Origin: Paracoccus yeei ATCC BAA-599
GTDB taxonomy: Bacteria > Pseudomonadota > Alphaproteobacteria > Rhodobacterales > Rhodobacteraceae
Assembly (NCBI RefSeq): GCF_000622145.1
Contig: NZ_JHWH01000020.1
Location: 1 to 64,000 of the forward strand
DNA: 64,000 bases
Reading direction: 5' to 3'
A program made the position numbers and the translations under genes. Below, piece after piece: positions 1 to 64,000 of this stretch (position 1 is its first letter; each line of letters starts with the position of its first letter). Below the pieces are notes generated by a model. That model searched no databases. It saw only the letters and a program-made list of their open reading frames with translations, and was not told the origin of the DNA.

Positions 1-91
1 GCCAGCCTGCGCCCTGTCGAACAAAGCGACCGCGCATCCCCGCAACAGGGGCCGGCAGCAGCCGGACCGCGCGTCGAGGAGGAGGAAAAGA

Positions 92-967
92 ATGCGTAAC
101 GTCACCATCGAGAACGTCACCGACCTGGTGATCGGGTCGCTCGGCCAGCACGAGCCCATCCCGGAGCGCCAGCGCGAGATCATGACGGCGCTGATCCGGC
201 ACCTGCACGGGTTCTGCAAGGACGTGAACCTGACCCACGCCGAATTCATGCAGGCCTGCGACTATCTGGGCCGGGCGGGCGCGCTGTGTTCGCACAAGCG
301 CCAGGAATTCATCCTGCTGGCCGACATCCTGGGCGTCGAGGTGCTGGTCGACATGCTGTCGAACCCGGTGCAGGGGAACGCGACCATCTCGACGGTGCTG
401 GGGCCGTTCTTCCGCGAGAACGCGCCGGTCATGCCCAAGGGCGCCAGCACCGTGCAGAAGGCGTTCGAGGGGCAGGAAACCGTCTATGTCGAAGGCTATG
501 TCCGCGACACCGAAGGCAACCCGATCCCCGACGCCATCGTCGATGTCTGGGAGGACGCCCCGAACGGGCTTTACGAAAACCACGATCCCGAGCAGCCCGA
601 CTACAACCTGCGCGGGCGGTTCGAGACGGACCGGAACGGGCATTACGCCTTTCGCGCCATCCGCCCGGTGCCCTACCCCATCCCCGGCGACGAGACGGCG
701 GGCGAGTTGATCCGCTATATGGGGCATCACTGCATGCGCCCGGGCCATATCCACATGATGGTCAACCGCGAAGGCTATCGCCCGCTGATCTCGCAGATCT
801 ACGATTCCAGCAGCGAATACCTCGACAACGACTCGGTCTTCGCGGTCAAGGAGGAGCTGATCGGCGAATTCCGCAAGGCGCCGGAAGGGGCCGACACGGA
901 CTTGGTGCTGCGCTTCGACTTCGTGCTGCCCCGCCAGGAGGCGAGCGGCCGCGTCGCCGCCGAGTGA
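92..967 (+). CDS. Intradiol ring-cleavage dioxygenase (hydroxyquinol/catechol 1,2-dioxygenase type)
   Basis: A 291-residue non-haem Fe(III) dioxygenase that should open a catechol or hydroxyquinol ring between the two hydroxyls to give a muconate or maleylacetate. Residues 1-105 match the helical dimerisation domain of this family and the rest is the catalytic beta domain. The four iron ligands are visible as Tyr161, Tyr195, His219 and His221 (the last two in RPGHIHM). A strong GAGGAGGAGG ribosome site precedes the ATG. It heads a run with a muconate cycloisomerase-like gene and a GST. The substrate (catechol, chlorocatechol or hydroxyquinol) cannot be told from sequence alone; overall length and N-domain look closest to hydroxyquinol dioxygenases. 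Confidence 0.9.
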   Translation: MRNVTIENVTDLVIGSLGQHEPIPERQREIMTALIRHLHGFCKDVNLTHAEFMQACDYLGRAGALCSHKRQEFILLADILGVEVLVDMLSNPVQGNATISTVLGPFFRENAPVMPKGASTVQKAFEGQETVYVEGYVRDTEGNPIPDAIVDVWEDAPNGLYENHDPEQPDYNLRGRFETDRNGHYAFRAIRPVPYPIPGDETAGELIRYMGHHCMRPGHIHMMVNREGYRPLISQIYDSSSEYLDNDSVFAVKEELIGEFRKAPEGADTDLVLRFDFVLPRQEASGRVAAE

Positions 968-1035
968 CGGCACGGGGGCCGCGCCGCGCCGCGCGGCCCA
1001 TCCGGCCACCCTTTGGGGACAGAAAAGGATCTGCC

Positions 1036-2208
1036 ATGACCCAGCCCGCCGTCTACGACCTCGCCCAGGCCCTGCCGGACGCACCCGGTCGCCGCCAGTC
1101 CATCGCGGCCGTCGAAACCGTAATCGTCGACGTTCCGACGACGCGCCGCCACCGCCTGTCAAACACCGAGATCAGCGCCCAGTCCTATGTGATCGTCAGG
1201 GTCGTGCTGGGCGACGGCACCGAAGGCTGGGGCGAGGCCGCGACCCTGGGCGGGCCCCGCTGGGCCGAGGAAAGCGTCGAGGCGATCCGCGCCAATATCG
1301 ACGGTTATATCGCCCCCGCCATCCTGGGCCGCAGCGCCCTGGAATTCGAGGCCAACGGCCTGCGCATGACCAGGGCCGCCAGCCGCAACAACGCGGCCCG
1401 CGCGGCGGTCGAGGCGGCGCTGTTCGACGCGGCGGGCCATTCGCTGGGCCTTCCCGCCAGCACCCTGCTGGGCGGCGTGGTGCGCGACCGGATCGAGGTG
1501 CTGTGGGCGCTGGCCTCGGGCGATGCCGACCAGGAAATCGACGAGGCGCGGCGCAAGCTGGCCGCGCGCGAACATCGCCGCTTCAAGATCAAGCTGGGCT
1601 TTCATTCCCCCGCCGACGACATGGCGCGGCTGACCCGGATCGTCGAGGCCCTGCCCGGCTGCGAGATCGTCTGCGACGTCAACCAGGGCTGGACCGAGGC
1701 GACCGCCATCCGCTACCTGCCGCGCCTGCAGGACCTGGGCGTCGTGCTGATCGAACAGCCGCTGCGCCCGGGCCTGCTGGCCGCGACGGCCCGCGTCGCC
1801 GCGCGCAGCCCGATCCCCATCATGATCGACGAGGCCGCCTTCACCGGCCCCGAACTGGTCGCGAACGGCATGGCCGCCGCCGGCAGCGTCTATTCGCTGA
1901 AGCTGGTGAAAAGCGGCGGGCTGATGGAGCTGAAGCGCGCCGCCGGCATTGCGCAGGCCTTCGGCATCGAGCTTTACGGCGGCTGCCTGCTGGAAACCAG
2001 CGTGGGCGCGGCGGCGCATCTGGCGGCGTTCTCGACGCTGCCGGCGCTGGAATGGGGCTGCGAGCATTTCGGCCCCCGCATCGTCCGGACCGACCTGGTA
2101 CGAAACCCCATCGTCTTTCGCGATTTCCATGTCCACTGTCCGGCCGGGCCGGGCCTCGGCATCGCGATCGACCGCGACGCCCTGGCCGCGCTGGCGCGAA
2201 AGGGCTGA
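1036..2208 (+). CDS. Muconate cycloisomerase-like enzyme (enolase superfamily)
   Basis: A 390-residue member of the muconate lactonizing enzyme branch of the enolase superfamily; it should lactonize cis,cis-muconate in the beta-ketoadipate route. The KxK base motif is K184-I-K186, the Mg ligands are D214, E240 and D265, and a second lysine lies at K289 or K292. The ATG at 1036 was chosen over upstream in-frame codons because it is preceded by AAAAGGA at a normal distance and matches the family N-terminus, allowing for about 20 extra residues. It lies 68 nt after the dioxygenase and 2 nt before the GST gene, so one operon is likely. It could act on a substituted muconate instead. Confidence 0.88.
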   Translation: MTQPAVYDLAQALPDAPGRRQSIAAVETVIVDVPTTRRHRLSNTEISAQSYVIVRVVLGDGTEGWGEAATLGGPRWAEESVEAIRANIDGYIAPAILGRSALEFEANGLRMTRAASRNNAARAAVEAALFDAAGHSLGLPASTLLGGVVRDRIEVLWALASGDADQEIDEARRKLAAREHRRFKIKLGFHSPADDMARLTRIVEALPGCEIVCDVNQGWTEATAIRYLPRLQDLGVVLIEQPLRPGLLAATARVAARSPIPIMIDEAAFTGPELVANGMAAAGSVYSLKLVKSGGLMELKRAAGIAQAFGIELYGGCLLETSVGAAAHLAAFSTLPALEWGCEHFGPRIVRTDLVRNPIVFRDFHVHCPAGPGLGIAIDRDALAALARKG

Positions 2209-2210
2209 CC

Positions 2211-2846
2211 ATGCCGATCCTGCACTGGTCGCCGCGCTCGCCCTATGTGCGCAAGGCGATGGTGGCGATCCGGGAAAAAGGGCTTGCCGACAGGGTGACG
2301 ACGCTGCGCACCCAGGCCGATCCGATGATCCCGCACCAGGGGCTGATGGCGGTCAACCCGCTGTCCAAGATCCCCACCCTGGAGCTTGAGGACGGCCGGT
2401 GCCTGTTCGACAGCCATGTGATCTGCCGCTGGGCCGACATGACGGGCGGCACCGGCCCGCGTCTGTTTCCCGACGGCGCCGCCGGGCTCGAGGCCGAGCG
2501 GGACGAGGCGCTTGGCACCGGGCTTCTGGACGTGGCGCTGCCCTGGCTGGTCGAGGCGCGGATGCGCCCCGAGGCGCAGCGCTCGGCGCAGATGATCGCG
2601 GTCTATCGCACCAAGCTGAACCGCATCGGCGACTGGCTCGAAACCCATGTGCCCCGGCTTGAGCAGCGGCCCTTCGACATCGGGCATCTCAGCATCGGGG
2701 TCGCGCTGAGCTATCTGGATTTCCGCTTCCAGGACGAGGGCTGGCGCGACGGACGCCCCCGGCTTGCCGCCTGGCACCGCGGCTTTGCCGCCCGGCCCTC
2801 GGTTCAGGCCGAGCCCTTTCGCGACGACCCCCGCCCCGCGACCTGA
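2211..2846 (+). CDS. Glutathione S-transferase family protein
   Basis: A 211-residue cytosolic GST. The N-terminal thioredoxin-like domain (about residues 1-80) begins ILHWSPRSPYVRK, with the serine expected to activate glutathione, and carries the cis-Pro segment NPLSKIPTLE; a helical C-terminal domain follows. The start is 2 nt after the cycloisomerase stop, so the genes are probably translationally coupled. In aromatic-degradation operons such GSTs usually act as maleylpyruvate- or maleylacetoacetate-type isomerases or dehalogenases; which one applies here is not visible. Its 3' end overlaps the convergent LysR gene by 43 nt. Confidence 0.85.
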   Translation: MPILHWSPRSPYVRKAMVAIREKGLADRVTTLRTQADPMIPHQGLMAVNPLSKIPTLELEDGRCLFDSHVICRWADMTGGTGPRLFPDGAAGLEAERDEALGTGLLDVALPWLVEARMRPEAQRSAQMIAVYRTKLNRIGDWLETHVPRLEQRPFDIGHLSIGVALSYLDFRFQDEGWRDGRPRLAAWHRGFAARPSVQAEPFRDDPRPAT

Positions 2847-3730
2847 GCGTTGCGGGCGAATTTCCGGGTGACCTCCAGAAAGTTCATGACCTGGGGCGAA
2901 CGGTTGTCCAGCCGGGCATGGACGGTCAGCCCGGTGCCGGGGTTGTAACCCGCATAGGGCCGATAGGTCACGCCGGGCCGGGTCGTCTGCGCCACGGATT
3001 CGGGTACCACCGACAGGCCCACGCCAACCGATACCAGGCTGATCGCGCTTTGGAAATCCTGCGTCAGCTCCAGCCGCCCCGGCGTGAAGCCCTCGCGTTC
3101 GCAGATGCCCAGCACCACGTCGGCATAGCTGGGCCGGGGTCGGCGCGGATAAAGCACGAAGGTCTGCCCTGCCAGGTCGGCGAAAGCCACCTCGGACAGG
3201 GCGGCCAGCGGGGAATTGTCCGGCAAGGCCAGGATCAGCCGTTCGCGGCACAGGGGTTCGCTGCGGAATTCCTCGTCCTTCAGTTCCGGCCGGGCCACGG
3301 CCACATCGATCTCGCGCGAGATCAGGGCAAGCTGCAATTCGGCGTTGTTCAGCGCCGAAAGCGCAAGCTCGACATCGGGATAGAACGAGCGGTAGGACTT
3401 GATCAGCGTCGGCAGCACCCCGTGCGAGGCCGAGCCCACAAAAGCGATCCGCAGCCGCCCCGCGCCCCCTGCCCCGACCAGCCGGGTTTCGCGCCAGGCC
3501 GCGTCCAGCGATGCCAGAATGCGGCGCGCATGTTCCTGAAACACCAGCCCGGCCTGCGTCAGCCGGATCTGGCTGCGGCTGCGGTCGAACAGCTGCACGC
3601 CCAGATCGGCCTCGAGCGCGGCGATCTGGCGCGACAGGGGCGGTTGCGCGATGTCAAGCCGGGTGGCCGCACGCCCGAAGTGAAGCTCCTCGGCCACGGC
3701 CAGGAAATACCGCATCCTGCGGAGCGCCAT
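2804..3730 (-). CDS. LysR-family transcriptional regulator (CatR/BenM-like)
   Basis: A 308-residue LTTR with an N-terminal winged HTH (FGRAATRLDIAQPPLSRQI region, about residues 18-37) and a C-terminal effector-binding domain. The AEELHFGRAA and QPPLSRQI signatures are those of CatR/BenM/CbnR-type regulators, which respond to muconates. It converges on the dioxygenase operon and overlaps the GST end, so it is a plausible regulator of those genes although it is not divergent from them. The effector is inferred from family and context only. Confidence 0.9.
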   Translation of the reverse strand: MALRRMRYFLAVAEELHFGRAATRLDIAQPPLSRQIAALEADLGVQLFDRSRSQIRLTQAGLVFQEHARRILASLDAAWRETRLVGAGGAGRLRIAFVGSASHGVLPTLIKSYRSFYPDVELALSALNNAELQLALISREIDVAVARPELKDEEFRSEPLCRERLILALPDNSPLAALSEVAFADLAGQTFVLYPRRPRPSYADVVLGICEREGFTPGRLELTQDFQSAISLVSVGVGLSVVPESVAQTTRPGVTYRPYAGYNPGTGLTVHARLDNRSPQVMNFLEVTRKFARNAQVAGRGSSRKGSA

Positions 3731-4050
3731 GATGTCCCCTCCCCCCAGAGCCGTCCCATCCCTGCCGACAGATACCGCGCCCCATCCCGCCCGCGCAACG
3801 GCAATGTCCCCTGCCCGCCGTGCCCGAGGCCTTCATGCTGCGGCAGGTATGCCATGATACCGCCCGTCCCGGCGCCACGGTGCGTGACAGCCGGCAACCG
3901 GTCGACCCCACATCATGAACAATCCGCCACCGCCATTCATCAGCACGGACGCTGCAGGGCCTTCCGTGCCTGATCGACCTCGGACCGCATGACGCAACCC
4001 TCTGCATGGTCGTTGATCGGCCTATTGCCTGCATGAAGGCATAAACCGTG
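3731..4050. other. Intergenic stretch upstream of the lysR gene
   Basis: About 320 nt between the LysR start and the tag remnant. I see no convincing gene. Short open frames on both strands have no recognisable motif. It may contain the lysR promoter and lost 3' sequence of the tag gene. Confidence 0.5.
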
Positions 4051-4214
4051 GGTCCGCCAGCTCAGGCCCGACTGGAAGCTATCAAGGCAGAGCTTCTCAA
4101 ACAGCGCGATGTCGTCGACCACCGGAAAGCCCCACTCCCGGTCGTGATAGGCTAGAAACTCGGGCAGCAGCGGCAGCGCGGGCGGCCGTCCGGGCCGGGA
4201 ACGGTGCCGCTCAT
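4051..4214 (-). pseudogene. tag: Remnant of tag (DNA-3-methyladenine glycosylase I), frameshifted and truncated
   Basis: Two minus-strand reading frames together spell the N-terminus of TagI. The first starts with ATG at 4214 and reads MSGTVPGPDGRPRCR, the usual zinc-binding start of alphaproteobacterial TagI. After a shift near 4155-4170 the next frame reads EFLAYHDREWGFPVVDD and ends at FQSGLSWRT near 4051. Homology then stops, so roughly 140 residues with the active site are missing. Its ATG overlaps the TGA of the YciI gene (ATGA at 4211-4214), so the intact gene was coupled to that operon. The frameshift plus truncation make it non-functional. Confidence 0.72.
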
Positions 4215-4504
4215 GACGGTGTCTTCAGGAAATCCAGCGCGGGCACCGTGCGCCTGGGGTCGATCTCGTGGGTTTCCGCCGTGACGATCCCCTGCGCGAC
4301 GAAGGGATCGGCGGCGATGCGGGCGTCGTGATCGGCACGGCTTTCCCCGTGGGCAAGGATCGCGCCCCCGGCCGGGGGCTGCAGCGCGCCCACGCAAAGA
4401 AAGGCGCCATCGGCAAAGCCCTGGGCGATCCAGTCGTTATGCGCGGCCATGACGTCCGGCGCGGCGGCGCGGTTCTGGGCGAATTTCAGGATGGTGACGA
4501 ACAT
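4211..4504 (-). CDS. YciI-like protein
   Basis: A 97-residue small protein of the YciI/YCII fold. It begins MFVTILKFAQNR and has the family pattern of a central alpha/beta barrel with conserved His and Asp (AHNDWIAQGFADG, SRADHDARIAADPF). The biochemical role of most YciI proteins is unknown; some relatives are dehalogenase- or isomerase-like. The start overlaps the end of the tetR gene by 19 nt, and the stop overlaps the start of the broken tag gene, so the three formed an operon. Confidence 0.8.
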   Translation of the reverse strand: MFVTILKFAQNRAAAPDVMAAHNDWIAQGFADGAFLCVGALQPPAGGAILAHGESRADHDARIAADPFVAQGIVTAETHEIDPRRTVPALDFLKTPS

Positions 4505-5097
4505 GGGCGCTCCTTTTTGGCGGATGCAGAAATGTCCGGCAAGTTCGTCAGCCAGTGCTCGATGCCGGCCACCTCGCTGCCGATGAAGGATTCGTCCCGG
4601 AACGCCGTGGCCATCACCGCGACGCCCTGCGACCAGGACTGAAGATGCATCGCCAGCGCCGCGGCCCGGTCGCCGGCGCCAAGCGCCCGGAACTGCCCGG
4701 CAAGCCAGTCGCGGAACAGGCCGAGGATGTCGGCCGCCCTGCCCTGCGCATCGTGATCGAGCTTGGCGAGCTCCGAGCAGAGCGTGCCGACGGGACAGCC
4801 GAAGGCCATGATCCTGGCCCGGTTGGCGATCAGCATGCGGATGAAGGACAGGATCCGGTCGCGCGGATCGGCCCCATCCGCTTGCCAGCCGTCAAGCATC
4901 GCCCGTGTCTGCACCATGCGGCGTGTGATCACCGCCTCCAGGATGTCGTCCTTGGTCCTGAAGTGGTGATAGAAGTTGCCGCGCGAGATGCCCACGGCCG
5001 CCGCGATTGCGGCAAAGGAGGTGGCCTCGTATCCGCCCTCATAGAACAGGGCGTCTGCCTTTTCGACAATCAGGTCACGAGTGGATGGCGCGGTCAT
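4486..5097 (-). CDS. TetR-family transcriptional regulator
   Basis: A 203-residue regulator with a clear TetR HTH at residues 8-55 (FAAIAAAVGISRGNFYHHFRTKDDIL) and a helical ligand domain of the type seen with AcrR/NemR-like repressors (TetR_C, CPVGTLCSELAKL). NemR-like regulators sense electrophiles through cysteines; Cys residues are present in the CPVGTLC segment. It leads the operon with the YciI gene. A near-palindromic site at 5100-5115 abuts its start codon, which fits autorepression. Confidence 0.88.
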   Translation of the reverse strand: MTAPSTRDLIVEKADALFYEGGYEATSFAAIAAAVGISRGNFYHHFRTKDDILEAVITRRMVQTRAMLDGWQADGADPRDRILSFIRMLIANRARIMAFGCPVGTLCSELAKLDHDAQGRAADILGLFRDWLAGQFRALGAGDRAAALAMHLQSWSQGVAVMATAFRDESFIGSEVAGIEHWLTNLPDISASAKKERPCSSPS

Positions 5098-5099
5098 TG

Positions 5100-5115
5100 T
5101 AGGTCAGTTGTCCTA
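5100..5115. promoter_or_regulatory. Candidate TetR operator
   Basis: TAGGTCAGTTGTCCTA, an imperfect 16-bp palindrome (6 of 8 arm positions match) ending 2 nt upstream of the tetR start codon. Position and symmetry fit a self-regulatory TetR site. It is a prediction from symmetry only. Confidence 0.45.
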
Positions 5116-5283
5116 GATTGCGTCTGGCATAGGGCACGGGGCATCGAATCGTCAATGCCCTGCCGTCGGATGGGGTGCGTTGCCGCCCTGCCCTGCCCAC
5201 TTGATGCAGCCAAGGATTTCTGTCCGCTGCGACGCGATGCCGGAGTGTTCCGCCAAGGCGCTGATCCGTGATGCCAGCGGAAA

Positions 5284-5299
5284 GTTGACGGCTGTCAAC
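5284..5299. promoter_or_regulatory. parS-like palindrome downstream of repC
   Basis: GTTGACGGCTGTCAAC fits the RepABC parS consensus GTTNNCNGCNGNNAAC at every fixed position and lies directly against the repC stop codon (5300-5302). It is the expected binding site of RepB, the ParB-type centromere protein of this cassette. A second copy lies at 6476-6491. Confidence 0.8.
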
Positions 5300-6427
5300 T
5301 CAGCCCCGCGCCATCTGATCGCTGCGCAACAGCGCCAGCACCATCGGTCCGGGCTGAAAGTCTCCGCCTGTCGCAAGCCGCCGCAGATAGGCGCCGGGGC
5401 TTCGGATGCGGTCCGCGCGCTGCAGGATGCAGGCCAGCGCAATCGCCCGGTTTTGCGCACCCAGGTGCTGACCCGCCTGCCGCCAGGTTTCCGAGGTTAT
5501 TCCCAGCATGGGATGCACGAAGCTGGCCAGCGCGTCCAACTGGTGCCAGTGCCGGATCGGGTCGGGACTGTAGTCCTGGATCTCGGGGGCCGCCTTCAAC
5601 ACGATCTCCAGCGGCAGCGTCTCCGTTTCTGGCGTGGTCTGCGCCGGTTCAGATTCAAAGGATTCAGGGTTTGTATTATAATGGTGCCGCTCATTCTGGC
5701 TGTCATTGCCGCCCATTTCTGGCGTGTTCGGCAGCGCGGCCAGGATCTCGTCGCGCAAGGAACGCAGGCCCCCCGCCAACCGCGACAGCGCCTCGGCATC
5801 CAGTTTCCGCCGCAGCATCGGCTGCAGGGCAGCCAGACGGGCGCGCTGGTCGGCGGTGATGTCCGCAGCGGCGTCTGCCATGTCCAGGATCTTGGTCAGG
5901 TCGCGCATCAGCAGGATGACGGTCTGGCGGGCGTGGCGGACTTGTCGCGCCGTTTCGCGTGCCGCTTCGGCGGCGGCGGCGATCTCATCGGCCCGCAGCA
6001 GCAGCGGCCGCAGGTCAAAGCCGAAGACGCGGTCGATCTGGCCGCGGCCGTCGCGCATGGCATAGCGCTTGCCGTTCGGGCTGTCGTGGCGCAGCACGAT
6101 CCCCGCGTCGACCAGCGCGGCGAGGTGCCGGCGCAAGGTGCTTTCCGGCATCCCGTGCAGGCGCGCGCCCAGGCTGGCGTTCGAGGGGAACACCGTCAGC
6201 GGTCCATCGACCAGCTTGCGGTCGGGATGAAAGGACAGCAGCGCCGACAGAACCGCAAGGTTGCGGTCCGTCAGACCAAAGGCCGCGCGGGCCTCGGTCA
6301 GATCCTGCAGGACGGCCCATTTGTCCGCAGGGTCCAGACGGGTAGGCGCCTCGGCCAGCGCGTGGTGCGCCAGCAGGCCAGCCGTCACCGGCCGCCGCCC
6401 GAAGGGCGTCGTGGAAATATGCCTCAT
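5300..6427 (-). CDS. repC: RepC replication initiator (RepABC family)
   Basis: A 375-residue plasmid/chromid initiator. It begins MRHISTTPFGRRPVTAGLL, the hallmark RepC N-terminus; residues up to about 130 form the winged-helix DNA-binding domain (ESTLRRHLAALVDAGIV) and the C-terminal part after about residue 260 binds DNA in relatives. I chose the ATG at 6427 over a TTG at 6490 because the TTG lies inside a parS palindrome and homology starts at MRHIS. Expression should be limited by the counter-transcribed RNA in the repB-repC gap. The central coding region is unusually AT-rich (see the oriV entry). One RepC per replicon acts in cis at its own gene. Confidence 0.95.
   Translation of the reverse strand: MRHISTTPFGRRPVTAGLLAHHALAEAPTRLDPADKWAVLQDLTEARAAFGLTDRNLAVLSALLSFHPDRKLVDGPLTVFPSNASLGARLHGMPESTLRRHLAALVDAGIVLRHDSPNGKRYAMRDGRGQIDRVFGFDLRPLLLRADEIAAAAEAARETARQVRHARQTVILLMRDLTKILDMADAAADITADQRARLAALQPMLRRKLDAEALSRLAGGLRSLRDEILAALPNTPEMGGNDSQNERHHYNTNPESFESEPAQTTPETETLPLEIVLKAAPEIQDYSPDPIRHWHQLDALASFVHPMLGITSETWRQAGQHLGAQNRAIALACILQRADRIRSPGAYLRRLATGGDFQPGPMVLALLRSDQMARG
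5640..5705. other. Candidate oriV (AT-rich segment inside repC)
   Basis: The middle of repC contains a locally AT-rich run (for example TTTGTATTATAATGG near 5669-5683) in otherwise GC-rich coding sequence; it encodes the low-complexity Asn/Glu/Thr-rich linker. In studied RepABC replicons the origin lies within repC in such a region. The position here is inferred, not shown. Confidence 0.45.
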
Positions 6428-6475
6428 TCGTGATCTCACAAGGCAACAGAATTGCATCCGCCGGGGACCGACGCT

Positions 6476-6491
6476 GTTGACAGCTGTCAAC
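6476..6491. promoter_or_regulatory. parS-like palindrome in the repB-repC gap
   Basis: GTTGACAGCTGTCAAC is a perfect 16-bp palindrome matching GTTNNCNGCNGNNAAC. It lies 49 nt upstream of the repC start codon. Its TTGACA (6477-6482) is also a perfect -35 box for the plus-strand counter-transcript, so RepB binding here could affect both segregation and copy control. Confidence 0.8.
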
Positions 6492-6506
6492 GATTGCCGC
6501 TATCTT
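6477..6506 (+). promoter_or_regulatory. Promoter of the counter-transcribed RNA
   Basis: TTGACA at 6477-6482 and TATCTT at 6501-6506 are separated by 18 nt, pointing away from repC on the plus strand. The -35 box lies inside the parS palindrome. A terminator follows about 25-60 nt downstream, as expected for a short antisense RNA. Confidence 0.65.
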
Positions 6507-6512
6507 CGAGGT

Positions 6513-6566
6513 GCTAGATCGAGAAGCGGCCCTTCGGGATGTCATGTCCTGGGGGGCTTTTCTTTT
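6513..6566 (+). ncRNA. RepABC counter-transcribed RNA (ctRNA/incA-type)
   Basis: A predicted RNA of about 54 nt, transcribed against the repB-repC leader. It is bounded by the promoter at 6477-6506 and ends in a hairpin plus T-tract at 6529-6566. RepABC replicons encode such an antisense RNA at this exact place; it pairs with the repC leader, lowers RepC synthesis and gives incompatibility. Start site is estimated as 7 nt after the -10 box. Confidence 0.7.
6529..6566 (+). terminator. Intrinsic terminator of the ctRNA
   Basis: A 13-pair stem (6529-6541 with 6545-6557, several G-U pairs) around the loop TCA, followed by TTTTCTTTT at 6558-6566. On the plus strand this is a classical rho-independent terminator and also the main stem-loop of the antisense RNA. 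Confidence 0.75.
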
Positions 6567-6613
6567 GCCGTGCCGTGCCTCCTTGTGTTGCCGTTATGCT
6601 GTCCGTCCCGCAA

Positions 6614-7522
6614 TCAACTCCGGCTTTTCAGCCAGTTGCGGTGAACCTCGTCCAGGTGATCGACCAGCCAGTCCGCGAAATCGCGTCCCTCGGTACCCAG
6701 TTCGATCACCGTCTTTGTCTTGCCTTGCCGCACATGGCCCAGCACCGTGCCCTGATCGTCGCGCAGGGTGCGCGCGGGCCGTGGGGCAGGGGGGGCGCTG
6801 ACGGCGGCGAACACTGCGGCAAAGCGCGTGTCCGAATCGGACCCCTGCGCCGCGGCGACCAATTCGGCCAAGGGGCGGCTGCGCGCCTTTTGCGCCAGCG
6901 CCAACCAGCGGTCGCGCCCGGCCGACGGCGCGGCGCCGATGGCGCGGATCAGCCGTTCCGGCACCGCCTCGGTCACCGACAGCATCCGCGAAATCACCGT
7001 CTTGTCGATCGACAGCGCATCGCAGACCAGCTTGCGGTCATAGCCGGCGGCCGTCATCTGCCGGGCGAAGTTCGCCTTTTCGATAAAGCTCAGGTCCTTG
7101 CGGGCCGAGTTTTCCTGTCCCTGCGCCACCACCAGGTCGCGGTCGTTCAGGTGGCGCACCATCGCCTTGACCGGCAGGCCCAGCAGCCGCAGCGCCGCCA
7201 CCCGCCGCCGGCCGAAGACGACGTCGTAGCGGCCCTCGAAATTCGGCGAATGGCGCAACAGGACCGGCACCTGCTGGCCGTATTCCCGGATCGAATCCAT
7301 CAGCGCCTCGATGCCGCTCGGATCGTCGTCCAGCCGGTCCTCCAGGCCCGCATTGTCGATCAGCCCGGCCGGAACCTCGATGATGGCGCGGCTTTTCAGT
7401 TCGTTGATCGACTTCGACACCGCGCCGATGGCGCCGCGGTCCGAACGGGGCAGGGGGGTGCGCGCCTCCTCGGGGACGGGGGGCGAGGCCATCAGGTTCT
7501 TGAGCAGGTCCTTGCGCGCCAT
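6614..7522 (-). CDS. repB: RepB, ParB-type centromere-binding protein
   Basis: A 302-residue plasmid partition protein. It has the ParB/sulfiredoxin box (YDVVFGRRRVAALRLLGLPV, about residues 100-120), the GQENSARKDLSFIEKANFA motif, and a following HTH (SIDKTVISRML). It should bind the two parS sites and work with RepA. Its ATG overlaps the repA stop (TAATG arrangement at 7520-7524), so the genes are translationally coupled. Confidence 0.95.
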   Translation of the reverse strand: MARKDLLKNLMASPPVPEEARTPLPRSDRGAIGAVSKSINELKSRAIIEVPAGLIDNAGLEDRLDDDPSGIEALMDSIREYGQQVPVLLRHSPNFEGRYDVVFGRRRVAALRLLGLPVKAMVRHLNDRDLVVAQGQENSARKDLSFIEKANFARQMTAAGYDRKLVCDALSIDKTVISRMLSVTEAVPERLIRAIGAAPSAGRDRWLALAQKARSRPLAELVAAAQGSDSDTRFAAVFAAVSAPPAPRPARTLRDDQGTVLGHVRQGKTKTVIELGTEGRDFADWLVDHLDEVHRNWLKSRS

Positions 7523-8715
7523 TATCCCCCCTTGCGGCCCCAGGCCGCCTGTATCAGGCCCTCGATCTCGCCATTGACGGCGTTCAGGCTTTCCATCGCG
7601 CGCTCATAGGTGGCGCGGGTGAACTGGCCTTTTTCGACTTCGTACAGCGTCTGCTTGGTGATCCCCGCATCCGAAATCGCGGTGGATTTCAGCACCGGAT
7701 GGTTCAGCACATGATCGCCGAACATCGAGCGCATGAAGCTGACCATCTGGTTCTGCGGCCCGTCGCCCGGCTCGTAGCGGGTCACGACATAGCGCATCCA
7801 GTCGTAATCCATGCTACCGCCCGCCTCGGCGACCACGCCCAGCAGGTTCGAGGTCATCAACAGGAACTGGCACATGGACATCACGTCCAGCATCTGCGGA
7901 TGTACGGTGACAAGGATGGCGGTGGCGGCCGACAGCGCGGACATGGTCAGGAACCCCAACTGCGGCGGGCAGTCGATCACCACGACATCGTAATCCGCCT
8001 CGACTTCGGCGAGAACGTCGCCAATCCTGGTAAAGAAGTAGTTACCCGAGCGTTCGCGCAACGCCATCGGCGTCGTATGCTCGAACTCCATCAGGTCGAG
8101 GTTGCCGGGAATCAGGTCGAGGTTCGTGAAATAGGTGTGCTGGATCACCTGCCGCAGCGGCACCGGGTCGTCGTAGCGGATCGCATCATAGATCGTGCCG
8201 CCGTCGCGCAGGTCGAATTCCGGCTGCACGCCGTGCAGGGCCGACAGGCTGGCCTGCGGGTCCAGGTCGATGGCAAGGACGCGATAGCCGTCCAGCGCCA
8301 GCTTTTGCGCCAGATGCGCGGCGGTGGTGGTCTTGCCCGACCCGCCCTTGAAATTAATGACGGTGATGACCTGCAAATGGTCGCCCGCGCGCCGGCCTGG
8401 CAGATAGGTTCCAGCGGATTTCGCCCCCTTTTCAAGCAGTTCTCGCAGCGCCTGAATGTCGGCCGGCGTGTAATAACGCCGCCCGCCGGCCCGCGTTTCG
8501 GGCGAGGGGCCCTTGCCCTCGAGGTCCAGCTTGCGCAGATAGGCGTCCTTGACGCCCAGAAGGTCCGCCACCTCGCCCGAGGTGAAGCGCCGCAGCTCGC
8601 GCCGCGCATCCGGCGGAAACAGCTGTTCGCGATGCGCCTGCAAGCGTTCGGACAGGGCGGCGGCATGGTCGCCGACCAGCTTGTCGATGCGTGTCTTTGG
8701 CCCGGCACTGCCCAT
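7522..8715 (-). CDS. repA: RepA, ParA-type partition ATPase
   Basis: A 397-residue ParA-family ATPase with an N-terminal MerR-like HTH (RFTSGEVADLLGVKDAYLRK, about residues 44-63) and a deviant Walker A motif KGGSGKTT at about 123-130, then DLDPQAS and the Walker B segment VVIDCPPQ. It segregates the replicon with RepB and represses the operon in relatives. The ATG at 8715 is preceded by AAAGGA at 8 nt and gives the normal family length; an in-frame TTG at 8817 would add 34 non-conserved residues. Confidence 0.95.
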   Translation of the reverse strand: MGSAGPKTRIDKLVGDHAAALSERLQAHREQLFPPDARRELRRFTSGEVADLLGVKDAYLRKLDLEGKGPSPETRAGGRRYYTPADIQALRELLEKGAKSAGTYLPGRRAGDHLQVITVINFKGGSGKTTTAAHLAQKLALDGYRVLAIDLDPQASLSALHGVQPEFDLRDGGTIYDAIRYDDPVPLRQVIQHTYFTNLDLIPGNLDLMEFEHTTPMALRERSGNYFFTRIGDVLAEVEADYDVVVIDCPPQLGFLTMSALSAATAILVTVHPQMLDVMSMCQFLLMTSNLLGVVAEAGGSMDYDWMRYVVTRYEPGDGPQNQMVSFMRSMFGDHVLNHPVLKSTAISDAGITKQTLYEVEKGQFTRATYERAMESLNAVNGEIEGLIQAAWGRKGG

Positions 8716-8943
8716 GTCGGTGTCCTTTGCTCGTTCCGGGGCGGTTGTTGTTACGCTTTGACCCGTCTTATTCTGTTTATGCCGTAAATTAATCGGCGCT
8801 TTTTTCGATTCTGACAAGCAACTTTCACCGCCAAGCGCCCGATTTTATTCCCATAAGGGCGGTCGCTTCAGGGCAAGGCCTTGATCTGGCAATGCGTTCT
8901 TGCTATATGCAAGGAGGATCAGCCAAATGCATTGTGAACCGTC

Positions 8944-9183
8944 ATGTCCGAATCCAGCGTCACCATCAAGGGCCAGACCACGCTGCCCAAGGCGGTGCGG
9001 CAGGCCCTGGACCTGTCGCCCGGCGACCGGCTGCGCTATGTCATCCTGGACGACGGCCAGGTGCGGCTGATGCGCAGGGTGCCGGTGGCTGGACTGGCCG
9101 GGCTGTTGCGCCGTCCCGGACAACCCGCCCTGACGGTCGAGGACATGGACCGCGCCGTGGCCGAGGGCGCGCGCGACGCATGA
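8944..9183 (+). CDS. AbrB/SpoVT-type antitoxin
   Basis: A 79-residue swapped-hairpin AbrB-fold protein; SSVTIKGQTTLPKAVRQAL is the family signature of VapB-like antitoxins. The C-terminal tail (about residues 50-79) should wrap the toxin. Its stop overlaps the start of the VapC-like gene (ATGA at 9180-9183). The only good Shine-Dalgarno (AAGGAGGA, 8911-8918) is about 25 nt from the ATG, and no in-frame start lies closer because of an in-frame TGA at 8935. The pair sits beside repABC and probably stabilises the replicon by post-segregational killing. Confidence 0.87.
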   Translation: MSESSVTIKGQTTLPKAVRQALDLSPGDRLRYVILDDGQVRLMRRVPVAGLAGLLRRPGQPALTVEDMDRAVAEGARDA

Positions 9184-9584
9184 TCGCGCTGGACACCAAT
9201 GTCCTGGTCCGCTTCCTTGTCCAGGACGATGCGCAGCAGGCGGCGCAGGCCAACGCGGTCTTCGCCGCCCTGACCGAAGCCGAGCCCGCCTTTCTGTGCC
9301 GCGAGGTTCTGGCCGAACTGGTCTGGGTGCTCGAGCGCGCCTATCGCCTGCCGCGCGCCGATATCGCCGGCGCCATCGACGGCTTGCTGGCATCGCGCGA
9401 GATCGTGGTCGAGCAGGCCGACCGGGTGGGGCTTGCCAACGACCGCTATCGCCAGGGCGGGGCTGGGTTCTCGGACCAGATGATCGCGCTGGCCGCGCGC
9501 GAGGCCGGCTGCGCCGCGGTCCTGAGCTTTGACCGGCAGGCGATCTCGGGCGCCGGGATGACGGCCGTTCCCGCCCCGGCCTGA
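9180..9584 (+). CDS. vapC: PIN-domain ribonuclease toxin (VapC-like)
   Basis: A 134-residue PIN-domain protein. The expected acidic residues are D5 (ALDTNVLV), E42 (REVLAELVWVL), D99 (GFSDQMIALAA) and D118 (LSFDRQ), which bind Mg/Mn for RNA cleavage. VapC toxins cut initiator tRNA or rRNA; the target here is unknown. It overlaps its antitoxin by 4 nt. No sign of decay is seen. Confidence 0.9.
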   Translation: MIALDTNVLVRFLVQDDAQQAAQANAVFAALTEAEPAFLCREVLAELVWVLERAYRLPRADIAGAIDGLLASREIVVEQADRVGLANDRYRQGGAGFSDQMIALAAREAGCAAVLSFDRQAISGAGMTAVPAPA

Positions 9585-9993
9585 GGAGGGCCTGCCCCGG
9601 ACATTTCCGCCATGGCGATCCAGTTCCGCCTGGGGCCGAAGCGCGGGTCGGGTGACGCGACGCCGCGCCGGCATTCTTCTGGCGCCTCACGAGCGCTTCC
9701 CATGAACCGGCGGGATCAGGCGGTTCATGTCCGAGCTTTCCGACACCGCCGCTCCGACCCTGCGCCGTCACCCTGGTCTTCATGGTGCCGACGGCCTGCG
9801 GAGGCATAAAAAAGCACAGGTGCGGCGCCTAAAAAGAACATAAAAAAACTATTGCATGCAATCGAATCTGTACTGATACTGAAAAAACCAGAAGCATCTT
9901 GCCGCGGTCGGCAAAGGCAGCCCACTTCGGACAGCGAAGGGGCAGGCAGAGTGCTCGCGACTCCACCTCCTGTCCGTGGGGAGTAACAGGGAT
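9585..9993. other. Intergenic region holding the dpp operon promoter area
   Basis: About 410 nt without a gene. The first 200 nt show nothing clear. From about 9800 it becomes AT-rich and contains CATAAAAAAACT (9839-9850) followed directly by the palindrome ATTGCATGCAAT (9851-9862), 132 nt before the dppB start. This is the likely control region of the operon. Confidence 0.6.
9839..9862 (+). promoter_or_regulatory. A-tract plus palindrome element, copy 1
   Basis: CATAAAAAAACT immediately followed by ATTGCATGCAAT, a perfect 12-bp palindrome of the TTG-N4-CAA type. The same layout occurs upstream of the separate binding-protein gene (23094-23116). Position and symmetry suggest a GntR/FCD operator with an upstream A-tract; the neighbouring GntR gene at 22242-22940 is the first candidate binder. 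Confidence 0.55.
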
Positions 9994-10971
9994 ATGATTG
10001 CTTTCATCCTGCGCCGTGTCGCGCAGGCCGTTCTGGTCATGCTTGTCATGACGATCATCGTCTTCATCGGCGTGAATGTGATCGGCAACCCGGTCGACAT
10101 CATGATTTCGCCGCAGGCCGATCTGGCCGAGCGTCAACGGATCATCGCCGAGCTTGGTCTGGATCAGCCGATCTGGCGGCAATATCTGAATTTCGTCGGC
10201 GGGCTGCTGAACGGCGATCTGGGCGTCAGCTACGTCTACAACCGCCCCTCGCTGGACCTGATCCTGGAACGCCTGCCCGCGACGCTGGAACTGGCCGCGA
10301 CCGCGATGGTCATCGCCATCGTCATCGGCATTCCGGCGGGACTTTACGCGGGGCTTTATCCGCGCGCGGTGCTGTCGCGGCTGCTGATGGCGGCCAGCGT
10401 GCTGGGGTTTTCGCTGCCGACCTTCTGGGTCGGGCTCCTGATGATCATGGTCTTCGCCGTCCACCTGGGCATCCTGCCCAGCGGCGGGCGCGGCGATACG
10501 GTCCGCCTTCTTGGCATGCAATGGTCGATCTTCAGCCATAACGGGCTGGCCTATATCATCATGCCCGCGCTGAACCTGGCGCTGTTCAAGACCTCGCTGA
10601 TCCTGCGCATGACGCAGGCCGGCGTGCGCGAGGTGATGCCGCAGGATTACGTCAAGGTCGCGCGCGCCAAGGGCCTGAGCCCGGCGCGGGTGGTCTGGGT
10701 ACATGTGCTGAAGAACGTCATGATCCCCGTGGTCACCATCATCGGGCTGGAGTTCGGCTCGGTCGTGGCCTTTTCGGTGGTGACGGAAAAGATCTTCGCC
10801 TGGCCGGGGATCGGCAAGCTGATCATCGACAGCATCGGCTCGCTCGATCGTCCGGTGATCATCGCCTATCTGATGATGATCGTGGCGCTGTTCGTGCTGA
10901 TCAACCTGATCGTCGACCTTCTCTACATCCTGCTCGACCCCCGGGTCAGGACCGCAGGCGGACGGAGCTGA
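9994..10971 (+). CDS. dppB: Peptide/nickel-type ABC transporter permease (DppB-like)
   Basis: A 325-residue inner-membrane permease with about six membrane segments and the EAA loop (GVREVMPQDYVKVARAKGLS) that contacts the ATPase. DppB-type N-terminus (MIAFILRRVAQAVLVMLVM). The ATG at 9994 was preferred to a GTG at 9976 because homology begins at MIAFILRR. It is followed at 4 nt by dppC and then by a fused ATPase; the binding protein is not here but at 23204. Confidence 0.92.
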   Translation: MIAFILRRVAQAVLVMLVMTIIVFIGVNVIGNPVDIMISPQADLAERQRIIAELGLDQPIWRQYLNFVGGLLNGDLGVSYVYNRPSLDLILERLPATLELAATAMVIAIVIGIPAGLYAGLYPRAVLSRLLMAASVLGFSLPTFWVGLLMIMVFAVHLGILPSGGRGDTVRLLGMQWSIFSHNGLAYIIMPALNLALFKTSLILRMTQAGVREVMPQDYVKVARAKGLSPARVVWVHVLKNVMIPVVTIIGLEFGSVVAFSVVTEKIFAWPGIGKLIIDSIGSLDRPVIIAYLMMIVALFVLINLIVDLLYILLDPRVRTAGGRS

Positions 10972-10975
10972 ACCC

Positions 10976-11905
10976 GTGTCGGATAACGTCAATCCCATCG
11001 TCGAAGCCCCCGCCCTGCAAGAGGGCAGCGCCCTGGCCGTGGCCCGCAAGATCCTGCGCGACCTGATCCGCTCGCCCGTGGCGGCGGTGGCGCTGGTCGT
11101 GACCGTCGCGATCTGTCTTGTCGCGGTCTTCGCGCCCTTCATCGTGCCGCAGAACCCCTATGACCTGCAGCAACTCAGCGTGCTGGACGGGCTTCAGCCG
11201 CCGGGGGGTGCGCCGATGATGGGCGGCTATACCTTCATCCTGGGCAGCGACAGCCAGGGCCGCGACATGTATTCGGCCATCGTCTACGGACTGCGCATCT
11301 CGTTGCTGGTGGGGCTCGCCTCGGCGGTGTTCGCGGCGCTGGTCGGCGCCTCGCTGGGGCTGATCGCGGCCTATGCCGGCGGGCGCACCGAAACCGCGAT
11401 CATGCGGCTGGTCGATCTGCAGCTGTCCTTTCCGACCATCCTTGTCGCGCTGATGATCCTGGCCTTTCTGGGCAAGGGGGTCGGCAACGTCATCCTGGCG
11501 CTGATCATCGTCGAATGGGCGACCTTCGCGCGCACCGCGCGCGCCGCCGCCCTGGTCGAGATCCGCAAGGAATACATCGCCGCCGCCGAGACCATGGCGC
11601 TGTCGCATTGGCGCATCCTGACGCGGCATCTGCTGCCCAACTGCATTCCGCCGCTGATCGTCATCGTGACCATGCTGGTCGCCCGCGCGATTTCCCTGGA
11701 AGCGACGCTGTCCTTCCTGGGCGTCGGCGTGCCGATCACCGAACCCAGCCTGGGGCTGCTGATCTCGAACGGCTACGAATACATGTTCGCGGGCCATTAC
11801 TGGCTCAGCATCTTCCCCGGCATCGCACTGCTCGTCACCATCCTGTCGATCAACCTGGTCGGCGACCGGCTGCGCGAAATCCTGAATCCGCAGAACAATG
11901 CCTGA
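10976..11905 (+). CDS. dppC: Peptide/nickel-type ABC transporter permease (DppC-like)
   Basis: A 309-residue permease partner of DppB starting with GTG. It has an N-terminal OppC leader helix, five further membrane segments and the EAA motif (LVEIRKEYIAAAETMALSHW). The segment LGSDSQGRDMYSAIVYGLRISL is typical of DppC. It lies between dppB and the fused ATPase, and all three should form one transporter. Confidence 0.92.
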   Translation: MSDNVNPIVEAPALQEGSALAVARKILRDLIRSPVAAVALVVTVAICLVAVFAPFIVPQNPYDLQQLSVLDGLQPPGGAPMMGGYTFILGSDSQGRDMYSAIVYGLRISLLVGLASAVFAALVGASLGLIAAYAGGRTETAIMRLVDLQLSFPTILVALMILAFLGKGVGNVILALIIVEWATFARTARAAALVEIRKEYIAAAETMALSHWRILTRHLLPNCIPPLIVIVTMLVARAISLEATLSFLGVGVPITEPSLGLLISNGYEYMFAGHYWLSIFPGIALLVTILSINLVGDRLREILNPQNNA

Positions 11906-11913
11906 GGTGGCCC

Positions 11914-13764
11914 ATGTATGACCAACCGCCGCCCGCCGCAGAGCGTCGTGCCGATGCGGTGACGAATCCGGTGCTGCGGGTCCGGAACCTGACGACCGCC
12001 TTTCGCCGCGATGACATGTGGACCGAGGTGATCCGCAACATCTCGTTCCACATCGACCCGGGCGAGACCCTGGCCGTGGTGGGCGAATCCGGTTCGGGCA
12101 AAAGCGTCACCGCGAATTCGATCATGCGCCTGCTGCCGCAGCATTCCAGCCGCATCACCGGCCAGGTCGAATTCGCCGGCCGGTCGCTGCTGGAACTGCC
12201 CGAAAGCGCGATGCGCCGCATCCGCGGCAACGAGATCGGCATGATCTTCCAGGAGGCCGGGCTGAACCCGACCTATACCGTCGGCTTCCAGTTGATCGAG
12301 ACCCTGCGCCAGCACCGCCGCATGGGCCACGCCGAAGCCAGGGCCGAGGCGACCCGGCTGCTTGAGCGTGTGCGCATCCCGGCCGCCGCGCGGCGGATGG
12401 CGGACTATCCGCACAAGCTGTCGGGCGGGATGCGGCAGCGGGTCTCCATCGCCATGGCCATGGCCTGCAAGCCGCGCCTGCTGATCGCGGACGAGCCGAC
12501 CACGGCGCTGGACGTGACCGTCCAGGCGCAGATCCTTGAACTGATCAAGCAACTGCAGGAAGAAGAGGCGATGTCGGTCCTGTTCATCACCCATGACATG
12601 GGGGTGGTGGCGGAAATCTCGGACCGGACGCTGGTGATGCTGCGCGGCGATTGCGTCGAGACCGCGCCCACCGCCGATCTGTTCCGCGCCCCGCGCGCGG
12701 CCTATACCCGGCGGCTCATGGCGGCGGTGCCGGTGCTGGGGGCGATGCAGGGGTGCGACACGCCGCAGCCTTTTCCCCGGCTCGATCCCGAAACCGGCCG
12801 GCCGGCGCCGGCGGCCGAGCAGCCCCGAACCGTGCGGGCCGACCAGCCCCCGGTGCTGGAGGTCGAGGACCTGGTGGTGCGCTTCGACCTGCGCGGCGGC
12901 TTGATGAACCGGGTCTCGGCGCGCGTCCACGCCGTCGAGGGCGTCAGCTTTCACGTCATGCCCGGCGAAACCCTGTCCATTGTCGGCGAATCCGGCTGCG
13001 GCAAGTCCACCACCGCGCGGGCGGTGATGCGGCTGCAACAGCCCGGCGCGGGCCGGATCCGCGTCGCGGGGCAGGATATCTCCAGGCTCGACGGCAAGGG
13101 GCTGGTGCGGCTGCGCCGCGATTGCCAGATGGTGTTCCAGGACCCCTATGCCAGCCTGAACGGGCGGATGAAGATCGGCGACGCCATTGCCGAGCCGATC
13201 CTCCAGCACGCCATCCTGCCGCGCGCCCAGGTGCGGGCGCGGGTGGGGGCGCTTCTGGAACAGGTGGGGCTCTCGGCGGATATGGCGGGGCGCTATCCGC
13301 ACCAGTTTTCGGGCGGCCAGCGCCAGCGCCTCTGCATCGCACGCGCCCTGGCCTTCGAGCCGAAACTGATCGTCGCGGACGAGGCGGTGTCGGCGCTGGA
13401 TGTCTCGATCAAGGCGCAGGTGGTCAACCTGATGCTGGAACTGCAAGCCAGCCTCGGCCTGTCCTTCCTGTTCATCAGCCACGACATGGCCATCGTCGAA
13501 CGGCTCAGCCACCGCGTTGCCGTGATGTATCTGGGCCGCATCGTCGAAATCGGCCCACGCGCCGCGATCTTTGACCACCCGGCGCATCCCTATACCCGCC
13601 GGCTGATCTCGGCCGTGCCGGCGACCGATCCGACCAACCGCCATCTGCGGCGCGATTTCTCCGCCTCCGAGATCAGCAGCCCGGTCCGGGCCCTGGACTA
13701 TCGGGTGCCGGACCTGCCGATGCGGCAGGTCGGTCCGGGCCATTTCGTCCGCGAACCGGAATGA
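11914..13764 (+). CDS. Fused DppD-DppF ABC transporter ATPase
   Basis: A 616-residue protein with two ABC ATPase domains joined in one chain. The first has Walker A GESGSGKS at residues 57-64 and the signature LSGGMRQR; the second has GESGCGKS near 358-365 and FSGGQRQR. Each ends with the oligopeptide-specific C-terminal region ([20 protein letters not shown]). It energises the DppBC permease. Such fusions are common in alphaproteobacteria. GAGGTGG precedes the ATG. Confidence 0.92.
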
Positions 13765-13848
13765 ACGGGCAGGGGTCGCCCGCAGCCATGACCGCCGGAG
13801 GCCTCATCCGGTCCCGGCTGCCTTTTGAACGCTTCAGGGGATGCTTCC

Positions 13849-15057
13849 ATGAAGGATGACGACAAGAAAGCCAGCGGCGCGCGGACGGTCGAAACCACGC
13901 TGTGCCACGTCGGGCGCCGCTCGGCCGAGCATCACGGCGCGGTCAATACGCCGGTCTATCGCGCCTCGACCATCCTGTTTCCGACCCTGGCGGACCATGC
14001 CGACCGCAAGTCCAGGCCGGTGCGCTATGGCAGGCGGGGCACCCCCACCAGCCAGTCGCTGGAAGAGGCGGTGTCGGTGCTGGAGCAGGCGGCGGGAACC
14101 GTGCTGGCGCCCTCGGGCGTGTCGGCGATCTCGGTGGCGCTGCTGGCGCATGCCCGGCCCGGCGCGCATTATCTGGTGGCCGACAACGTCTATGGCCCCT
14201 GTCGCGCCTTTTGCCAGGACGTGCTGGCGCGGCTGGGCGTGCGGACGGAGTTCTTCGATCCGGCCATCGGGGCGGGGATCGCCGCCCGGATCGGCGAACG
14301 CACCCGGCTGATCTGGATGGAGGCGCCCGGTTCGCAGACCTTCGAGATGACCGACATGCGCGCCATCGCCGCCGTCGCGCGCGATCACGGCGTCATGACC
14401 GTGGCGGACAACACCTGGTCGGGGGGGCTCTTCTGCCAGCCTCTGGCGCTGGGGGTCGATGTCTCGGTCCAGGCCGGGACGAAATACCTGTCGGGCCATT
14501 CCGACCTGATGATGGGAACCCTGGCCTGCGACCAGGCCGCGCTGCCGCTGATGCGCGACATGGCGGCCAGCATGGGGCTGTGCGTCGGGCCGGACGACGC
14601 CTTCATGATGCTGCGCGGCATGCGCACGCTGCCGCTGCGGCTGAACCAGCATCAGGCCGGCGCGCTGAAGCTGGCGAACTGGCTGCTGACCCGCCCCGAG
14701 GTGATCCGCGTCATGCACCCCGCCCTGCCGCAGGACCCCGGCCATGCGCTGTGGCAGGACCAGTTCAGCGGCGCGTCGGGCCTGTTCGGCTTTGTCATCC
14801 GCGACGTGCCGCGCCCGGCGCTGGCCGCGATGATGGACGGGCTGGACCTGTTCGGCATGGGCGCAAGCTGGGGCGGCTATGAAAGCCTGCTGATCCCGAC
14901 CGATCCGCGTCCGCATCGCAGCGCGACCGAATGGGCGGCGGGCGGGCAGACCATGCGCATGCATGTCGGGCTGGAAAACCCCGATGAGCTGATCGACGAC
15001 CTGGACCGCGGCTTTGCGCGCATGGCCGCCGCCTGCGCCACGGGAGGCGCGGCATGA
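13849..15057 (+). CDS. Cystathionine beta-lyase-like PLP enzyme (C-S lyase), paralog 1
   Basis: A 402-residue fold-type I PLP enzyme of the trans-sulfuration (Cys/Met metabolism) family. The PLP lysine is K212 in QAGTKYLSGHSD; YGRRGTPT and APSGVSAIS are cofactor-contact regions. Family members break C-S bonds of cystathionine or other cysteine conjugates by beta-elimination, releasing a thiol or sulfide, pyruvate and ammonia. It follows the dpp genes and overlaps the racemase-family gene by 4 nt, so it probably acts on what the transporter brings in. A close paralog lies at 30139-31305. The ATG at 13849 is preceded by AGGGG. Confidence 0.87.
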   Translation: MKDDDKKASGARTVETTLCHVGRRSAEHHGAVNTPVYRASTILFPTLADHADRKSRPVRYGRRGTPTSQSLEEAVSVLEQAAGTVLAPSGVSAISVALLAHARPGAHYLVADNVYGPCRAFCQDVLARLGVRTEFFDPAIGAGIAARIGERTRLIWMEAPGSQTFEMTDMRAIAAVARDHGVMTVADNTWSGGLFCQPLALGVDVSVQAGTKYLSGHSDLMMGTLACDQAALPLMRDMAASMGLCVGPDDAFMMLRGMRTLPLRLNQHQAGALKLANWLLTRPEVIRVMHPALPQDPGHALWQDQFSGASGLFGFVIRDVPRPALAAMMDGLDLFGMGASWGGYESLLIPTDPRPHRSATEWAAGGQTMRMHVGLENPDELIDDLDRGFARMAAACATGGAA

Positions 15058-15782
15058 GACATGCCGATCTGCGCCGCATCGGGCTGATCGTTCCGGCGGG
15101 CAACATGGCGCTGGAATGGGAATTCTCGCGCTATCTGCCGCCGGGCTTCGCCTTCAACACCGCTCGCGCGGTGCGCCGGACCGACGCCGGGCTCGACTTC
15201 GCCTCGCTGCTGGAGATGGGCGATGAGGCCTTGCCGGCGGCGCGGTCCCTGATGCGGACCCGGCCCGAGGTCATTCTTTACGGTTGCACCTCGGGCAGCT
15301 TCATCGAGGGCTCGCAGGATATTCCGATCCGCATCGCCTGCGAAACCGACACGCATTGCCTGACGACCGCGGGGGCGGTGCTGGCCGCGCACGAGGCGCT
15401 TGGCGCGCGCAACGTCGTGCTGATCACCCCCTATCCCGACGCGGTCAACCACGCCGAGATCGCGTTCCTGAAGCAGGCGGGCGTCGTCGTGAACCTGTGC
15501 GACAGCCTGCCCTGCGATGCGGATCATCCGATCGGCGCGGTCTCGGACGCCGAGACGATGGCGCTGGCCTTTCGGCACGCCGATGCCATCCGCGAGGCGG
15601 ATGCGCTGTTCATCAGCTGCACCAACCTGCTGACGCTGGACCGCATCGCCACGCTCGAGGCGCGGCTGGGCCGCCCGGTCATCTCCTCGAACCTGGCCTC
15701 GCTCTGGGCCGTGCTGCGCCATCTTGGCCATGACGCATGGCGCGGGCCGAACTGGAGCCTGATGGCCGCCGGCCGGTCCTGA
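15054..15782 (+). CDS. Asp/Glu racemase superfamily protein (maleate isomerase/arylmalonate decarboxylase group)
   Basis: A 242-residue cytosolic enzyme of the group containing maleate cis-trans isomerase and arylmalonate decarboxylase. Two cysteines are in the catalytic places: C78 (LYGCTSGSF) and C189 (ISCTNLLT). Both being present argues for an isomerase or racemase rather than a decarboxylase, which keeps only the second. Its start overlaps the C-S lyase stop (ATGA), and hyuA follows, a setting typical of hydantoin or cyclic-amide catabolism. The substrate is unknown. Confidence 0.8.
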   Translation: MRHADLRRIGLIVPAGNMALEWEFSRYLPPGFAFNTARAVRRTDAGLDFASLLEMGDEALPAARSLMRTRPEVILYGCTSGSFIEGSQDIPIRIACETDTHCLTTAGAVLAAHEALGARNVVLITPYPDAVNHAEIAFLKQAGVVVNLCDSLPCDADHPIGAVSDAETMALAFRHADAIREADALFISCTNLLTLDRIATLEARLGRPVISSNLASLWAVLRHLGHDAWRGPNWSLMAAGRS

Positions 15783-15836
15783 CATTCCCTTCCGGCCGAC
15801 TGCGCCGAACCGCTTGACACTCGAACCGAGGTTTCC

Positions 15837-17936
15837 ATGAAATCACCCTATGCGCCCCGCCTTGCCGTCGATATCGGCGGAACCTTCACCGATGTGGTTC
15901 TGGAAACGGCGCCCGGCGAATTCCTGTCCGGGAAATATCTGACCACCCATGCCGCCCCCGAGCAGGCCGTGATGACCGGGGTTTCCGATCTGCTGCAACG
16001 GTCGGGAACGCCTGCCGAGGCGGTCGGCGTCATGGTCCACGGCACCACGCTGGCCACCAATGCGCTGATCGAGCGCAAGGGCGCGAAGATCGCGCTGATC
16101 ACCACGCGGGGCTTGCGCGACTCGCTGGAAATCGCCTTCGAGCACCGTTTCGAGGTCTCCGACCTCTATATGGTTCGGCCCGAGCCGCTGGTGCCGCGCA
16201 ACCTGCGGCTTGAGGTGACCGAGCGCATGGCGGCCGATGGCTCGGTCCTGCTTGACCTCGACGACGCCAGCGTTGCCGCCCTGGTCCCGCTCCTGCGCGA
16301 AAACGGCATCGAGGCTGTGGCGGTCTGCCTGCTGCATTCCTATGCCAATCCGGCGCACGAGGCGCGCGTCGGCGCGATCCTGCGCGCGGCCATGCCGGAA
16401 CTGCGCATCACGCTTTCGGCACGCATCTGCCCCGAGATGCGCGAATACGAACGCGGCTCGACCGCCTGCGCCAATGCCTATGTCCAGCCGGTGATGGAAG
16501 GCTACCTGCGCCGTCTGGAAAGCAGCCTGCGCCAGATCGGCGTCGGCTGCCAGGTGATGCTGATGATGTCCTCGGGCGGGCTGACCAGTCTGGACATCGC
16601 CTGCGAACAGCCGATCAAGCTGGTCGAATCCGGCCCGGCGGGGGGCGCGGTGCTGGCCTCGCAGATCGCGCGCGAACTGGGGCTGGACAAGGTCATCGCC
16701 TTCGACATGGGCGGCACCACCGCCAAGCTGGTGCTGATCGACGACGGCGCGCCGCAGCGCAGCCGCCATCTTGAGGTGGCGCGGGCCTATCGCTTCCTGC
16801 GCGGCAGCGGCATGCCGCTGCGCGTGCCGGTCATCGACCTGGTCGAGATCGGCGCGGGCGGCGGTTCGCTGGGCGGGGTCGATGCGCTTGGCGGCGTGTC
16901 GGTCGGGCCGGAAAGCGCAGGGTCCGAGCCGGGGCCCGCGTGCTATGGCCGTGGCGGTCTGCGTCCGGCGGTGACCGACGCCGATCTGGTGGTCGGCAAG
17001 ATCGATCCCGAAGGCTTTGCCGGCGGCAGCTTCCGCCCCGACGTGGCCCTGGCCCAAGCCGCGCTGTCGGGCCACATCGGCGATCGCCTGGGCATGGACG
17101 TGCGCGGCGCGGCGGTCGCGATGATCGAGGTCGTGGACGAGAACATGGCCAATGCCGCCCGTGTTCATGCCACCGACAACGGCGTGGAACTGGAAGGCCG
17201 CACCATGATCGCCTTTGGCGGCGCCGCGCCCATGCATGCCGCCCGCATCGCGCAAAAGCTGCGCATCGAGCGCATCGTCATCCCGCGCGGCGCGGGCGTC
17301 GGCTCGGCCCATGGCTTCCTGATGGCCCCGGTCGCCTATGAGGCGGTGCGCACCCGGCTGATGCTGCTGGGCGGCATCGACCGTGGCGCGCTCAGCGCCG
17401 TTCTGGACGAGATGCGCGACGAGGCCTCCGGTTTCGTCCGCAGCGTCCTGCCCGCCGACCAGCCGCTGACCGAGGAGGCGACGCTTTACGTCCGCTATCG
17501 CGGGCAGGGGCACGAGGTGCAGATCGCATTGCCGCAGGGCCTGCCCGAGATGGACATCCAGGCCGAGATCCGCAGCCGCTTCGAGGCGGAGTATGTCCGC
17601 CATTTCGGCCGCATCATCCCCGGCATGGACATCGAATGCCTGACCTGGACGCTGACCGTGTCGGGGCCACGGCATCCCGCCGCCCCCGCCCTGGGGGACG
17701 CCGCCGCCCAGCCCGCCCCCTCGGCCCTGCGCAGCCACAAGGTGATCGACCTTGCCACCATCCAGGAGTTGACGGCGGAGATCCACAGCCGTCCCGACCT
17801 GGCCCCCGGCACCATGCTGCAAGGCCCGGTCCTGATCACCGAAGCCGAGACCAACACCACCGTTCCGCGCGGCTTTGCCGCCCGCATCGACGCGCGCGGC
17901 AATATCATCCTGACCGCCGAGGAGGCCGCCCAATGA
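15837..17936 (+). CDS. hyuA: Hydantoinase/oxoprolinase subunit A
   Basis: A 699-residue HyuA-family ATP-dependent hydrolase subunit. The N-terminus VDIGGTFTDV and the segment VHGTTLATNALIERKGAK are the actin-like ATPase signatures, followed by FDMGGTTAKL and AGGGSLGGVDALGG. With HyuB it hydrolyses cyclic amides (N-methylhydantoin, 5-oxoproline) or carboxylates ketones in related enzymes; no acetone-carboxylase gamma subunit is seen, so ring-amide hydrolysis is favoured. Its stop overlaps the hyuB start by 4 nt. Confidence 0.9.
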   Translation: MKSPYAPRLAVDIGGTFTDVVLETAPGEFLSGKYLTTHAAPEQAVMTGVSDLLQRSGTPAEAVGVMVHGTTLATNALIERKGAKIALITTRGLRDSLEIAFEHRFEVSDLYMVRPEPLVPRNLRLEVTERMAADGSVLLDLDDASVAALVPLLRENGIEAVAVCLLHSYANPAHEARVGAILRAAMPELRITLSARICPEMREYERGSTACANAYVQPVMEGYLRRLESSLRQIGVGCQVMLMMSSGGLTSLDIACEQPIKLVESGPAGGAVLASQIARELGLDKVIAFDMGGTTAKLVLIDDGAPQRSRHLEVARAYRFLRGSGMPLRVPVIDLVEIGAGGGSLGGVDALGGVSVGPESAGSEPGPACYGRGGLRPAVTDADLVVGKIDPEGFAGGSFRPDVALAQAALSGHIGDRLGMDVRGAAVAMIEVVDENMANAARVHATDNGVELEGRTMIAFGGAAPMHAARIAQKLRIERIVIPRGAGVGSAHGFLMAPVAYEAVRTRLMLLGGIDRGALSAVLDEMRDEASGFVRSVLPADQPLTEEATLYVRYRGQGHEVQIALPQGLPEMDIQAEIRSRFEAEYVRHFGRIIPGMDIECLTWTLTVSGPRHPAAPALGDAAAQPAPSALRSHKVIDLATIQELTAEIHSRPDLAPGTMLQGPVLITEAETNTTVPRGFAARIDARGNIILTAEEAAQ

Positions 17937-19630
17937 CCGCAGCCATCAAGACCATCCAGCTTCAGATCGTCTGGAGCCGCATGATCGCCGCAGTCGAGGA
18001 ACAGGCCCGCAGCCTGATCCGCGCCGGCTTTTCGACCTCGACCCGCGAGGCTGGCGACGTGTCGGCGGGCGTGTTCGACGTTCGCGGCGACATGCTGGCG
18101 CAAGCCGTGACCGGCACGCCCGGCCACATCAACTCGATGGCGAATTCCGTGCGCCATTTCCTGGCCGAATTTCCGCCCGAAACCATGGCCGAGGGCGATG
18201 TCTTCATCACCAACGATCCGTGGAAAGCGACCGGCCACCTGTCCGACCTGACGGTGGTGACGCCCGTGTTCCGGGCCGGGCGCATGATCGCGCTGTTCGC
18301 CTGCACCACCCATGTCGTCGATATCGGCGGCAACGGCCCCTCGCCGGAATCGCGCGAGGTCTATGGCGAGGGACTGTTCATTCCCATCATGAAGATCGCG
18401 GATCGCGGCGTGATGAACGAGTCGCTGCTGCGCATCGTGCGCGCCAATGTCCGCGAGGCTGCGCAGGTCGAAGGCGACATTTTCGCGCTGGTCTCGTGCA
18501 ACGATGTCGGTGCCCGCCGCTTGCTGACGATCATGGACGAATACGGCCTGGACGATCTCGAAAGCATCGGCGCGGAAATCCTGGCCCGGTCGCGCAAGGC
18601 GATGATCGAAGCCATCGGCAAGCTGCCCAAGGGAAGCTGGAAGAACAGCATCACCATCGACGGCTACGAGGAGCCGATCACGCTTTGCGCCGAGGTGACC
18701 GTCGGCGACGAAGGCATCCACATCGACATGGAGGGCACCTCGGGCCCGTCGCGCTTTGGCATCAACTGCCCGATCTGCTATGCCGAGGCCTATGCCTCGT
18801 TCGGGGTGAAATGCCTGGTCGCGCCCGGCCTGCCGAACAATGCCGCGACCCTGGCCTGCATCACCCTGAGCGCGCCCGAGGATTGCATCGCCAACCCCAG
18901 GTTCCCCCGCCCGGTGGTGGCCCGGTCGACCATCGGGATGTTCCTGCCCGATCTGGTCTTCGGCTGTCTGGCGCAGGCGCTCGAGGATCGCGTGCCCGCA
19001 GAAAGCACCGGCACGTTGTGGAACATCCGGCTGGCGGCGGCGGCTTCCGACAAGGCGCCGGCCTTCATGGTCACCAGCTTCCATTCCGGCGGCACCGGCG
19101 CGCGCCCGGCGCTGGACGGGCTGTCGGCGACGCCCTTCCCCTCGGGCATCCGCAACGTCCCGGTCGAGGTCACCGAGTCCATCACCTCGCTGGTGGTCTG
19201 GCGCAAGGAACTGCTGGCGGATTCCGGCGGGCCGGGCCGCCAGCGCGGCGGGCTGGGGCAGGTGATGGAGATCGGCAACCGCACGGGCGAGCCGCTGACC
19301 TTCTTTGCCCGGTTCGAGCGGGTGGTGAACCCGGCGCGGGGGCGCGAAGGCGGCGATCACGGAGCGCGCGGTCGGGTGTCGCTGGCCTCGGGCGAGGCGC
19401 TGAAGGCCAAGGGTACCCAGACCATCCCGGCGGGCGACCGCGTCGTCATCGAGATGCCGGGCGGCGGCGGCTACGGCCCCGCGACCGAGCGTCCGCTGGA
19501 TCAGATCGCGCGGGATGTTGCCCTGGGCTATGTCACGCCCGAAAGCGCCGCGCAGGATTACAAGGCCGTGGTGTCGCCGGCGGGTCGGATCGACGCGGCG
19601 GCGACCGCCCGGCTGCGGGCGCGGGGCTGA
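17933..19630 (+). CDS. hyuB: Hydantoinase/oxoprolinase subunit B
   Basis: A 565-residue HyuB-family subunit. Characteristic segments are IVWSRMIAAVEEQA, VFDVRGDMLAQAVTGTPGHINSM near residue 60, FITNDPWKATGHLSDLTVVTP and a C-terminal GGGGYGPATERP. It forms the catalytic complex with HyuA. ATGA overlap with hyuA implies coupling. The MmgE/PrpD gene begins 6 nt later. Confidence 0.9.
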   Translation: MTAAIKTIQLQIVWSRMIAAVEEQARSLIRAGFSTSTREAGDVSAGVFDVRGDMLAQAVTGTPGHINSMANSVRHFLAEFPPETMAEGDVFITNDPWKATGHLSDLTVVTPVFRAGRMIALFACTTHVVDIGGNGPSPESREVYGEGLFIPIMKIADRGVMNESLLRIVRANVREAAQVEGDIFALVSCNDVGARRLLTIMDEYGLDDLESIGAEILARSRKAMIEAIGKLPKGSWKNSITIDGYEEPITLCAEVTVGDEGIHIDMEGTSGPSRFGINCPICYAEAYASFGVKCLVAPGLPNNAATLACITLSAPEDCIANPRFPRPVVARSTIGMFLPDLVFGCLAQALEDRVPAESTGTLWNIRLAAAASDKAPAFMVTSFHSGGTGARPALDGLSATPFPSGIRNVPVEVTESITSLVVWRKELLADSGGPGRQRGGLGQVMEIGNRTGEPLTFFARFERVVNPARGREGGDHGARGRVSLASGEALKAKGTQTIPAGDRVVIEMPGGGGYGPATERPLDQIARDVALGYVTPESAAQDYKAVVSPAGRIDAAATARLRARG

Positions 19631-19636
19631 CCAAAG

Positions 19637-21016
19637 ATGCAGCCCGCGAGCCCCTATCCGCTGACGCAGCGGCTGGCCCATGTCCTGGCCGCGCGCCTGG
19701 CCCCCGGCGCCGATCTTGACCAGCAGGCGCTGGCGGCGGTGTCGCGCGCGCTGCTGGACACGATCGGCGTCATGGTGGCGGGCTGCGCCGAGGCGCCCGT
19801 CACCCGGCTGGCCCCGGTCCTGACCGCAGCCGACGGGCCGTCGATGGCGCGCGAGGCGGCCATGCTTCTGGGCACGGCCGCCCATGCGCTGGATTTCGAC
19901 GATGTCGCTTTCGGCGGTCATGTCAGCGCCGTGCTGGTGCCGGCGCTGCTGGCGGCCAGTCTGGGCCGGCCGGTCTCGGGTGCGGATTTCGCGCGCGCCT
20001 ATGTCGCGGGATACGAGGTCTGGTCCGAACTCGCCACCCGCGACCGCGACATGTATCACCGGCGCGGCTTTCACCCGACCCCGGTTCTGGGCGCGGTCGC
20101 GGCGGCGGGTGCGGTCGCGGTGCTGCTGGGTCTGGATCGGGCGCGGATCGCGGCGGCTTTGGGACTGGGGGCCAGCATGGCCGCGGGGCTGGTGGTCAAT
20201 TTCGGCTCGATGGCCAAGCCCTTTCACGCCGGGCGCGCGGCCGAGGCCGGGCTTCTGGCCGCGCAGCTGGCGCAAGGCGGCATGGGCGCCAGCGACGATG
20301 CGCTTGAGGGCGCCAAGGGGTTTCTGGCCTGCTTCACGCCGCAGGGCGCCGTGGACCGGGACCGGGCCCTGAACTGCGAGGAAACGCCCGGCTGGATGCT
20401 GGCCCGCCGCCAGCCCAGCGTGAAGCGCTATCCGGTCTGCTATGCGGCGCATCGGGCGGTGGATGCGGCGGTGGCGCTGTCGACGCGGCTGCCCGCGCAG
20501 GCGGGGCTGCGGGTCGAGGTGACGACCAGCGACCGCCACAGCACGACGCTGCGCTTTCGCGACCCGGCGACCGTGTCCGAGGCGCGTTTCAGCCTGGAGT
20601 TCTGCGTGGCCACGGCGCTGCTGCGGGGACGGCTGGGGCTGGCCGAACTGGGCGATGCGGGGCTGGCCGCGCCGGAGGTGCGGGCGCTGATGCCCCAGAT
20701 CTCGCGCCGGATCGCCGACCATCGCGATCCCGCTCTGGACGGCTATGCGCTGTTCGACCGGGTCGAACTGTTCGACGCATCGGGCGCGTCCCTGGCGGCG
20801 CAGGAGGTTCGCCGTCCGCGCGGGCATGCCGACAATCCGGCGGATTTCGCCGATCTGCTGGCCAAGTTCCACGATTGCGTCGCCAGGGGCGGATTGCCCG
20901 AAGGCTGGGCCGCGCGCATCGCCGGTCTGTGCGAGGCGCCGGCCGGTATCGAGACCGTGGCGCCGCTCGCCGCCGATCTGCTGGGCGTTGCTCGGGGGAT
21001 GCCGGGGCGTCGATGA
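19637..21016 (+). CDS. MmgE/PrpD family protein
   Basis: A 459-residue protein of the MmgE/PrpD fold, which includes 2-methylcitrate dehydratase, cis-aconitate decarboxylase and iminodisuccinate epimerase. Visible family segments include VSRALLDTIGVMVAG, GTAAHALDFDDVAFGGH and VKRYPVCYAAHRAVDA. No prpC or prpD partner lies in this operon, so a methylcitrate role is unlikely; an epimerase, dehydratase or decarboxylase acting on a dicarboxylate made by the racemase-hyuAB steps is more likely. Its stop overlaps the MFS start by 4 nt. Confidence 0.85.
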   Translation: MQPASPYPLTQRLAHVLAARLAPGADLDQQALAAVSRALLDTIGVMVAGCAEAPVTRLAPVLTAADGPSMAREAAMLLGTAAHALDFDDVAFGGHVSAVLVPALLAASLGRPVSGADFARAYVAGYEVWSELATRDRDMYHRRGFHPTPVLGAVAAAGAVAVLLGLDRARIAAALGLGASMAAGLVVNFGSMAKPFHAGRAAEAGLLAAQLAQGGMGASDDALEGAKGFLACFTPQGAVDRDRALNCEETPGWMLARRQPSVKRYPVCYAAHRAVDAAVALSTRLPAQAGLRVEVTTSDRHSTTLRFRDPATVSEARFSLEFCVATALLRGRLGLAELGDAGLAAPEVRALMPQISRRIADHRDPALDGYALFDRVELFDASGASLAAQEVRRPRGHADNPADFADLLAKFHDCVARGGLPEGWAARIAGLCEAPAGIETVAPLAADLLGVARGMPGRR

Positions 21017-22245
21017 CGGTTCTGCCGGGGGTGCTTGGCGCGCTGCGCTGCCGGGCCTATCGCCATTTCACGATCGGCAACGTTCCGTCGCTGCTGGGCC
21101 AGTGGGCGCAGCGCACGGCGCTGGCCTGGCTGATGTGGCGGATGACGCATTCCGGCACCTGGATCGGCGCGCTGGCCTTTGTCGAGCTGGCGCCGATGGT
21201 GTTGCTGTCGCCGCTGACCGGCGTGCTGGCGGATCGCTGGCGCTATCTGCGGGTCATGCGGGCGGTGCAGCTGCTGCTGGCCGGGCAGGCGCTGGCGCTG
21301 TTCGCCCTGGCGCGGTGGGGCGACGGGGCGCTGACGCCGGGACTGATGCTGGTCCTGGTGGGGCTGGGCGGCATCGCCACGGCGGTCGACAACCCGTTCC
21401 GCCTGTCGCTGGTGCCGATGCTGGTGCCGCGTCCCCGGCTGGCGGATGCGCTGGCGCTGAACTCGATGCTCTTCAACCTGGCCCGCTTTGCGGGGCCCAT
21501 GCTCGCGGCGGCGCTGCTGGCGTCGGGCGGCGCGGCGCTGGCCTTCATCGCCAATGCGCTGGCCGCGCTGCTGTTCTGCGCTGCCCTGCATCTGCTGCGC
21601 GACCCCCCGCTTGCGCGGCCCCCGACACCCGAGCCCTTGGGCCGCATGTCCCGCGACGGGCTGGGCTATGCCTTTTCGCATCCCGGGCTGCGGTTGATGA
21701 TGGGCATCTCGGTCGCGGCGGCGCTGCTGGCGCGCTCGGTCCCGGAAATCCTGCCGGGCTATGCCGCGCTGTTCGGCCATGAGGCCGAGCTGTTCGCGCG
21801 CATGTCCGCCGTGGTGGGCGCCGGCGCGATGCTGGGCGGCATCCTGGTGGCGCGCGGACGCTCGCCGCGCCGGCTGGCGCTGATGGCGCTGACGGCGGCG
21901 GGCGCGCTGGCCTGCATCGTCATCCTGCTGGCGCTGGCGCCGGGGCGGGTGCCCGCGCTGGCGCTGCTGTTCCTGCTGGGCACGGCCCTGGTGGTCAGCG
22001 CGGTGTCCAACCTGAGCGTGATCCAGATGACCGCGGACCCGTCGCGTCGGGGCCGCGTGTTGTCCCTGCACACGATGATCTTTCGCGGCGGTCCGGCGGC
22101 GGGCGCGTTGGCCATCGGCGGCCTGTCCGATCTTGTCGGCCTGCGCCTGGTCCTGGCCTTCTCCGGCGGGCTGTGCCTGATCCTGGCGCTGTGGTGCGCA
22201 TCGCGCCGTCAGCCCGGGCTCGCCAGCCTCCTGGACGAGCCCTAG
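21013..22245 (+). CDS. MFS transporter (EntS-like group)
   Basis: A 410-residue major facilitator with about 12 membrane segments; the N-terminus FTIGNVPSLLGQWAQRTALAWLMWRMT and PLTGVLADRW (loop 2-3 motif) resemble MFS_3 exporters. As last gene of the operon it may export an end product or toxic intermediate; import is also possible. It overlaps the MmgE/PrpD stop (ATGA) and meets the convergent GntR gene with a 4-nt overlap. Confidence 0.85.
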   Translation: MTVLPGVLGALRCRAYRHFTIGNVPSLLGQWAQRTALAWLMWRMTHSGTWIGALAFVELAPMVLLSPLTGVLADRWRYLRVMRAVQLLLAGQALALFALARWGDGALTPGLMLVLVGLGGIATAVDNPFRLSLVPMLVPRPRLADALALNSMLFNLARFAGPMLAAALLASGGAALAFIANALAALLFCAALHLLRDPPLARPPTPEPLGRMSRDGLGYAFSHPGLRLMMGISVAAALLARSVPEILPGYAALFGHEAELFARMSAVVGAGAMLGGILVARGRSPRRLALMALTAAGALACIVILLALAPGRVPALALLFLLGTALVVSAVSNLSVIQMTADPSRRGRVLSLHTMIFRGGPAAGALAIGGLSDLVGLRLVLAFSGGLCLILALWCASRRQPGLASLLDEP

Positions 22246-22940
22246 TCCTCGGCCCGGGCATCCAGGCTGAACAGCATGCGGTGCTGCTGCGATGACCGGA
22301 TATGCTTGCGCGCCGCCTCTTCCGCGCCTTCGCGGTCGCGCGCCAGCAGGGCCTTGACGATGGCGCGATGTTCCTCGGCAGCGGATTGGGCCCGGTCGCC
22401 CTTGTCCAGCAGGCTGGGCAGCAGCGACATCGTCAGCGTCAGCTGCGACAGGCTGCGCAGCAGATAGCGGTTGTGCGCGGCCAGCATCATCAGCCGGTGG
22501 AAGTTGCGATTGATTTCCACCAGCGCGCCGATGTCGCCCAGCGACTGGGCCTCCTTGTTGCTCAGCTCCTCCAGCATGGACAGCTCGATATCGCTGGCGC
22601 TTTGCGCGGCCAGGCGCGCCGAGGCGCCCTCCAGGATCTCGCGCATGAAATACAGCTCGACCACCTGCTGATGGCTCAGGACGGTGACCACGAGCCCCCG
22701 GCGCGGCTCGTTCGTCAGCAGCCCGTCCGCTTCAAGCCGGGAAACGGCATCGCGCACCGGGGTACGCGAGACGCCGAAACGCTCGGCCAGGTCGACCTCG
22801 GTCACCCGGTCGCCCACGCGCAGCGCCCCGGTGGTGATTTCCTTGCGCACCATGTCATAGATGTCGGAAACCAGGTCTCCCGAAGCCGAGGCCGTGCGCG
22901 ATCGGGGGCGGGACGAGGTTTCGGATTTCTCACGGGACAT
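22242..22940 (-). CDS. GntR-family regulator, FCD subfamily
   Basis: A 232-residue regulator with a winged HTH at about residues 25-90 (LAERFGVSRTPVRDAVSRLEADGLL) and a C-terminal FCD ligand domain, whose metal-binding His/Asp pattern includes NFHRLMMLAAHNRYL and AAEEHRAIVKAL. FCD regulators bind carboxylates or amino acids. It is divergent from the binding-protein gene at 23204 and convergent with the dpp/hyu operon, so it is the best candidate local regulator of both. The first 20 residues are Ser/Arg-rich and non-conserved. Confidence 0.9.
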   Translation of the reverse strand: MSREKSETSSRPRSRTASASGDLVSDIYDMVRKEITTGALRVGDRVTEVDLAERFGVSRTPVRDAVSRLEADGLLTNEPRRGLVVTVLSHQQVVELYFMREILEGASARLAAQSASDIELSMLEELSNKEAQSLGDIGALVEINRNFHRLMMLAAHNRYLLRSLSQLTLTMSLLPSLLDKGDRAQSAAEEHRAIVKALLARDREGAEEAARKHIRSSQQHRMLFSLDARAED

Positions 22941-23093
22941 GTGGGTTCTGTCTCTTAAGTATGGATGGAACGGGCAGTTTTCCCTCTATAAGCGCAGTGC
23001 CGTCGATTTCACAACGATTTGCACAATGGCCGCCCATTGTTCCGGCATGGCGGCCGCGTAGGTATTCCTTCCTTTGGCAGCACAAAGAAAAGC

Positions 23094-23116
23094 ATAAAAA
23101 AACTCTTGCCTCCAAG
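23094..23116 (+). promoter_or_regulatory. A-tract plus palindrome element, copy 2
   Basis: CATAAAAAACT followed by CTTGCCTCCAAG, again a TTG-N4-CAA dyad next to an A-tract. It matches the element at 9839-9862 closely in sequence and order. It lies 88 nt before the binding-protein start, within the GntR/binding-protein intergenic region. Confidence 0.5.
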
Positions 23117-23151
23117 CGGACGATGGACCTAGCCTTCCGGCATAAAGACAC

Positions 23152-23161
23152 ATGTATACAT
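23152..23161. promoter_or_regulatory. Candidate GntR operator ATGTATACAT
   Basis: A perfect 10-bp palindrome with the TGTATACA core seen in many FCD-type GntR sites. It lies between the GntR gene and the binding-protein gene, 42 nt before the latter's ATG. Related cores occur at 31357-31362 and 53910-53917. Confidence 0.5.
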
Positions 23162-23203
23162 ATGATTTTTCATGTGTGCCCAGTGAGAACAGGAGAGGTC
23201 AGG

Positions 23204-24808
23204 ATGACAATCGCGCGCAGGGGATTTCTGGGCATGGCCGGGGCGGCGGCGACATTGCCCTGGTGGGGCATGGGGCGGGTGCTGGCGGCCGAACCCGGCG
23301 GAACGCTGACCATCGGCCTGTCGACCGAGCCGACGGCGATCGACCCGCATTGGCACCTGGTCAGCCAGAACAATGCCCTGGCGCAGCATATCTTCGACCG
23401 GGTGGCGCATGGCAAGCCCGACATGACCGTCGGGCCGGGCCTTGCCGAACGCTGGAAGGCGCTGGACGAACTGACCTGGGAATTCACCTTGCGCGACGGC
23501 GTGCGCTTTCACAACGGCGACCCGCTGACCATCGAGGACATCGCCTTCACGCTTGAGCGCGCGCAGAACGTTCCGGGCGCGATCTTCAACATGCGCAGCT
23601 ATCTTCAGGACAAGGTGCTGGAAAAGGTCAGCGACCGGGTGTTCCTGATCCGCACGCCGATCCCGAACCCGGTGGTCGCCGATGAGCTGTCCACCTGCGC
23701 CATCGTCTCGAAGGCGGTGGCAGGCACGGCCACGACCGACGATTACAACAGCGGCAAGGCCGCCATCGGCACTGGCCCCTACAAGCTGGTCGAGGCCGAT
23801 CTGACCAGCCGCATCGTGCTGGCCCGGAACGAGGATTACTGGGGCGAGAAGCCCAGCTTCACGCAGGTGGTCATCCGCCCGATCCCGGTCGGCGGCTCGC
23901 GCATCGCGGCGTTGCGGGCCCGCGACGTCGATCTGATCGACAAGGTGCCCCCGGCGGATGTGAAGGGGCTTGAGGCGCTGTCCGACGTCGCGCTTGCGCG
24001 CGGTACGCCGAACCGCTGCATCTTCCTGACCATGGACCAAAGCCGCGCGGTCTCGCCCTTCGTGCGCGGCAAGGATGGCGGGGAAATCCCGAACGTCCTG
24101 CGCGATCACCGTGTGCGCGAGGCGATGAACCTGGCGATCGACCGTAAGGCGATCTGCGACCGCATCCTGGGCGGCAACGGCATTCCGGCCAGGCAGCTAG
24201 TCCCCGACACCATCTTTGGCGCCAGCCCCGACCTGGCGCTGCCGGCGGTCGATCTGGACCGCGCCAAGGCCCTGCTGGCCGAGGCGGGCCTGCCTGACGG
24301 CTTCAGCCTGACGCTGCACGGCCCGAACGACCGCTTCATCCGCGATTCCGAGGTGACGCAGGCGGTTGCCCAGATGCTCAGCCGCATCGGCATCGCGGTG
24401 CAGGTCGACACCATGCCCGCCAGCGTCTTCTATCAGCGCGCGACCAGCGGCGGGCCCGAGGGCGGCTCGACCTACAGCTTCTTCCTGGTGGGCTATGGCG
24501 CCAGCATGGGCGACAGCGGCCCGTCGCTGCGCAACGTGCTGATGACGCAGGACAAGGAAAAGGGCCACGGCGCCAACAACCGCCTGCGCTATTCCAACCC
24601 CGAGGTGGATGCGCTGGTGCTGGAAGGCCAATCCACCATGGACGATGCCAAGCGGGCCGCGCTTTATGGCCGCGCCAGCAAGATGGCGATGGACGATGTC
24701 GCGATCATCCCGCTGTATCACCCGGTCGATGTCTGGGCGTTCAAGTCGGGGCTGACATATGCCGGACGCAACGATGAGCGGACGCTTGCGATGGATGTCG
24801 GCATCTGA
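23204..24808 (+). CDS. Peptide-type ABC transporter binding protein (family 5), Tat-exported
   Basis: A 534-residue periplasmic solute-binding protein of the DppA/OppA type (GGTLTIGLSTEPTAIDPHW at the mature N-terminus; WEFTLRDGVRFHNGDPLTIEDIAFTLERA). The signal peptide has a twin-arginine motif, RRGFLG at residues 5-10, and likely cleavage near LAA-EPG. The start ATG 23204 has AGGAGAGG upstream. No permease or ATPase lies beside it; the only matching membrane genes are dppBC-DF at 9994-13764, so it probably serves that transporter. Confidence 0.9.
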   Translation: MTIARRGFLGMAGAAATLPWWGMGRVLAAEPGGTLTIGLSTEPTAIDPHWHLVSQNNALAQHIFDRVAHGKPDMTVGPGLAERWKALDELTWEFTLRDGVRFHNGDPLTIEDIAFTLERAQNVPGAIFNMRSYLQDKVLEKVSDRVFLIRTPIPNPVVADELSTCAIVSKAVAGTATTDDYNSGKAAIGTGPYKLVEADLTSRIVLARNEDYWGEKPSFTQVVIRPIPVGGSRIAALRARDVDLIDKVPPADVKGLEALSDVALARGTPNRCIFLTMDQSRAVSPFVRGKDGGEIPNVLRDHRVREAMNLAIDRKAICDRILGGNGIPARQLVPDTIFGASPDLALPAVDLDRAKALLAEAGLPDGFSLTLHGPNDRFIRDSEVTQAVAQMLSRIGIAVQVDTMPASVFYQRATSGGPEGGSTYSFFLVGYGASMGDSGPSLRNVLMTQDKEKGHGANNRLRYSNPEVDALVLEGQSTMDDAKRAALYGRASKMAMDDVAIIPLYHPVDVWAFKSGLTYAGRNDERTLAMDVGI

Positions 24809-24835
24809 TCGCAGCCTTGAGCCTGGGGGACCGGC

Positions 24836-26023
24836 GTGCAGAAGAACCGCAGCGATTTCGACCAGCATGTCGCCCAGGCCAGCGCGGCGCTTGAGCCGCG
24901 ACTGATCGCCCTGCGCCGCGATCTGCACCGCCATCCCGAGCTGGCCTTTCAGGAGCACCGCACCGCCGCGCGGCTGGTGGCCGAACTTGAGGCGGCAGGC
25001 CTGCAGCCGCGCGGCGGGATCGGCGGAACGGGCGTGGTCGTGGACATCGACGGCGGTGCGCCGGGGCCCTGCATCCTGCTGCGCGCCGATATCGATGCGC
25101 TGCCGATCCATGAGGCGACGGGCCTGCCCTTTGCCAGCGAAACGCCCGGCGTGATGCACGCCTGCGGCCACGACCTGCATGCGGCGATCGGGGCCGGGAC
25201 GGCGCTGGTCATGGCCGGGATCGCGCCGCGCCTGCATGGACGGCTGCGCATCGTCTTCCAGCCGGCCGAAGAGATCCTGGAGGGCGCGCAGGCGATGATC
25301 GACGACGGCGTCCTGGACGGCGTCGACATGGCCATCGGCTTTCACAACAAGCCGGACCTGCCGGTGGGTCGCTTCGGCATGGTCCACGGCGCGACCACGG
25401 CGTCGTCGGACCGCTTTGTCGTCACGGTGCGGGGGCAGGGCGGCCACACCGCGCGCATGCACCAGACCCGCAGCCCGATTCCGGCCGTCGCCTCGCTGGC
25501 GCTGGCCTTGCCCGCACTGGTGCCGGCGCTGGCCGATCCTGCGGTGCCCGCGATCCTGGGCCTGGGCATGATCCAGGCGGGCCATTCGCATAATGTGGTC
25601 CCCGACACCGCCAGCCTGTCGGGCACCTTGCGCACGCGGTCGGAGACGGTGCGCAACACGCTGCAGGCCGCCATCGCCCGGCAATGCCGGGCGGTGGCGC
25701 TGGCCCATGACGTGGAATGCGCGCTGGACTACAGGCGCGGCGTCTGCGCCCAGGTCAATGACGCGGCGCTGTTCGTCCCGGTGCGCGCCGCGCTGCGGGC
25801 GCGCTTCGGCGATGTCATCGACGAACTGCCACCCGGCATGGGGGCCGAGGATTTCGCCCTGTTCTCGGATGCGGTGCCGGGGTTCCGCTTCCACATCGGC
25901 TCGGGCCAGCCGGGGCGGAGCGACCGCGTGCACGCGCCCGACTACCAGCCGGACGAGGGCAGCATCCGCCTGGGTGTCGAAGCCTGCTGCGGCATCCTGC
26001 TGGAACTGCTGGCGCGGGCGTGA
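24836..26023 (+). CDS. M20-family amidohydrolase
   Basis: A 395-residue metal-dependent amidohydrolase (HipO/IAA-amino-acid hydrolase group) starting with GTG. Metal and catalytic residues are in HACGHD (108-113), RADIDALP (83-90) and FQPAEEILEGA. These enzymes remove acyl groups from N-acyl amino acids or cleave dipeptides. It lies 27 nt after the binding-protein gene with GGGGG upstream, so it likely processes the imported substrate, for instance by deacylating an N-acyl amino acid. Confidence 0.9.
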   Translation: MQKNRSDFDQHVAQASAALEPRLIALRRDLHRHPELAFQEHRTAARLVAELEAAGLQPRGGIGGTGVVVDIDGGAPGPCILLRADIDALPIHEATGLPFASETPGVMHACGHDLHAAIGAGTALVMAGIAPRLHGRLRIVFQPAEEILEGAQAMIDDGVLDGVDMAIGFHNKPDLPVGRFGMVHGATTASSDRFVVTVRGQGGHTARMHQTRSPIPAVASLALALPALVPALADPAVPAILGLGMIQAGHSHNVVPDTASLSGTLRTRSETVRNTLQAAIARQCRAVALAHDVECALDYRRGVCAQVNDAALFVPVRAALRARFGDVIDELPPGMGAEDFALFSDAVPGFRFHIGSGQPGRSDRVHAPDYQPDEGSIRLGVEACCGILLELLARA

Positions 26024-26031
26024 TCGCCGGT

Positions 26032-26805
26032 CTAGGTCGGCCAGCTTTTCCACAGCATGTAAAGCGCGACGGCAAAGATCAGCCCGGCAAAGACCGTGCT
26101 CAGCGTGCCCTTGCCCGACAGGCTGCGCGACAGGCGCGCCCCGTAAAGCCCGCCCGCGATGCCGCCGGCGACGAAGACGGCGGCCAGCCCCCAGGCGACC
26201 AGGCCGGAAAAGGCGTAATTCACCGCCGTCGTCAGCCCGAACGCCGTGACCGCGACCAGGCTGGTGCCCACCGCGTTGATGATCGGCATATGGGTCGAGG
26301 CGACCAGCCCCGGCACGATCAGGAACCCGCCGCCGATGCCGAAGAAGCCGGAAAACACGCCGGTCGCCAGTCCGAAGCCCATGACCTTGGGCGCGTTCTC
26401 GCGGTTGCATTGCGCGCCGGGTTCGCCGATGGCGCGACGGTTGCGCAGCATCAGCCCGCCGACCGCCAGCATCAGCAGCGCGAACAGGAACAGCAGCTTC
26501 TGCCCGTCGATCGCCATGCCCAGGGTCGAGCCGAGCACGGCCCCCAGGATCCCCGCCGCCGCATAGATGCCGCCGCAGCGCCATTTGACCGTCTGCGCGC
26601 GCGCGTGGTGCGACAGGCTGGCCGCCGCATTGACCGCGACCGCAAGGGCGCTGGTGCCGATGGCCACGTGGGGATCGGCCACGCCCACGACATGGACCAT
26701 CAGCGGCACCGACAGGATCGAGCCGCCGCCGCCGACCAGTCCCAGGGTCAGCCCGACCAGCGCTCCCGACAGGCCGCCGAGCGCGTAATGCAATATATCG
26801 ATCAT
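26032..26805 (-). CDS. TauE/SafE family anion exporter
   Basis: A 257-residue membrane protein with about eight segments and the family N-terminus GLTLGLVGGGGSILSVPLMVHVVG plus GTSALAVAVNAAASL. Members export sulfite, sulfoacetate or other sulfonates. It is the last gene of a minus-strand operon, 21 nt after the DUF442-SQR gene, and is expected to expel sulfite made by the persulfide dioxygenase. Confidence 0.88.
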   Translation of the reverse strand: MIDILHYALGGLSGALVGLTLGLVGGGGSILSVPLMVHVVGVADPHVAIGTSALAVAVNAAASLSHHARAQTVKWRCGGIYAAAGILGAVLGSTLGMAIDGQKLLFLFALLMLAVGGLMLRNRRAIGEPGAQCNRENAPKVMGFGLATGVFSGFFGIGGGFLIVPGLVASTHMPIINAVGTSLVAVTAFGLTTAVNYAFSGLVAWGLAAVFVAGGIAGGLYGARLSRSLSGKGTLSTVFAGLIFAVALYMLWKSWPT

Positions 26806-26826
26806 ACGGAATGTCCTGGGGCGGGC

Positions 26827-28503
26827 CTATCTGGCCGTGGGCAGCTTTTCGGGACGCGCCAGCCATTCGCGGCCGCGCAGCATGGCCTGCCAATAGATCG
26901 GCGGCAGCATCCGCTCTTTCAGGAACCACGCGGCCCGGCTGGGGCGGGTGCCGTCCAGAAGCGCCTTCGGGAACGAGGGTTTCAGCGCGCCGCCATAGCC
27001 GAATTCGGCCAGGACGATCTTGCCGCGCTCGACCGTCAGCGGGCACGAGCCGTAGCCGTCGTATTGCGCGGCCGGTCCTTGCCCGCGAATGTCGGCGATG
27101 ACGTTTTCCGCGACCACCGGCGCCTGCTTGCGGGCCGCGGCGGCGGTCTTGGCGTTGGGTGCGTTCGTCACGTCGCCCAGCGACCAGATGTTGTCATGCG
27201 CCTTGTGGCGCAGCGTCGCCTGGTCGACGTCGACCCATCCCGCCGCATCCGCCAGGGCCGAGGCGCGGATGAAATCGGGTGCGACCTGCGGCGGACAGAC
27301 ATGGATCATGTCGAAGTCGCGCTCGACCCGGCGGGCCGGCTGACCGGGTTCGGCGACGTCAAAGACCGCGCGGCGGCCCGGCCCGTCGATGGCGACCAGA
27401 TCGTGAAAGAAGTTCAGGCCCGCGTCATAGCGCCGGACATAGTCCATCAGCGCCGGGACGTAGTCCTTGACCCCGAAAAGCACGCCGCCGGCATTCATGA
27501 ACTCGATCCGGATGTTGCCGAGCACGCCCGCGCGCAGCCAGGCGTCGCCCGACAGATACATGGCCTTTTGCGGCGCACCGGCGCATTTGATCGGCATCGG
27601 CGGCTGGGTGAAGATGGCGCGGCCGGATCTTAGCCCGCTGACCAGTTCCCAGGTATAGGGCGCGAGGTCGTAGCGGTAATTCGAGGTGACGCCGTTCAGG
27701 CCCAGCGTCGCTTCCAGGCCCTCGATCCGGCCCCAGTCCAGCTTGATGCCGGGGCAGACGATCAGCCGGTCATAGCGGACCACCCGGCAGGCGTCGATGA
27801 TCACCGCATCGTTCGCGGGATCGAAGGCGGCGACGGCGGCCCTGATCCAGCGCACGCCGCGCGGGATCAGCGATGCCATGGTGCGGGCCGTGGTCGCCGC
27901 CCGAAAGACCCCGCCGCCGACAAGGGTCCAGCCGGGCTGGTAGTAATGCACCTCGGCCGGGTCGATCAGCGCGATGTCCAGATCGGGCATCCGCCTGCGC
28001 AGGCTGGCCGCCACGGCGATGCCGGCCGCCCCGCCGCCGACGATGACGACATCGGCATGGGCGTCGGCGCTGTCGGTGGGGGTGCGCCCGCCATGGGCGA
28101 TGCGGCGGACGATGCCGGACATGTCAAGGCCGGCCGCCTTGGTCCGTTCGACGATCTGCGCGATCGGGCGCTGCCCGGCCTGCGCCAGCGACCACAGGCT
28201 GGCCGAGCGGATCCCGGTGCGGCAATAGGCCAGCACCGGGCCCGGCAGGTCCGACAGGGCCTGGGCGAAAGCTGCGGCGTCGGCATCGCGCACCATGCCG
28301 GGCTGGACCGGCAGGTAAAGCGCCTGCAACCCCGCCGCCGCGGCCGCCTGCGCGATGGCCTGAAAGCCCGGCTGGTCCGCAGCCTCGCCATCGGGGCGAT
28401 TGCAGATCACGCTGCGAAAACCCTGGGCTGCAAGGCCGGGCAGGTCTTGCGGGAAAAGCTGCCCCGAAACGGCGAATCCCGGCTCTATCTGGCGGCGATC
28501 CAT
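26827..28503 (-). CDS. DUF442 phosphatase-like domain fused to sulfide:quinone oxidoreductase
   Basis: A 558-residue two-domain protein. Residues 1-120 are a DUF442/Blh-type tyrosine-phosphatase-like domain with the CxxxxxR loop C94-RTGIR-S. Residues 150-558 are a flavoprotein of the SQR family: GGGAAG at 156-161 for FAD, PGWTLVGGG, QPPMPIKCAGAPQK, and cysteines in IVCPG, IKCAG and HVCPP that could carry the persulfide. SQR oxidises sulfide at the membrane to persulfide and passes electrons to quinone. Context with persulfide dioxygenase and TauE supports sulfide oxidation. The role of the DUF442 part is not established. Confidence 0.9.
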   Translation of the reverse strand: MDRRQIEPGFAVSGQLFPQDLPGLAAQGFRSVICNRPDGEAADQPGFQAIAQAAAAAGLQALYLPVQPGMVRDADAAAFAQALSDLPGPVLAYCRTGIRSASLWSLAQAGQRPIAQIVERTKAAGLDMSGIVRRIAHGGRTPTDSADAHADVVIVGGGAAGIAVAASLRRRMPDLDIALIDPAEVHYYQPGWTLVGGGVFRAATTARTMASLIPRGVRWIRAAVAAFDPANDAVIIDACRVVRYDRLIVCPGIKLDWGRIEGLEATLGLNGVTSNYRYDLAPYTWELVSGLRSGRAIFTQPPMPIKCAGAPQKAMYLSGDAWLRAGVLGNIRIEFMNAGGVLFGVKDYVPALMDYVRRYDAGLNFFHDLVAIDGPGRRAVFDVAEPGQPARRVERDFDMIHVCPPQVAPDFIRASALADAAGWVDVDQATLRHKAHDNIWSLGDVTNAPNAKTAAAARKQAPVVAENVIADIRGQGPAAQYDGYGSCPLTVERGKIVLAEFGYGGALKPSFPKALLDGTRPSRAAWFLKERMLPPIYWQAMLRGREWLARPEKLPTAR

Positions 28504-28540
28504 GTCTGTTCCTCCTGATGCGAACGAAAGGCCGCCTGCG

Positions 28541-29416
28541 TCACAGCAGGTTGACGGGGACTTTCAGATAGTGGTTGCCGCTGTCATCGGCGGGCGGCAA
28601 CGCGCCTGCGCGCATGTTCACCTGCAGGGACGGGATGATCAGCCGGGGCATGTCGAGTTGCGCATCGCGCGCGGTGCGAAAGGCGATGAATTCCTCGCGC
28701 GAGCGGCCGCCGCCGACATGGATGTTGTGGGCCTTTTCCTCGGCCACGGTGGTTTCCCAGGCGATCTCGCGCCCGTTCGGGCCATAGTCGTGGCAGATGA
28801 ACAGGCGGGTGTCGTCGGGCAGGGCCAGCACCTTCTGGATGCTGTCGTAAAGCGTGCCGGCATCGCCGCCGGGGAAATCGGCGCGCGCCGAGCCGCCGTC
28901 GGGCATGAACAGCGTGTCGCCGACGAAGGCCGCGTCGCCGATCACATGGGTCATGCAGGCGGGCGTGTGGCCGGGCGTGTGGATCGCGCGGCAGGTCATG
29001 GTGCCGATCTGATAGGTGTCGCCATCCTGAAACAGCCGGTCGAACTGGCTGCCGTCGCGCTGGAACTCGGTGCCTTCGTTGAAGATCTTGCCGAAGGTTT
29101 CCCGCACCACGGTGATCTGCGCGCCGATCCCCAGCCTGCCGCCAAGCGCGGCCTGGATATAGGGCGCGCCGGACAGGTGATCGGCATGGACATGCGTTTC
29201 GATCAGCCATTCAAGGCGCAGGTTGCGGTCCCGCACGAAGGCGATGATCTGGTCGGCGTGCCGGTAGCTGATGCGCCCGGCGGCATAGTCGATGTCCATC
29301 ACCGAATCGATGACGGCGCAGGCATCCGAGGCCGGATCCTGGACCACATAGGAAACCGTATTGGTCGCCGGGTCGAAAAAGGCGGTGACCAGCGGGGACA
29401 CGGGATTGTCAGTCAT
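28541..29416 (-). CDS. Persulfide dioxygenase-like metallo-beta-lactamase protein (ETHE1/Blh type)
   Basis: A 291-residue MBL-fold protein. The motif T-H-V-H-A-D-H covers H75, H77, D79 and H80, followed by HTPGHTPACMTHV, VGDTLFMPDGGSARADFPGGD and ICHDYGP. This matches the non-haem Fe persulfide dioxygenase group, which oxidises glutathione persulfide to sulfite. It lies between a GntR gene and the SQR fusion in one operon. Blh-type lactonase activity cannot be excluded. Confidence 0.9.
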   Translation of the reverse strand: MTDNPVSPLVTAFFDPATNTVSYVVQDPASDACAVIDSVMDIDYAAGRISYRHADQIIAFVRDRNLRLEWLIETHVHADHLSGAPYIQAALGGRLGIGAQITVVRETFGKIFNEGTEFQRDGSQFDRLFQDGDTYQIGTMTCRAIHTPGHTPACMTHVIGDAAFVGDTLFMPDGGSARADFPGGDAGTLYDSIQKVLALPDDTRLFICHDYGPNGREIAWETTVAEEKAHNIHVGGGRSREEFIAFRTARDAQLDMPRLIIPSLQVNMRAGALPPADDSGNHYLKVPVNLL

Positions 29417-29441
29417 GGCGAACCTCTTGCGGGCGTTCCTG

Positions 29442-30101
29442 TCAGGGGGCTTCGGCCAGCATCTTCAGGCGGATGGCGAAGCCTTCGGCGATATGCGTGC
29501 GCGCGGCCCGTTCGGCGCCTTCGCCGTCACGGGCAGCGATGGCCTCGACGATGGCCTCGTGCTCGGCCTGCGCGGTCAGGATGCGGGACGGCGTGGCATA
29601 AGTCGAGCCGGGCAGCAGGCTGAGATGGACGCTGAGATTGTTCAGCGCCTCGATCATGTAATCATTGTGCGACGCCTGCACGATCTGGCGGTGCAGCAGC
29701 TTGTTGCGCTGCACCAGGCGTTCGCGGTCGGCGGTGCGCCGGTCCTCGGCCACCATCTCGCGCAGCAGCGCGATCTCGGCGAAGGACGCGTGCGAGGCCG
29801 CAAGGCGCGTCGCCATCCCCTCCAGCCCCTCGCGGACCGCGAACAGCTGCCGAAGCTGGTCATAGCTCATATGGGCGATGATCAGCCCGCGCTGCCGCCC
29901 GGGCGTGGCCAGGCCCATCGCGTGCAGCCGGTGCAGCGCCTCGCGCACGGGGGTGCGGCTGATGCCAAGGCGCTCTGCCAGTTCGGTCTCGCGCAGCCGA
30001 TGTCCGGGGCGCAGCTCGCCCTTTTCGATCAGGTCCAGCAGGTGTTCGAACGGGCTGCGCCGGTCGGCGATCTGCCTGTGGCCCTGGAGCTGGCCCGTCA
30101 T
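29442..30101 (-). CDS. GntR-family regulator, FCD subfamily
   Basis: A 219-residue GntR/FCD regulator; HTH at LAERLGISRTPVREALHRLHAMGL and FCD domain with HRQIVQASHNDYM and EHEAIVEAI. The ATG at 30101 is taken as start; a TTG at 30158 would overlap the upstream PLP gene and adds non-conserved residues. It is placed second in a five-gene sulfur operon, between the C-S lyase and the persulfide dioxygenase, and probably regulates it through a site in the 31306-31437 gap. Confidence 0.88.
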   Translation of the reverse strand: MTGQLQGHRQIADRRSPFEHLLDLIEKGELRPGHRLRETELAERLGISRTPVREALHRLHAMGLATPGRQRGLIIAHMSYDQLRQLFAVREGLEGMATRLAASHASFAEIALLREMVAEDRRTADRERLVQRNKLLHRQIVQASHNDYMIEALNNLSVHLSLLPGSTYATPSRILTAQAEHEAIVEAIAARDGEGAERAARTHIAEGFAIRLKMLAEAP

Positions 30102-30138
30102 CGCAGGCTGCCCCGGATCGGGGAAGGGCGACGGCGGA

Positions 30139-31305
30139 TCATGCGCGCAGCCGATCAAGGCCCTTGCGAAGCTCGTCGATCAGATCGGCCGGATCCTCAA
30201 GCCCGACATGGATGCGCACGGTCTGGCCGCCGGGGTTCCATTCCGTCGCGCTGCGATAGACCGAGGGATTGCTGGGCACGATCAGGCTTTCATAGCCGCC
30301 CCAGCTCGACCCCATGCCGAACAGCGAAAACCCGTCGAACATCCGCGCCAATGCGTCATGCTCGACCGATTTCATCACGAAGCCGAACAGGCCCGAGGCG
30401 CCGGTGAAGTATTTCCGAAACAACGCGTGGCCGGGGTCCTGCGGCAGGGCCGGGTGCATGACGCGCAGCACCTCGGGCTGTTCCAGCAGCCAGTTCGCGA
30501 CCTGAAGCCCGCTGGCGTGGTGATGGCGCATGCGCACGCCGATGGTGCGCAGTCCGCGCAGCGCCAGATAGGCGTCGTCCGAACCGACGCAGACCCCGAA
30601 ACGCAGGTAGGTTTCGCGCAGGCGGTCATAGATTGCGGCGCTGCAGGCGATGGTGCCCAGCATCAGGTCCGAATGACCCGAGATATACTTGGTCCCGGCC
30701 TGCACCGAGATGTCGACGCCATGCGCGATCGGCTGGAAGAAATAGCCGCCGCTCCAGGTGTTGTCGATGGCGGTGGTGACGCCGCGGCGGCGGGCGACCT
30801 CGGTGATGGCGGCCACGTCCTGCACCTCGAAGGTCTGCGAGCCGGGCGATTCCATCCAGATCAGCCTGGTTTCGGGGCGGATCAGTGCCTCGATCCCGGC
30901 GCCGATGGCCGGGTCGTAATAGGTCGTCTCGATGCCGAACTTGCGCAGGGTGAATTCGCAGAACTTGCGCGTCGGACCATAGGCGTTGTCGGTCACAAGG
31001 AAATGCGCGCCGGGTTCGGCATGGCTCATCAGCACGGTGCTGAGCGCGCTGACGCCCGAGGGGGCGACAAGCGCGCGTTCGGCGCCCTCCAGCGCGCAGA
31101 TCGCATCCTCCAGGGCATGCGTCGTTGGCGTGCCGCGACGGCCATAACGCAGCTTGGCGCCTTCCTTGGCCTCCAGCGCCGCCAGGTTCGGAAACAGAAT
31201 CGTCGAGGCCCGATACACAGGCGTGTTCACCATGCCGAAATGCTGCTCCGGCGCACGGCCGCTGTGGGTCACCCGTGTGTCGAGACAGAGATTCTTATTC
31301 TTCAT
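30139..31305 (-). CDS. Cystathionine beta-lyase-like PLP enzyme (C-S lyase), paralog 2
   Basis: A 388-residue trans-sulfuration-family PLP enzyme with the Schiff-base lysine K206 in QAGTKYISGHSDLMLG. It shares long matching segments with the enzyme at 13849-15057 (HGAVNTPVYRAS / FGMVNTPVYRAS, HPALPQDPGHAL). It heads a minus-strand operon with GntR, persulfide dioxygenase, SQR fusion and TauE, which implies that its sulfur product is sulfide or persulfide. AAGGAAG precedes the ATG. Divergent from an amino-acid binding protein. True MetC function is possible, but the operon points to catabolism. Confidence 0.88.
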   Translation of the reverse strand: MKNKNLCLDTRVTHSGRAPEQHFGMVNTPVYRASTILFPNLAALEAKEGAKLRYGRRGTPTTHALEDAICALEGAERALVAPSGVSALSTVLMSHAEPGAHFLVTDNAYGPTRKFCEFTLRKFGIETTYYDPAIGAGIEALIRPETRLIWMESPGSQTFEVQDVAAITEVARRRGVTTAIDNTWSGGYFFQPIAHGVDISVQAGTKYISGHSDLMLGTIACSAAIYDRLRETYLRFGVCVGSDDAYLALRGLRTIGVRMRHHHASGLQVANWLLEQPEVLRVMHPALPQDPGHALFRKYFTGASGLFGFVMKSVEHDALARMFDGFSLFGMGSSWGGYESLIVPSNPSVYRSATEWNPGGQTVRIHVGLEDPADLIDELRKGLDRLRA

Positions 31306-31335
31306 GGGATCGCTTCCTTAGAGTTCTGTTCCCTG

Positions 31336-31366
31336 TTGCATACTTCTAAATACATCTGTACACAAT
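31336..31366 (+). promoter_or_regulatory. Promoter and GntR-like operator between C-S lyase and aapJ
   Basis: TTGCAT (31336-31341) and TACACA (31359-31364) are 17 nt apart and could drive aapJ. The -10 region overlaps CTGTACACAAT, a relative of the TGTATACA core found at 23152 and 53910 (TGTACA at 31357-31362). A 9-bp inverted repeat, CATACTTCT/AGAAGTATG at 31339-31347 and 31384-31392, brackets the area. Confidence 0.4.
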
Positions 31367-31437
31367 AGGGCATGGGCGTTGACAGAAGTATGGGCACGAA
31401 GCTTGCCAAGCCCTTCCAGCAGAGAGAGGAGATCGGA

Positions 31438-32478
31438 TTGAACAAGGTAAAGACTGTCGGCCTGTCCGCGGTGACGGGCCTGGTGCTTGCGGTCGCGGCC
31501 GCTCCGGCCGCGGTTGCGGATTCGGGCGACACGCTGGCTTCGGTCAAGGCGCGGGGCGAGCTTTTGTGCGGCGTGCATCCGGCGCGCCATGGCTTTGCGG
31601 CCCCTGACAGCCAGGGCAAGTGGAGCGGCTTCGAGGTCGATTTTTGCCACGCCCTGTCCGCCGCGATCTTTGGCGACGCGAACAAGGTGCGCTTTGTCGC
31701 GCTGTCCTCGCAGCAGCGTTTCCCGGCGATCCAGTCGGGCGAGGTGGACGTGCTGGCCCGCAACGTCAGCGCGACGCTGGGGCGCGACACGGCGCTGGGG
31801 CTGAACTTCGCTCCGCCGGTCTTTTACACCGGCACGGGCTTTCTGGTCCGCGAAGCCGACGGCATCGCCAAGATCGAGGATCTGGACGGCGCCACCATCT
31901 GCATGGCACCCGGATCGACGACCGAGCGCAACGTGGCGCAGATCTTTGCCGCGCGCGGCATGAGCTATACCCCGGTCGTGATCGAGAACAACAAGCAGCT
32001 GGTCGACGCCTATGTCACCGGCCGCTGCGACGCGCTGACCAAGGACAAGGCGGCGCTGCCCGGCGTGCGCGCCTTTGACACGCAGGACCCGTCGGCCCAT
32101 GTCATGCTGCCCGGCATCTATTCCAAGGAGCCGCTGGCGATGGCCGTCCGCCAGGGCGACGACCAGTGGTACGATCTGGTCAAATGGGTGACCTACGCCA
32201 CCTTCAACGCCGAGGAACTGGGTGTCACCCAGGCCAATGTCGACGAGATGAAATCCTCCGAGGATCCTGACATCCAGACCCTCTTGGGCGTGATCGGCGA
32301 CAACGGCACCAAGCTGGGCGTCGACAATGCCTGGGCCTACAACGTCGTCAAGCAGGTCGGGAACTACGAAGACATCTACATGCGGCACTTCGGCCCCGAC
32401 ACGCCGGTGGCCCTGGAACGGGACCAGAACACGCTGTGGACCGAGGGTGGCCTGCTTTACGGCTTCCCGATGCAGTAA
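31438..32478 (+). CDS. aapJ: General L-amino acid ABC transporter binding protein (AapJ-like)
   Basis: A 346-residue periplasmic binding protein of family 3 and the AapJ group (TLASVKARGELLCGVHPARHGFAAPDSQGKWSGFEVDFCHALSAA region). The TTG at 31438 is chosen because GAGAGAGGAG lies at normal spacing and it yields a standard Sec signal peptide with cleavage near AVA-DSG; the ATG at 31372 would put 22 extra residues before it. Its partners should be AapQ, AapM and AapP, but only aapQ is intact here. Confidence 0.92.
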   Translation: MNKVKTVGLSAVTGLVLAVAAAPAAVADSGDTLASVKARGELLCGVHPARHGFAAPDSQGKWSGFEVDFCHALSAAIFGDANKVRFVALSSQQRFPAIQSGEVDVLARNVSATLGRDTALGLNFAPPVFYTGTGFLVREADGIAKIEDLDGATICMAPGSTTERNVAQIFAARGMSYTPVVIENNKQLVDAYVTGRCDALTKDKAALPGVRAFDTQDPSAHVMLPGIYSKEPLAMAVRQGDDQWYDLVKWVTYATFNAEELGVTQANVDEMKSSEDPDIQTLLGVIGDNGTKLGVDNAWAYNVVKQVGNYEDIYMRHFGPDTPVALERDQNTLWTEGGLLYGFPMQ

Positions 32479-32505
32479 GGCCCGGCCGGGACATCTGCCA
32501 TCGTG

Positions 32506-32530
32506 CCCGCACCCGTCCTTCGGGTGCGGG
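32506..32530 (+). terminator. Strong hairpin between aapJ and aapQ
   Basis: A perfect 10-bp stem, CCCGCACCCG with CGGGTGCGGG, around the loop TCCTT. There is no T-tract. In binding-protein operons such hairpins protect the upstream mRNA and lower permease expression; that is the likely role, rather than full termination. Confidence 0.55.
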
Positions 32531-32563
32531 GGCAAGCCTCACGACGACCTTCGGGGACAACAC

Positions 32564-33760
32564 ATGACTGACGCCACTCCGGCCAGAGGCGGGAAACGTC
32601 CCGCCAGGAGCCTGAAGGACATCCTGAACAGCGAAGCCTTTCGCACCCTGATCTATCAGGTCGCGCTGGCTGCCGCCGTCGTCCTTCTTGGCCTTTATCT
32701 TTATCAGAACGTGGTCACGAACCTGCAGCGCCAGAGCATTGCGACCGGCTTCGCCTTTCTCGACCAGGTCTCGCAGTTCGAGATCGGCGAGAAGCTGATC
32801 GCCTACAGCCCGCGAGACACCTATGGCCGCGCGCTGCTGGTCGGGTTGCTGAACACCCTGACCGTTTCCGCCGCCGGCATCGTCGTCGCCACCGTCATCG
32901 GCTTTTCGGTGGGGATCGCGCGGGTATCCAGCAACTGGCTGCTGCAACGCATCGCGCTGACCTATGTCGAGATCGTGCGCAACATCCCGGTGATCCTGCA
33001 GGTGATCTTCTGGTCCGCGGTGATCCGCAACCTGCCCGCGCCGCGCCAGGCGGTCGAGCTGTTCGGCCTGGGCTTCGTCAGCAACCGCGGCCTGTCCTTC
33101 GCCGTCCCGGCCGCCGATCCGGCGCATGTCTGGATGGGGGCCGCGATGGTGCTGGGCATCGTGCTGACCGTGATCGGCACCCGCATGGCCAAGCGCCACC
33201 GCGAGAACACCGGCAAGTATGTCGACATGCTGCTGCCGGGCATCGGCCTGATCCTGGGCCTGCCGCTTCTGGTCTGGCTGGCCTTCGGCGCCCCCCATGT
33301 CATCAGCTTCCCCGAGCGCAAGGGCTTCAGCTTTGCCGGCGGCGCGTCGATCAGCCCCGAATTCGTCGGCCTGATGCTGGGGATTTCGCTGTATTCCTCG
33401 GGCCTCATCGCGGAAATCGTCCGCGCCGGCATCCAGGCCACGCCCAAGGGCCAGGTCGAGGCCGCGCGCTCGATCTCGCTGCGGCCGCGCTTCATCCTGC
33501 GCTATGTGGTGCTGCCGCAGGCGCTGCGGGTGATCGTGCCGCCGCTGACCAGCCAATATGTCAGCCTGATCAAGAACAGCTCGATCGCGGTCGTCGTCGG
33601 CTATCCCGACCTGGTGAACATCGGGAACACCGTGATGAACCAGACCGGGCAGGCGGTCGAGGCCATCGCCGTGATGATGCTGGTCTATCTGATCATCAGC
33701 CTTGTCACCTCGACCCTGATGAACGTCTACAACCGCCTCGTGGCGATCAAGGAGCGGTAA
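32564..33760 (+). CDS. aapQ: General L-amino acid ABC transporter permease (AapQ-like)
   Basis: A 398-residue permease with an N-terminal helix, a long periplasmic insert and the permease core with EAA loop (ATPKGQVEAARSISLRPRFILRYVVLPQALRVIVPPLTSQY). This architecture is specific to AapQ/BztB. It follows aapJ, and a 5' fragment of aapM follows 3 nt later. Because aapM is broken and aapP is absent, this permease cannot work unless the other subunits come from elsewhere. Confidence 0.92.
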   Translation: MTDATPARGGKRPARSLKDILNSEAFRTLIYQVALAAAVVLLGLYLYQNVVTNLQRQSIATGFAFLDQVSQFEIGEKLIAYSPRDTYGRALLVGLLNTLTVSAAGIVVATVIGFSVGIARVSSNWLLQRIALTYVEIVRNIPVILQVIFWSAVIRNLPAPRQAVELFGLGFVSNRGLSFAVPAADPAHVWMGAAMVLGIVLTVIGTRMAKRHRENTGKYVDMLLPGIGLILGLPLLVWLAFGAPHVISFPERKGFSFAGGASISPEFVGLMLGISLYSSGLIAEIVRAGIQATPKGQVEAARSISLRPRFILRYVVLPQALRVIVPPLTSQYVSLIKNSSIAVVVGYPDLVNIGNTVMNQTGQAVEAIAVMMLVYLIISLVTSTLMNVYNRLVAIKER

Positions 33761-33763
33761 GCC

Positions 33764-33897
33764 ATGGCTGCGCTTTCCCCAACCCCTGCCGCCGTGCCCA
33801 AGGCCTATGACCCCTCGGCGCGGATGGCGACCGGCGACTGGCTGAAACGGAACCTGTTCGGTTCGGTCCGCCAAAGCCTGCTGACGGTCGTGACCGC
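33764..33897 (+). pseudogene. aapM: 5' fragment of aapM (amino-acid ABC permease)
   Basis: About 44 codons read PSARMATGDWLKRNLFGSVR, the usual N-terminus of AapM just before its first membrane segment. Homology ends near 33895 and the same frame runs into unrelated sequence that belongs, in another frame, to a tautomerase gene. More than 85 percent of aapM and all of aapP are missing, consistent with a deletion whose right end lies inside the tautomerase gene. Confidence 0.7.
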
Positions 33898-34496
33898 CGC
33901 CCCGCGAAACCGTCGGCTCGGTCACCGGCAAGCTGATGCCCACCGGAAATCCCCGCGACGGGATCGACGGCGTCGCCGTCACCTGCCTGGATGTCGCCAT
34001 GCCCGTGGTCATCGCCCGGGCCGAGGCTTTCGGCCTGACCGGCACCGAGACCCCCGAGGAGCTGGATGCCGACACCGGCTTCATCGCCCGGCGCGAGGCG
34101 ATCCGCATCAAGGCCGGGGCGCTGATGGGCATGGGCGATGTTTCCGGCTCGGTGACGCCGAAATTCGCCATCATGGCACCGGCGCGCCACGGCGGCGCGG
34201 CCAGCGCGCGCTATTTCATGCCGCAGACCTGCCATCCCAGCATGGCGGTGACCGGGGCGCAATGCCTGGCCGCCGGACTGCTGGTGCCGGGCAGCGTGAC
34301 CGAAGACCTTGCGCAGGTCGGCCCGAGCCCGGCCCTGCTGGTGCTGGAGCATCCCTCGGGCAGCATCGGCGTCGTGGTGGAATACGAGGCTGCCGGTCCG
34401 GACAGGCCGCCGGCGCTGCACTCGGCCGGGATCATGCGCACCGCGCGGCTGCTGGCGCGGGGCGAGGTGATGATCCCCGCCTCGGTCTGGTCCTGA
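33898..34496 (+). pseudogene. 3' fragment of a PrpF/4-oxalomesaconate tautomerase-type gene
   Basis: About 198 codons of the C-terminal half of a PrpF/LigU/GalD-like isomerase. Recognisable segments are MPTGNPRDGIDGVAVTCLD, MPVVIARAEAFGLTGTE, KAGALMGMGDVSGSVTPK and FMPQTCHPSMAVTGAQ. The first half, with one lobe of the diaminopimelate-epimerase-like fold, is absent, so the gene is non-functional. It begins at the junction with the aapM fragment. The AbrB-type gene 10 nt downstream probably belonged to the same former operon. Confidence 0.72.
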
Positions 34497-34506
34497 GCGC
34501 GGAAGA

Positions 34507-35556
34507 ATGGCGCTCGCCGTGCTGCGCGATCTGACCTGGCGCCATCCGGCCACCCTGGGACTGGCGCTGGCGGGGGGATGGGTCTTCCATCTGCTGCACC
34601 TGCCGCTGGCCTGGATGCTGGGGGCGATGTGCGCAACCATGGTCGCCGCGCTGCTGGAACTGCCGCTGGTGGCGCGGACCCGTCCGATGCGCCCGCCCTT
34701 TGCCGCGATCCTCGGCGTGACGCTGGGCGCGACCTTCCAGCCGTCGGTCTTTGCCCAGGGCGGGACCCTGGCGGTCCTGCTGGTCGCGATCACGGTCTCG
34801 ACCGTGCTCTGCGGCTTTGCGGGCTATCAGTACCTGCGCCGCGTCGCCGGGTTCGATCCGGTCACAGCCTATTTCGCGGCGATGCCCGCGGGGTTGCAGG
34901 AAATGGCGCTGCAGGGCGGGCAGGCGGGCGGAGACGAGCGCCGCATCGCCCTGATCCATGCCTGCCGGGTGTCGCTGCTGGTCCTGATCGTGCCCTTGGT
35001 CTATGGGCTGATCTATCACGTCGATTCCCAGAAAACGCCGCTGATGACCCGAACCGCCGGGGACATCGCGGGCGCGGACTGGCTGTGGCTCGGCGCATTG
35101 GCGGCCGTCGGCTGGGGCGCGGCGCGCAGGCTGGCGATGCCCAACGCGCCGATGATCGGCCCGCTGCTGCTGAGCGCCGGCGTTCATCTGCTTGGCTGGA
35201 CCCAGGCCAGCCCGCCCCATGTCCTGATCGTGGTGGCCCAGGTGGTCATCGGTTCGGCGCTGGGGTCGAACTTCGTCGACACCCGCTGGAGCGTGCTGTG
35301 GCAGTCCCTGCGCCACGGGCTGGTGCTGGTGCCGATCCTGTGCGGGGTGTGCCTGTCGGTCGCGGGTGTCGCGGCGCCGCTGGTCGGCCAGAGCTTCGGC
35401 GTGGTTTTCCTGACGCTGGCGCCCGGCGGCACGACCGAGATGTCGCTGATCGCCCTGGCGTTGCACGCCGATGTCGCCCTGGTCGTCTCCAGCCAACTGG
35501 TCCGGATTCTGCTGGTGAACCTGGGCGCGACGGGCGTGTTCCGCCTTCGGCGATGA
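34507..35556 (+). CDS. AbrB-type duplicated membrane protein (PF05145-like)
   Basis: A 349-residue integral membrane protein with about ten segments and two internal repeats; LHLPLAWMLGAMCATM and NAPMIGPLLLSAGVHLLGW are the repeated P-x-x-x-G-x-L/M-G signature. These proteins are often mislabelled AbrB regulators or ammonia monooxygenase; they are probably carboxylate transporters. It directly follows the tautomerase remnant, which fits a lost dicarboxylate or aromatic-acid pathway. Its own expression after the deletion now depends on the aap promoter. Confidence 0.78.
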   Translation: MALAVLRDLTWRHPATLGLALAGGWVFHLLHLPLAWMLGAMCATMVAALLELPLVARTRPMRPPFAAILGVTLGATFQPSVFAQGGTLAVLLVAITVSTVLCGFAGYQYLRRVAGFDPVTAYFAAMPAGLQEMALQGGQAGGDERRIALIHACRVSLLVLIVPLVYGLIYHVDSQKTPLMTRTAGDIAGADWLWLGALAAVGWGAARRLAMPNAPMIGPLLLSAGVHLLGWTQASPPHVLIVVAQVVIGSALGSNFVDTRWSVLWQSLRHGLVLVPILCGVCLSVAGVAAPLVGQSFGVVFLTLAPGGTTEMSLIALALHADVALVVSSQLVRILLVNLGATGVFRLRR

Positions 35557-35828
35557 TAGCCCGCAAGCCGACTGGCGATCGATGCCGGGACAGGCTTTCC
35601 GTGTGGGCGTGCCCGGTCCAGCCTCATCGCTTCATTGTCGTGTCGTAGTCTGCCTCAGGGCGTACTGCGGGGGTGCCGGGCGCTTTCGCGATATCGACGA
35701 CTGCACCGCCGATGAAGTCGCAGCGCAGGATATCGTCCGGATTGCTTTCGCGGGCCGAGGCCAGGTCACATTCTCCATCGCGGGGCCGGCGTCTGCCTCA
35801 ATCGGGTGGCGATGGCATGGACGGGGCG

Positions 35829-36236
35829 TCAGTCCGCTGGCGGAACGGGGCAGCCGAGGTCCCCTTCCTCGCAGTTCAGATAGCCCTCGAAGGCCTTGAC
35901 CCGGGCCTGCGTCAGATCATCCCTGCATTGCGCGACGAGCATCGGCATCACGCTTCCGCCAGCCGCGCCCGCGGTCTGAAAGTCGCATTCGGCATCGCGG
36001 AACCTGATCCAATCGCGCTGCGCCTGAATCAGACGCTTTCGGGTATCCGCATCGTCCTTCAGGCGGGTCTCGATCTGCTTGTAGAGATCGTTGAGCGTCT
36101 TGTCGGATTTCTCGAAGGACTCCCCGGCGCACTGGTTCAACGTCGCCTGATCCGCGGCATCGGCACATGTGTCCTTGGCAGACGCGAAGGCCGGCATGGC
36201 CAAAGCCAGCGCAACCGTGAGCATGGTGATTTTCAT
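35829..36236 (-). CDS. LprI/DUF1311-like secreted protein
   Basis: A 135-residue protein with a Sec signal peptide (MKITMLTVALALAMPAFASA) and a mature domain of the LprI/YecT lysozyme-inhibitor-like family: CADAADQATLNQCAGESFEKSDKTLNDLYK and QRDWIRFRDAECDF. Several cysteines could form disulfides in the periplasm. The biochemical role is uncertain. It stands alone between the AbrB-type gene and a LysR gene. Confidence 0.82.
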   Translation of the reverse strand: MKITMLTVALALAMPAFASAKDTCADAADQATLNQCAGESFEKSDKTLNDLYKQIETRLKDDADTRKRLIQAQRDWIRFRDAECDFQTAGAAGGSVMPMLVAQCRDDLTQARVKAFEGYLNCEEGDLGCPVPPAD

Positions 36237-36614
36237 CGATCGTCCTCCGTCGGAATGCGGTTCGGGCGGGCTGTTCTTCGCGCCGACCGTGGCTGAAAAT
36301 GCACAACGCGCTTATGGCCCCAGGCGTTCGGTCCAAACAACCGCGCGACCCCGTCACGCGAACGCGATTGCAGATGGCGGTCCCCGCTTGCGTCGGTTGC
36401 CGAGGCTGGATTTCATGCTCTGGCGATGACGTTTCGTCCGAGCATTGCGCGGCGCCTTGGCACCACCCGCAGAGAGGATCGAAAAGAGAGGCCCGGCTGG
36501 TCGCTGCCTGCCGGGGGGTTCCACGCGCTTTATCCGACCGCCCGCTTTCGCCCGCCCAAGGTCGCCGCCTTCGTCGCGATGCCGGCCCAGAACGCCAGGG
36601 GTCAGGACAGCGCA
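36237..36614. other. Intergenic region without a recognisable gene
   Basis: About 380 nt between the LprI-like gene start and the convergent-side end of a LysR gene. Open frames exist on both strands, but none has a ribosome site or recognisable motif. It should include the promoter of the LprI-like gene near 36237-36300. Confidence 0.5.
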
Positions 36615-37532
36615 TCATGAGGGATGGGACGGGGCGGGCGCACCGCCCATCGCCTCGATGCAGAATTGCACGAACGCGGTTGCGGTGGCGGTCGGGGGCA
36701 GGGCCGCCGCGCGGGCCAGGGCGATGCGGCTGGGGGGCAGGCGCCCGGTCAGGGCCAGCCGCACGACGCGGCCGCCGTCATAGGCAAGGTCGTGCGGCAG
36801 GTCGGTCGCCAGCAGGCCGACGCCCAGGCCATTGGCGACCATGGCGCGCAGCATCTCGATCGAGCCGGTCTCGGCGGCGATGCGCGGCGTCACCCCGGCG
36901 ATCTGGAACAGCGACAGGAAATAGCCCCGGCTGTGGGGCAGGTCGATCAGCACCACCGGATCGGCGGCCAGATCCGCCACAGAGACGGTCCCGGCGCCGG
37001 CCAGCGGGTGCCCGGGCGGCACCAGGGCATGGGGCGGCACGGCCTGCAGCTGCGTCAGCGCCAGATCCGCCGAAAGCCCCGTGTCATAGACCAGGGCCAG
37101 GTCGATGCGGCCCCGGCGCAGGCCCTGTTCCAGATCCGCCAGGTCGCCCTCGGCCAGCGTGATCCGCGCGCCGGGATGCCTGTCGGTGAAGCCGCGCATC
37201 AGGCGCGGCGCATGGCGCGGCCCCAGCGTGGAATAGACCCCCAGCGTCAACGCGCCCTCTGGCCCCGCGGCGGGCGACAGGGTCGCGCGGGCCTGCGCGA
37301 GAAGCCCTTCAAGCGCCGCCATCTTCTGCCGCCCGAACGGGGTCGGCTGCATCCCCTGTCCCGGCAGTCGCAGGAACATCGGCTGGCCGAAATGCGCCTC
37401 GATCAGCGCCACCGCATGCGAGACCGAGGGCTGCGAGACATTCACCGCGCGCGCGGCGGCGGCGGTCGATCCGGTTTCCGCGACCGCCAGCAGGTAGGCA
37501 ATCTGGCGAAGCCCGAAGGGTATAGGTTCCAT
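36615..37532 (-). CDS. LysR-family transcriptional regulator
   Basis: A 305-residue LTTR with HTH at AAARAVNVSQPSVSHAVALIEAHFGQPMF and a CbnR/CynR-type effector domain (LTLGVYSTLGPRHAPRLMRGF, FQIAGVTPRIAAETGSIEMLRAMVANGLGVGLL). It is divergent from the CoA-transferase/acyl-CoA dehydrogenase pair with an 81-nt gap, so it almost certainly controls them. The effector is probably an acid metabolised through a CoA thioester. Confidence 0.9.
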   Translation of the reverse strand: MEPIPFGLRQIAYLLAVAETGSTAAAARAVNVSQPSVSHAVALIEAHFGQPMFLRLPGQGMQPTPFGRQKMAALEGLLAQARATLSPAAGPEGALTLGVYSTLGPRHAPRLMRGFTDRHPGARITLAEGDLADLEQGLRRGRIDLALVYDTGLSADLALTQLQAVPPHALVPPGHPLAGAGTVSVADLAADPVVLIDLPHSRGYFLSLFQIAGVTPRIAAETGSIEMLRAMVANGLGVGLLATDLPHDLAYDGGRVVRLALTGRLPPSRIALARAAALPPTATATAFVQFCIEAMGGAPAPSHPS

Positions 37533-37613
37533 TGATCGAATCTATGCAAAGCAATTATTTCTTTCTATATCACGGCTTGTGCCATCCTGTCCTCGCCATT
37601 GAACGAGGACATC

Positions 37614-38762
37614 ATGACCGACGACCGAAAACCGCTGACCGGCATCCGGGTCCTGGACTTCACGCGGGTTCTGGCCGGCCCCTACGCCACGGCGCTGATG
37701 GCGGACCTCGGCGCCGATGTCATCAAGGTCGAGGCGCCGGGCGGTGACGAATACCGCCATATCGGTCCCTTTCGCGATGGGGAAAGCGCGCTGTTCCAGA
37801 CCGCCAACCGGGGCAAGCGCTCCATCGTGCTGGACCTGCGGTCGCCGGGCGATCTGACTGTCGCGCGCGATCTGGCGCTGCGCGCCGACGTGGTGGTGGA
37901 AAACTTCCGCCCGGGCGTGATGGCGCGGCTGGGGCTGGACGCGGCCACGCTGCAGGCCCTGAACCCGCGGCTTGTCTATGCCTCGGTGTCGGGCTTCGGG
38001 CAAAGCGGGCCCAACGCGGCACGCCCCGCCTATGACATCATCGTGCAGGCCCTGTCCGGGCTGATGGCCCTGACCGGAGAGCCGGACGCCGCCCCGACCA
38101 TGGTGGGCGAGGCGATGGCCGATGTGGCGGGGGGGCTGTTTGCCGCCTGGGGGATCATGGTGGCGCTGTTCGACCGCAGCCGAACGGGGCAGGGCCGGGT
38201 CGTCGATCTGGCGCTGTTCGACGCGCTGTTGTCGATGATGCCCTCGGCAGGGGCGCGGGTTCTGGTCTGCGGCGCGGACCCCGTGCGCACGGGCAACCGC
38301 CACGCCCTGTCCGCGCCCTTCGGCGTCTATCCTGCGGGGCAGGGGCATTTCGCGGTCGCGGTGCTGAACGACAAGCTGTTTTCGGCCTTTTGCGCGGTGA
38401 TCGGCCAGCCTGGGCTGCGGGACGATCCGCGCATGGCCAGCGACGAAAGCCGCCGCGCGCATGAACCCGTCTTGGCCGAAGCGATTGCCGCCTGGGCCGG
38501 CGGGCTGACGGCGGCGCAGGCGGTGGCCGCGCTGTCGGCGGCTGGGGTGCCCGCGTCGGAACTGGCATCGGCGCGCGACGCCTGGCTGTCGGATCAGGCC
38601 CGGGCGCGGGGGCTTGTGTCCGCCGTCACGCATCCGGTGCTGGGCTCTGTCGGCCTGCCGGAACAGCCGGTGCATTTCTCGGGCAGCCCGCGCGGGATGC
38701 GCCGGGCGGCGCCGGGGCTGGATGAACATGGCGCCGAGATCCGCGCCGAACTGGGAAAGTGA
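37614..38762 (+). CDS. CaiB/BaiF family CoA-transferase
   Basis: A 382-residue class III CoA-transferase. The N-terminus GIRVLDFTRVLAGPYATALMADLGADVIKVE and the catalytic Asp in the VSGFGQSGP...PAYDIIVQA region fit the family. It moves CoA between carboxylic acids. The ATG at 37614 is preceded by GAGGA and was preferred to a TTG at 37599. The next gene is an acyl-CoA dehydrogenase, giving an activation-then-oxidation pair for an organic acid whose identity is unknown. Confidence 0.9.
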   Translation: MTDDRKPLTGIRVLDFTRVLAGPYATALMADLGADVIKVEAPGGDEYRHIGPFRDGESALFQTANRGKRSIVLDLRSPGDLTVARDLALRADVVVENFRPGVMARLGLDAATLQALNPRLVYASVSGFGQSGPNAARPAYDIIVQALSGLMALTGEPDAAPTMVGEAMADVAGGLFAAWGIMVALFDRSRTGQGRVVDLALFDALLSMMPSAGARVLVCGADPVRTGNRHALSAPFGVYPAGQGHFAVAVLNDKLFSAFCAVIGQPGLRDDPRMASDESRRAHEPVLAEAIAAWAGGLTAAQAVAALSAAGVPASELASARDAWLSDQARARGLVSAVTHPVLGSVGLPEQPVHFSGSPRGMRRAAPGLDEHGAEIRAELGK

Positions 38763-38764
38763 CC

Positions 38765-39898
38765 ATGACCGATTGGAACGAGGACGAAGCCGCGCTTCTG
38801 GAACAGATCGGGCGATTTGCCCAAAACGTCCTGGCCCCGCGCGCCGCCGAACTGGACGAGACGGCGACCTTTGCCATCTGCCACCTGCCCGCCATGGCGG
38901 ACCTGGGCCTGATGGGCCTGAACCTGCCCCAGGACGACGGCGGCCTGGGCCTGTCCGGCCCGGCGCTCTATCGCGCCGTGGAACTGATCGCGGGGGCCTG
39001 CGGATCGACCGCCTCGCTGCTGACGGCGCATTACCTGGCGACGGATTCGCTGCACCTGGGGGCGGATGCGGCGCTGCGGGCGCGTTTTCTGCCGCGCGCG
39101 GCGGCGGGCAGCCTGGGCGCCTTTGCCCTGACCGAACCGCAGGCGGGGTCGAACCCGGCCGACATGCGCACGCTCGCGCGGCGCGACGGCGCGGGCTATC
39201 GGCTGCGCGGGGCAAAATGCTTCATCTCGAACGCGGGTGCGGCGGATTTCATGGTGGTCTATGCCAAGACCGACCCGCAGGCCGGCGCGCGCGGCGTCTC
39301 GGCCTTCGTGCTAGAGCCCAGGGCGACCGAGGGCATCGGCATCGCGCCTGCCGAACGCACCATGGGCCTGCGCGGCGGCCATGTCTTTGGCGTCACCTTG
39401 GACGATTGCTTCGTCCCCGAGGAGAACCGCATCGGGGCCGAGGGCACGGGGTTTCGCACCGCGATGAAGGTCCTGGACAACGGCCGGATCGAGGTCGCGG
39501 CCCAGGCCACCGGCATCGCCGAGGCGGCGCTGAGCGCGGCCGTCGCCTATGCCAGGGAACGGCAGGTGGGCGGTCATCCGATTGCCGATTTCCAGGGCCT
39601 GCAATGGATGCTGGCCGACAGCGCCAACGACCTGGCGGCGGCCCGCGCCCTGGGCCTGTCGGCGGCGCGCCTGCGGGGCACCGGGGCGCGCTATTCCACC
39701 GAAAGCGCCCATGCCAAGCTGTTCGCATCCGAGGCCGCCTGGCGCATCGCCGACCGGGCGCTGCAGATCCACGGCGGCTATGGCTATTGCCGCGACTTTC
39801 CGCTGGAACGCTATCTGCGCGACCTGCGGATCTTTCGCATCTACGAAGGCAGTTCGGAAATCCAGCGCAGCATCATCGCGCGCGGGCTGCTGGCGTGA
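38765..39898 (+). CDS. Acyl-CoA dehydrogenase
   Basis: A 377-residue flavoprotein of the acyl-CoA dehydrogenase family. FAD and substrate signatures are GAFALTEPQAGSNPADM and GGYGYCRDFPLERYLRDLRIFRIYEGSSEIQ, with the glutamate of YEG as catalytic base. It overlaps or abuts the CoA-transferase stop; ATG 38765 is taken, with an alternative GTG at 38759. It should desaturate the acyl-CoA made by the CoA-transferase and hand electrons to ETF. Confidence 0.9.
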   Translation: MTDWNEDEAALLEQIGRFAQNVLAPRAAELDETATFAICHLPAMADLGLMGLNLPQDDGGLGLSGPALYRAVELIAGACGSTASLLTAHYLATDSLHLGADAALRARFLPRAAAGSLGAFALTEPQAGSNPADMRTLARRDGAGYRLRGAKCFISNAGAADFMVVYAKTDPQAGARGVSAFVLEPRATEGIGIAPAERTMGLRGGHVFGVTLDDCFVPEENRIGAEGTGFRTAMKVLDNGRIEVAAQATGIAEAALSAAVAYARERQVGGHPIADFQGLQWMLADSANDLAAARALGLSAARLRGTGARYSTESAHAKLFASEAAWRIADRALQIHGGYGYCRDFPLERYLRDLRIFRIYEGSSEIQRSIIARGLLA

Positions 39899-39934
39899 CG
39901 GTGCCCGGCGCGGCACCGGCATCACGCGGCCCGG

Positions 39935-40798
39935 TCACGGGATGGCCTTGAACAGCGCGCCGACCTGCCGCAGATGCGCCTTGCCCAGCGGCGCGTTCAC
40001 CGCGCTGCACAAGAACAGCCGCTCGGCCAGCCTGCGGTTCGCCAGCTTCGCGAACCGGAACCGCCCCGAGGCCACCCCTGCAGCGGCATCCAGCGACGTC
40101 AGGAAGCTGATCCCGATGCCGGCCGCCACATAATCGGTCAGCAGCGCGATCGCGTTGGTGCGCAGCACGATCCGGGGTTCGGCATGGACGCGATAGATCT
40201 CGGCATCCAGGCGCGGCCAGACCGACAGGCTGGTATCGGGCAGGCACAGCGGATGGTGGACGCAATCCTCCAGCCGGAAGGGCGCGGTGCCGCGCGGGGC
40301 CAGCGCCGGGGCATAGACCACGCCCAGGTCATAGCTGCGTTCGTCGTGCACGCGCAGTTCCGGCAGGCGCGGCACGTTGAAGGCCAGCATGGCGTCGATC
40401 TGGTTGCCGCGCAGCTGTTCGACCAGCGCCTCGGTGCTGCCGACGCGGATCGTCAGGGCGCCGCCGCCCGCCAGACCATGCGCCAGAAACGGCGTCAGAC
40501 ATTCCATCACCCCCAGCCGAAGCCCCGGCGCGCCGCCGCGCGTCCGCATGGCGGCGCGCAGCGCGGTTTCGTCGTCCAGCCATTTCTGTGCCTGCGCCAG
40601 CAGCGCCTCGCCCGGTTCGGTCAGGCGCACGCCCTGCGGCACGCGGACGAACAGCGGCGTTCCGAAGCCCTGCTCCAGGATCTGCATCTGCCGGCTCAGG
40701 GCAGAGGCGGACAGGTTCAGCTTCTCGGCCGCGCGGCGGATGGATTTTTCGCGCGCGACCTCGATGAAGGTGAAAAACTCGCGCGAGAACGCCGACAC
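39935..40798 (-). CDS. LysR-family transcriptional regulator
   Basis: A 287-residue LTTR starting with GTG (GGAG 9 nt upstream). HTH is at RRAAEKLNLSASALSRQMQILEQGFGTPLF; the effector domain follows from about residue 95. It is divergent from the deaminase-NCS2 permease pair with a 116-nt gap, so it probably controls purine or pyrimidine salvage or use. It converges on the acyl-CoA dehydrogenase. Confidence 0.88.
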   Translation of the reverse strand: MSAFSREFFTFIEVAREKSIRRAAEKLNLSASALSRQMQILEQGFGTPLFVRVPQGVRLTEPGEALLAQAQKWLDDETALRAAMRTRGGAPGLRLGVMECLTPFLAHGLAGGGALTIRVGSTEALVEQLRGNQIDAMLAFNVPRLPELRVHDERSYDLGVVYAPALAPRGTAPFRLEDCVHHPLCLPDTSLSVWPRLDAEIYRVHAEPRIVLRTNAIALLTDYVAAGIGISFLTSLDAAAGVASGRFRFAKLANRRLAERLFLCSAVNAPLGKAHLRQVGALFKAIP

Positions 40799-40914
40799 GG
40801 TGCAGGCTCCGTGTGCAGTATTTTCGAACAGGATGCGCGATTCATTCTGTTTGGCGCAATCCCCGTTCGGGGCGATCCTGCGGGGACAACAAGAAACCGA
40901 CAGGAAGGCAACCC

Positions 40915-41415
40915 ATGACCACCGACACGCTGACCCGCACCGTATCCGAGACGGACCTGAAGAACCTGCGCGAGACGATGAGGATCGCCCAGGCCAGCCG
41001 CGAAAGCGGCAACCATCCCTTCGGCGCGCTGCTGGCGGGCCCCGACGGAGAGGTGCTGCTGCGATCCGGCAACACGCACAAGGACGACAAGGGCACCGGC
41101 CATGCCGAGATGAACGTCGCCCGCGCCGCCGCCAAGGCCTATGCGCCCGAGTTCCTGGCCGAATGCACCCTCGTCACCTCGGTCGAGCCCTGCTGCATGT
41201 GTTCGGGCGGCACCTATTGGGCGGGCATCGGCCGGGTGGTCTATGGCATGACGGAAAAGCGCCTGGCGGAACTGACCGGCGACAATCCCGAAAACCTGAC
41301 CATGGACATGCCATGCGAACGCATCTTCGACGCCGGCCAGCGCAAGGTCGCCGTCGTCGGCCCCGTCCCCGAGCTTGAGGACGAGATCGCCCGCGCCCAC
41401 GAGGGGTTCTGGTAA
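40915..41415 (+). CDS. Nucleobase/nucleoside deaminase (guanine deaminase-like)
   Basis: A 166-residue zinc deaminase of the cytidine/deoxycytidylate fold. Zinc ligands and proton shuttle are H63-A-E65 and P92-C93-C94-M-C96. The segment GNHPFGALLAGPDGEVL is typical of bacterial guanine deaminases and related enzymes. AGGAAGG precedes the ATG. It is followed 26 nt later by an NCS2 permease, so it likely deaminates an imported base; guanine, cytosine or a pterin/triazine analogue are all possible. Confidence 0.87.
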   Translation: MTTDTLTRTVSETDLKNLRETMRIAQASRESGNHPFGALLAGPDGEVLLRSGNTHKDDKGTGHAEMNVARAAAKAYAPEFLAECTLVTSVEPCCMCSGGTYWAGIGRVVYGMTEKRLAELTGDNPENLTMDMPCERIFDAGQRKVAVVGPVPELEDEIARAHEGFW

Positions 41416-41441
41416 GGCCGGGCCTGCCAGAGGACGATCCC

Positions 41442-42836
41442 ATGTCACAAGACCTGATGGACCTTGGCGCGGCGCAGGCCGGCGCCCCCGAACCCCTGCG
41501 CGCCGTCGCGCCCGTCGATGAAATCCTGCCTGCGGGGCGCATGTCCCTGCTGGCGGTGCAGCATGTGCTGGTGATGTACACGGGCGCCATTGCGGTGCCC
41601 TTCATCATCGGCAGCGCGCTGAACCTGACGCAGGCGCAGGTCGCCTATCTGATCCAGGCCGATCTGATCACCTGCGGCATAGCTACCCTGATCCAGACCG
41701 TGGGCTTCTGGCGCTTCGGCGTCCGCATGCCGCTGATGCAGGGCATCACCTTCGCCGCCATCTCGCCGGTCATCGCCATCGGGTCGAACCCGGCGATCCT
41801 GGCGGCGGGGCCGAACGCGGGCCTGCAGGCCATCTATGGCGCGGTCATCGCGGCGGGCGCCTTCGCGATCCTGATGGCACCCTTGGGCCGCTATATCGTG
41901 CGGGCCTTTCCGCCGGTGGTGGTCGGCGCGGTGCTGACGATCATGGGTCTCAGCCTGCTGCCGGTGGCGATCCAGTATGCCCAGGGCGGCTTCGTGCCCG
42001 ACGCGGGCAAGCCCGCCTATATCGGCCTGGCCTTCCTGGTGCTGGCGGCCATCGTCGCCCTGAATGTCTTCGGGCGCGGCTTCGTCAAGAACATCTCGGT
42101 GTTTCTGGGCCTGATCGTGGGGGTGGTGCTGGCGGGCGTCATGGGCATGCTGGACTTCGGCGCGGTCGCGGATGCGGCCCCGGTCGCGGTCGTCACCCCC
42201 TTCGCCTTCGGCATGCCGAGCTTTCACCTGGTGCCGATCCTGACCATGTGCCTTGTGGTCGCGATCACCTGGGTGGAATCCATCGGCGACGCCATCGTCG
42301 TGGGCGAGATGGTCGAGAGGCCCGCCACCGAGCGGACCATCTCGGATCTGCTGCGGGCGGACGGGCTGTCGACGATGATCGGCGGGGTGATGAATTCGTT
42401 TCCCTATACCGCGTTTTCCGAGAACGTGGCCCTGGTCAACATCACCGGCGTGCGCAGCCGCTGGACCGTGGCCCTGGCCGGCTGCTTCCTGATCGTGCTG
42501 GGCCTGTCGCCGATGCTGGCCACCGCCATCGCGTCGCTGCCCAAGCCCGTCGTCGGCGGGGCGGGCTTCGTGATGTTCGGCACCCTTGTCGTGGTCGGCA
42601 TCAAGACCCTGCAAAGGACCGATTTCGACACCACCTTCAACAACTTCATGGTCGTGGGCCTGAGCGTCGCCATGGCGATGATCACCATCGTCGAGCCCGG
42701 CTTCTTCGGCTTCATGCCGGACTGGTCGCAGGTGGTGTTCCATTCGCCGGTCATCATGGGCGCGCTGACCGCGATCGGGGCCAACGCGGCGCTGAACGGC
42801 CTGCGCGGACCCACGGGCATCGCCGCCGCGCATTGA
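41442..42836 (+). CDS. NCS2-family xanthine/uracil permease
   Basis: A 464-residue transporter with about 14 membrane segments. NCS2 signatures include [41 protein letters not shown], and the motif near [16 protein letters not shown] with the substrate-binding Glu, then [23 protein letters not shown]. It should import xanthine, uric acid or another base with protons. A strong terminator follows at 42853. Confidence 0.92.
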
Positions 42837-42852
42837 CGGTCGGGAAAAGCGG

Positions 42853-42882
42853 AAAGGCCCGGGTGCGCGCCCGGGCCTTTTC
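42853..42882 (+). terminator. Intrinsic terminator after the NCS2 permease
   Basis: An 11-bp perfect stem AAAGGCCCGGG/CCCGGGCCTTT with a TGCGCG loop and TTTTCC after it. It can work on both strands, serving the permease operon and the convergent metE. Confidence 0.85.
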
Positions 42883-42951
42883 CTTGCCTGCCGCCAGGAC
42901 CCGCACCGCGCGCCAAGGCGGGGGCGGACAGGGGCCGGCCGGCAGGCAAAT

Positions 42952-45282
42952 TCAGCGATGCGCGCCGGCGCAGCCGCAATCGGTCGTTTCCAGGGGCCTT
43001 TCCCCGACGGGCAGCGGCTCCAGGTCGCCCTTGCGCAATGCCCTGGCCGCCGCGACCAGGTTTCGCAGCGCCGCCTCGGTCTCGGCCCAGCCGCGGGTCT
43101 TCAGCCCGCAGTCGGGGTTCACCCACAGCCGCTCGGCCGGGATCACGCTTGCGGCCTTGCGCAGCAGCGTGACCATGTCCGCCACCGGGGGCACGCGCGG
43201 GCTGTGGATGTCCCAGACCCCGGGCCCGATCTCGTTCGGATAGGCGAAATCGCCGAACACCGTCAGCAGCTCCATGTCCGAGCGCGCGGTCTCGATCGAG
43301 ATCACGTCGGCATCCATCGCCGCGATGGCGGGCATGATGTCGTTGAACTCGGAATAGCACATATGGGTGTGGATCTGGGTGTCGTCGCGCACCGGACTGG
43401 CCGACAGGCGGAAACAGTCCACCGCCCATTGCAGATAGGCGTCCCAGTCCGCGCGGCGCAGCGGCAGCCCCTCGCGGATCGCGGGTTCGTCGATCTGGAT
43501 CGCCTTGATCCCGGCGGCCTCGAGATCGGCCACCTCGTCGCGGATCGCCAGCGCGATCTGCCGGCAGGTCTGCGCGCGCGGCTGGTCGTCGCGGACGAAG
43601 GACCATTGCAGGATGGTGACCGGCCCGGTCAGCATTCCCTTCATCGGCCGGTCGGTCAGCGACTGGGCAAAGCGCGACCAGCCCACCGTCATCGGCCTGG
43701 GCCGCGACACGTCGCCGAAGATCAGCGGCGGCTTGACGCAGCGCGAGCCATAGCTTTGCACCCAGCCAAGGCGTGTGAAGGCAAAGCCCGACAGCTGCTC
43801 GCCGAAATATTCCACCATGTCGTTGCGCTCGAATTCGCCGTGGACCAGCATGTCCAGGCCAAGCGCCTCTTGCCGGCGGATGCAATCCTGGGTCTGCCGC
43901 TTCAGGAAGGCGTCGTAGGCGCCGTCCGCCAGCAGCCCCTTGCGGTGGTCGGCGCGCGCGCGGCGCACCTCGGCCGTCTGCGGGAAGGACCCGATCGTGG
44001 TGGTCGGAAAGGCCGGCAGGCCCAGCCGCGCCGCCTGCGCCCGCTGCCGCGCCGGATAGTCCGAGGCGCGGCGCAGGTCGGCCGGCGTCACCGCCGCCGC
44101 CCGGGTCTTGACCGCCGGGTCGTGGATGCGGGCCGAAGCCGCGCGGCCCGCCACGGCGCGGGCATTGGCGGCCAGTTCGATGGCCACGTCCTGCCCGTTC
44201 AGCGCGCGGCTGAGCGTCGCCACCTCGGCCAGTTTCTGCACGGCGAAGGACAGCCAGGATTTCAGTTCGCCGTCCAGCTCGGTTTCGGCATCCAGGTCCA
44301 TCGGCACATGCAGAAGCGAACAGGAGGGCGCGATCTGGATGCGCCCCGGCCCCAGCGCCGCCACGGCCTGCTGCGCCAGCGCCAGCGCGGCGGCCAGGTC
44401 GGCGCGCCAGACATTGCGCCCGTCGATCAGGCCCAGCGACAGCAGCTTGTCGCCCGCCCCGGCCAGCAGCTGCGGCAGTTGCCCCGGCGCGCGCACCAGA
44501 TCGACATGCAGCCCGACCACCGGCAGCGACAGCGCCAGGTCAAGGTTGTCGTCCAGCGCGCCGAAATAGCTGGCGACCAGCAGCTTCGGCCCGGCCTGCG
44601 CCAGTTCAGCATAGGCCGCCGCAAAGCCCGCGCGCTGCGCCGGGCTCAGGTCGGTGACCAGCACCGGCTCGTCGATCTGGACCCAATGCGCGCCGGCCTT
44701 GGCCAGTTCGCGCAGCACCTGCGCATAGACCGGCAGCACGCGGGGCAGCAGCGCGACGGGGTCCAGGCCCGGCTCCTTGGCCTTGCCGAGGCTCAGCCAG
44801 GTCAGCGGCCCGACCAGCACCGGCCGGGTCTGGTGGCCAAGCGCGCGGGCCTAAAGGAAGTCCTCGACCGGCTTGCGCGAGGCCAGCGCAAAGCTCTGGT
44901 CGCGGGTGAATTCGGGGACGATGTAATGGTAATTGGTGTCGAACCACTTGGTCATCTCCATCGCCGGGGCCTCGGTGGTGCCCCGCGCCATGGCGAAATA
45001 CTGCGCCAGCGTCACCCGCCCCTCGACGGTGCCAAAGCGCGGCGGCACCGCGCCCAGCATCGCCGTGGTGTCCAGCATCTGGTCGTAAAGCGAAAAGTCG
45101 TTCGACGGGATGCGGTCGATCCCGGCCTCGGCTTGCAGCGCCCAATGCGCGGCGCGCAGGCGTGCGGCCTCGGCCAGCAGCGCGGGTTCGGACAGATCGC
45201 CGCGCCAATGCGCCTCGACGGCGGTCTTGAGTTCGCGCCGCGCGCCGATGCGCGGAAAGCCGAGTGTGGCGGAAAGGGTCAT
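42952..45282 (-). pseudogene. metE: Cobalamin-independent methionine synthase (metE) interrupted by an in-frame amber codon
   Basis: A 777-codon frame encodes complete MetE: N-terminus [19 protein letters not shown], zinc-site segments [16 protein letters not shown] and [10 protein letters not shown], and [13 protein letters not shown]. At codon 144 (44851-44853) there is TAG between EDFL and [15 protein letters not shown], where relatives usually have an acidic residue, so a single GAG to TAG change would explain it. The frame is otherwise intact on both sides. As written it gives a 143-residue fragment. AGGAGG lies 6 nt before the ATG. MetE transfers methyl from methyl-tetrahydrofolate to homocysteine. 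A sequencing error cannot be excluded. Confidence 0.85.
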
Positions 45283-45335
45283 GGCAGCCTCCTGTTCGGG
45301 TCCGGGCCGGAATAGGGCTGATGTTCCATGATCTG

Positions 45336-45349
45336 GAAATGGTAATTTC
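45336..45349. promoter_or_regulatory. Candidate MetR binding site
   Basis: GAAATGGTAATTTC, a perfect GAAAT-N4-ATTTC dyad in the 94-nt gap between divergent metE and metR. LysR proteins bind such dyads in shared intergenic regions; homocysteine is the usual MetR co-inducer. Confidence 0.5.
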
Positions 45350-45376
45350 TCATCGACCAATGAATGGAGATCATGG

Positions 45377-46264
45377 ATGCTTGACCGCCAGCACTTGGCC
45401 ATCCTGCGCGAGGTGGACCGCCTGGGCAGCGTGACCGCCGCCGCCGACCGGCTGAACCTGACGCAGTCGGCCGTCAGCCACACCATGCGCAAGTTCGAGC
45501 ACCGCCATCGCGTCGCCGTCTGGCAGAAAGAGGGGCGCGGACTGCGCCTGACCCAGGCCGGGCGATACCTGCTGGCGCTGGCGCAGCGCGTGCTGCCCCA
45601 GATCGAACATGCCGAGACGGTGCTGGCCGATTTCGCCGCCGGCCAGCGCGGCGCGCTGCGGGTGGGGATGGAGTGCCATCCCTGCCAGCAATGGCTGATG
45701 CGCGTCGTCTCGCCCTATCTGGCGGCCTGGCCGGATGTCGACCTGGACCTGCGCAGCGGCTTTCGCTTTGGCGGCATCGCGGCCCTGCTGGGGCACGAGA
45801 TCGACCTGCTGATCACCCCCGACCCGCTGGACCTGCCGGGCATTACCTATCGCGCGGTCTTCGACTATGAACTGGTGCTGGCCGTGCCCCAAGGCCATGC
45901 CATCGGCGCGGTCGCCGCGCCCGCGGACCTGACGCGCGAGGTGCTGATCACCTATCCCCTCGAACCGGCCCGGCTGGACATCTTCACCCGTTTCCTGGTG
46001 CCGGGCAACTGCCTGCCGCTGCGCCATCGCACGGTCGAGACGACCGAGATGATGCTGCACCTGGTCGCGGCGGGGCGCGGGGTCAGCGCGGTTCCCGACT
46101 GGCTGCTGCACGAGGCGGGCCGCGGCCTGCCGATCCGCGCCGCCCGGATCGGGCCGGGGCTGGCCAAGTCGATCCACCTGGGCACCCGGCGCGGCGAGGA
46201 CGCGACCGATTACATCGCCGGCTTCCTGGCGCTGGCCGCGCAGGTTCAGCCCGCCGCCGAATAG
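45377..46264 (+). CDS. metR: MetR-like LysR regulator
   Basis: A 295-residue LTTR. The HTH ([28 protein letters not shown]) and the segment [23 protein letters not shown] are typical of MetR, which activates metE with homocysteine. It is divergent from metE with a 94-nt gap. The gene looks intact although its main target carries an amber codon. Confidence 0.9.
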
Positions 46265-47100
46265 GGCGCAAAGCGCGCCTCTCCGTCCCGGACCGAAAGC
46301 GGCCGGCCGACCATGGGAAAGGCGCGCTGCGGGCAGGCGGTCCGTTCGCAGACCTTGCAGCCCGGCCCGATGCGCACCGCCAGGTCGGGGTTCTTCAGGT
46401 CCAGCCCGCGGGCATAGATCAGCCGGTCGGCATGGGCCAGATCGCAGCCCAGGGCCACGGTAAAGGTCTTGACCGGGGCACCATAGCCGCCCTGGCCGCT
46501 TTGCACCTGCCGCGCGATCCACAGATCGCTGCGCCCGTCCGGCATCTGCGCGACCTGGCGGGTGATCTCGCCCGGCCGGCTGAACGCCTCGTAGACGTTC
46601 CACAGGGGGCAGGTGCCGCCGATGCGCGAGAAGTGGAAATCCGTGGCCGACTGCCGCTCGGAGATATTGCCCGCCCGGTCCACGCGGATGAAAAAGAACG
46701 GCACGCCCAGCGCCTCGGGGCGTTGCAGGGTCGAAAGCCGGTGGCAGGCGGTCTCGATCCCCACGCCGAAGCGGCGGGCGATCAGGTCGATGTCATAGGC
46801 CCGCGCCTCGGCTTCTCGCAGGAAGGCGGCATAGAACCAGTCGCGCACCGATTCAACGGCGGCGGCGGCGGCCTGCGGCTCGGTCAGCCGGCCCGCCAGC
46901 AGGTCGGCCCGCTCGGCCGTCTCGCGCAGGCAAGCCTGCATGGCGACGATGGCCCGCGCAACGGCGGGCATGTTCGCAGCGAGTTCCCGCAGTTCGGCCA
47001 TGGAGGCGGGCGCGCCCTGGTCGGCCAGCGCGGCGCGCAGGTCGGTCAGCAGCCGCGCCTCGTCCGCGTCCGAGAAAAGCTGCACGTCGACAAGCGCAGC
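46246..47100 (-). pseudogene. N-terminally truncated ScfR-like short-chain fatty-acyl regulator
   Basis: About 285 codons match the C-terminal part of XRE/ScfR-type regulators of propionate metabolism: LFSDADEARLLTDLRAAL, the EARAYDIDLIARRFGVGIETACHRL IrrE-like region, and the C-terminal domain RQSATDFHFSRIGGTCPLWNVYEAF ending with the cysteine-rich PGCKVCERTACPQRAF. The HTH part (about 65 residues) that should precede LFSDADEAR is missing and no start codon with a ribosome site fits. Homology stops near 47100, 30 nt before a prpB fragment. It overlaps metR by 19 nt at the 3' end. Confidence 0.72.
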
Positions 47101-47130
47101 CTGCTGGCCGCCCCCGCGGCGGAGTAAGCC

Positions 47131-47447
47131 ATGCCCTATCTGATCGCATCCGACCTGCCCGAGGCCCCCGCCGGCGCCCGCTTCCGCGCCGCGCTGGCCC
47201 GGCCCGGCATCCTGCAACTGCCCGGCGCGCATAACGGCATGGCGGCGCTTCAGGCCCGCGCGGCGGGGTTCCAGGCGCTTTACCTGTCGGGCGCGGCGAT
47301 GACGGCCAGCATGGGCCTGCCGGACCTGGGCATCATCACCGTGGACGAGGTTGCCTTCTTCATCCGCCAGATCGCGCGGGCCAGCGGGTTGCCGGTGCTG
47401 GTCGACGGCGACACCGGCTATGGCGAGGCGCTGAACGTCATGCACAC
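47131..47447 (+). pseudogene. prpB: 5' fragment of prpB (2-methylisocitrate lyase)
   Basis: About 105 codons of the PEP-mutase/isocitrate-lyase fold: RPGILQLPGAHNGMAALQARAAGFQALYLSGAA, and VLVDGDTGYGEALNVMH with the metal-binding Asp. Homology stops at NVMH, 9 nt before the end of the convergent tcuB gene, so about 185 C-terminal residues, including the KKCGH active-site loop, are lost. GGAG lies 6 nt before the ATG and overlaps the stop of an open plus-strand frame ending LLAAPAAE. With the damaged scfR-like gene next door, this is the wreck of a methylcitrate-cycle locus. Confidence 0.75.
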
Positions 47448-47455
47448 CCCCGCCC

Positions 47456-48619
47456 TTACCCCAGGTGCCGCTTTTTCTCGGCCGAGTAGCGCACCAGCGC
47501 CAGGCCGCGGAAGATGCCGTGCATGAACTTGCCGTAAGGCATGGTGACGAAGAAGCCGAAGACAAAGCCCAGGTGCAGCGCCAGCGTGACGCCCATCAGC
47601 GGCGTCGCGCGCAGGACCAGCAGCAGAAGGCCCGTCACGCCGGTCAGAAGCAGCATCAGGATGAAGGCCACATCCATGCCCATGCGGCTTTCGTCCATCA
47701 GCTGCCGGTTGCGGCGCAGCTTTGCGGCCAGCAGGCCCAGCGGGCCGATGGTGATGCCGATGCCGCCCAGCGTGCCCAGCACCACCGGCAGGTCCCACCA
47801 GGGATAAGGCGCGTCGCGGCCCAGCAGGTAATGCCACAGTGTCCCGACCGAGGTTGCGGCAAAGCACAGCATGAACCCATAGAACGTCAGGTGGTGGTAA
47901 AGCCGGCGGTTGTCGTCGGGCCTGTCGCTTTCGTTCATGCAGCCCATGCCGCCGCCGTCCAGGTATTTCAGGGTCGCGGCGTCATGCGCGCCCTCGGCCA
48001 GCGCGGCGGGGTCGCGCAGCGTGCCGGCCGGCTCGCCGATGTCGCGCCAGAAGCGGATGCAGGCCATGGCGATGGCCAGCACCGACCACAGGAAGGCCGC
48101 GCCAAAGATCGCCACCATCGTGTTGTGCGGCATGATCCGGTAAAAGGCGCCGGGACCGCGATGGGTGCCGAACAGCACCTCCGGGTCGTGCCAAAGCGCA
48201 AAGCCGATCATGAAGGCGGCCACCGACAGCGCCGCGATCAGCGCGACCGCCAGGCCGTTGCGGCGAAACAGCGGCGCCAGGAACCCCGGCCAGGCATAGC
48301 GGGCATAGCTGTCGTTCCTGACCTCGGCCAGCACCTTGGGAACGTTCACGTTGAATTCATGCGGCGGCGCGAACTGGCAGTCCGAATTGCAGGCGCCGCA
48401 GTTGTGGCACAGGTTCGCCAGATAGGTCAGGTCGCCCGAACCGAAGGCGCGGCGCATCTCCATCGCCGGGAAGACCGCGCAGAGCCCTTCGCAATAGCGG
48501 CAGGAATTGCAGACGGTCATCAGCCGCGCGGCCTCGTCCAGGTGGTCCTGCTGGGCGGGGGTGGCGGCGGCCTGCGGGCGCGGGGCTGCGCCGGGCAGGA
48601 CGAATTCAGCGGCTTGCAT
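47456..48619 (-). CDS. tcuB: TcuB-like tricarballylate utilisation iron-sulfur/haem membrane protein
   Basis: A 387-residue protein. Two 4Fe-4S motifs are visible as C37-x2-C40-x2-C43-x3-C47 and C71-x2-C74-x2-C77-x3-C81; several membrane segments with histidines follow (HNTMVAIFGAAF, LYHHLTFYGFM, LALHLGFVFGFFVTMPYGKFMH), as in CitB/TcuB. It re-oxidises the flavin of TcuA by passing electrons to the membrane. The ATG at 48619, with AAGGAG, was chosen over a TTG at 48643; either overlaps tcuA. It is the last gene of the operon. Confidence 0.9.
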   Translation of the reverse strand: MQAAEFVLPGAAPRPQAAATPAQQDHLDEAARLMTVCNSCRYCEGLCAVFPAMEMRRAFGSGDLTYLANLCHNCGACNSDCQFAPPHEFNVNVPKVLAEVRNDSYARYAWPGFLAPLFRRNGLAVALIAALSVAAFMIGFALWHDPEVLFGTHRGPGAFYRIMPHNTMVAIFGAAFLWSVLAIAMACIRFWRDIGEPAGTLRDPAALAEGAHDAATLKYLDGGGMGCMNESDRPDDNRRLYHHLTFYGFMLCFAATSVGTLWHYLLGRDAPYPWWDLPVVLGTLGGIGITIGPLGLLAAKLRRNRQLMDESRMGMDVAFILMLLLTGVTGLLLLVLRATPLMGVTLALHLGFVFGFFVTMPYGKFMHGIFRGLALVRYSAEKKRHLG

Positions 48620-50012
48620 GGGTGCTTGCTCCTTCTCCGGCAAGGCGGCCGAAGACGCTGCCGATGGTCATTCCGATGCCGGCCGCATAGCCGCGGCCCA
48701 GCACGTTGCCAGCCATGATCTCTCCGGCGGCATAGATGTTCTCGGCGCGCCCGCCGGCGGCGGTCAGCACGCGGGCGTCTTCGTCGACCTCGACGCCCAG
48801 ATAGGTGAAGGTGATGCCGGGGCGCACGGGATAGGCATAGAAGGGCGCCTCCTCGATCCGCCGGGCCCAGTTGGTCTTGGGCGGCGTCAGCCCCTGGGTG
48901 TGGCAGCCGTCCAGCACGGTGTCGTCGAAGCTGCCCGGCTGCACGGCGGCGTTGAACCCATCCACCGTGGCCGACAGCGCCGCCGGGTCCAGCCCCAGCT
49001 TGCCGGCCAGTTCCGCGATGGTGCCGGCCGTGATCGGCGGGAACAGCGAGGGCATGAAGAGCTTCAGCGAGCGCGCGTCGAAGATGATATAGGCGATCTG
49101 GCCGGGCTGGGCGGCGACCAGCCGGCCCCAGATGGCATAGCGCTTGGGCCAGATGTCCTCGCCCTCGTCATAGAACCGCTGGCAGTCGCGGTTCACGACG
49201 ATGCCAAAGACCACGCAATCCAGCCGGGTGATGATGCCGCCGTCGTATTTCGGCGCGCGGGCGTCGATGGCCACCGCATGGCACTGGGTCGGGTCGCCCA
49301 GCTGCTTCATGCCCTTGCCGATCAGGGTGCGCAGCAAGGAGCCACGGTTATAGGGCGTGCCGCGGATCAGGAAATTCTCGGCAATCTCGCCCCAGCCTTC
49401 CTTGAGCCAGTCGATATTCGCCTCGAACCCGCCCGAGGCCGCGACCAGCGCATGGCCGGGCAGGCGGCGCTTGCCCTGCGGCGTCGTCACCTCGGCGGCG
49501 ACGAAGCGGGTGCCGTCCAGCTCCAGGTCCGTCACCTCGCTTTCATAGGCGACATGCACGCCCAGGCTCTCGGCGGTGCGGTACAGCGCGTTCAGCATCG
49601 ACCGCCCGCCGCCCAGGAAGAAGCTGTTGGTGCGCCCCAGGCTCAGCGTGCCGCCCAGCGAGGGCTGGAAGCGCACGCCCTGTTCGACGATCCAGTCCAG
49701 CATGTCCTTGGAGCGGTGGATCATCATGCGCGCCAGCTGCCGGTTGGTCTGGCCCTCGGTGACGCGCAGCAGGTCCTCGAAGAACTCCTCCTCGGAATAG
49801 GGTCCGGAGAGGGTCGCCGTGGCGCTGTCGTGGGCGCAGCGCATGTTGCGGGTGTGGCGGGTGTTGCCGCCGCGATAGAAGCGCGGCGCCTTTTCCAGCA
49901 CCGCGACCGAGGCGCCGCCCCGCCGTGCGGCGATCGCCGCGCAGAGCGCCGCATTGCCGCCGCCCGCGACGATGACATCATAGCTTCGGGTGAAATCGAC
50001 GGGCGTTTCCAT
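48606..50012 (-). CDS. tcuA: TcuA-like FAD-dependent tricarballylate dehydrogenase
   Basis: A 468-residue flavoprotein of the fumarate-reductase/succinate-dehydrogenase group. FAD motif VAGGGNAALCAAIAARRGG at residues 15-33; NTRHTRNMRCAHD and the C-terminal NIYAAGEIMAGNVLGRGYAAGIGMTIG are typical of TcuA. It oxidises tricarballylate to cis-aconitate. It follows an ABC transporter ATPase gene by 1 nt and precedes tcuB with overlap, so uptake and oxidation are co-expressed. Confidence 0.9.
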   Translation of the reverse strand: METPVDFTRSYDVIVAGGGNAALCAAIAARRGGASVAVLEKAPRFYRGGNTRHTRNMRCAHDSATATLSGPYSEEEFFEDLLRVTEGQTNRQLARMMIHRSKDMLDWIVEQGVRFQPSLGGTLSLGRTNSFFLGGGRSMLNALYRTAESLGVHVAYESEVTDLELDGTRFVAAEVTTPQGKRRLPGHALVAASGGFEANIDWLKEGWGEIAENFLIRGTPYNRGSLLRTLIGKGMKQLGDPTQCHAVAIDARAPKYDGGIITRLDCVVFGIVVNRDCQRFYDEGEDIWPKRYAIWGRLVAAQPGQIAYIIFDARSLKLFMPSLFPPITAGTIAELAGKLGLDPAALSATVDGFNAAVQPGSFDDTVLDGCHTQGLTPPKTNWARRIEEAPFYAYPVRPGITFTYLGVEVDEDARVLTAAGGRAENIYAAGEIMAGNVLGRGYAAGIGMTIGSVFGRLAGEGASTHASR

Positions 50013-50013
50013 G

Positions 50014-51069
50014 TCAGAACACCCAGACGCTGTCGCGCGGGATGCGGACCAGCGCCCGCCCCTCGGGGACCGGGCCTTCGGTCAGCACGCGCAGGCTGTG
50101 CGGCCCGGTGCGATAGACGTTTTCCCATTTCTCGCCCAGGAACATGGTCGTGGCGCGGTCCATCTCGATGCAGTCCGGCTCGCCCGGGCTGCCCAGCGAC
50201 AGCCGCTCCAACCGGCAGATCGCGGTGGCCTCGTCGCCGCGCCGGACCTCGTGGCCCATGCGGCCGGTGACGGTCAGCCCGTCGCAGTCGAGCACGGCAA
50301 AGCCGTCGCGCGCCTCGGTCACGCGGCCGGTCAGGCGGGCGTTGCTGCCGATGAAGTCGGCGGTGAACAGGGTCTTGGGCCGCGAATACAGGTCCTCGGG
50401 GCTGCCTTCCTGGGCGATGACGCCGCCGTTCAGCAGCACGATGGTATCGGCGATGGCCAGCGCCTCGATCTGGTCGTGGGTGACGATGACGGCGGCGCGC
50501 TCCTCGCGCTTGATCAGTTCCTTCAGGAAGGCCCGCGCCTCGTCGCGCAGCTTGGCGTCCAGGTTCGACAGCGGCTCGTCCAGCAGCAGCACCGGCGGGT
50601 CATAGGCCAGCGAGCGCGCGATGGCCACGCGCTGCTGCTGCCCGCCCGACAGTTGCGAGGGTAAGCGGGCGTGCAGATGGCCCAGGCCCAGCACCTCGAG
50701 CACCTCGCCGACCTTGCGCCTGACCTGCGCCTCGGGCGCCTTGCGCAGCCGCAGCCCATAGGCCACGTTGTCGAACACGGTGCGGTTCGGCCACAGCGCA
50801 TAGGACTGGAACACAAAGCCCAGGCCGCGCTTCTCGGCCGGCAGGTCCAGCCCGGCTTCGCCGTGAAACACCTCCTTGCCCGAGACCGAGACGCGGCCGC
50901 GATAGGCGCGTTCCAACCCCGCGACGGTGCGCAAAAGCGTGGTCTTGCCCGAGCCCGACGGGCCGAGAAGGGCGGCGATCTGGCCCTTCTCGATGCTGAA
51001 GGACGCGCCCTTCAGCACCTCGACGGCGCCGTATTTCAGGTGAATGTTGTCGACGATCAGTTCAGGCAT
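50014..51069 (-). CDS. ABC transporter ATPase (FbpC/PotA-like)
   Basis: A 351-residue ATPase: Walker A GPSGSGKT at residues 36-43, Q-loop FQSYALWPNRTV, signature LSGGQQQRVAIARSL, Walker B VLLLDEPLSNLD, and a C-terminal TOBE domain (about 280-350). It powers the permease whose stop it overlaps by 8 nt. The subfamily carries Fe(III), thiamine, aminophosphonates or polyamines; next to tcuAB a tricarboxylate or its metal chelate is more likely. The ATG at 51069 matches the family start. Confidence 0.9.
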   Translation of the reverse strand: MPELIVDNIHLKYGAVEVLKGASFSIEKGQIAALLGPSGSGKTTLLRTVAGLERAYRGRVSVSGKEVFHGEAGLDLPAEKRGLGFVFQSYALWPNRTVFDNVAYGLRLRKAPEAQVRRKVGEVLEVLGLGHLHARLPSQLSGGQQQRVAIARSLAYDPPVLLLDEPLSNLDAKLRDEARAFLKELIKREERAAVIVTHDQIEALAIADTIVLLNGGVIAQEGSPEDLYSRPKTLFTADFIGSNARLTGRVTEARDGFAVLDCDGLTVTGRMGHEVRRGDEATAICRLERLSLGSPGEPDCIEMDRATTMFLGEKWENVYRTGPHSLRVLTEGPVPEGRALVRIPRDSVWVF

Positions 51070-52732
51070 CCAGACGAACTCCAAGACGCAGGGCCAGCGC
51101 GATGCCGCCCGCAATGACCAGGGTGTTGACGACCGCCAGGGACGAGGCGATGTCGATGTTGCCGCCGTTCCACAGGCTGACCAGCATGGTGCCCATGACC
51201 TCGTTGCCCTGGCCCATCAGGAAGATGCCGGTGGAATATTCGCGGGCATACAGCAGGAAGGCCAGCAGCCAGGCTGCCATCAGCCCGTGGCGCGCCAGGG
51301 GCAGGATCACGTCGCGCGCCACGCGGCCGGTGCCCGCGCCGGCGACATGGGCGGCCTCCTCAAGCTCGCGCCCGACCTGGCCGAAGGAATTCGACACCAG
51401 CCGCAGGCCGAAGGGCAGCCAGACCAGGGTATAGGCGACCCACATCGCCACCAGAGAGGCGACGAAGGGGCGCAGCAGCGGCAGGAACAGGAAGATCCAG
51501 AACACCACCAGGCCCGCGACGATGCCCGGCATCGCGCGCGGCAGCAGCACCAGGAAATCCAGCGCCCGCGTGCTGCGCTTTTGCGAACGGTGGCTGGCCA
51601 GCCCGATCAGCGCATAGACGCAGAGCGAGGCGAAGCCGCCGGCAAAGGCCAGAAGCAGCGTGTTGACGATGGACCGCCGCACCAGCGGCAGTTCGGTCAG
51701 CTTGCGGTAGTTGTCCAGCGTCAGCACGTCGCGCAGATCGACCAGCGGTCCCCAGGTGGTGACCAGCGACCGCAGCGCCACGCCCGACAGGGGCAGCAGG
51801 ACGACGACATAAAGCCAGACCATGACCCCGGCAAAGGCGACCCATTTCCACGGTCCCAGCGGCACCAGATGCGACCGCGTGGCCTTGCCGCCGATGGTGG
51901 AATAGCGCTGCGCCGACCGCAGCATCCGCCGTTGCAGCAGCACCAGCGGCAGCGTGACCAGCATCAGGAAGACCACCACCACGGCCATCAGCTGATAGGC
52001 GGGACGGCCCAGCAGGCTGTTGTATTTGTACAGATAGGTCGCCAGCACCAGCCGCCCGTCCTGGTCGCCCAGCACATAGGGCAGGCCGAACAGCTCGAAC
52101 CCCAGGAAGGCGACCAGCACCGCGCTGACGGCAATCGAGGGCCAGACCAGCGGCAGCGTCACCCTGGTCGCCACCGTCAGCGGCGTGCCGCCGGCGACGC
52201 GCGCCGCCTCCTCGAGGTCCGAGGGCACGGTGCGCAGTGCGGTCGAGACATAGATATAGACATGCGGCACATGGGTCAGGCCGACGACCAGCACCAGGAT
52301 CGGCATGGAATAGACGTTCCAGAACACCGGCCCGACGGTGTTTTCCCACCAGACCGACCAGAAGCCCGACGGCCCGATGGACACGATATAGCCAAAGGCC
52401 AGCACCATGGGCGACATGAACAGCGGCAGGAAGATCGCCGGCTCGATCCATTTGCGGCCCGGCATGTCGGTCCTGACCATCAGGAAGGCCAGCAACGAGC
52501 CCAGCGGCACCGCGATCACGACCATGCCCAGGGCCAGGGTGACGGTGTTGCGCAGCGCGGCCCAGAAGCCGGGATCGCCCAGCACGAAGGCATAGGTGTC
52601 GGTGGTCAGGCTGGACCGGGCGTTGAAGAAGGCGTCGGTCAGGAAGCTCTGCCACAGGATCAGCCCCACCGGGGCCAGGATGAACAGCGCCGTCAGTGCG
52701 ACGACGCCGTTGCGCCAGGACTCGTTGCGCAT
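51062..52732 (-). CDS. ABC transporter permease, two-domain FbpB type
   Basis: A 556-residue membrane protein holding two fused permease domains, about 12 membrane segments, each with an EAA-type loop (LRTVPSDLEEAARVAGGTPLT near the middle and NSFGQVGRELEEAAHVAGAGTG near the C-terminus). It starts 3 nt after the binding-protein stop. One chain replaces a permease pair, as in FbpB/SfuB. Confidence 0.9.
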   Translation of the reverse strand: MRNESWRNGVVALTALFILAPVGLILWQSFLTDAFFNARSSLTTDTYAFVLGDPGFWAALRNTVTLALGMVVIAVPLGSLLAFLMVRTDMPGRKWIEPAIFLPLFMSPMVLAFGYIVSIGPSGFWSVWWENTVGPVFWNVYSMPILVLVVGLTHVPHVYIYVSTALRTVPSDLEEAARVAGGTPLTVATRVTLPLVWPSIAVSAVLVAFLGFELFGLPYVLGDQDGRLVLATYLYKYNSLLGRPAYQLMAVVVVFLMLVTLPLVLLQRRMLRSAQRYSTIGGKATRSHLVPLGPWKWVAFAGVMVWLYVVVLLPLSGVALRSLVTTWGPLVDLRDVLTLDNYRKLTELPLVRRSIVNTLLLAFAGGFASLCVYALIGLASHRSQKRSTRALDFLVLLPRAMPGIVAGLVVFWIFLFLPLLRPFVASLVAMWVAYTLVWLPFGLRLVSNSFGQVGRELEEAAHVAGAGTGRVARDVILPLARHGLMAAWLLAFLLYAREYSTGIFLMGQGNEVMGTMLVSLWNGGNIDIASSLAVVNTLVIAGGIALALRLGVRLDA

Positions 52733-52735
52733 GGG

Positions 52736-53842
52736 TCAGCGCCCCGACTTGATGGCGGCGGCCCAGTCGCGGAAGAACGCCAGCCGCTGCATCGGCTGCA
52801 CCGCGTCCAGCAGTTCGGGACCGATGGGCACGGGCTTCAGCCGGTCGCCATGCGCGGCGGTCAGGCTGGCGATGGTGGCCTTGCCCTGGACGTCGGGCCG
52901 GATGGCGAACAGATGCGCCTCATTGCCGATGACGGTCTGGCCGCGATGCGACAGCAGATAGTCCAGAAACACCCGCGCCGCGTTCGGATGCTGGGCCTTT
53001 TCGGTGACGAAGGCCAGGCGCGACAGGACGGTGGTGTAATCCTCGGGCACCACGACCTTGACGTTCGGGTCGCGTTCGGCGCGCAGATAGGCATAGGGGC
53101 CGATGATGTTGTACCCCAGCGCATGTTCGCCGGCGCTGATCTTTTCCAGCATGGTGCCGGTCGAAGTGTAGAACTTGGCATCGACCGCCCCCAGCGCCCT
53201 GGCCACGTCCCAGATGCCATCGCCCTGCGCCGCGTCGCGGCTGAGCGCGAAAAAGCCCAGGCCCGAGCGTTCGGGGTCATAGGTCGCGACCTTGCCCTGC
53301 ATCGCGTCCTTGTTCGCCACCAGCCATTCGGCCAGCGCGGCATGGCTTTTCGGCATCTCCTCGGGGGCGATGACCTTGCTGTTGTAGACCATCACCACCG
53401 GCTCGTAGGTGGTGGCATAGATGCTGTCACCGTGCGCCCAGTCCGGCAGCGCGGCGGTCTCGGGCGAGGCATAGGGGGCGGCGATCCCGTCCTCGACCAT
53501 CTGGTATTGCAGGTCCATGGCCGAGGACCAGACCACATCCGCCTTCAGCGCGCCGGCCGCGGCCTCGCTGCTGACGCGGCTGAACAGGTCGGCGGCCTTG
53601 ATCTCGATGTAATCGGCGCGGATCTTCGGGAACGCCTTCTGGAAATCGGCCAGGATCGGCTCGACCGCCGCATGTTCGGTATTGGCATAGATCACCACCG
53701 CGCCCTCGGCCTCGGCCTTGGCGACGATATCGGCGTAATCTGCGGGATAGCCGGCGGGGATCTCGGCCAGCGCGGGCAGCGGTGCGGCCAGCGCGACGGC
53801 AGCACAAAGCAGCCGGCCGAGGGCCGTTTTCTGAAAGCTCAT
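52736..53842 (-). CDS. ABC transporter binding protein (family 1, FbpA/AfuA-like)
   Basis: A 368-residue periplasmic protein with a Sec signal peptide (cleavage near ALA-EIP) and a fold-type II binding core (VVIYANTEHAAVEPILADFQKAFP, DVVWSSAMDLQYQMVEDG, NIIGPYAYL). It starts the operon with permease, ATPase, tcuA and tcuB. GGAGAGGAG lies 6 nt before the ATG. The ligand is inferred to be tricarballylate, citrate or their metal complexes from the operon; nothing in the sequence proves it. Confidence 0.9.
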   Translation of the reverse strand: MSFQKTALGRLLCAAVALAAPLPALAEIPAGYPADYADIVAKAEAEGAVVIYANTEHAAVEPILADFQKAFPKIRADYIEIKAADLFSRVSSEAAAGALKADVVWSSAMDLQYQMVEDGIAAPYASPETAALPDWAHGDSIYATTYEPVVMVYNSKVIAPEEMPKSHAALAEWLVANKDAMQGKVATYDPERSGLGFFALSRDAAQGDGIWDVARALGAVDAKFYTSTGTMLEKISAGEHALGYNIIGPYAYLRAERDPNVKVVVPEDYTTVLSRLAFVTEKAQHPNAARVFLDYLLSHRGQTVIGNEAHLFAIRPDVQGKATIASLTAAHGDRLKPVPIGPELLDAVQPMQRLAFFRDWAAAIKSGR

Positions 53843-53908
53843 GATTTCTCCTCTCCCTGGCGAATGCGGGGTCGAATCGACCAGAATGTCGCGGATTATT
53901 GGCTATTA

Positions 53909-53919
53909 CTGTATACAAT
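53909..53919. promoter_or_regulatory. Candidate GntR operator CTGTATACAAT
   Basis: TGTATACA core (53910-53917) in an AT-rich gap between the tcu-ABC operon and the divergent GntR gene. On the minus strand TTGTTG and TAATAG, 17 nt apart, could be its promoter, with the dyad just upstream of the -10. It resembles the sites at 23152 and 31357. Confidence 0.5.
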
Positions 53920-53999
53920 AAAATACAACAAAATTCTTTCCGATGGTGCAGCGCGGCGGGGGGCGCTAGAACAGGGGGAAACACGAACGGGACCGCTTC

Positions 54000-54701
54000 A
54001 TGGATACGCGCCAGGACATGTCGAAGGGCAAGCTTGCCCGTCTTTGGGATGGTGCGCCGGCCGGGTTGCGCGGGTCCGGCCTGGGCGACGCCGTGTTTCA
54101 CGCCCTGCGCCAGGGGTTGCGCGAAGGCCTGTTCCAGCCCGGCGAACGCCTGCGCGAGGAGGAAATCGCCGAGGCGTTTTCGGTCAGCCGCACCCCCGTG
54201 CGCGACGCGCTGCGCCGGCTGCTGGAACGCCGCCTGCTCGAGGTGTCGGGCGGGCGCGGGCTGATGGTGCGGCGGCTGGACCGGGGCGAGGTCTTCGAGC
54301 TTTACCAGATGCGCGAAATCCTCGAAGGGACGGCGGCGCGGCTGGCCGCCGAAAACGCCACCCCGGCCGAGGTGGCCTTGATGCGCGACCTGCACGGCGC
54401 CTTTGAACAGGCCCGAGAGCCCGCCGACCACGCCCGCATCAACAAGCAGTTCCACGATGCCATCTCGGGCGCGGTCAGGAACCGCTATTTCCACGGTCCG
54501 CTGGAGGGATTGCAGGACGCGCTGGCGCTGCTGGGGCCGACGACGTTTTCGGTCGCCGGCCGGGCGCATCCCGCGGTGGCCGAGCACCGGCTGATCCTGG
54601 ACGCCATCGCCGCGCACGATCCCGACGCGGCCGAGGCCGCCGCGCGCGACCACATCCGCCGCGCCCTGGCGACCCGGCTGAAGATGCTGAGCCAGGGTTG
54701 A
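54000..54701 (+). CDS. GntR-family regulator, FCD subfamily
   Basis: A 233-residue GntR/FCD protein. HTH at EEIAEAFSVSRTPVRDALRRLLERRLL; FCD domain with NKQFHDAISGAVRNRYF and VAEHRLILDAI. It is divergent from the binding-protein/permease/ATPase/tcuAB operon with a 157-nt gap containing a TGTATACA dyad, so it very likely regulates that operon in response to a tricarboxylate. The ATG at 54000 has only a weak ribosome site; M7 is an alternative start. Confidence 0.9.
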   Translation: MDTRQDMSKGKLARLWDGAPAGLRGSGLGDAVFHALRQGLREGLFQPGERLREEEIAEAFSVSRTPVRDALRRLLERRLLEVSGGRGLMVRRLDRGEVFELYQMREILEGTAARLAAENATPAEVALMRDLHGAFEQAREPADHARINKQFHDAISGAVRNRYFHGPLEGLQDALALLGPTTFSVAGRAHPAVAEHRLILDAIAAHDPDAAEAAARDHIRRALATRLKMLSQG

Positions 54702-54753
54702 CCGCCGAAGCGAAGGGCACCGCCCCTTGCGGGGGCCGCGGGCGGGCCTGAGC

Positions 54754-54776
54754 GGCAGCCGCGGCCGCCGGCTGCC
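54754..54776. repeat. GC-rich inverted repeat after the GntR gene
   Basis: GGCAGCC and GGCTGCC (7 bp, perfect) around a 9-nt GC loop, downstream of the GntR stop. No T-tract follows. It may act as a weak terminator or mRNA stabiliser. Confidence 0.35.
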
Positions 54777-54852
54777 CCGCGAAAGCGCCGATGATGCGGA
54801 ACCTGCACGGCGGCAGGCTGTTGGCATCGAGGGGCAAATCCGGGGAAAGGCG

Positions 54853-55359
54853 ATGAGCTATCGACGCTTCGCGGCCATGATCGCGACATCCACCATCGTC
54901 ATGTTCGGCCTGATGTATCTGAACACCTACGCGTGGGACCACATCCATTACAGCCAGACCCAGACCTGGATGGCCGTCGTGATGGGCGCGGTGATGGCGA
55001 TCATCATGCTGTCCTTCATGTGGGGCATGTACAAGAACAGGGGACTGAACATCGCGATCATCGCGGCCTCGGTCGTCGCCTTCGCCGGAGCCCTCTGGCT
55101 GGTGCGCAGCCAGGAGACCGTCGACGACATCAGCTACATGAAAGCGATGATCCCCCACCACTCGATCGCCATCATGACCAGCGAGCGGGCCCATATACGC
55201 GACCCCCGCGTCCGCGCGCTCGCCGACCGGATCATCGAGGCCCAGGTCCGCGAGATCGGCGAGATGAAGGCGCTGATCGCCGACCTGGAACGCAATCCGC
55301 CCCCCGCCGATGCGGCCGACCTGCCGCCCAACGCGAAAACCGAACCTGCCGCGCCGTAA
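54853..55359 (+). CDS. DUF305-type membrane protein
   Basis: A 168-residue protein with three N-terminal membrane segments (about residues 5-90) and a C-terminal DUF305 helical domain containing MKAMIPHHSIAIMTSERA and EIGEMKALIADL. DUF305 belongs to the ferritin-like superfamily and often occurs with copper-handling genes; His-His-Met residues could bind metal. GGGGAAAGG precedes the ATG. The DUF421 gene follows 9 nt later, suggesting a two-gene envelope operon. Confidence 0.82.
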   Translation: MSYRRFAAMIATSTIVMFGLMYLNTYAWDHIHYSQTQTWMAVVMGAVMAIIMLSFMWGMYKNRGLNIAIIAASVVAFAGALWLVRSQETVDDISYMKAMIPHHSIAIMTSERAHIRDPRVRALADRIIEAQVREIGEMKALIADLERNPPPADAADLPPNAKTEPAAP

Positions 55360-55368
55360 GGAGGCCCC

Positions 55369-55857
55369 ATGAACTGGACCCAGATGCTTTTTCAGGACTG
55401 GAGCGGGATCGCGCGCACGGTCGCGGTCGGGCTTCTGGCCTATGTCACGCTTGTCCTTTTCCTGCGCATTTCGGGAAAGCGCACGCTTGCCAAGCTGAAC
55501 GCCTTCGACCTGGTCGTGACCGTCGCCCTGGGTTCGACGCTGTCGGCGATTCTCTTGCAGGAATCCATCGCGCTGGCGGAGGGGGCGACCGCGCTGGCGC
55601 TTCTGATCGCGATGCAGTTCGTCGTGACATTCATTTCCGTCCGGTCGGAACGCTTCGCCAAGATCGTCCGGTCCGAGCCGGCGCTTCTGGTTCGCGACGG
55701 GGCTTTTTGCCGCGCAGCCATGAAGCGGGAACGCATCACCGAGGACGAGGCGCTGAGCGCGGTCCGCGCTGCCGGGGGCAGGGGGGTAGAGGATGTGGCC
55801 AGCCTGATCCTGGAAAGCGACGGGACGCTGAGCACCGTGCTGCGGGACGGCCGATAA
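55369..55857 (+). CDS. DUF421/YetF-type membrane protein
   Basis: A 162-residue protein with three membrane segments (FLRISGKRTLAKLNAFDLVVTVALGSTLSAIL is the family core) and a small cytosolic C-terminal domain (SEPALLVRDG, GVEDVASLILESDGTLSTV). YetF-like proteins are of unknown function. Its start follows the DUF305 gene with GGAGG. Length is short but normal for single-domain members. Confidence 0.85.
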   Translation: MNWTQMLFQDWSGIARTVAVGLLAYVTLVLFLRISGKRTLAKLNAFDLVVTVALGSTLSAILLQESIALAEGATALALLIAMQFVVTFISVRSERFAKIVRSEPALLVRDGAFCRAAMKRERITEDEALSAVRAAGGRGVEDVASLILESDGTLSTVLRDGR

Positions 55858-55899
55858 GCGTGCCGGTCCGTCGATGCTGCGCCCCCGGCCAAGGCCCTC

Positions 55900-56949
55900 T
55901 CACCCTTCGCCGCGCAGTTCCCGCGCCAGCGTCGCCATCAGTTCGGCCGCGGGCATGGCGCGCGCAAGCGGCGCGCCCTGTCCCGCCCACTGGGCGCCAA
56001 AGCCCGTCTCGCCCCGGGCACGCGCCGCGGCGTGCAAGGCCTTGCCGGCGTCGTAGGTGGCGGGATAGCCGGGCGTCGGCAGGCCGCCGAGCCTTTCGGC
56101 CAGGGCCGTGAAGCGGGTGGGCAGCGACCGCGCGGGTCGGCCCGAGACGATGGCGGTGAAAAGCGTGTGCGCGGCCCCCGGCCCCATCAGGGCGGCGCGA
56201 TAGGCCTCGTCCGCGCTTGATTCCGGGCAGGGCACGAAGGCGGTCCCAAGCTGGGCCGCGACGGCGCCCAGGTCCAGCGCGGCACGGATGCCGGCCCCGT
56301 CCATGATGCCGCCCGCGGCGATGACCGGAAGCCGGCTGCCGCGCACAAGAAGGCGCGTCAGGGCCAGGGTGCCCAGGCCGTCGTCGGGCGCGTCCGGGTC
56401 GAAGATGCCCCGATGCCCCCCGGCCTCGATGCCCTGGGCCACGATCCCGTCAAGCCCGGCGGCCTCGATGGCGCGCGCCTCCTCGGGGCTGGTGGCGGTG
56501 GCAACAAGCAGGATGCCCGCGCCCTGCAGGGCGGCAATGGCCGCGGCCGAGGGCAGGCCGAAATGAAAGCTCACGACGGGCGGGCGCAGTTCGAGAAGCA
56601 GCGCCAGCATGTCGGGATCGTCGGCGAAGCTGCGATAGATCGGCCGCAGGCGGCTGGGCGGCGCGGCCCCGAATTCCGCGAACAGGGGCGCAAGCGCCGC
56701 GATCCAGGCAGCCTCTGCCTTTGCGTCGGGAACAGGCGTCGCATGGACGAATACGTTGACATTGAAGGGCCGGTCCGTGCGCCCGCGCAAGTCCTCGATC
56801 TGCGCCCGCGCGCCGGCCGCGTCGGTCGCGCCCACCCCCAGAGAGCCGAGCCCGCCCGCATTCGACACCGCCGCCGCAAGCCGGGGCGTCGAGACCCCTG
56901 CCATGGGCGCCTGGATGATCGGCAGCGACACGCCCAGGGCTTCAAGCAT
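55900..56949 (-). CDS. Nitronate monooxygenase-like FMN oxidoreductase
   Basis: A 349-residue TIM-barrel flavoprotein. The N-terminus IIQAPMAGVSTPRLAAAVSNAGGLGSLG and the segments VAQGIEAGGHRGIFD and PVIAAGGIMDGAGIRAAL are the FMN-binding signatures of the nitronate monooxygenase/2-nitropropane dioxygenase family. Such enzymes detoxify alkyl nitronates such as propionate-3-nitronate; some are NAD(P)H:quinone reductases. The ATG at 56949 is preceded by AAGGAAG. It appears to be monocistronic. Confidence 0.9.
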   Translation of the reverse strand: MLEALGVSLPIIQAPMAGVSTPRLAAAVSNAGGLGSLGVGATDAAGARAQIEDLRGRTDRPFNVNVFVHATPVPDAKAEAAWIAALAPLFAEFGAAPPSRLRPIYRSFADDPDMLALLLELRPPVVSFHFGLPSAAAIAALQGAGILLVATATSPEEARAIEAAGLDGIVAQGIEAGGHRGIFDPDAPDDGLGTLALTRLLVRGSRLPVIAAGGIMDGAGIRAALDLGAVAAQLGTAFVPCPESSADEAYRAALMGPGAAHTLFTAIVSGRPARSLPTRFTALAERLGGLPTPGYPATYDAGKALHAAARARGETGFGAQWAGQGAPLARAMPAAELMATLARELRGEG

Positions 56950-57252
56950 GATGGTCTTCCTTGACAGGGGGTGGCATGGCCGTCCGGGCCACGCGATGGA
57001 TGGGCAGTCCGTGAGAGAATGCCCCCTGTCGCGCCGGATAGCCATATCTCGTGTCGACCCTCGTCCGCGCGGCGCCCAGATCGCGGGGGGGGCGCGGAGC
57101 ATCGCTTTCCGGGCGAGAAGGCCGCGCGTGTCGCAGCCATGGAAGATCGCAATCCTTTGTCGCCCGGATCCAGGTCGGTCCTTGGTTCCCGAAGCCATCC
57201 TCGCGCCGGCTTGGGACAGATGGGATGCGCCGGTCTCCGACGGCTTCGTCCC
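56950..57252. other. Intergenic region upstream of the nitronate monooxygenase-like gene
   Basis: About 300 nt with no recognisable gene on either strand. It should contain the promoter of the minus-strand flavoprotein gene and the 3' end of the M42 peptidase transcript. No clear terminator is seen. Confidence 0.5.
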
Positions 57253-58320
57253 TTACATCGGGGTGAAATCCGTATCCGGGCGCAGGCGTCGGCAATATTC
57301 GCAGACAAGATCGATGGTGGCCTGGATATCGGCGAGCGATACCACCTCGGATGGGGTGTGCATATAGCGCAGCGGCACCGAGATCACACCCGTGGCGACG
57401 CCGCCCTGCAGCTCTTGCACGACCCGGGCGTCGGTCGGGCTGGTGCCGCCGGTCGCCTGCTGCTGCCAGGCGATCCCCTTGTCCCGCGCGGCCGAGATCA
57501 GAAGGTCCAGCACCACCGGGTTGGTGTTGGCCCCCTGCGAGATGCCCGGTCCCTTGCCCAGATCGAGTTGCCCCTGATCCTGGGGCCGCGCACGCGGATA
57601 ATCCGTGGCCACGCCCATGTCGATCGCAAGGGCCGTGCGCGGCGCAAGGTTGAAGCCCGCCGTCTTGGCGCCGCGAGAGCCGATCTCCTCCTGCACCGTG
57701 CCCAGGATGTACAGCCCGACGTCGGGATGCACGCCGCCCTCCTCGGCCAGGCGGCGCACCACCTCGGCGCCGATCAGCAGCCCCACCTTGTTGTCGAAGG
57801 CCCGTCCCACGGCCAGGCCGCCGCGCAGCAGGGCGAAGCCGGCGTCGATCGTCACCGGGCTGCCGACATGGACGACCTTTTCGGCCTCTGCGCGCGAGGA
57901 TGCGCCGATGTCGATCCACAGATCCTTCAGCGACGGCGTCTGGCTGACATCGGATGCCTCGAAGGTCTGGATCGCCTTGCGCCCGATCACCCCCGGCACG
58001 CGTTCATGTCCATGAACCCAGACGCGCTGTTCGATCTCGGTCGCGACGTCGGTGCCGCCGATGGTGCTGAAGAACAGGAAGCCGTCCTGGTCGATGTGAT
58101 GGACGATGAAGCCCACTTCGTCCATGTGGCCCGCATACATGAAGCGCATCGGGGCGTCGGGATGGATGACGGCGCTGACATTGCCCAGGATATCGGTCGT
58201 GACCTTGTCCGCGAAGGGCTGGACGTAATCGCGATAAAGCCGGGCGACCGGCTGCTCGAAACCGCTGGGCGAGGGGGCCGCGACGATGGCTTTCAGGAAA
58301 TCAAGGGCCGGATCATGCAT
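57253..58320 (-). CDS. M42-family metallopeptidase
   Basis: A 355-residue di-metal aminopeptidase/endoglucanase-like protein. Metal and catalytic segments are YAGHMDEVGFIV, GRAFDNKVGLLIGAEV, GTVQEEIGSRGAKTA and AIDMGVATD. M42 enzymes are cytosolic, usually self-assembling peptidases that trim short peptides. The ATG at 58320 has AGGAG upstream; a TTG at 58350 would add 10 residues. The C-terminus SVPLRYMHTPSEVVSLAD is typical. Confidence 0.9.
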   Translation of the reverse strand: MHDPALDFLKAIVAAPSPSGFEQPVARLYRDYVQPFADKVTTDILGNVSAVIHPDAPMRFMYAGHMDEVGFIVHHIDQDGFLFFSTIGGTDVATEIEQRVWVHGHERVPGVIGRKAIQTFEASDVSQTPSLKDLWIDIGASSRAEAEKVVHVGSPVTIDAGFALLRGGLAVGRAFDNKVGLLIGAEVVRRLAEEGGVHPDVGLYILGTVQEEIGSRGAKTAGFNLAPRTALAIDMGVATDYPRARPQDQGQLDLGKGPGISQGANTNPVVLDLLISAARDKGIAWQQQATGGTSPTDARVVQELQGGVATGVISVPLRYMHTPSEVVSLADIQATIDLVCEYCRRLRPDTDFTPM

Positions 58321-58444
58321 GGCATGGAACTCCTGTAGGGTCTGTCCCAACCGCCCTGCACGGGCAATGTTCCGAAAAGGAAACCGTCTGGCCGGCGGGC
58401 GCGGGGCGGACCAAGGCGCCGGCCCACCCCCGCCGGGATCGGGC

Positions 58445-59380
58445 CTAGAGACTGTCGGCCACGCAGCGTCCTTCGGCCAGCCGAAGACGATTGTGGATCC
58501 GCGTGGCGGCGATCTCGCCCTGCGCCATGGCGACGGCGATCTGGTTTAGGCCGGTGACGACGTCCCCGGCCGCAAAGACCCCTTCCGCAGAGGTCTCCTG
58601 ATGCGCGTCGGTCAGGATGCGACCGTCGGCCGCCAGCTTGGCGCCCAGCGTACGGGCAAGGGTGTTTTGCGGATCGCTGCCCAGGCCGGAATAGACCGCC
58701 GCGAACCGGCGCTGCCCGCCTTCCAGCCGGACATCGACCCGGTCGCCGCCGAAGTCCCAGCCCGCGGCCTTCTCCGTGACGATCCTGACCCCGGCGCGGT
58801 CCAGCTTGGACCGGACGCCGGCCGAAACCTGAAGGTCTTGTCCAAGCGTCAGCACCGTGATGTCGGACGTGTAATGGCGAAGAAACAGGGCCTCGCCGGC
58901 GGCGCAGTCCCCGTCCCCGATGACCGCGACGGGCTTGCCGGTCAGCTCGTAGGCGTCGCAGACCGGGCATTGCCGGACAAGACCCTCGCGGATATGGCAC
59001 AGGGCATCGCGGATCGGCGGAAGGCGGTCACGCGATCCCGTGGCCAGGATGACATGATCCGCGACCAGCGTCCTGCCGGCCTGCACGGCCAATCTGCCGT
59101 CCTGCAACCGGGCGATATCCATCGCCTGGTCCGGCAGGCAGGTCACGCCATAGTTGCGCAGCTGTTGCCGCATCCTGTCCAGCAGCTCGCGCCCGCCAAT
59201 GCCATCGGGATATCCCGGATGATTGTGCGAGCGCGGGATCAGCCCGGCACGGCTTTCCCCGCCGTCGAGCAGGATGACCCGGCGCCGGAAACGCGCCAGA
59301 TAGATGGCGGCCGTCAGGCCGGCGGGGCCGCCGCCGACGACGATACAGTCGATGTCCCCCTTGCGTCGCGGATCGTCCAT
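58445..59380 (-). CDS. Thioredoxin reductase-like FAD/NAD(P) oxidoreductase
   Basis: A 311-residue flavoprotein with GGGPAG at 16-21 for FAD, the redox pair C138-P-V-C141 in QCPVCDAYE, a second dinucleotide fold near [15 protein letters not shown], and [26 protein letters not shown] at the C-terminus. The CPVCDAYE motif is that of the TrxR-like group often found apart from thioredoxin. Its redox partner is unknown. The ferritin-like DUF892 gene lies just upstream in the same direction, so the two may serve stress protection together. Confidence 0.87.
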
Positions 59381-59412
59381 CCGATACGTCCCTCAAGCGC
59401 CGACCCGCGGCC

Positions 59413-59922
59413 TCAGACGTCGGCGCGCTGGTCGCTGGCGGACAGCCGGATGAACTGGCGCACCACGTCGGGCAGGCCGGCCTCGATATCGGCCGCCATC
59501 GCGCGTTCCTCATCCAGGTTCTGTTGCAGCAGGGGAATCGCGGATTGGCCGCCGCCCTGTTCGGCCATCGTGATCAGGCTGGTATAGGCGGCGATTTCGA
59601 AATGCTCGAACGCATAGTTGGCAAGCGAGTTCTTGAGGATCTCGTCGCTGGCCAGGCTGTGGGTGACGGCCGCCATGGAGCCGCCAAGCGACAGCATCGT
59701 GTCCTTCAGGCCCGACGCGGATGTGCCCAATCCGTCCAGGATCTCGTCGATCCGCCGGATCTGGCCCTCGGTTTCGCGGATATGGCGGTCCAGAAGCGCG
59801 GAAACCTCGGGATAGTGTTCCAGCCGGTTCAACTGCGGCTGCATGATGGACAGGGCCTGTTTCTCCATGGCATGGGCATTGCGAAGACCGTCAAGAAAAA
59901 TGTCATGTGCGGAGGTGGTCAC
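59413..59922 (-). CDS. DUF892 ferritin-like protein (YciE/YciF type)
   Basis: A 169-residue helical protein of the YciF/DUF892 family: AHDIFLDGLRNAHAMEKQALSIM at the N-terminus and FEHFEIAAYTSLITMAEQGG with the di-metal Glu/His pattern. These proteins are linked to envelope or osmotic stress. The start is GTG at 59922, chosen because AAGGAG lies 8 nt upstream and homology begins at TTSAHDIF. It precedes the TrxR-like gene with a 32-nt gap. Confidence 0.87.
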   Translation of the reverse strand: MTTSAHDIFLDGLRNAHAMEKQALSIMQPQLNRLEHYPEVSALLDRHIRETEGQIRRIDEILDGLGTSASGLKDTMLSLGGSMAAVTHSLASDEILKNSLANYAFEHFEIAAYTSLITMAEQGGGQSAIPLLQQNLDEERAMAADIEAGLPDVVRQFIRLSASDQRADV

Positions 59923-60270
59923 TGTTCGTCTCCTTTGTGGATCGGTTGCGACACGACCGGAAGCGGGCCGCGAGTGGAAGGAACCGGGCCGGGCGGCATC
60001 TGTTCCGAGTGATCGGGAAAATAGCGGTCGATCCATCGCGCCGGACGCGCAGGTCGGGCACCCGTCGGCGTGGCCTTGCCCGTCTCGGCTGGCCCGGTCC
60101 CGGCGCATGACCGTCCCCGGCGCCGGGGCAGGCGCCGAGAAAGAAGCGCCGCCCCATCCCGCGGTGGCGCAAGTCATGAAGGCGCCCGCCCGGTGGATTG
60201 GGGCCCGGCCGCACGACGCGCGCCCCCGGCCAGGGTGTCGGACGCCGGAGGGACGGGCCGAAACCGGCCT
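59923..60270. other. Intergenic region between DUF892 and the ThDP enzyme
   Basis: About 350 nt of GC-rich sequence. Open frames here are out of phase with known families and lack ribosome sites. It likely includes the DUF892 promoter. Confidence 0.5.
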
Positions 60271-60753
60271 TCAGATCGGTTGGAAGCCGAGCGCCGCGCG
60301 GAAGCGGTTCTTGACATAGCTGCCGTCGCGCGGCGGCAGGACGCGCGGCGCTTCCGCCGCGGCGATCTTGATCACCGCCAGTTTGACGCCGTCGCGTGTC
60401 GCAAGCTGCCGTTGCAGGTCCGTCACGCCATCCAGGTCGGTGATGCGTGCCGTCCAGGAAAAGCCGCAGGCGGCGGCCACGCGATCGAACTCGAGACCTC
60501 GGCCGGCGTGGCTGACCTGCATCCCCGTCTCGCCGAAATGGCCGTTGTCGAGGATGGCGACAGTCAGGTTCGGCGGGTTCTGCACCGCCACCGTCGCCAG
60601 CGCGCCGAAACCCATCAGCGCCTCGCCGTCGCCCGTCACCACCAGGACGGATCGGTCGGGCTGCGCCCTGGCAAGCCCCAGTCCGGTCATCACGGCCGAA
60701 CCCATCGCCGCCCACAGGGAGTAATTGTTGTCGTGGTCGCCTGCCGCCATCAC
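60271..60753 (-). CDS. ThDP-dependent decarboxylase beta-subunit-like protein, 5'-truncated
   Basis: A 160-residue C-terminal thiamine-diphosphate domain, like sulfopyruvate or phosphonopyruvate decarboxylase beta subunits. The ThDP/Mg motif runs from GDGEALMGFGALATV to AILDN. The same frame continues upstream of the ATG as GLGSAAYDV, which belongs to the family, so about 10-25 N-terminal residues are missing or altered; family resemblance ends near 60790, just 40 nt from tRNA-Leu. The alpha subunit is absent. It is therefore probably a remnant, though the reading frame is open. Confidence 0.65.
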   Translation of the reverse strand: MMAAGDHDNNYSLWAAMGSAVMTGLGLARAQPDRSVLVVTGDGEALMGFGALATVAVQNPPNLTVAILDNGHFGETGMQVSHAGRGLEFDRVAAACGFSWTARITDLDGVTDLQRQLATRDGVKLAVIKIAAAEAPRVLPPRDGSYVKNRFRAALGFQPI

Positions 60754-60828
60754 GTCATAGGCCGCCGATCCCAGGCCATCGGCACATCGCTGTGTGAAAC
60801 AAGGCCCGCCGTGCGACAGGCCGTTTCT

Positions 60829-60912
60829 TGGTAGGGGTTATCGGACTCGAACCGATACTCCGTTAGGAAGCAGATTTTGAGTCTGCCGCGTCTACCATTC
60901 CGCCAAACCCCC
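60829..60912 (-). tRNA. tRNA-Leu (anticodon CAA)
   Basis: An 84-nt cloverleaf on the minus strand. The acceptor stem pairs GGGGGTT with AACCCCT, the anticodon stem GCAGA/TCTGC encloses CTCAAAA with anticodon CAA, a variable arm follows as in class II tRNAs, the T-arm contains GGTTCGAGTCC, and CCA is encoded. It reads UUG leucine codons. A truncated enzyme gene begins just beyond its 3' end, a usual site for integration or deletion events. Confidence 0.93.
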
Positions 60913-60980
60913 AAGCGCGCCCCTGCGGGCCCGTCGCATCTCGCCTAAGACCCAGGGCGGGAATTTGCAAGAGCCCGCGC

Positions 60981-61931
60981 TCAGGCCCGGCCCAGCTTCT
61001 TCAGTCGCGCTTCGCGCAAGGCGGCGAAATCGTCGCCCGCGTGATAGGACGACCGCGTCAGCGGCGTCGCGGACACCATCAGGAAGCCCTTGCCATAGGC
61101 GGCCTTTTCATAGCTGGCGAATTCTTCCGGGGTGACGAAGCTTGCCACCCGGTGGTGCTTGGGCGTCGGCTGCAGGTACTGGCCGATGGTGATGAAATCC
61201 ACGTCCGCCGCGCGCATGTCGTCCATCACCTGCAGGACCGACTGCCGGTCCTCGCCCAGGCCGACCATGATGCCCGACTTGGTGAACATCGCCGGGTCGA
61301 GCTCCTTGACCTTTTGCAGCAGCCGCAGCGAATGGAAATAGCGCGCGCCGGGCCGCACCTCGGGGTAAAGCCCCGGCACGGTTTCCAGGTTGTGGTTGAA
61401 GACGTCGGGCCGCGCCTCGACCACGGTTTCCAGCGCGCCGGGCTTCGACTTCAGGAAGTCGGGCGTCAGCACCTCGATCGTCGAGGACGGAGAGCGGTGG
61501 CGGATCGCGCGGATGGTCTGGGCGAAATGCTCGGCCCCGCCATCGTCCAGGTCGTCGCGGTCGACCGAGGTGATCACGACATGCTTCAGCCCCAGCTTGT
61601 GCACCGCATGGGCCACGCGGCCCGGTTCGAACACGTCCAGCGCGTTGGGCTTGCCGGTCGCCACGTTGCAGAAGGTGCAGCCGCGGGTGCAGATCTCGCC
61701 CATGATCATCATGGTGGCGTGGCCCTGGCTCCAGCATTCGCCGACGTTGGGGCAGCCGGCTTCCTCGCAGACCGTGGACAGGCGGTTTTCGCGCAGCAGG
61801 TCGCGGGTCTGCTTGTAGCCTTCCGAAGTGGGCGCCTTGACGCGGATCCAGGACGGTTTCTTTGGCTGTTCCTGATCGGGCCGGTGGGCCTTTTCGGGAT
61901 GGCGTTGCTCTGGCATCCGAAGATCGCGCAA
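60981..61931 (-). CDS. lipA: Lipoyl synthase
   Basis: A 316-residue radical-SAM enzyme that inserts sulfur into octanoyl-ACP/protein to make lipoate. The auxiliary cluster cysteines are C55, C60 and C66 ([15 protein letters not shown]) and the radical-SAM motif is C81-x3-C85-x2-C88 (CTRGCTFC). The conserved end [10 protein letters not shown] is present. The TTG at 61931 is preferred as start because AAAGGA lies 7 nt upstream, while the ATG at 61916 has no ribosome site. A housekeeping gene, so the replicon is important to the cell. Confidence 0.95.
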
Positions 61932-61970
61932 GGTCTAGTCCTTTCGGTCGCGGCTGGAGCGAAAGATAAC

Positions 61971-61988
61971 CCTTCGGCCGGCCGAAGG
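61971..61988. repeat. Perfect palindrome between eutH and lipA
   Basis: CCTTCGGCCGGCCGAAGG, an 18-bp perfect palindrome. On the minus strand it is followed by GGTTATCTTTC, so it could be a modest terminator for eutH ahead of lipA, or a protein-binding site. Confidence 0.45.
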
Positions 61989-62083
61989 CAACGCCGGCGT
62001 GGCGGGCCGAAAGGGGGCCGCGGATTTCGTCGCCCGGCAGGAAACGCCTTGGCCCTGCCGGGGGATTTTGCGTGGGGCGGGCG

Positions 62084-63277
62084 CTAGCCCGCCTCGGCCG
62101 CCGCAACCCGGGCCTGGCCCTGCAGCCGCATCGCGATGGCAAAGCCGGCGATGCCGCCTGCCAGCTTGCCCAGCAGCAGCGGCAGGATGATCGTCGGCTG
62201 GAAATTGGCCGAGAACGCCAGGTGATCGCCGAACATGAAGGCGCCGCAGACTGCAAAGGAAATCACCAGGACCTTGTCGCGCGGCGGCATGTCCTTGACC
62301 AGCCGGAACATGGCCAGCACGTTCGCCGCCGCCGCAAGCAGCCCGGCCGTGCCCGCCGAGGAAAGGCCCAGCCGCGCCCCGACCCATTGCATGGGCCGTT
62401 GCAAAAAGCGGTTCATCAGCCAGCCCATCGGAAAAGCGCCGCACAGCATGATGCCGATATAGCCCGCGATCTCGAGCGCGCGGAACTGGTCCTCGGCATC
62501 GGCGATGATCGGGGCGAAGCCCCAGTGGCCGAAGACGCGGGTGAAGAAGCCGGTGAAATACTCGACGATCGAGAACACCAGGACCAGCGTGATCGCGGCA
62601 TACATCACCCGGCCGAAGCCCAGGAACAGCCGGATCATCGCCTTGGGAAACAGCTTCAGGCAGGTCGCCAGCACCAGGCAAAAGACGATCAGGGGCGCGA
62701 TGTTGCGCATGACCTGCAAGGTGTTCATCGCCAGCGCATGGGTGGCCTCGCCGGTGGCGGCGATCTCGGGGCGGACGGCGATGCCCATGACCCCCAGCGC
62801 CAGGCAGGACACCAGGACGCCGACGGGAATGGCCAGCACGCCGCACATGATGCCGACGGCCATGTATTGGTGGTCGTCCTTGTCCAGCATGGCAAGGCCC
62901 ACGGGGATCGTGAAGATGATCGTCGCCCCGGCCATGAAGCCGGTGACCGAGGCCATGATCCAGCCCTCCTGGCTTTGTGCCAGCGCCCTGGCCAGCTGGT
63001 AGCCGCCCATGTCCACCGCGATGATCGAGGTCGCGGCCATGGCCGGATCGGCGCCGACCGCATGGAACAGCGGCCCCGCCACCGCGTCGACGAAGGCCGA
63101 CAGATAGGGGATCGAGGCCATGATCCCCGCCACCGGGATGAAGATATAACCGATGGCATGCAGCCCGGCGCTGAACTCGCGCCCCAGCGGGCTGTCGCTG
63201 TCGACGATCGAGGCGATGGCCCCGATCACCGCGCAGATCATGATGATGTAGATGACGAATGTCCCGATCTGGGCCAT
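62084..63277 (-). CDS. eutH: Ethanolamine transporter EutH-like
   Basis: A 397-residue membrane protein with about ten segments; AVDMGGYQLARALA, MLDKDDHQYMAVGIMCG and FGDHLAFSANFQP are EutH signatures. EutH brings ethanolamine across the membrane at low concentration. No other eut gene is in view. GGGAGGA precedes the ATG. The upstream gene in the same direction is an aldonolactone-oxidase-like flavoprotein, with a hairpin between. Confidence 0.9.
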   Translation of the reverse strand: MAQIGTFVIYIIMICAVIGAIASIVDSDSPLGREFSAGLHAIGYIFIPVAGIMASIPYLSAFVDAVAGPLFHAVGADPAMAATSIIAVDMGGYQLARALAQSQEGWIMASVTGFMAGATIIFTIPVGLAMLDKDDHQYMAVGIMCGVLAIPVGVLVSCLALGVMGIAVRPEIAATGEATHALAMNTLQVMRNIAPLIVFCLVLATCLKLFPKAMIRLFLGFGRVMYAAITLVLVFSIVEYFTGFFTRVFGHWGFAPIIADAEDQFRALEIAGYIGIMLCGAFPMGWLMNRFLQRPMQWVGARLGLSSAGTAGLLAAAANVLAMFRLVKDMPPRDKVLVISFAVCGAFMFGDHLAFSANFQPTIILPLLLGKLAGGIAGFAIAMRLQGQARVAAAEAG

Positions 63278-63301
63278 GATGTGTCCTCCCTTATGGTTGA
63301 G

Positions 63302-63323
63302 GGGCGGGCCTCCCGTCCCGCCC
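63302..63323. repeat. Inverted repeat between the flavoprotein gene and eutH
   Basis: GGGCGGG and CCCGCCC around an 8-nt loop. On the minus strand it lies between the oxidase stop and the eutH ribosome site and has no T-tract; possibly an mRNA-stabilising hairpin. Confidence 0.35.
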
Positions 63324-63335
63324 GCGCCGGCGCCG

Positions 63336-64000
63336 TCAGCGGAACAGCTGCGACAGATGGTCGTTCAGGTAGACGCCCTGCGGGTCCAGCTTGCGGCGCA
63401 ATGCGCGGAAATCCTCGGCCCTGGGATAGATTGCCGTCACGTCCTCGCCGGTCAGGAAATGCATCTTGCCCCAATGCGGCCGGGCGCCATAGCCGCGCAG
63501 GATGCGGTCCACGGCGCGCAGATAGTCCCAGTAGTCCTTGCCCGGCTCGCCCGAGACCGAGACCGTCACGCTGTCCTGGCGATGGAACGGGCTCATCCAG
63601 GCCTCGTCCCCGGCGGTGAAGCGGTATTCGATGGGATAGATCGCCTCGGGAAAATCCTCGAGCATCAGCCGGCGCACGGCGCGCACCGCGTCCTTGCCGT
63701 GTTCGCGCGGCACGGCATATTCCAGTTCGTGGAAGTTCGCGACATATTCGATGGGATAGACGTCCGCGCTGTAGGCGACCTTCTCGAACTCGGCCTCGAA
63801 GGGCTCCTCCTCGGTGATGTCCATCACTTTCATCTCGCAGACGTCGGTGGTGCGGCCGGATGTCGAGGTCGCCGCCGTGTCGGGCAGGCAATAGCAATGC
63901 CGGCTTTCCTCGTAAGGGCACCAGAAGAAACTGAAATGCCGGTGCTTTTCGGCCAGTTCGTCATGCATCTCCATGGCGGATTCGAAATCCTCGCGCCAGA
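63336..64000 (-). CDS. Aldonolactone oxidase-like FAD enzyme, partial (5' end beyond window)
   Basis: The last 221 codons of an FAD-linked oxidase of the D-arabinono-1,4-lactone/L-gulono-1,4-lactone oxidase family. The frame stays open to the window edge (WREDFESAMEMHDEL). The C-terminal signature is RPHWGKMHF, followed by YPRAEDFRALRRKLDPQGVYLND. The FAD-binding domain lies outside the window. These enzymes oxidise sugar lactones or alditols. Stop at 63336, 58 nt before eutH. Confidence 0.87.
   Translation of the reverse strand, partial: WREDFESAMEMHDELAEKHRHFSFFWCPYEESRHCYCLPDTAATSTSGRTTDVCEMKVMDITEEEPFEAEFEKVAYSADVYPIEYVANFHELEYAVPREHGKDAVRAVRRLMLEDFPEAIYPIEYRFTAGDEAWMSPFHRQDSVTVSVSGEPGKDYWDYLRAVDRILRGYGARPHWGKMHFLTGEDVTAIYPRAEDFRALRRKLDPQGVYLNDHLSQLFR

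Follow-up and report, generated by a model that had tools for sequence, protein, structure and literature searches.

In Paracoccus yeei, five intact plasmid-borne genes lie on the minus strand of the window (the whole 64,000-nt stretch analyzed here, from strain ATCC BAA-599) in the order lyase, GntR/FCD regulator, persulfide dioxygenase (PDO), DUF442–SQR fusion and TauE-type exporter (26032–31305). Judged by gene neighborhoods in other genomes, this operon is a chimera of a lyase–GntR module and a PDO–SQR–exporter cassette, which are separate elsewhere. We consider it fairly probable that in this plasmid-borne chimeric operon a sulfide-to-sulfite cassette has been brought under the promoter of the lyase–GntR module. 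Substrate-induced sulfide disposal, with a food molecule rather than sulfide as the trigger, is plausible from the sequence evidence. If true, an organosulfur catabolic operon would have taken on sulfide detoxification as its final, waste-handling step, and the locus would provide a concrete case in which a sulfide-oxidation cassette has acquired a new regulator.

Gene families and layout of the operon

The initial annotation had described five closely packed genes with gaps of about 20–40 nt and had assigned them to the PLP lyase, GntR/FCD, PDO, DUF442–SQR and TauE families. Recomputed gaps were 37, 25, 37 and 21 nt in operon order, and Pfam and NCBIfam profiles together with solved relatives bore out all five assignments. 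These gaps place the GntR start at ATG 30101 (29442–30101, minus strand; 219 aa). Three plasmid annotations use this ATG, and it is a better start than the listed TTG at 30158, from which the ORF overlaps the lyase gene. The distance of 25 nt from the GntR stop codon to the PDO start supports the view that there is little room for a promoter in this gap; a PDO promoter may lie within the GntR gene, and the five genes are probably co-transcribed. A scan of positions 25800–31600 revealed no promoter-like site, but none was detected upstream of the lyase either, so the scan has little power, and terminator-like sites in the same region occurred at the chance rate (three found, 2.6 expected). An Rfam scan of the window returned one tRNA and nothing else. 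Operon order and reading frames were intact on all three P. yeei plasmid records having the lyase at 99% or above, and the five genes showed 26–34 synonymous versus 6–8 non-synonymous codon differences per plasmid (a plain count, with no formal test). Because order and frames were kept and the differences were mostly synonymous, the arrangement appears to be more than chance.

The first gene (30139–31305, minus strand) encodes a MetC-type PLP-dependent C–S lyase with a conserved PLP core. The protein scored 356 bits against PF01053 and 471 bits against the cystathionine β-lyase model TIGR01324, above its curated cut-off of 366, and kept the eight listed Escherichia coli MetC residues (Y56, R58, R59, Y111, K210, S339, W340 and R372), as would an ordinary cystathionine β-lyase of methionine synthesis, in which case the operon would have no catabolic meaning. 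We regard this as very unlikely. Four PF01053 genes are present in the genome, two of them MetC-like and within the window, while those outside it encode the MetZ and MetY sulfhydrylases; no cystathionine γ-synthase was found in the genome, and the methionine-synthesis role, which the initial annotation had named as an outcome that would refute its reading, is disfavored and was rejected on this ground. The lyase is also accessory in its distribution (3 of 125 genomes of the genus at E ≤ 1e-110, its own included), and it has transporter and PrpD genes as neighbors. Furthermore, D116 and Y338 of MetC are replaced by lysine and serine, and these residues (K114 and S333 of the lyase) were invariant in 13 of 13 distinct orthologues, although many other compared lyases also deviate from MetC at these positions in the residue table, whose 15 rows at 70% identity or more represent 11 genomes. 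D116 presumably has a role in distal binding. It is termed an active-site residue of MetC in the title of a work cited in PMC5025676. The best candidate substrate, though a doubtful one, is a thioether with two carboxylates, for example S-(2-succino)cysteine; the substrate and product of the lyase, including release of sulfide or persulfide, are putative.

The PDO (28541–29416, minus strand) has an MBL fold (PF00753), full-length solved MBL relatives that include ETHE1 (E = 3e-23 to the human protein) and the metal motif HVHADH at residue 75, consistent with an ETHE1-type enzyme; among NCBIfam models, the dioxygenase half of Blh matches it best. In the following gene (26827–28503, minus strand), a sulfur transferase-like DUF442 domain (TIGR01244, above cut-off) is fused to an SQR resembling human SQOR (E = 9e-92), in which Cys307 and Cys487 align with the two SQOR cysteines that we take to be the catalytic pair. 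The last gene (26032–26805, minus strand) encodes a TauE/SafE-type exporter (PF01925, 168 bits). By family, these three proteins constitute a complete sulfide-to-sulfite route, with a presumed flux through SQR, PDO and TauE. A search of the genome yielded a single SQR and a single PDO, the sole further match being 24% identical. That three of the five genes form such a route would also fit an operon serving sulfide tolerance, with GntR responding to a signal linked to sulfide or persulfide and the lyase only supplying or scavenging cysteine-derived thiols. However, GntR and the operator-like site described below are kept with amino-acid transporter modules whose stretches, as far as read, show no sulfide genes, and we rate this very unlikely, the least probable of the readings.

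Occurrence of the two modules in other genomes

Elsewhere, the lyase–GntR home module faces an amino-acid ABC transporter and is accompanied by IDS-epimerase-like PrpD proteins. None of 80 named lyase loci, 52 of which span at least 20 kb, matched PDO, SQR or TauE at E ≤ 1e-10, and 12 other genomes have the lyase module with no PDO in the stretch read, which argues against the earlier suggestion that sulfide disposal inherently begins with the lyase. Lyase absence in G146, labeled as the same species, was left out because only scattered pieces of the region appear on its contig.

The cassette was examined in 44 DUF442–SQR loci, comprising 40 order-level loci (chosen from 130/390 matching genomes) and L035–L038, with two loci from G084; L039 (a partial gene) and L040–L042 (SQR without a close fusion) had been left out before the count. 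None of the 44 matched any of four PF01053 queries, and among 40 class-level PDO loci (chosen from 91/289 matching genomes) the only PF01053 match was a MetY-like gene on the opposite strand, at a distance of more than 4 kb. A Crp/FNR-type gene was present in 30 of the 44 loci and a SulP permease in 38, TauE instead of SulP being a cassette variant seen in G026 and G697. The G026 cassette lies downstream of genes for an ABC transporter, a class V PLP enzyme and a dihydropyrimidinase (named by eye); a spacer of about 1.07 kb that shows no clear gene separates it from the upstream genes, so it was not counted as a second coupling. The view that sulfide operons are usually led by a BigR/ArsR-type regulator did not hold for this order, where the Crp/FNR type prevails and no ArsR-type family was found among the 25 commonest of 68 families (133 upstream proteins), a ranking in which a single-member family may be hidden. 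By contrast, the comparison loci agree with the proposal that the lyase and GntR occupy the place of the cassette's usual own regulator.

In the related Paracoccus genome G011, the first GntR gene is directly followed by a second GntR/FCD gene, which in the window lies at 22242–22940 (minus strand), about 6.4 kb away. The block absent between the two GntR genes of G011 (22960–29441) comprises PDO–SQR–TauE and the convergent M20 and solute-binding protein genes; its left edge falls at approximately 22959 or at 23026, depending on the alignment.

The five-gene neighborhood sought in the initial annotation was thus found on three of three P. yeei plasmid records that have the lyase, but at none of the lyase loci or cassettes elsewhere. 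An arrangement known in P. yeei only, lyase loci elsewhere without PDO, cassettes elsewhere without lyase, and a lyase module partly deleted beside an intact cassette would all be expected if the cassette had landed behind lyase–GntR by chance, mostly using a weak or internal promoter of its own and having no functional link to the lyase. We assign this explanation an appreciable but minor probability, given the little promoter room between GntR and PDO, the lack of a Crp-type gene in the operon, the order kept on three other plasmids with mostly synonymous change, and a genome without a second SQR or close second PDO. As a counterpoint to the chimeric operon under the lyase–GntR promoter that we prefer, an arrangement in one species only could be a young neutral fusion.

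Regulator, transporter module and proposed pathway

The product of the second operon gene combines an N-terminal GntR HTH domain (PF00392, 57 bits) with a C-terminal FCD domain (PF07729, 88 bits), indicating that it belongs to the FCD subfamily. It is the sole regulator within the operon, in which families known for sensing sulfide or persulfide, such as BigR or SqrR, are not represented. An operator-like site (31349–31365, minus strand) lies in the intergenic region of the divergent lyase and AapJ genes, about 60 nt before the start of the lyase. A second copy with two mismatches (23152–23168, plus strand) precedes the gene for a peptide-type (family 5) solute-binding protein (23204–24808, plus strand; PF00496), at −55 from the start used, which was set by comparison with P. 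yeei plasmid L149. The window contains three matches to TTGTATACATATGTTTT at up to three mismatches versus 0.00 expected, and the site occurred at −55 to −62 in all 12 modules in which a lyase of at least 73% identity faces AapJ. No copy was detected inside the operon, the best matches upstream of GntR, PDO, SQR and TauE having 8–10 mismatches. Likewise, none of 20 more distant AapJ-linked loci (45–62% lyase identity) had the site within 300 nt of the lyase on its upstream side (4–9 mismatches), suggesting that it is a feature of a close subgroup; with these 20 of the 28 named AapJ-linked lyase loci lacking it, its presence in all transporter-linked modules was rejected. GntR binding to the site and the GntR ligand are candidates, and either of the two GntR proteins may be the binder.

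Divergent from the lyase are genes for an AapJ-type amino-acid solute-binding protein (31390–32478, plus strand; PF00497) and an AapQ-type permease (32564–33760, plus strand; PF00528), both with starts set by the L149 comparison; an M20 amidohydrolase gene (24836–26023, plus strand; TIGR01891, 335 bits) is the convergent neighbor at the other end. Blastn placed a deletion joint at 33901–33903, where 7.15 kb present on L149 is missing, removing most of AapM, AapP, three PrpD proteins, a GST and the 5′ part of a tautomerase gene. The missing segment has only paralogous matches in the genome (longest, 76% over 652 bases). This strain has thus lost three PrpD enzymes along with some of the partner transporter, yet its cassette is intact. 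On the intact plasmid, the ABC transporter and three MmgE/PrpD proteins accompany the lyase module, an M20 protein is encoded nearby, and the best solved-structure match of these three PrpD proteins, and of the window's own PrpD, is IDS-epimerase. The locus marks an alphaproteobacterial module with a testable substrate, composed of a MetC-type lyase, an Aap-type transporter, three IDS-epimerase-like PrpD proteins and a GST.

An organosulfur or amino-acid substrate is favored as the controlling signal, because the operator-like site is common to transporter promoters and because the lyase home module has an amino-acid ABC transporter. In the pathway that we propose, a cysteine thioether would be imported, and the thioether or a derivative would bind GntR, which would then leave the operator-like site ahead of the lyase gene. 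Once the lyase had cleaved the C–S bond, sulfide would arise directly or in a later step; SQR would oxidize it to persulfide and PDO would produce sulfite, to be exported by TauE. Since the lyase module occurs elsewhere without a nearby sulfide cassette, the lyase product need not be sulfide. β-Elimination of most thioethers yields an organic thiol, so an extra step to sulfide may be needed.

Comparison with known systems

Our literature search, as far as the result listings go and with a "sulfide quinone oxidoreductase" query that may miss the colon spelling, found no description of a lyase/sulfide-cassette coupling; the main texts of the P. yeei genome papers PMC11578231 and PMC6209633 contain neither "cystathionine" nor "sulfide". 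The yxe/scm operon of Bacillus subtilis, which acts on S-(2-succino)cysteine, includes an ABC transporter, an M20 deacetylase and YxeQ (PMC9706529, PMC12757645), the last tabulated as similar to an MmgE/PrpD protein (PMC8752978). The P. yeei locus resembles it in its transporter, its MmgE/PrpD proteins (three on the intact plasmids) and the M20 protein nearby. Cleavage differs, being attributed there, in a pathway with N-acetylation, to the monooxygenase YxeK or the lyase 2SL, and here to a MetC-type PLP lyase. The main text of PMC9706529 contains no occurrence of cystathionine, PrpD or epimerase, and no YxeK, 2SL or YxeL acetyltransferase was seen among the neighbors, as identified by Pfam/NCBIfam or plasmid annotation only. 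The lyase module could be a third route for breaking down S-(2-succino)cysteine or a closely related dicarboxyethyl thioether, ending in sulfide release and wired in P. yeei to SQR–PDO–TauE under one GntR switch, a reading that we consider unlikely. Import would be followed by stereo-correction by the IDS-epimerase-like PrpD proteins and cleavage by the MetC-type lyase, whose invariant lysine at the position of MetC Asp116 would hold the extra carboxylate.

The lyase shares its family and PLP core residues with E. coli MetC (1CL1) but differs in D116→K and Y338→S, in its linkage to transport and sulfide genes, and in a genome without cystathionine γ-synthase. Compared with the Rhodobacterales PDO–DUF442–SQR–SulP cassette, the P. 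yeei operon has a homologous PDO and DUF442–SQR fusion in the same order, whereas the former typically carries a Crp/FNR-type gene (30/44) and SulP (38/44) and never a PF01053 lyase (0/44). In the bigR operon of Xylella and Agrobacterium, as outlined in PMC5823870, sulfide is converted to sulfite via a DUF442 sulfur transferase and an ETHE1-type dioxygenase, with a TauE-related sulfite transporter. DUF442, the ETHE1-type dioxygenase and the TauE-related transporter are common to both operons, but DUF442 is fused to the dioxygenase there and to SQR here, and the sulfide-responsive BigR of that operon has its counterpart here in a GntR/FCD regulator situated behind a C–S lyase.

Layout of the operon and its copies on P. 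yeei plasmids

Five minus-strand genes lie close together in the window: a MetC-type PLP lyase, the first gene of the operon (30139-31305), a GntR/FCD regulator (29442-30101, with the ATG at 30101 as the better start), a persulfide dioxygenase (PDO; 28541-29416), a DUF442-SQR fusion (26827-28503) and a TauE exporter (26032-26805). The gaps between them are 37, 25, 37 and 21 nt, confirming their placing in the initial annotation. PDO keeps the HxHxDH motif, and two cysteines of SQR align with those of human SQOR. Terminator-like sites occurred in the operon region at chance rate, and no sigma-70-like promoter was detected in 25800-31600; as this includes the region upstream of the lyase, the scan carries little weight.

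Positions 15000-39000 are 99% identical to three P. yeei plasmids (NZ_CP044079, NZ_CP020443 and NZ_CP024427; coverage 92-100%), all of which carry the same five-gene order. Synonymous/non-synonymous codon differences between these plasmids and the window, over the five genes, were 34/6, 33/6 and 26/8, a pattern that would fit purifying selection. On pYEE1 (strain CCUG 32053) the right flank was present, and the island was not found within the 10 kb shown. In a further genome of the species (G146, one contig) pieces of the region are spread over the whole contig, those of at least 90% identity all being shorter than 250 bp; this suggests that the contig was assembled out of order or is otherwise unusual.

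Lyase module and sulfide cassette in other genomes

The lyase is scarce in the genus: at E<=1e-110 it turned up in 3 of 125 genomes, one of them the window's own. Orthologues with 71-94% identity occur in a related Paracoccus (G011), an uncultured Paracoccus (G035), Shinella, Xinfangfangia, Gemmobacter, Neorhizobium, Frigidibacter, Pseudotabrizicola, Aquamicrobium, Stappia, Sagittula and Ponticoccus. Except in Aquamicrobium, they are divergent from homologues of the amino-acid transporter genes AapJ/AapQ, with MmgE/PrpD genes close by (on the other strand in Frigidibacter). The three records whose annotation was read share the order AapJ-AapQ-AapM-AapP-three MmgE/PrpD-GST, and a GntR orthologue follows the lyase in G011 and six more loci (L057-L060, L062, L064). 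A plus-strand cluster at 9976-22245 is headed by another MetC-type lyase, which shares 60% identity with the first, and also encodes an Amdase/racemase-like protein, hydantoinase A and B, an IDS-epimerase-like PrpD and an MFS transporter, with Opp-type transporter genes ahead; similar clusters were seen in Tropicimonas (L066) and, in part, in Frigidibacter (L061) and Aquamicrobium (L063).

Among 80 named lyase loci, 52 of which hold at least 20 kb, not one gave a PDO, SQR or TauE match at E<=1e-10. Conversely, a PF01053 gene was absent from all 44 DUF442-SQR loci taken from the order and relatives, and 1 of 40 class-level PDO loci had one, MetY-like, more than 4 kb off and on the opposite strand. 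The operon therefore joins two modules that are elsewhere found separately. In G011, a second GntR gene follows almost directly after the first, whereas in the window some 6.4 kb separate the two (second GntR, 22242-22940), comprising PDO, SQR, TauE and convergent M20 and solute-binding protein genes. Similarity to G011 ends at the stop codon of the first GntR gene, and PDO starts 25 nt later. Since the cassette-free state is commoner, gain of the cassette in P. yeei is the simpler reading.

By Pfam-checked assignment, the 44 DUF442-SQR loci contained a Crp/FNR-type gene in 30 cases and a SulP permease in 38; TauE was present in 2, and a match to the first GntR in one (L166; 32% identity, downstream of the cassette). 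The view that a BigR/ArsR-type sensor usually leads such operons was not borne out in these loci: the 4.5 kb upstream of SQR encoded 133 proteins in all, 28 of them Crp-type and 6 Rrf2-type, and ArsR was absent from the 25 commonest families. A closely related PDO-SQR-TauE cassette in G026 (L035, 8900-17700) has an amino-acid ABC transporter, a class V PLP enzyme and a dihydropyrimidinase upstream (named by eye), with some 1.07 kb between that shows no clear gene; here such a cassette may have come close to a nitrogen/sulfur catabolic cluster a second time, independently.

An operator-like site upstream of the lyase

The sequence TTGTATACATATGTTTT or a close variant (0-3 mismatches) was located at -55 to -62 upstream of the lyase in all 12 modules with a transporter-facing lyase of at least 73% identity, the four P. 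yeei sequences being counted once. Aquamicrobium, with its other arrangement, has a 3-mismatch variant at -118. The site is confined to a close group: of the 28 named lyase loci that include an AapJ homologue, it occurs in the 8 close ones but is missing from the other 20 (Bosea among them), where lyase identity is 45-62% and matches within 300 nt have 4-9 mismatches. The window holds three matches within 3 mismatches, with none expected in shuffles. The one upstream of the lyase is no surprise, as the pattern was derived from its orthologues; a near-palindromic site, matching on both strands upstream of a peptide-type solute-binding protein, is an independent find. Nothing similar was seen upstream of GntR, PDO, SQR or TauE (best 8-10 mismatches). 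We infer that the operator-like site is the target of one of the two GntR proteins. Another ABC transporter set begins with a minus-strand solute-binding protein gene at 52736-53842; about 70 nt upstream of this gene, at 53903-53925, there is a TGTATACA site (TTATTGTATACAGTAATA), which possibly belongs to the same or a related GntR regulon.

The genome encodes a single PDO (only other match, 24% identity) and a single SQR (only other match, a lone DUF442 domain), so all sulfide oxidation of this kind in the strain may come under the operon switch.

Candidate substrate of the lyase and related systems

The PLP core of E. coli MetC is conserved in the lyase, but Asp116 is replaced by lysine and Tyr338 by serine in 13/13 orthologues; among more distant relatives, too, neither position is constant. 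Outside the window, the PF01053 enzymes of the genome are MetZ and MetY, which leaves the cystathionine route to methionine without its first enzyme.

Relative to the intact P. yeei plasmid (L149), 7.15 kb are missing at 33901-33903. This strain-specific deletion joins the beginning of AapM with the latter half of a 4-oxalomesaconate tautomerase gene, and the lost segment was not found elsewhere in the genome, paralogues excepted. The strain therefore has an incomplete Aap transporter and has lost three PrpD proteins and the GST, which weighs against the substrate-coupled reading. So does the possibility that the lyase yields an organic thiol in place of sulfide.

For those three PrpD proteins, as encoded on the intact plasmid, and one at 19637-21013, the best solved-structure match was IDS-epimerase, followed by the cis-aconitate decarboxylase type. 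IDS-epimerase is described as interconverting isomers of iminodisuccinate, a dicarboxyethyl amine (PMC7347537). In Bacillus, the yxe/scm locus, which serves S-(2-succino)cysteine, is reported to carry YxeQ together with an ABC transporter and an M20 deacetylase (PMC9706529, PMC12757645); YxeQ is entered in one table as similar to an MmgE/PrpD protein (PMC8752978). Such clues suggest, though they do not prove, a dicarboxylated cysteine thioether as the candidate substrate. P. yeei strains are said to be without the sulfur oxidation complex (PMC6209633), which fits sulfite export.

The initial proposal of an organosulfur-induced operon coupling C-S cleavage to sulfide disposal is thus supported in part, and substrate induction stands as a testable hypothesis. 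The lyase-headed operon is a variant on a known operon type.
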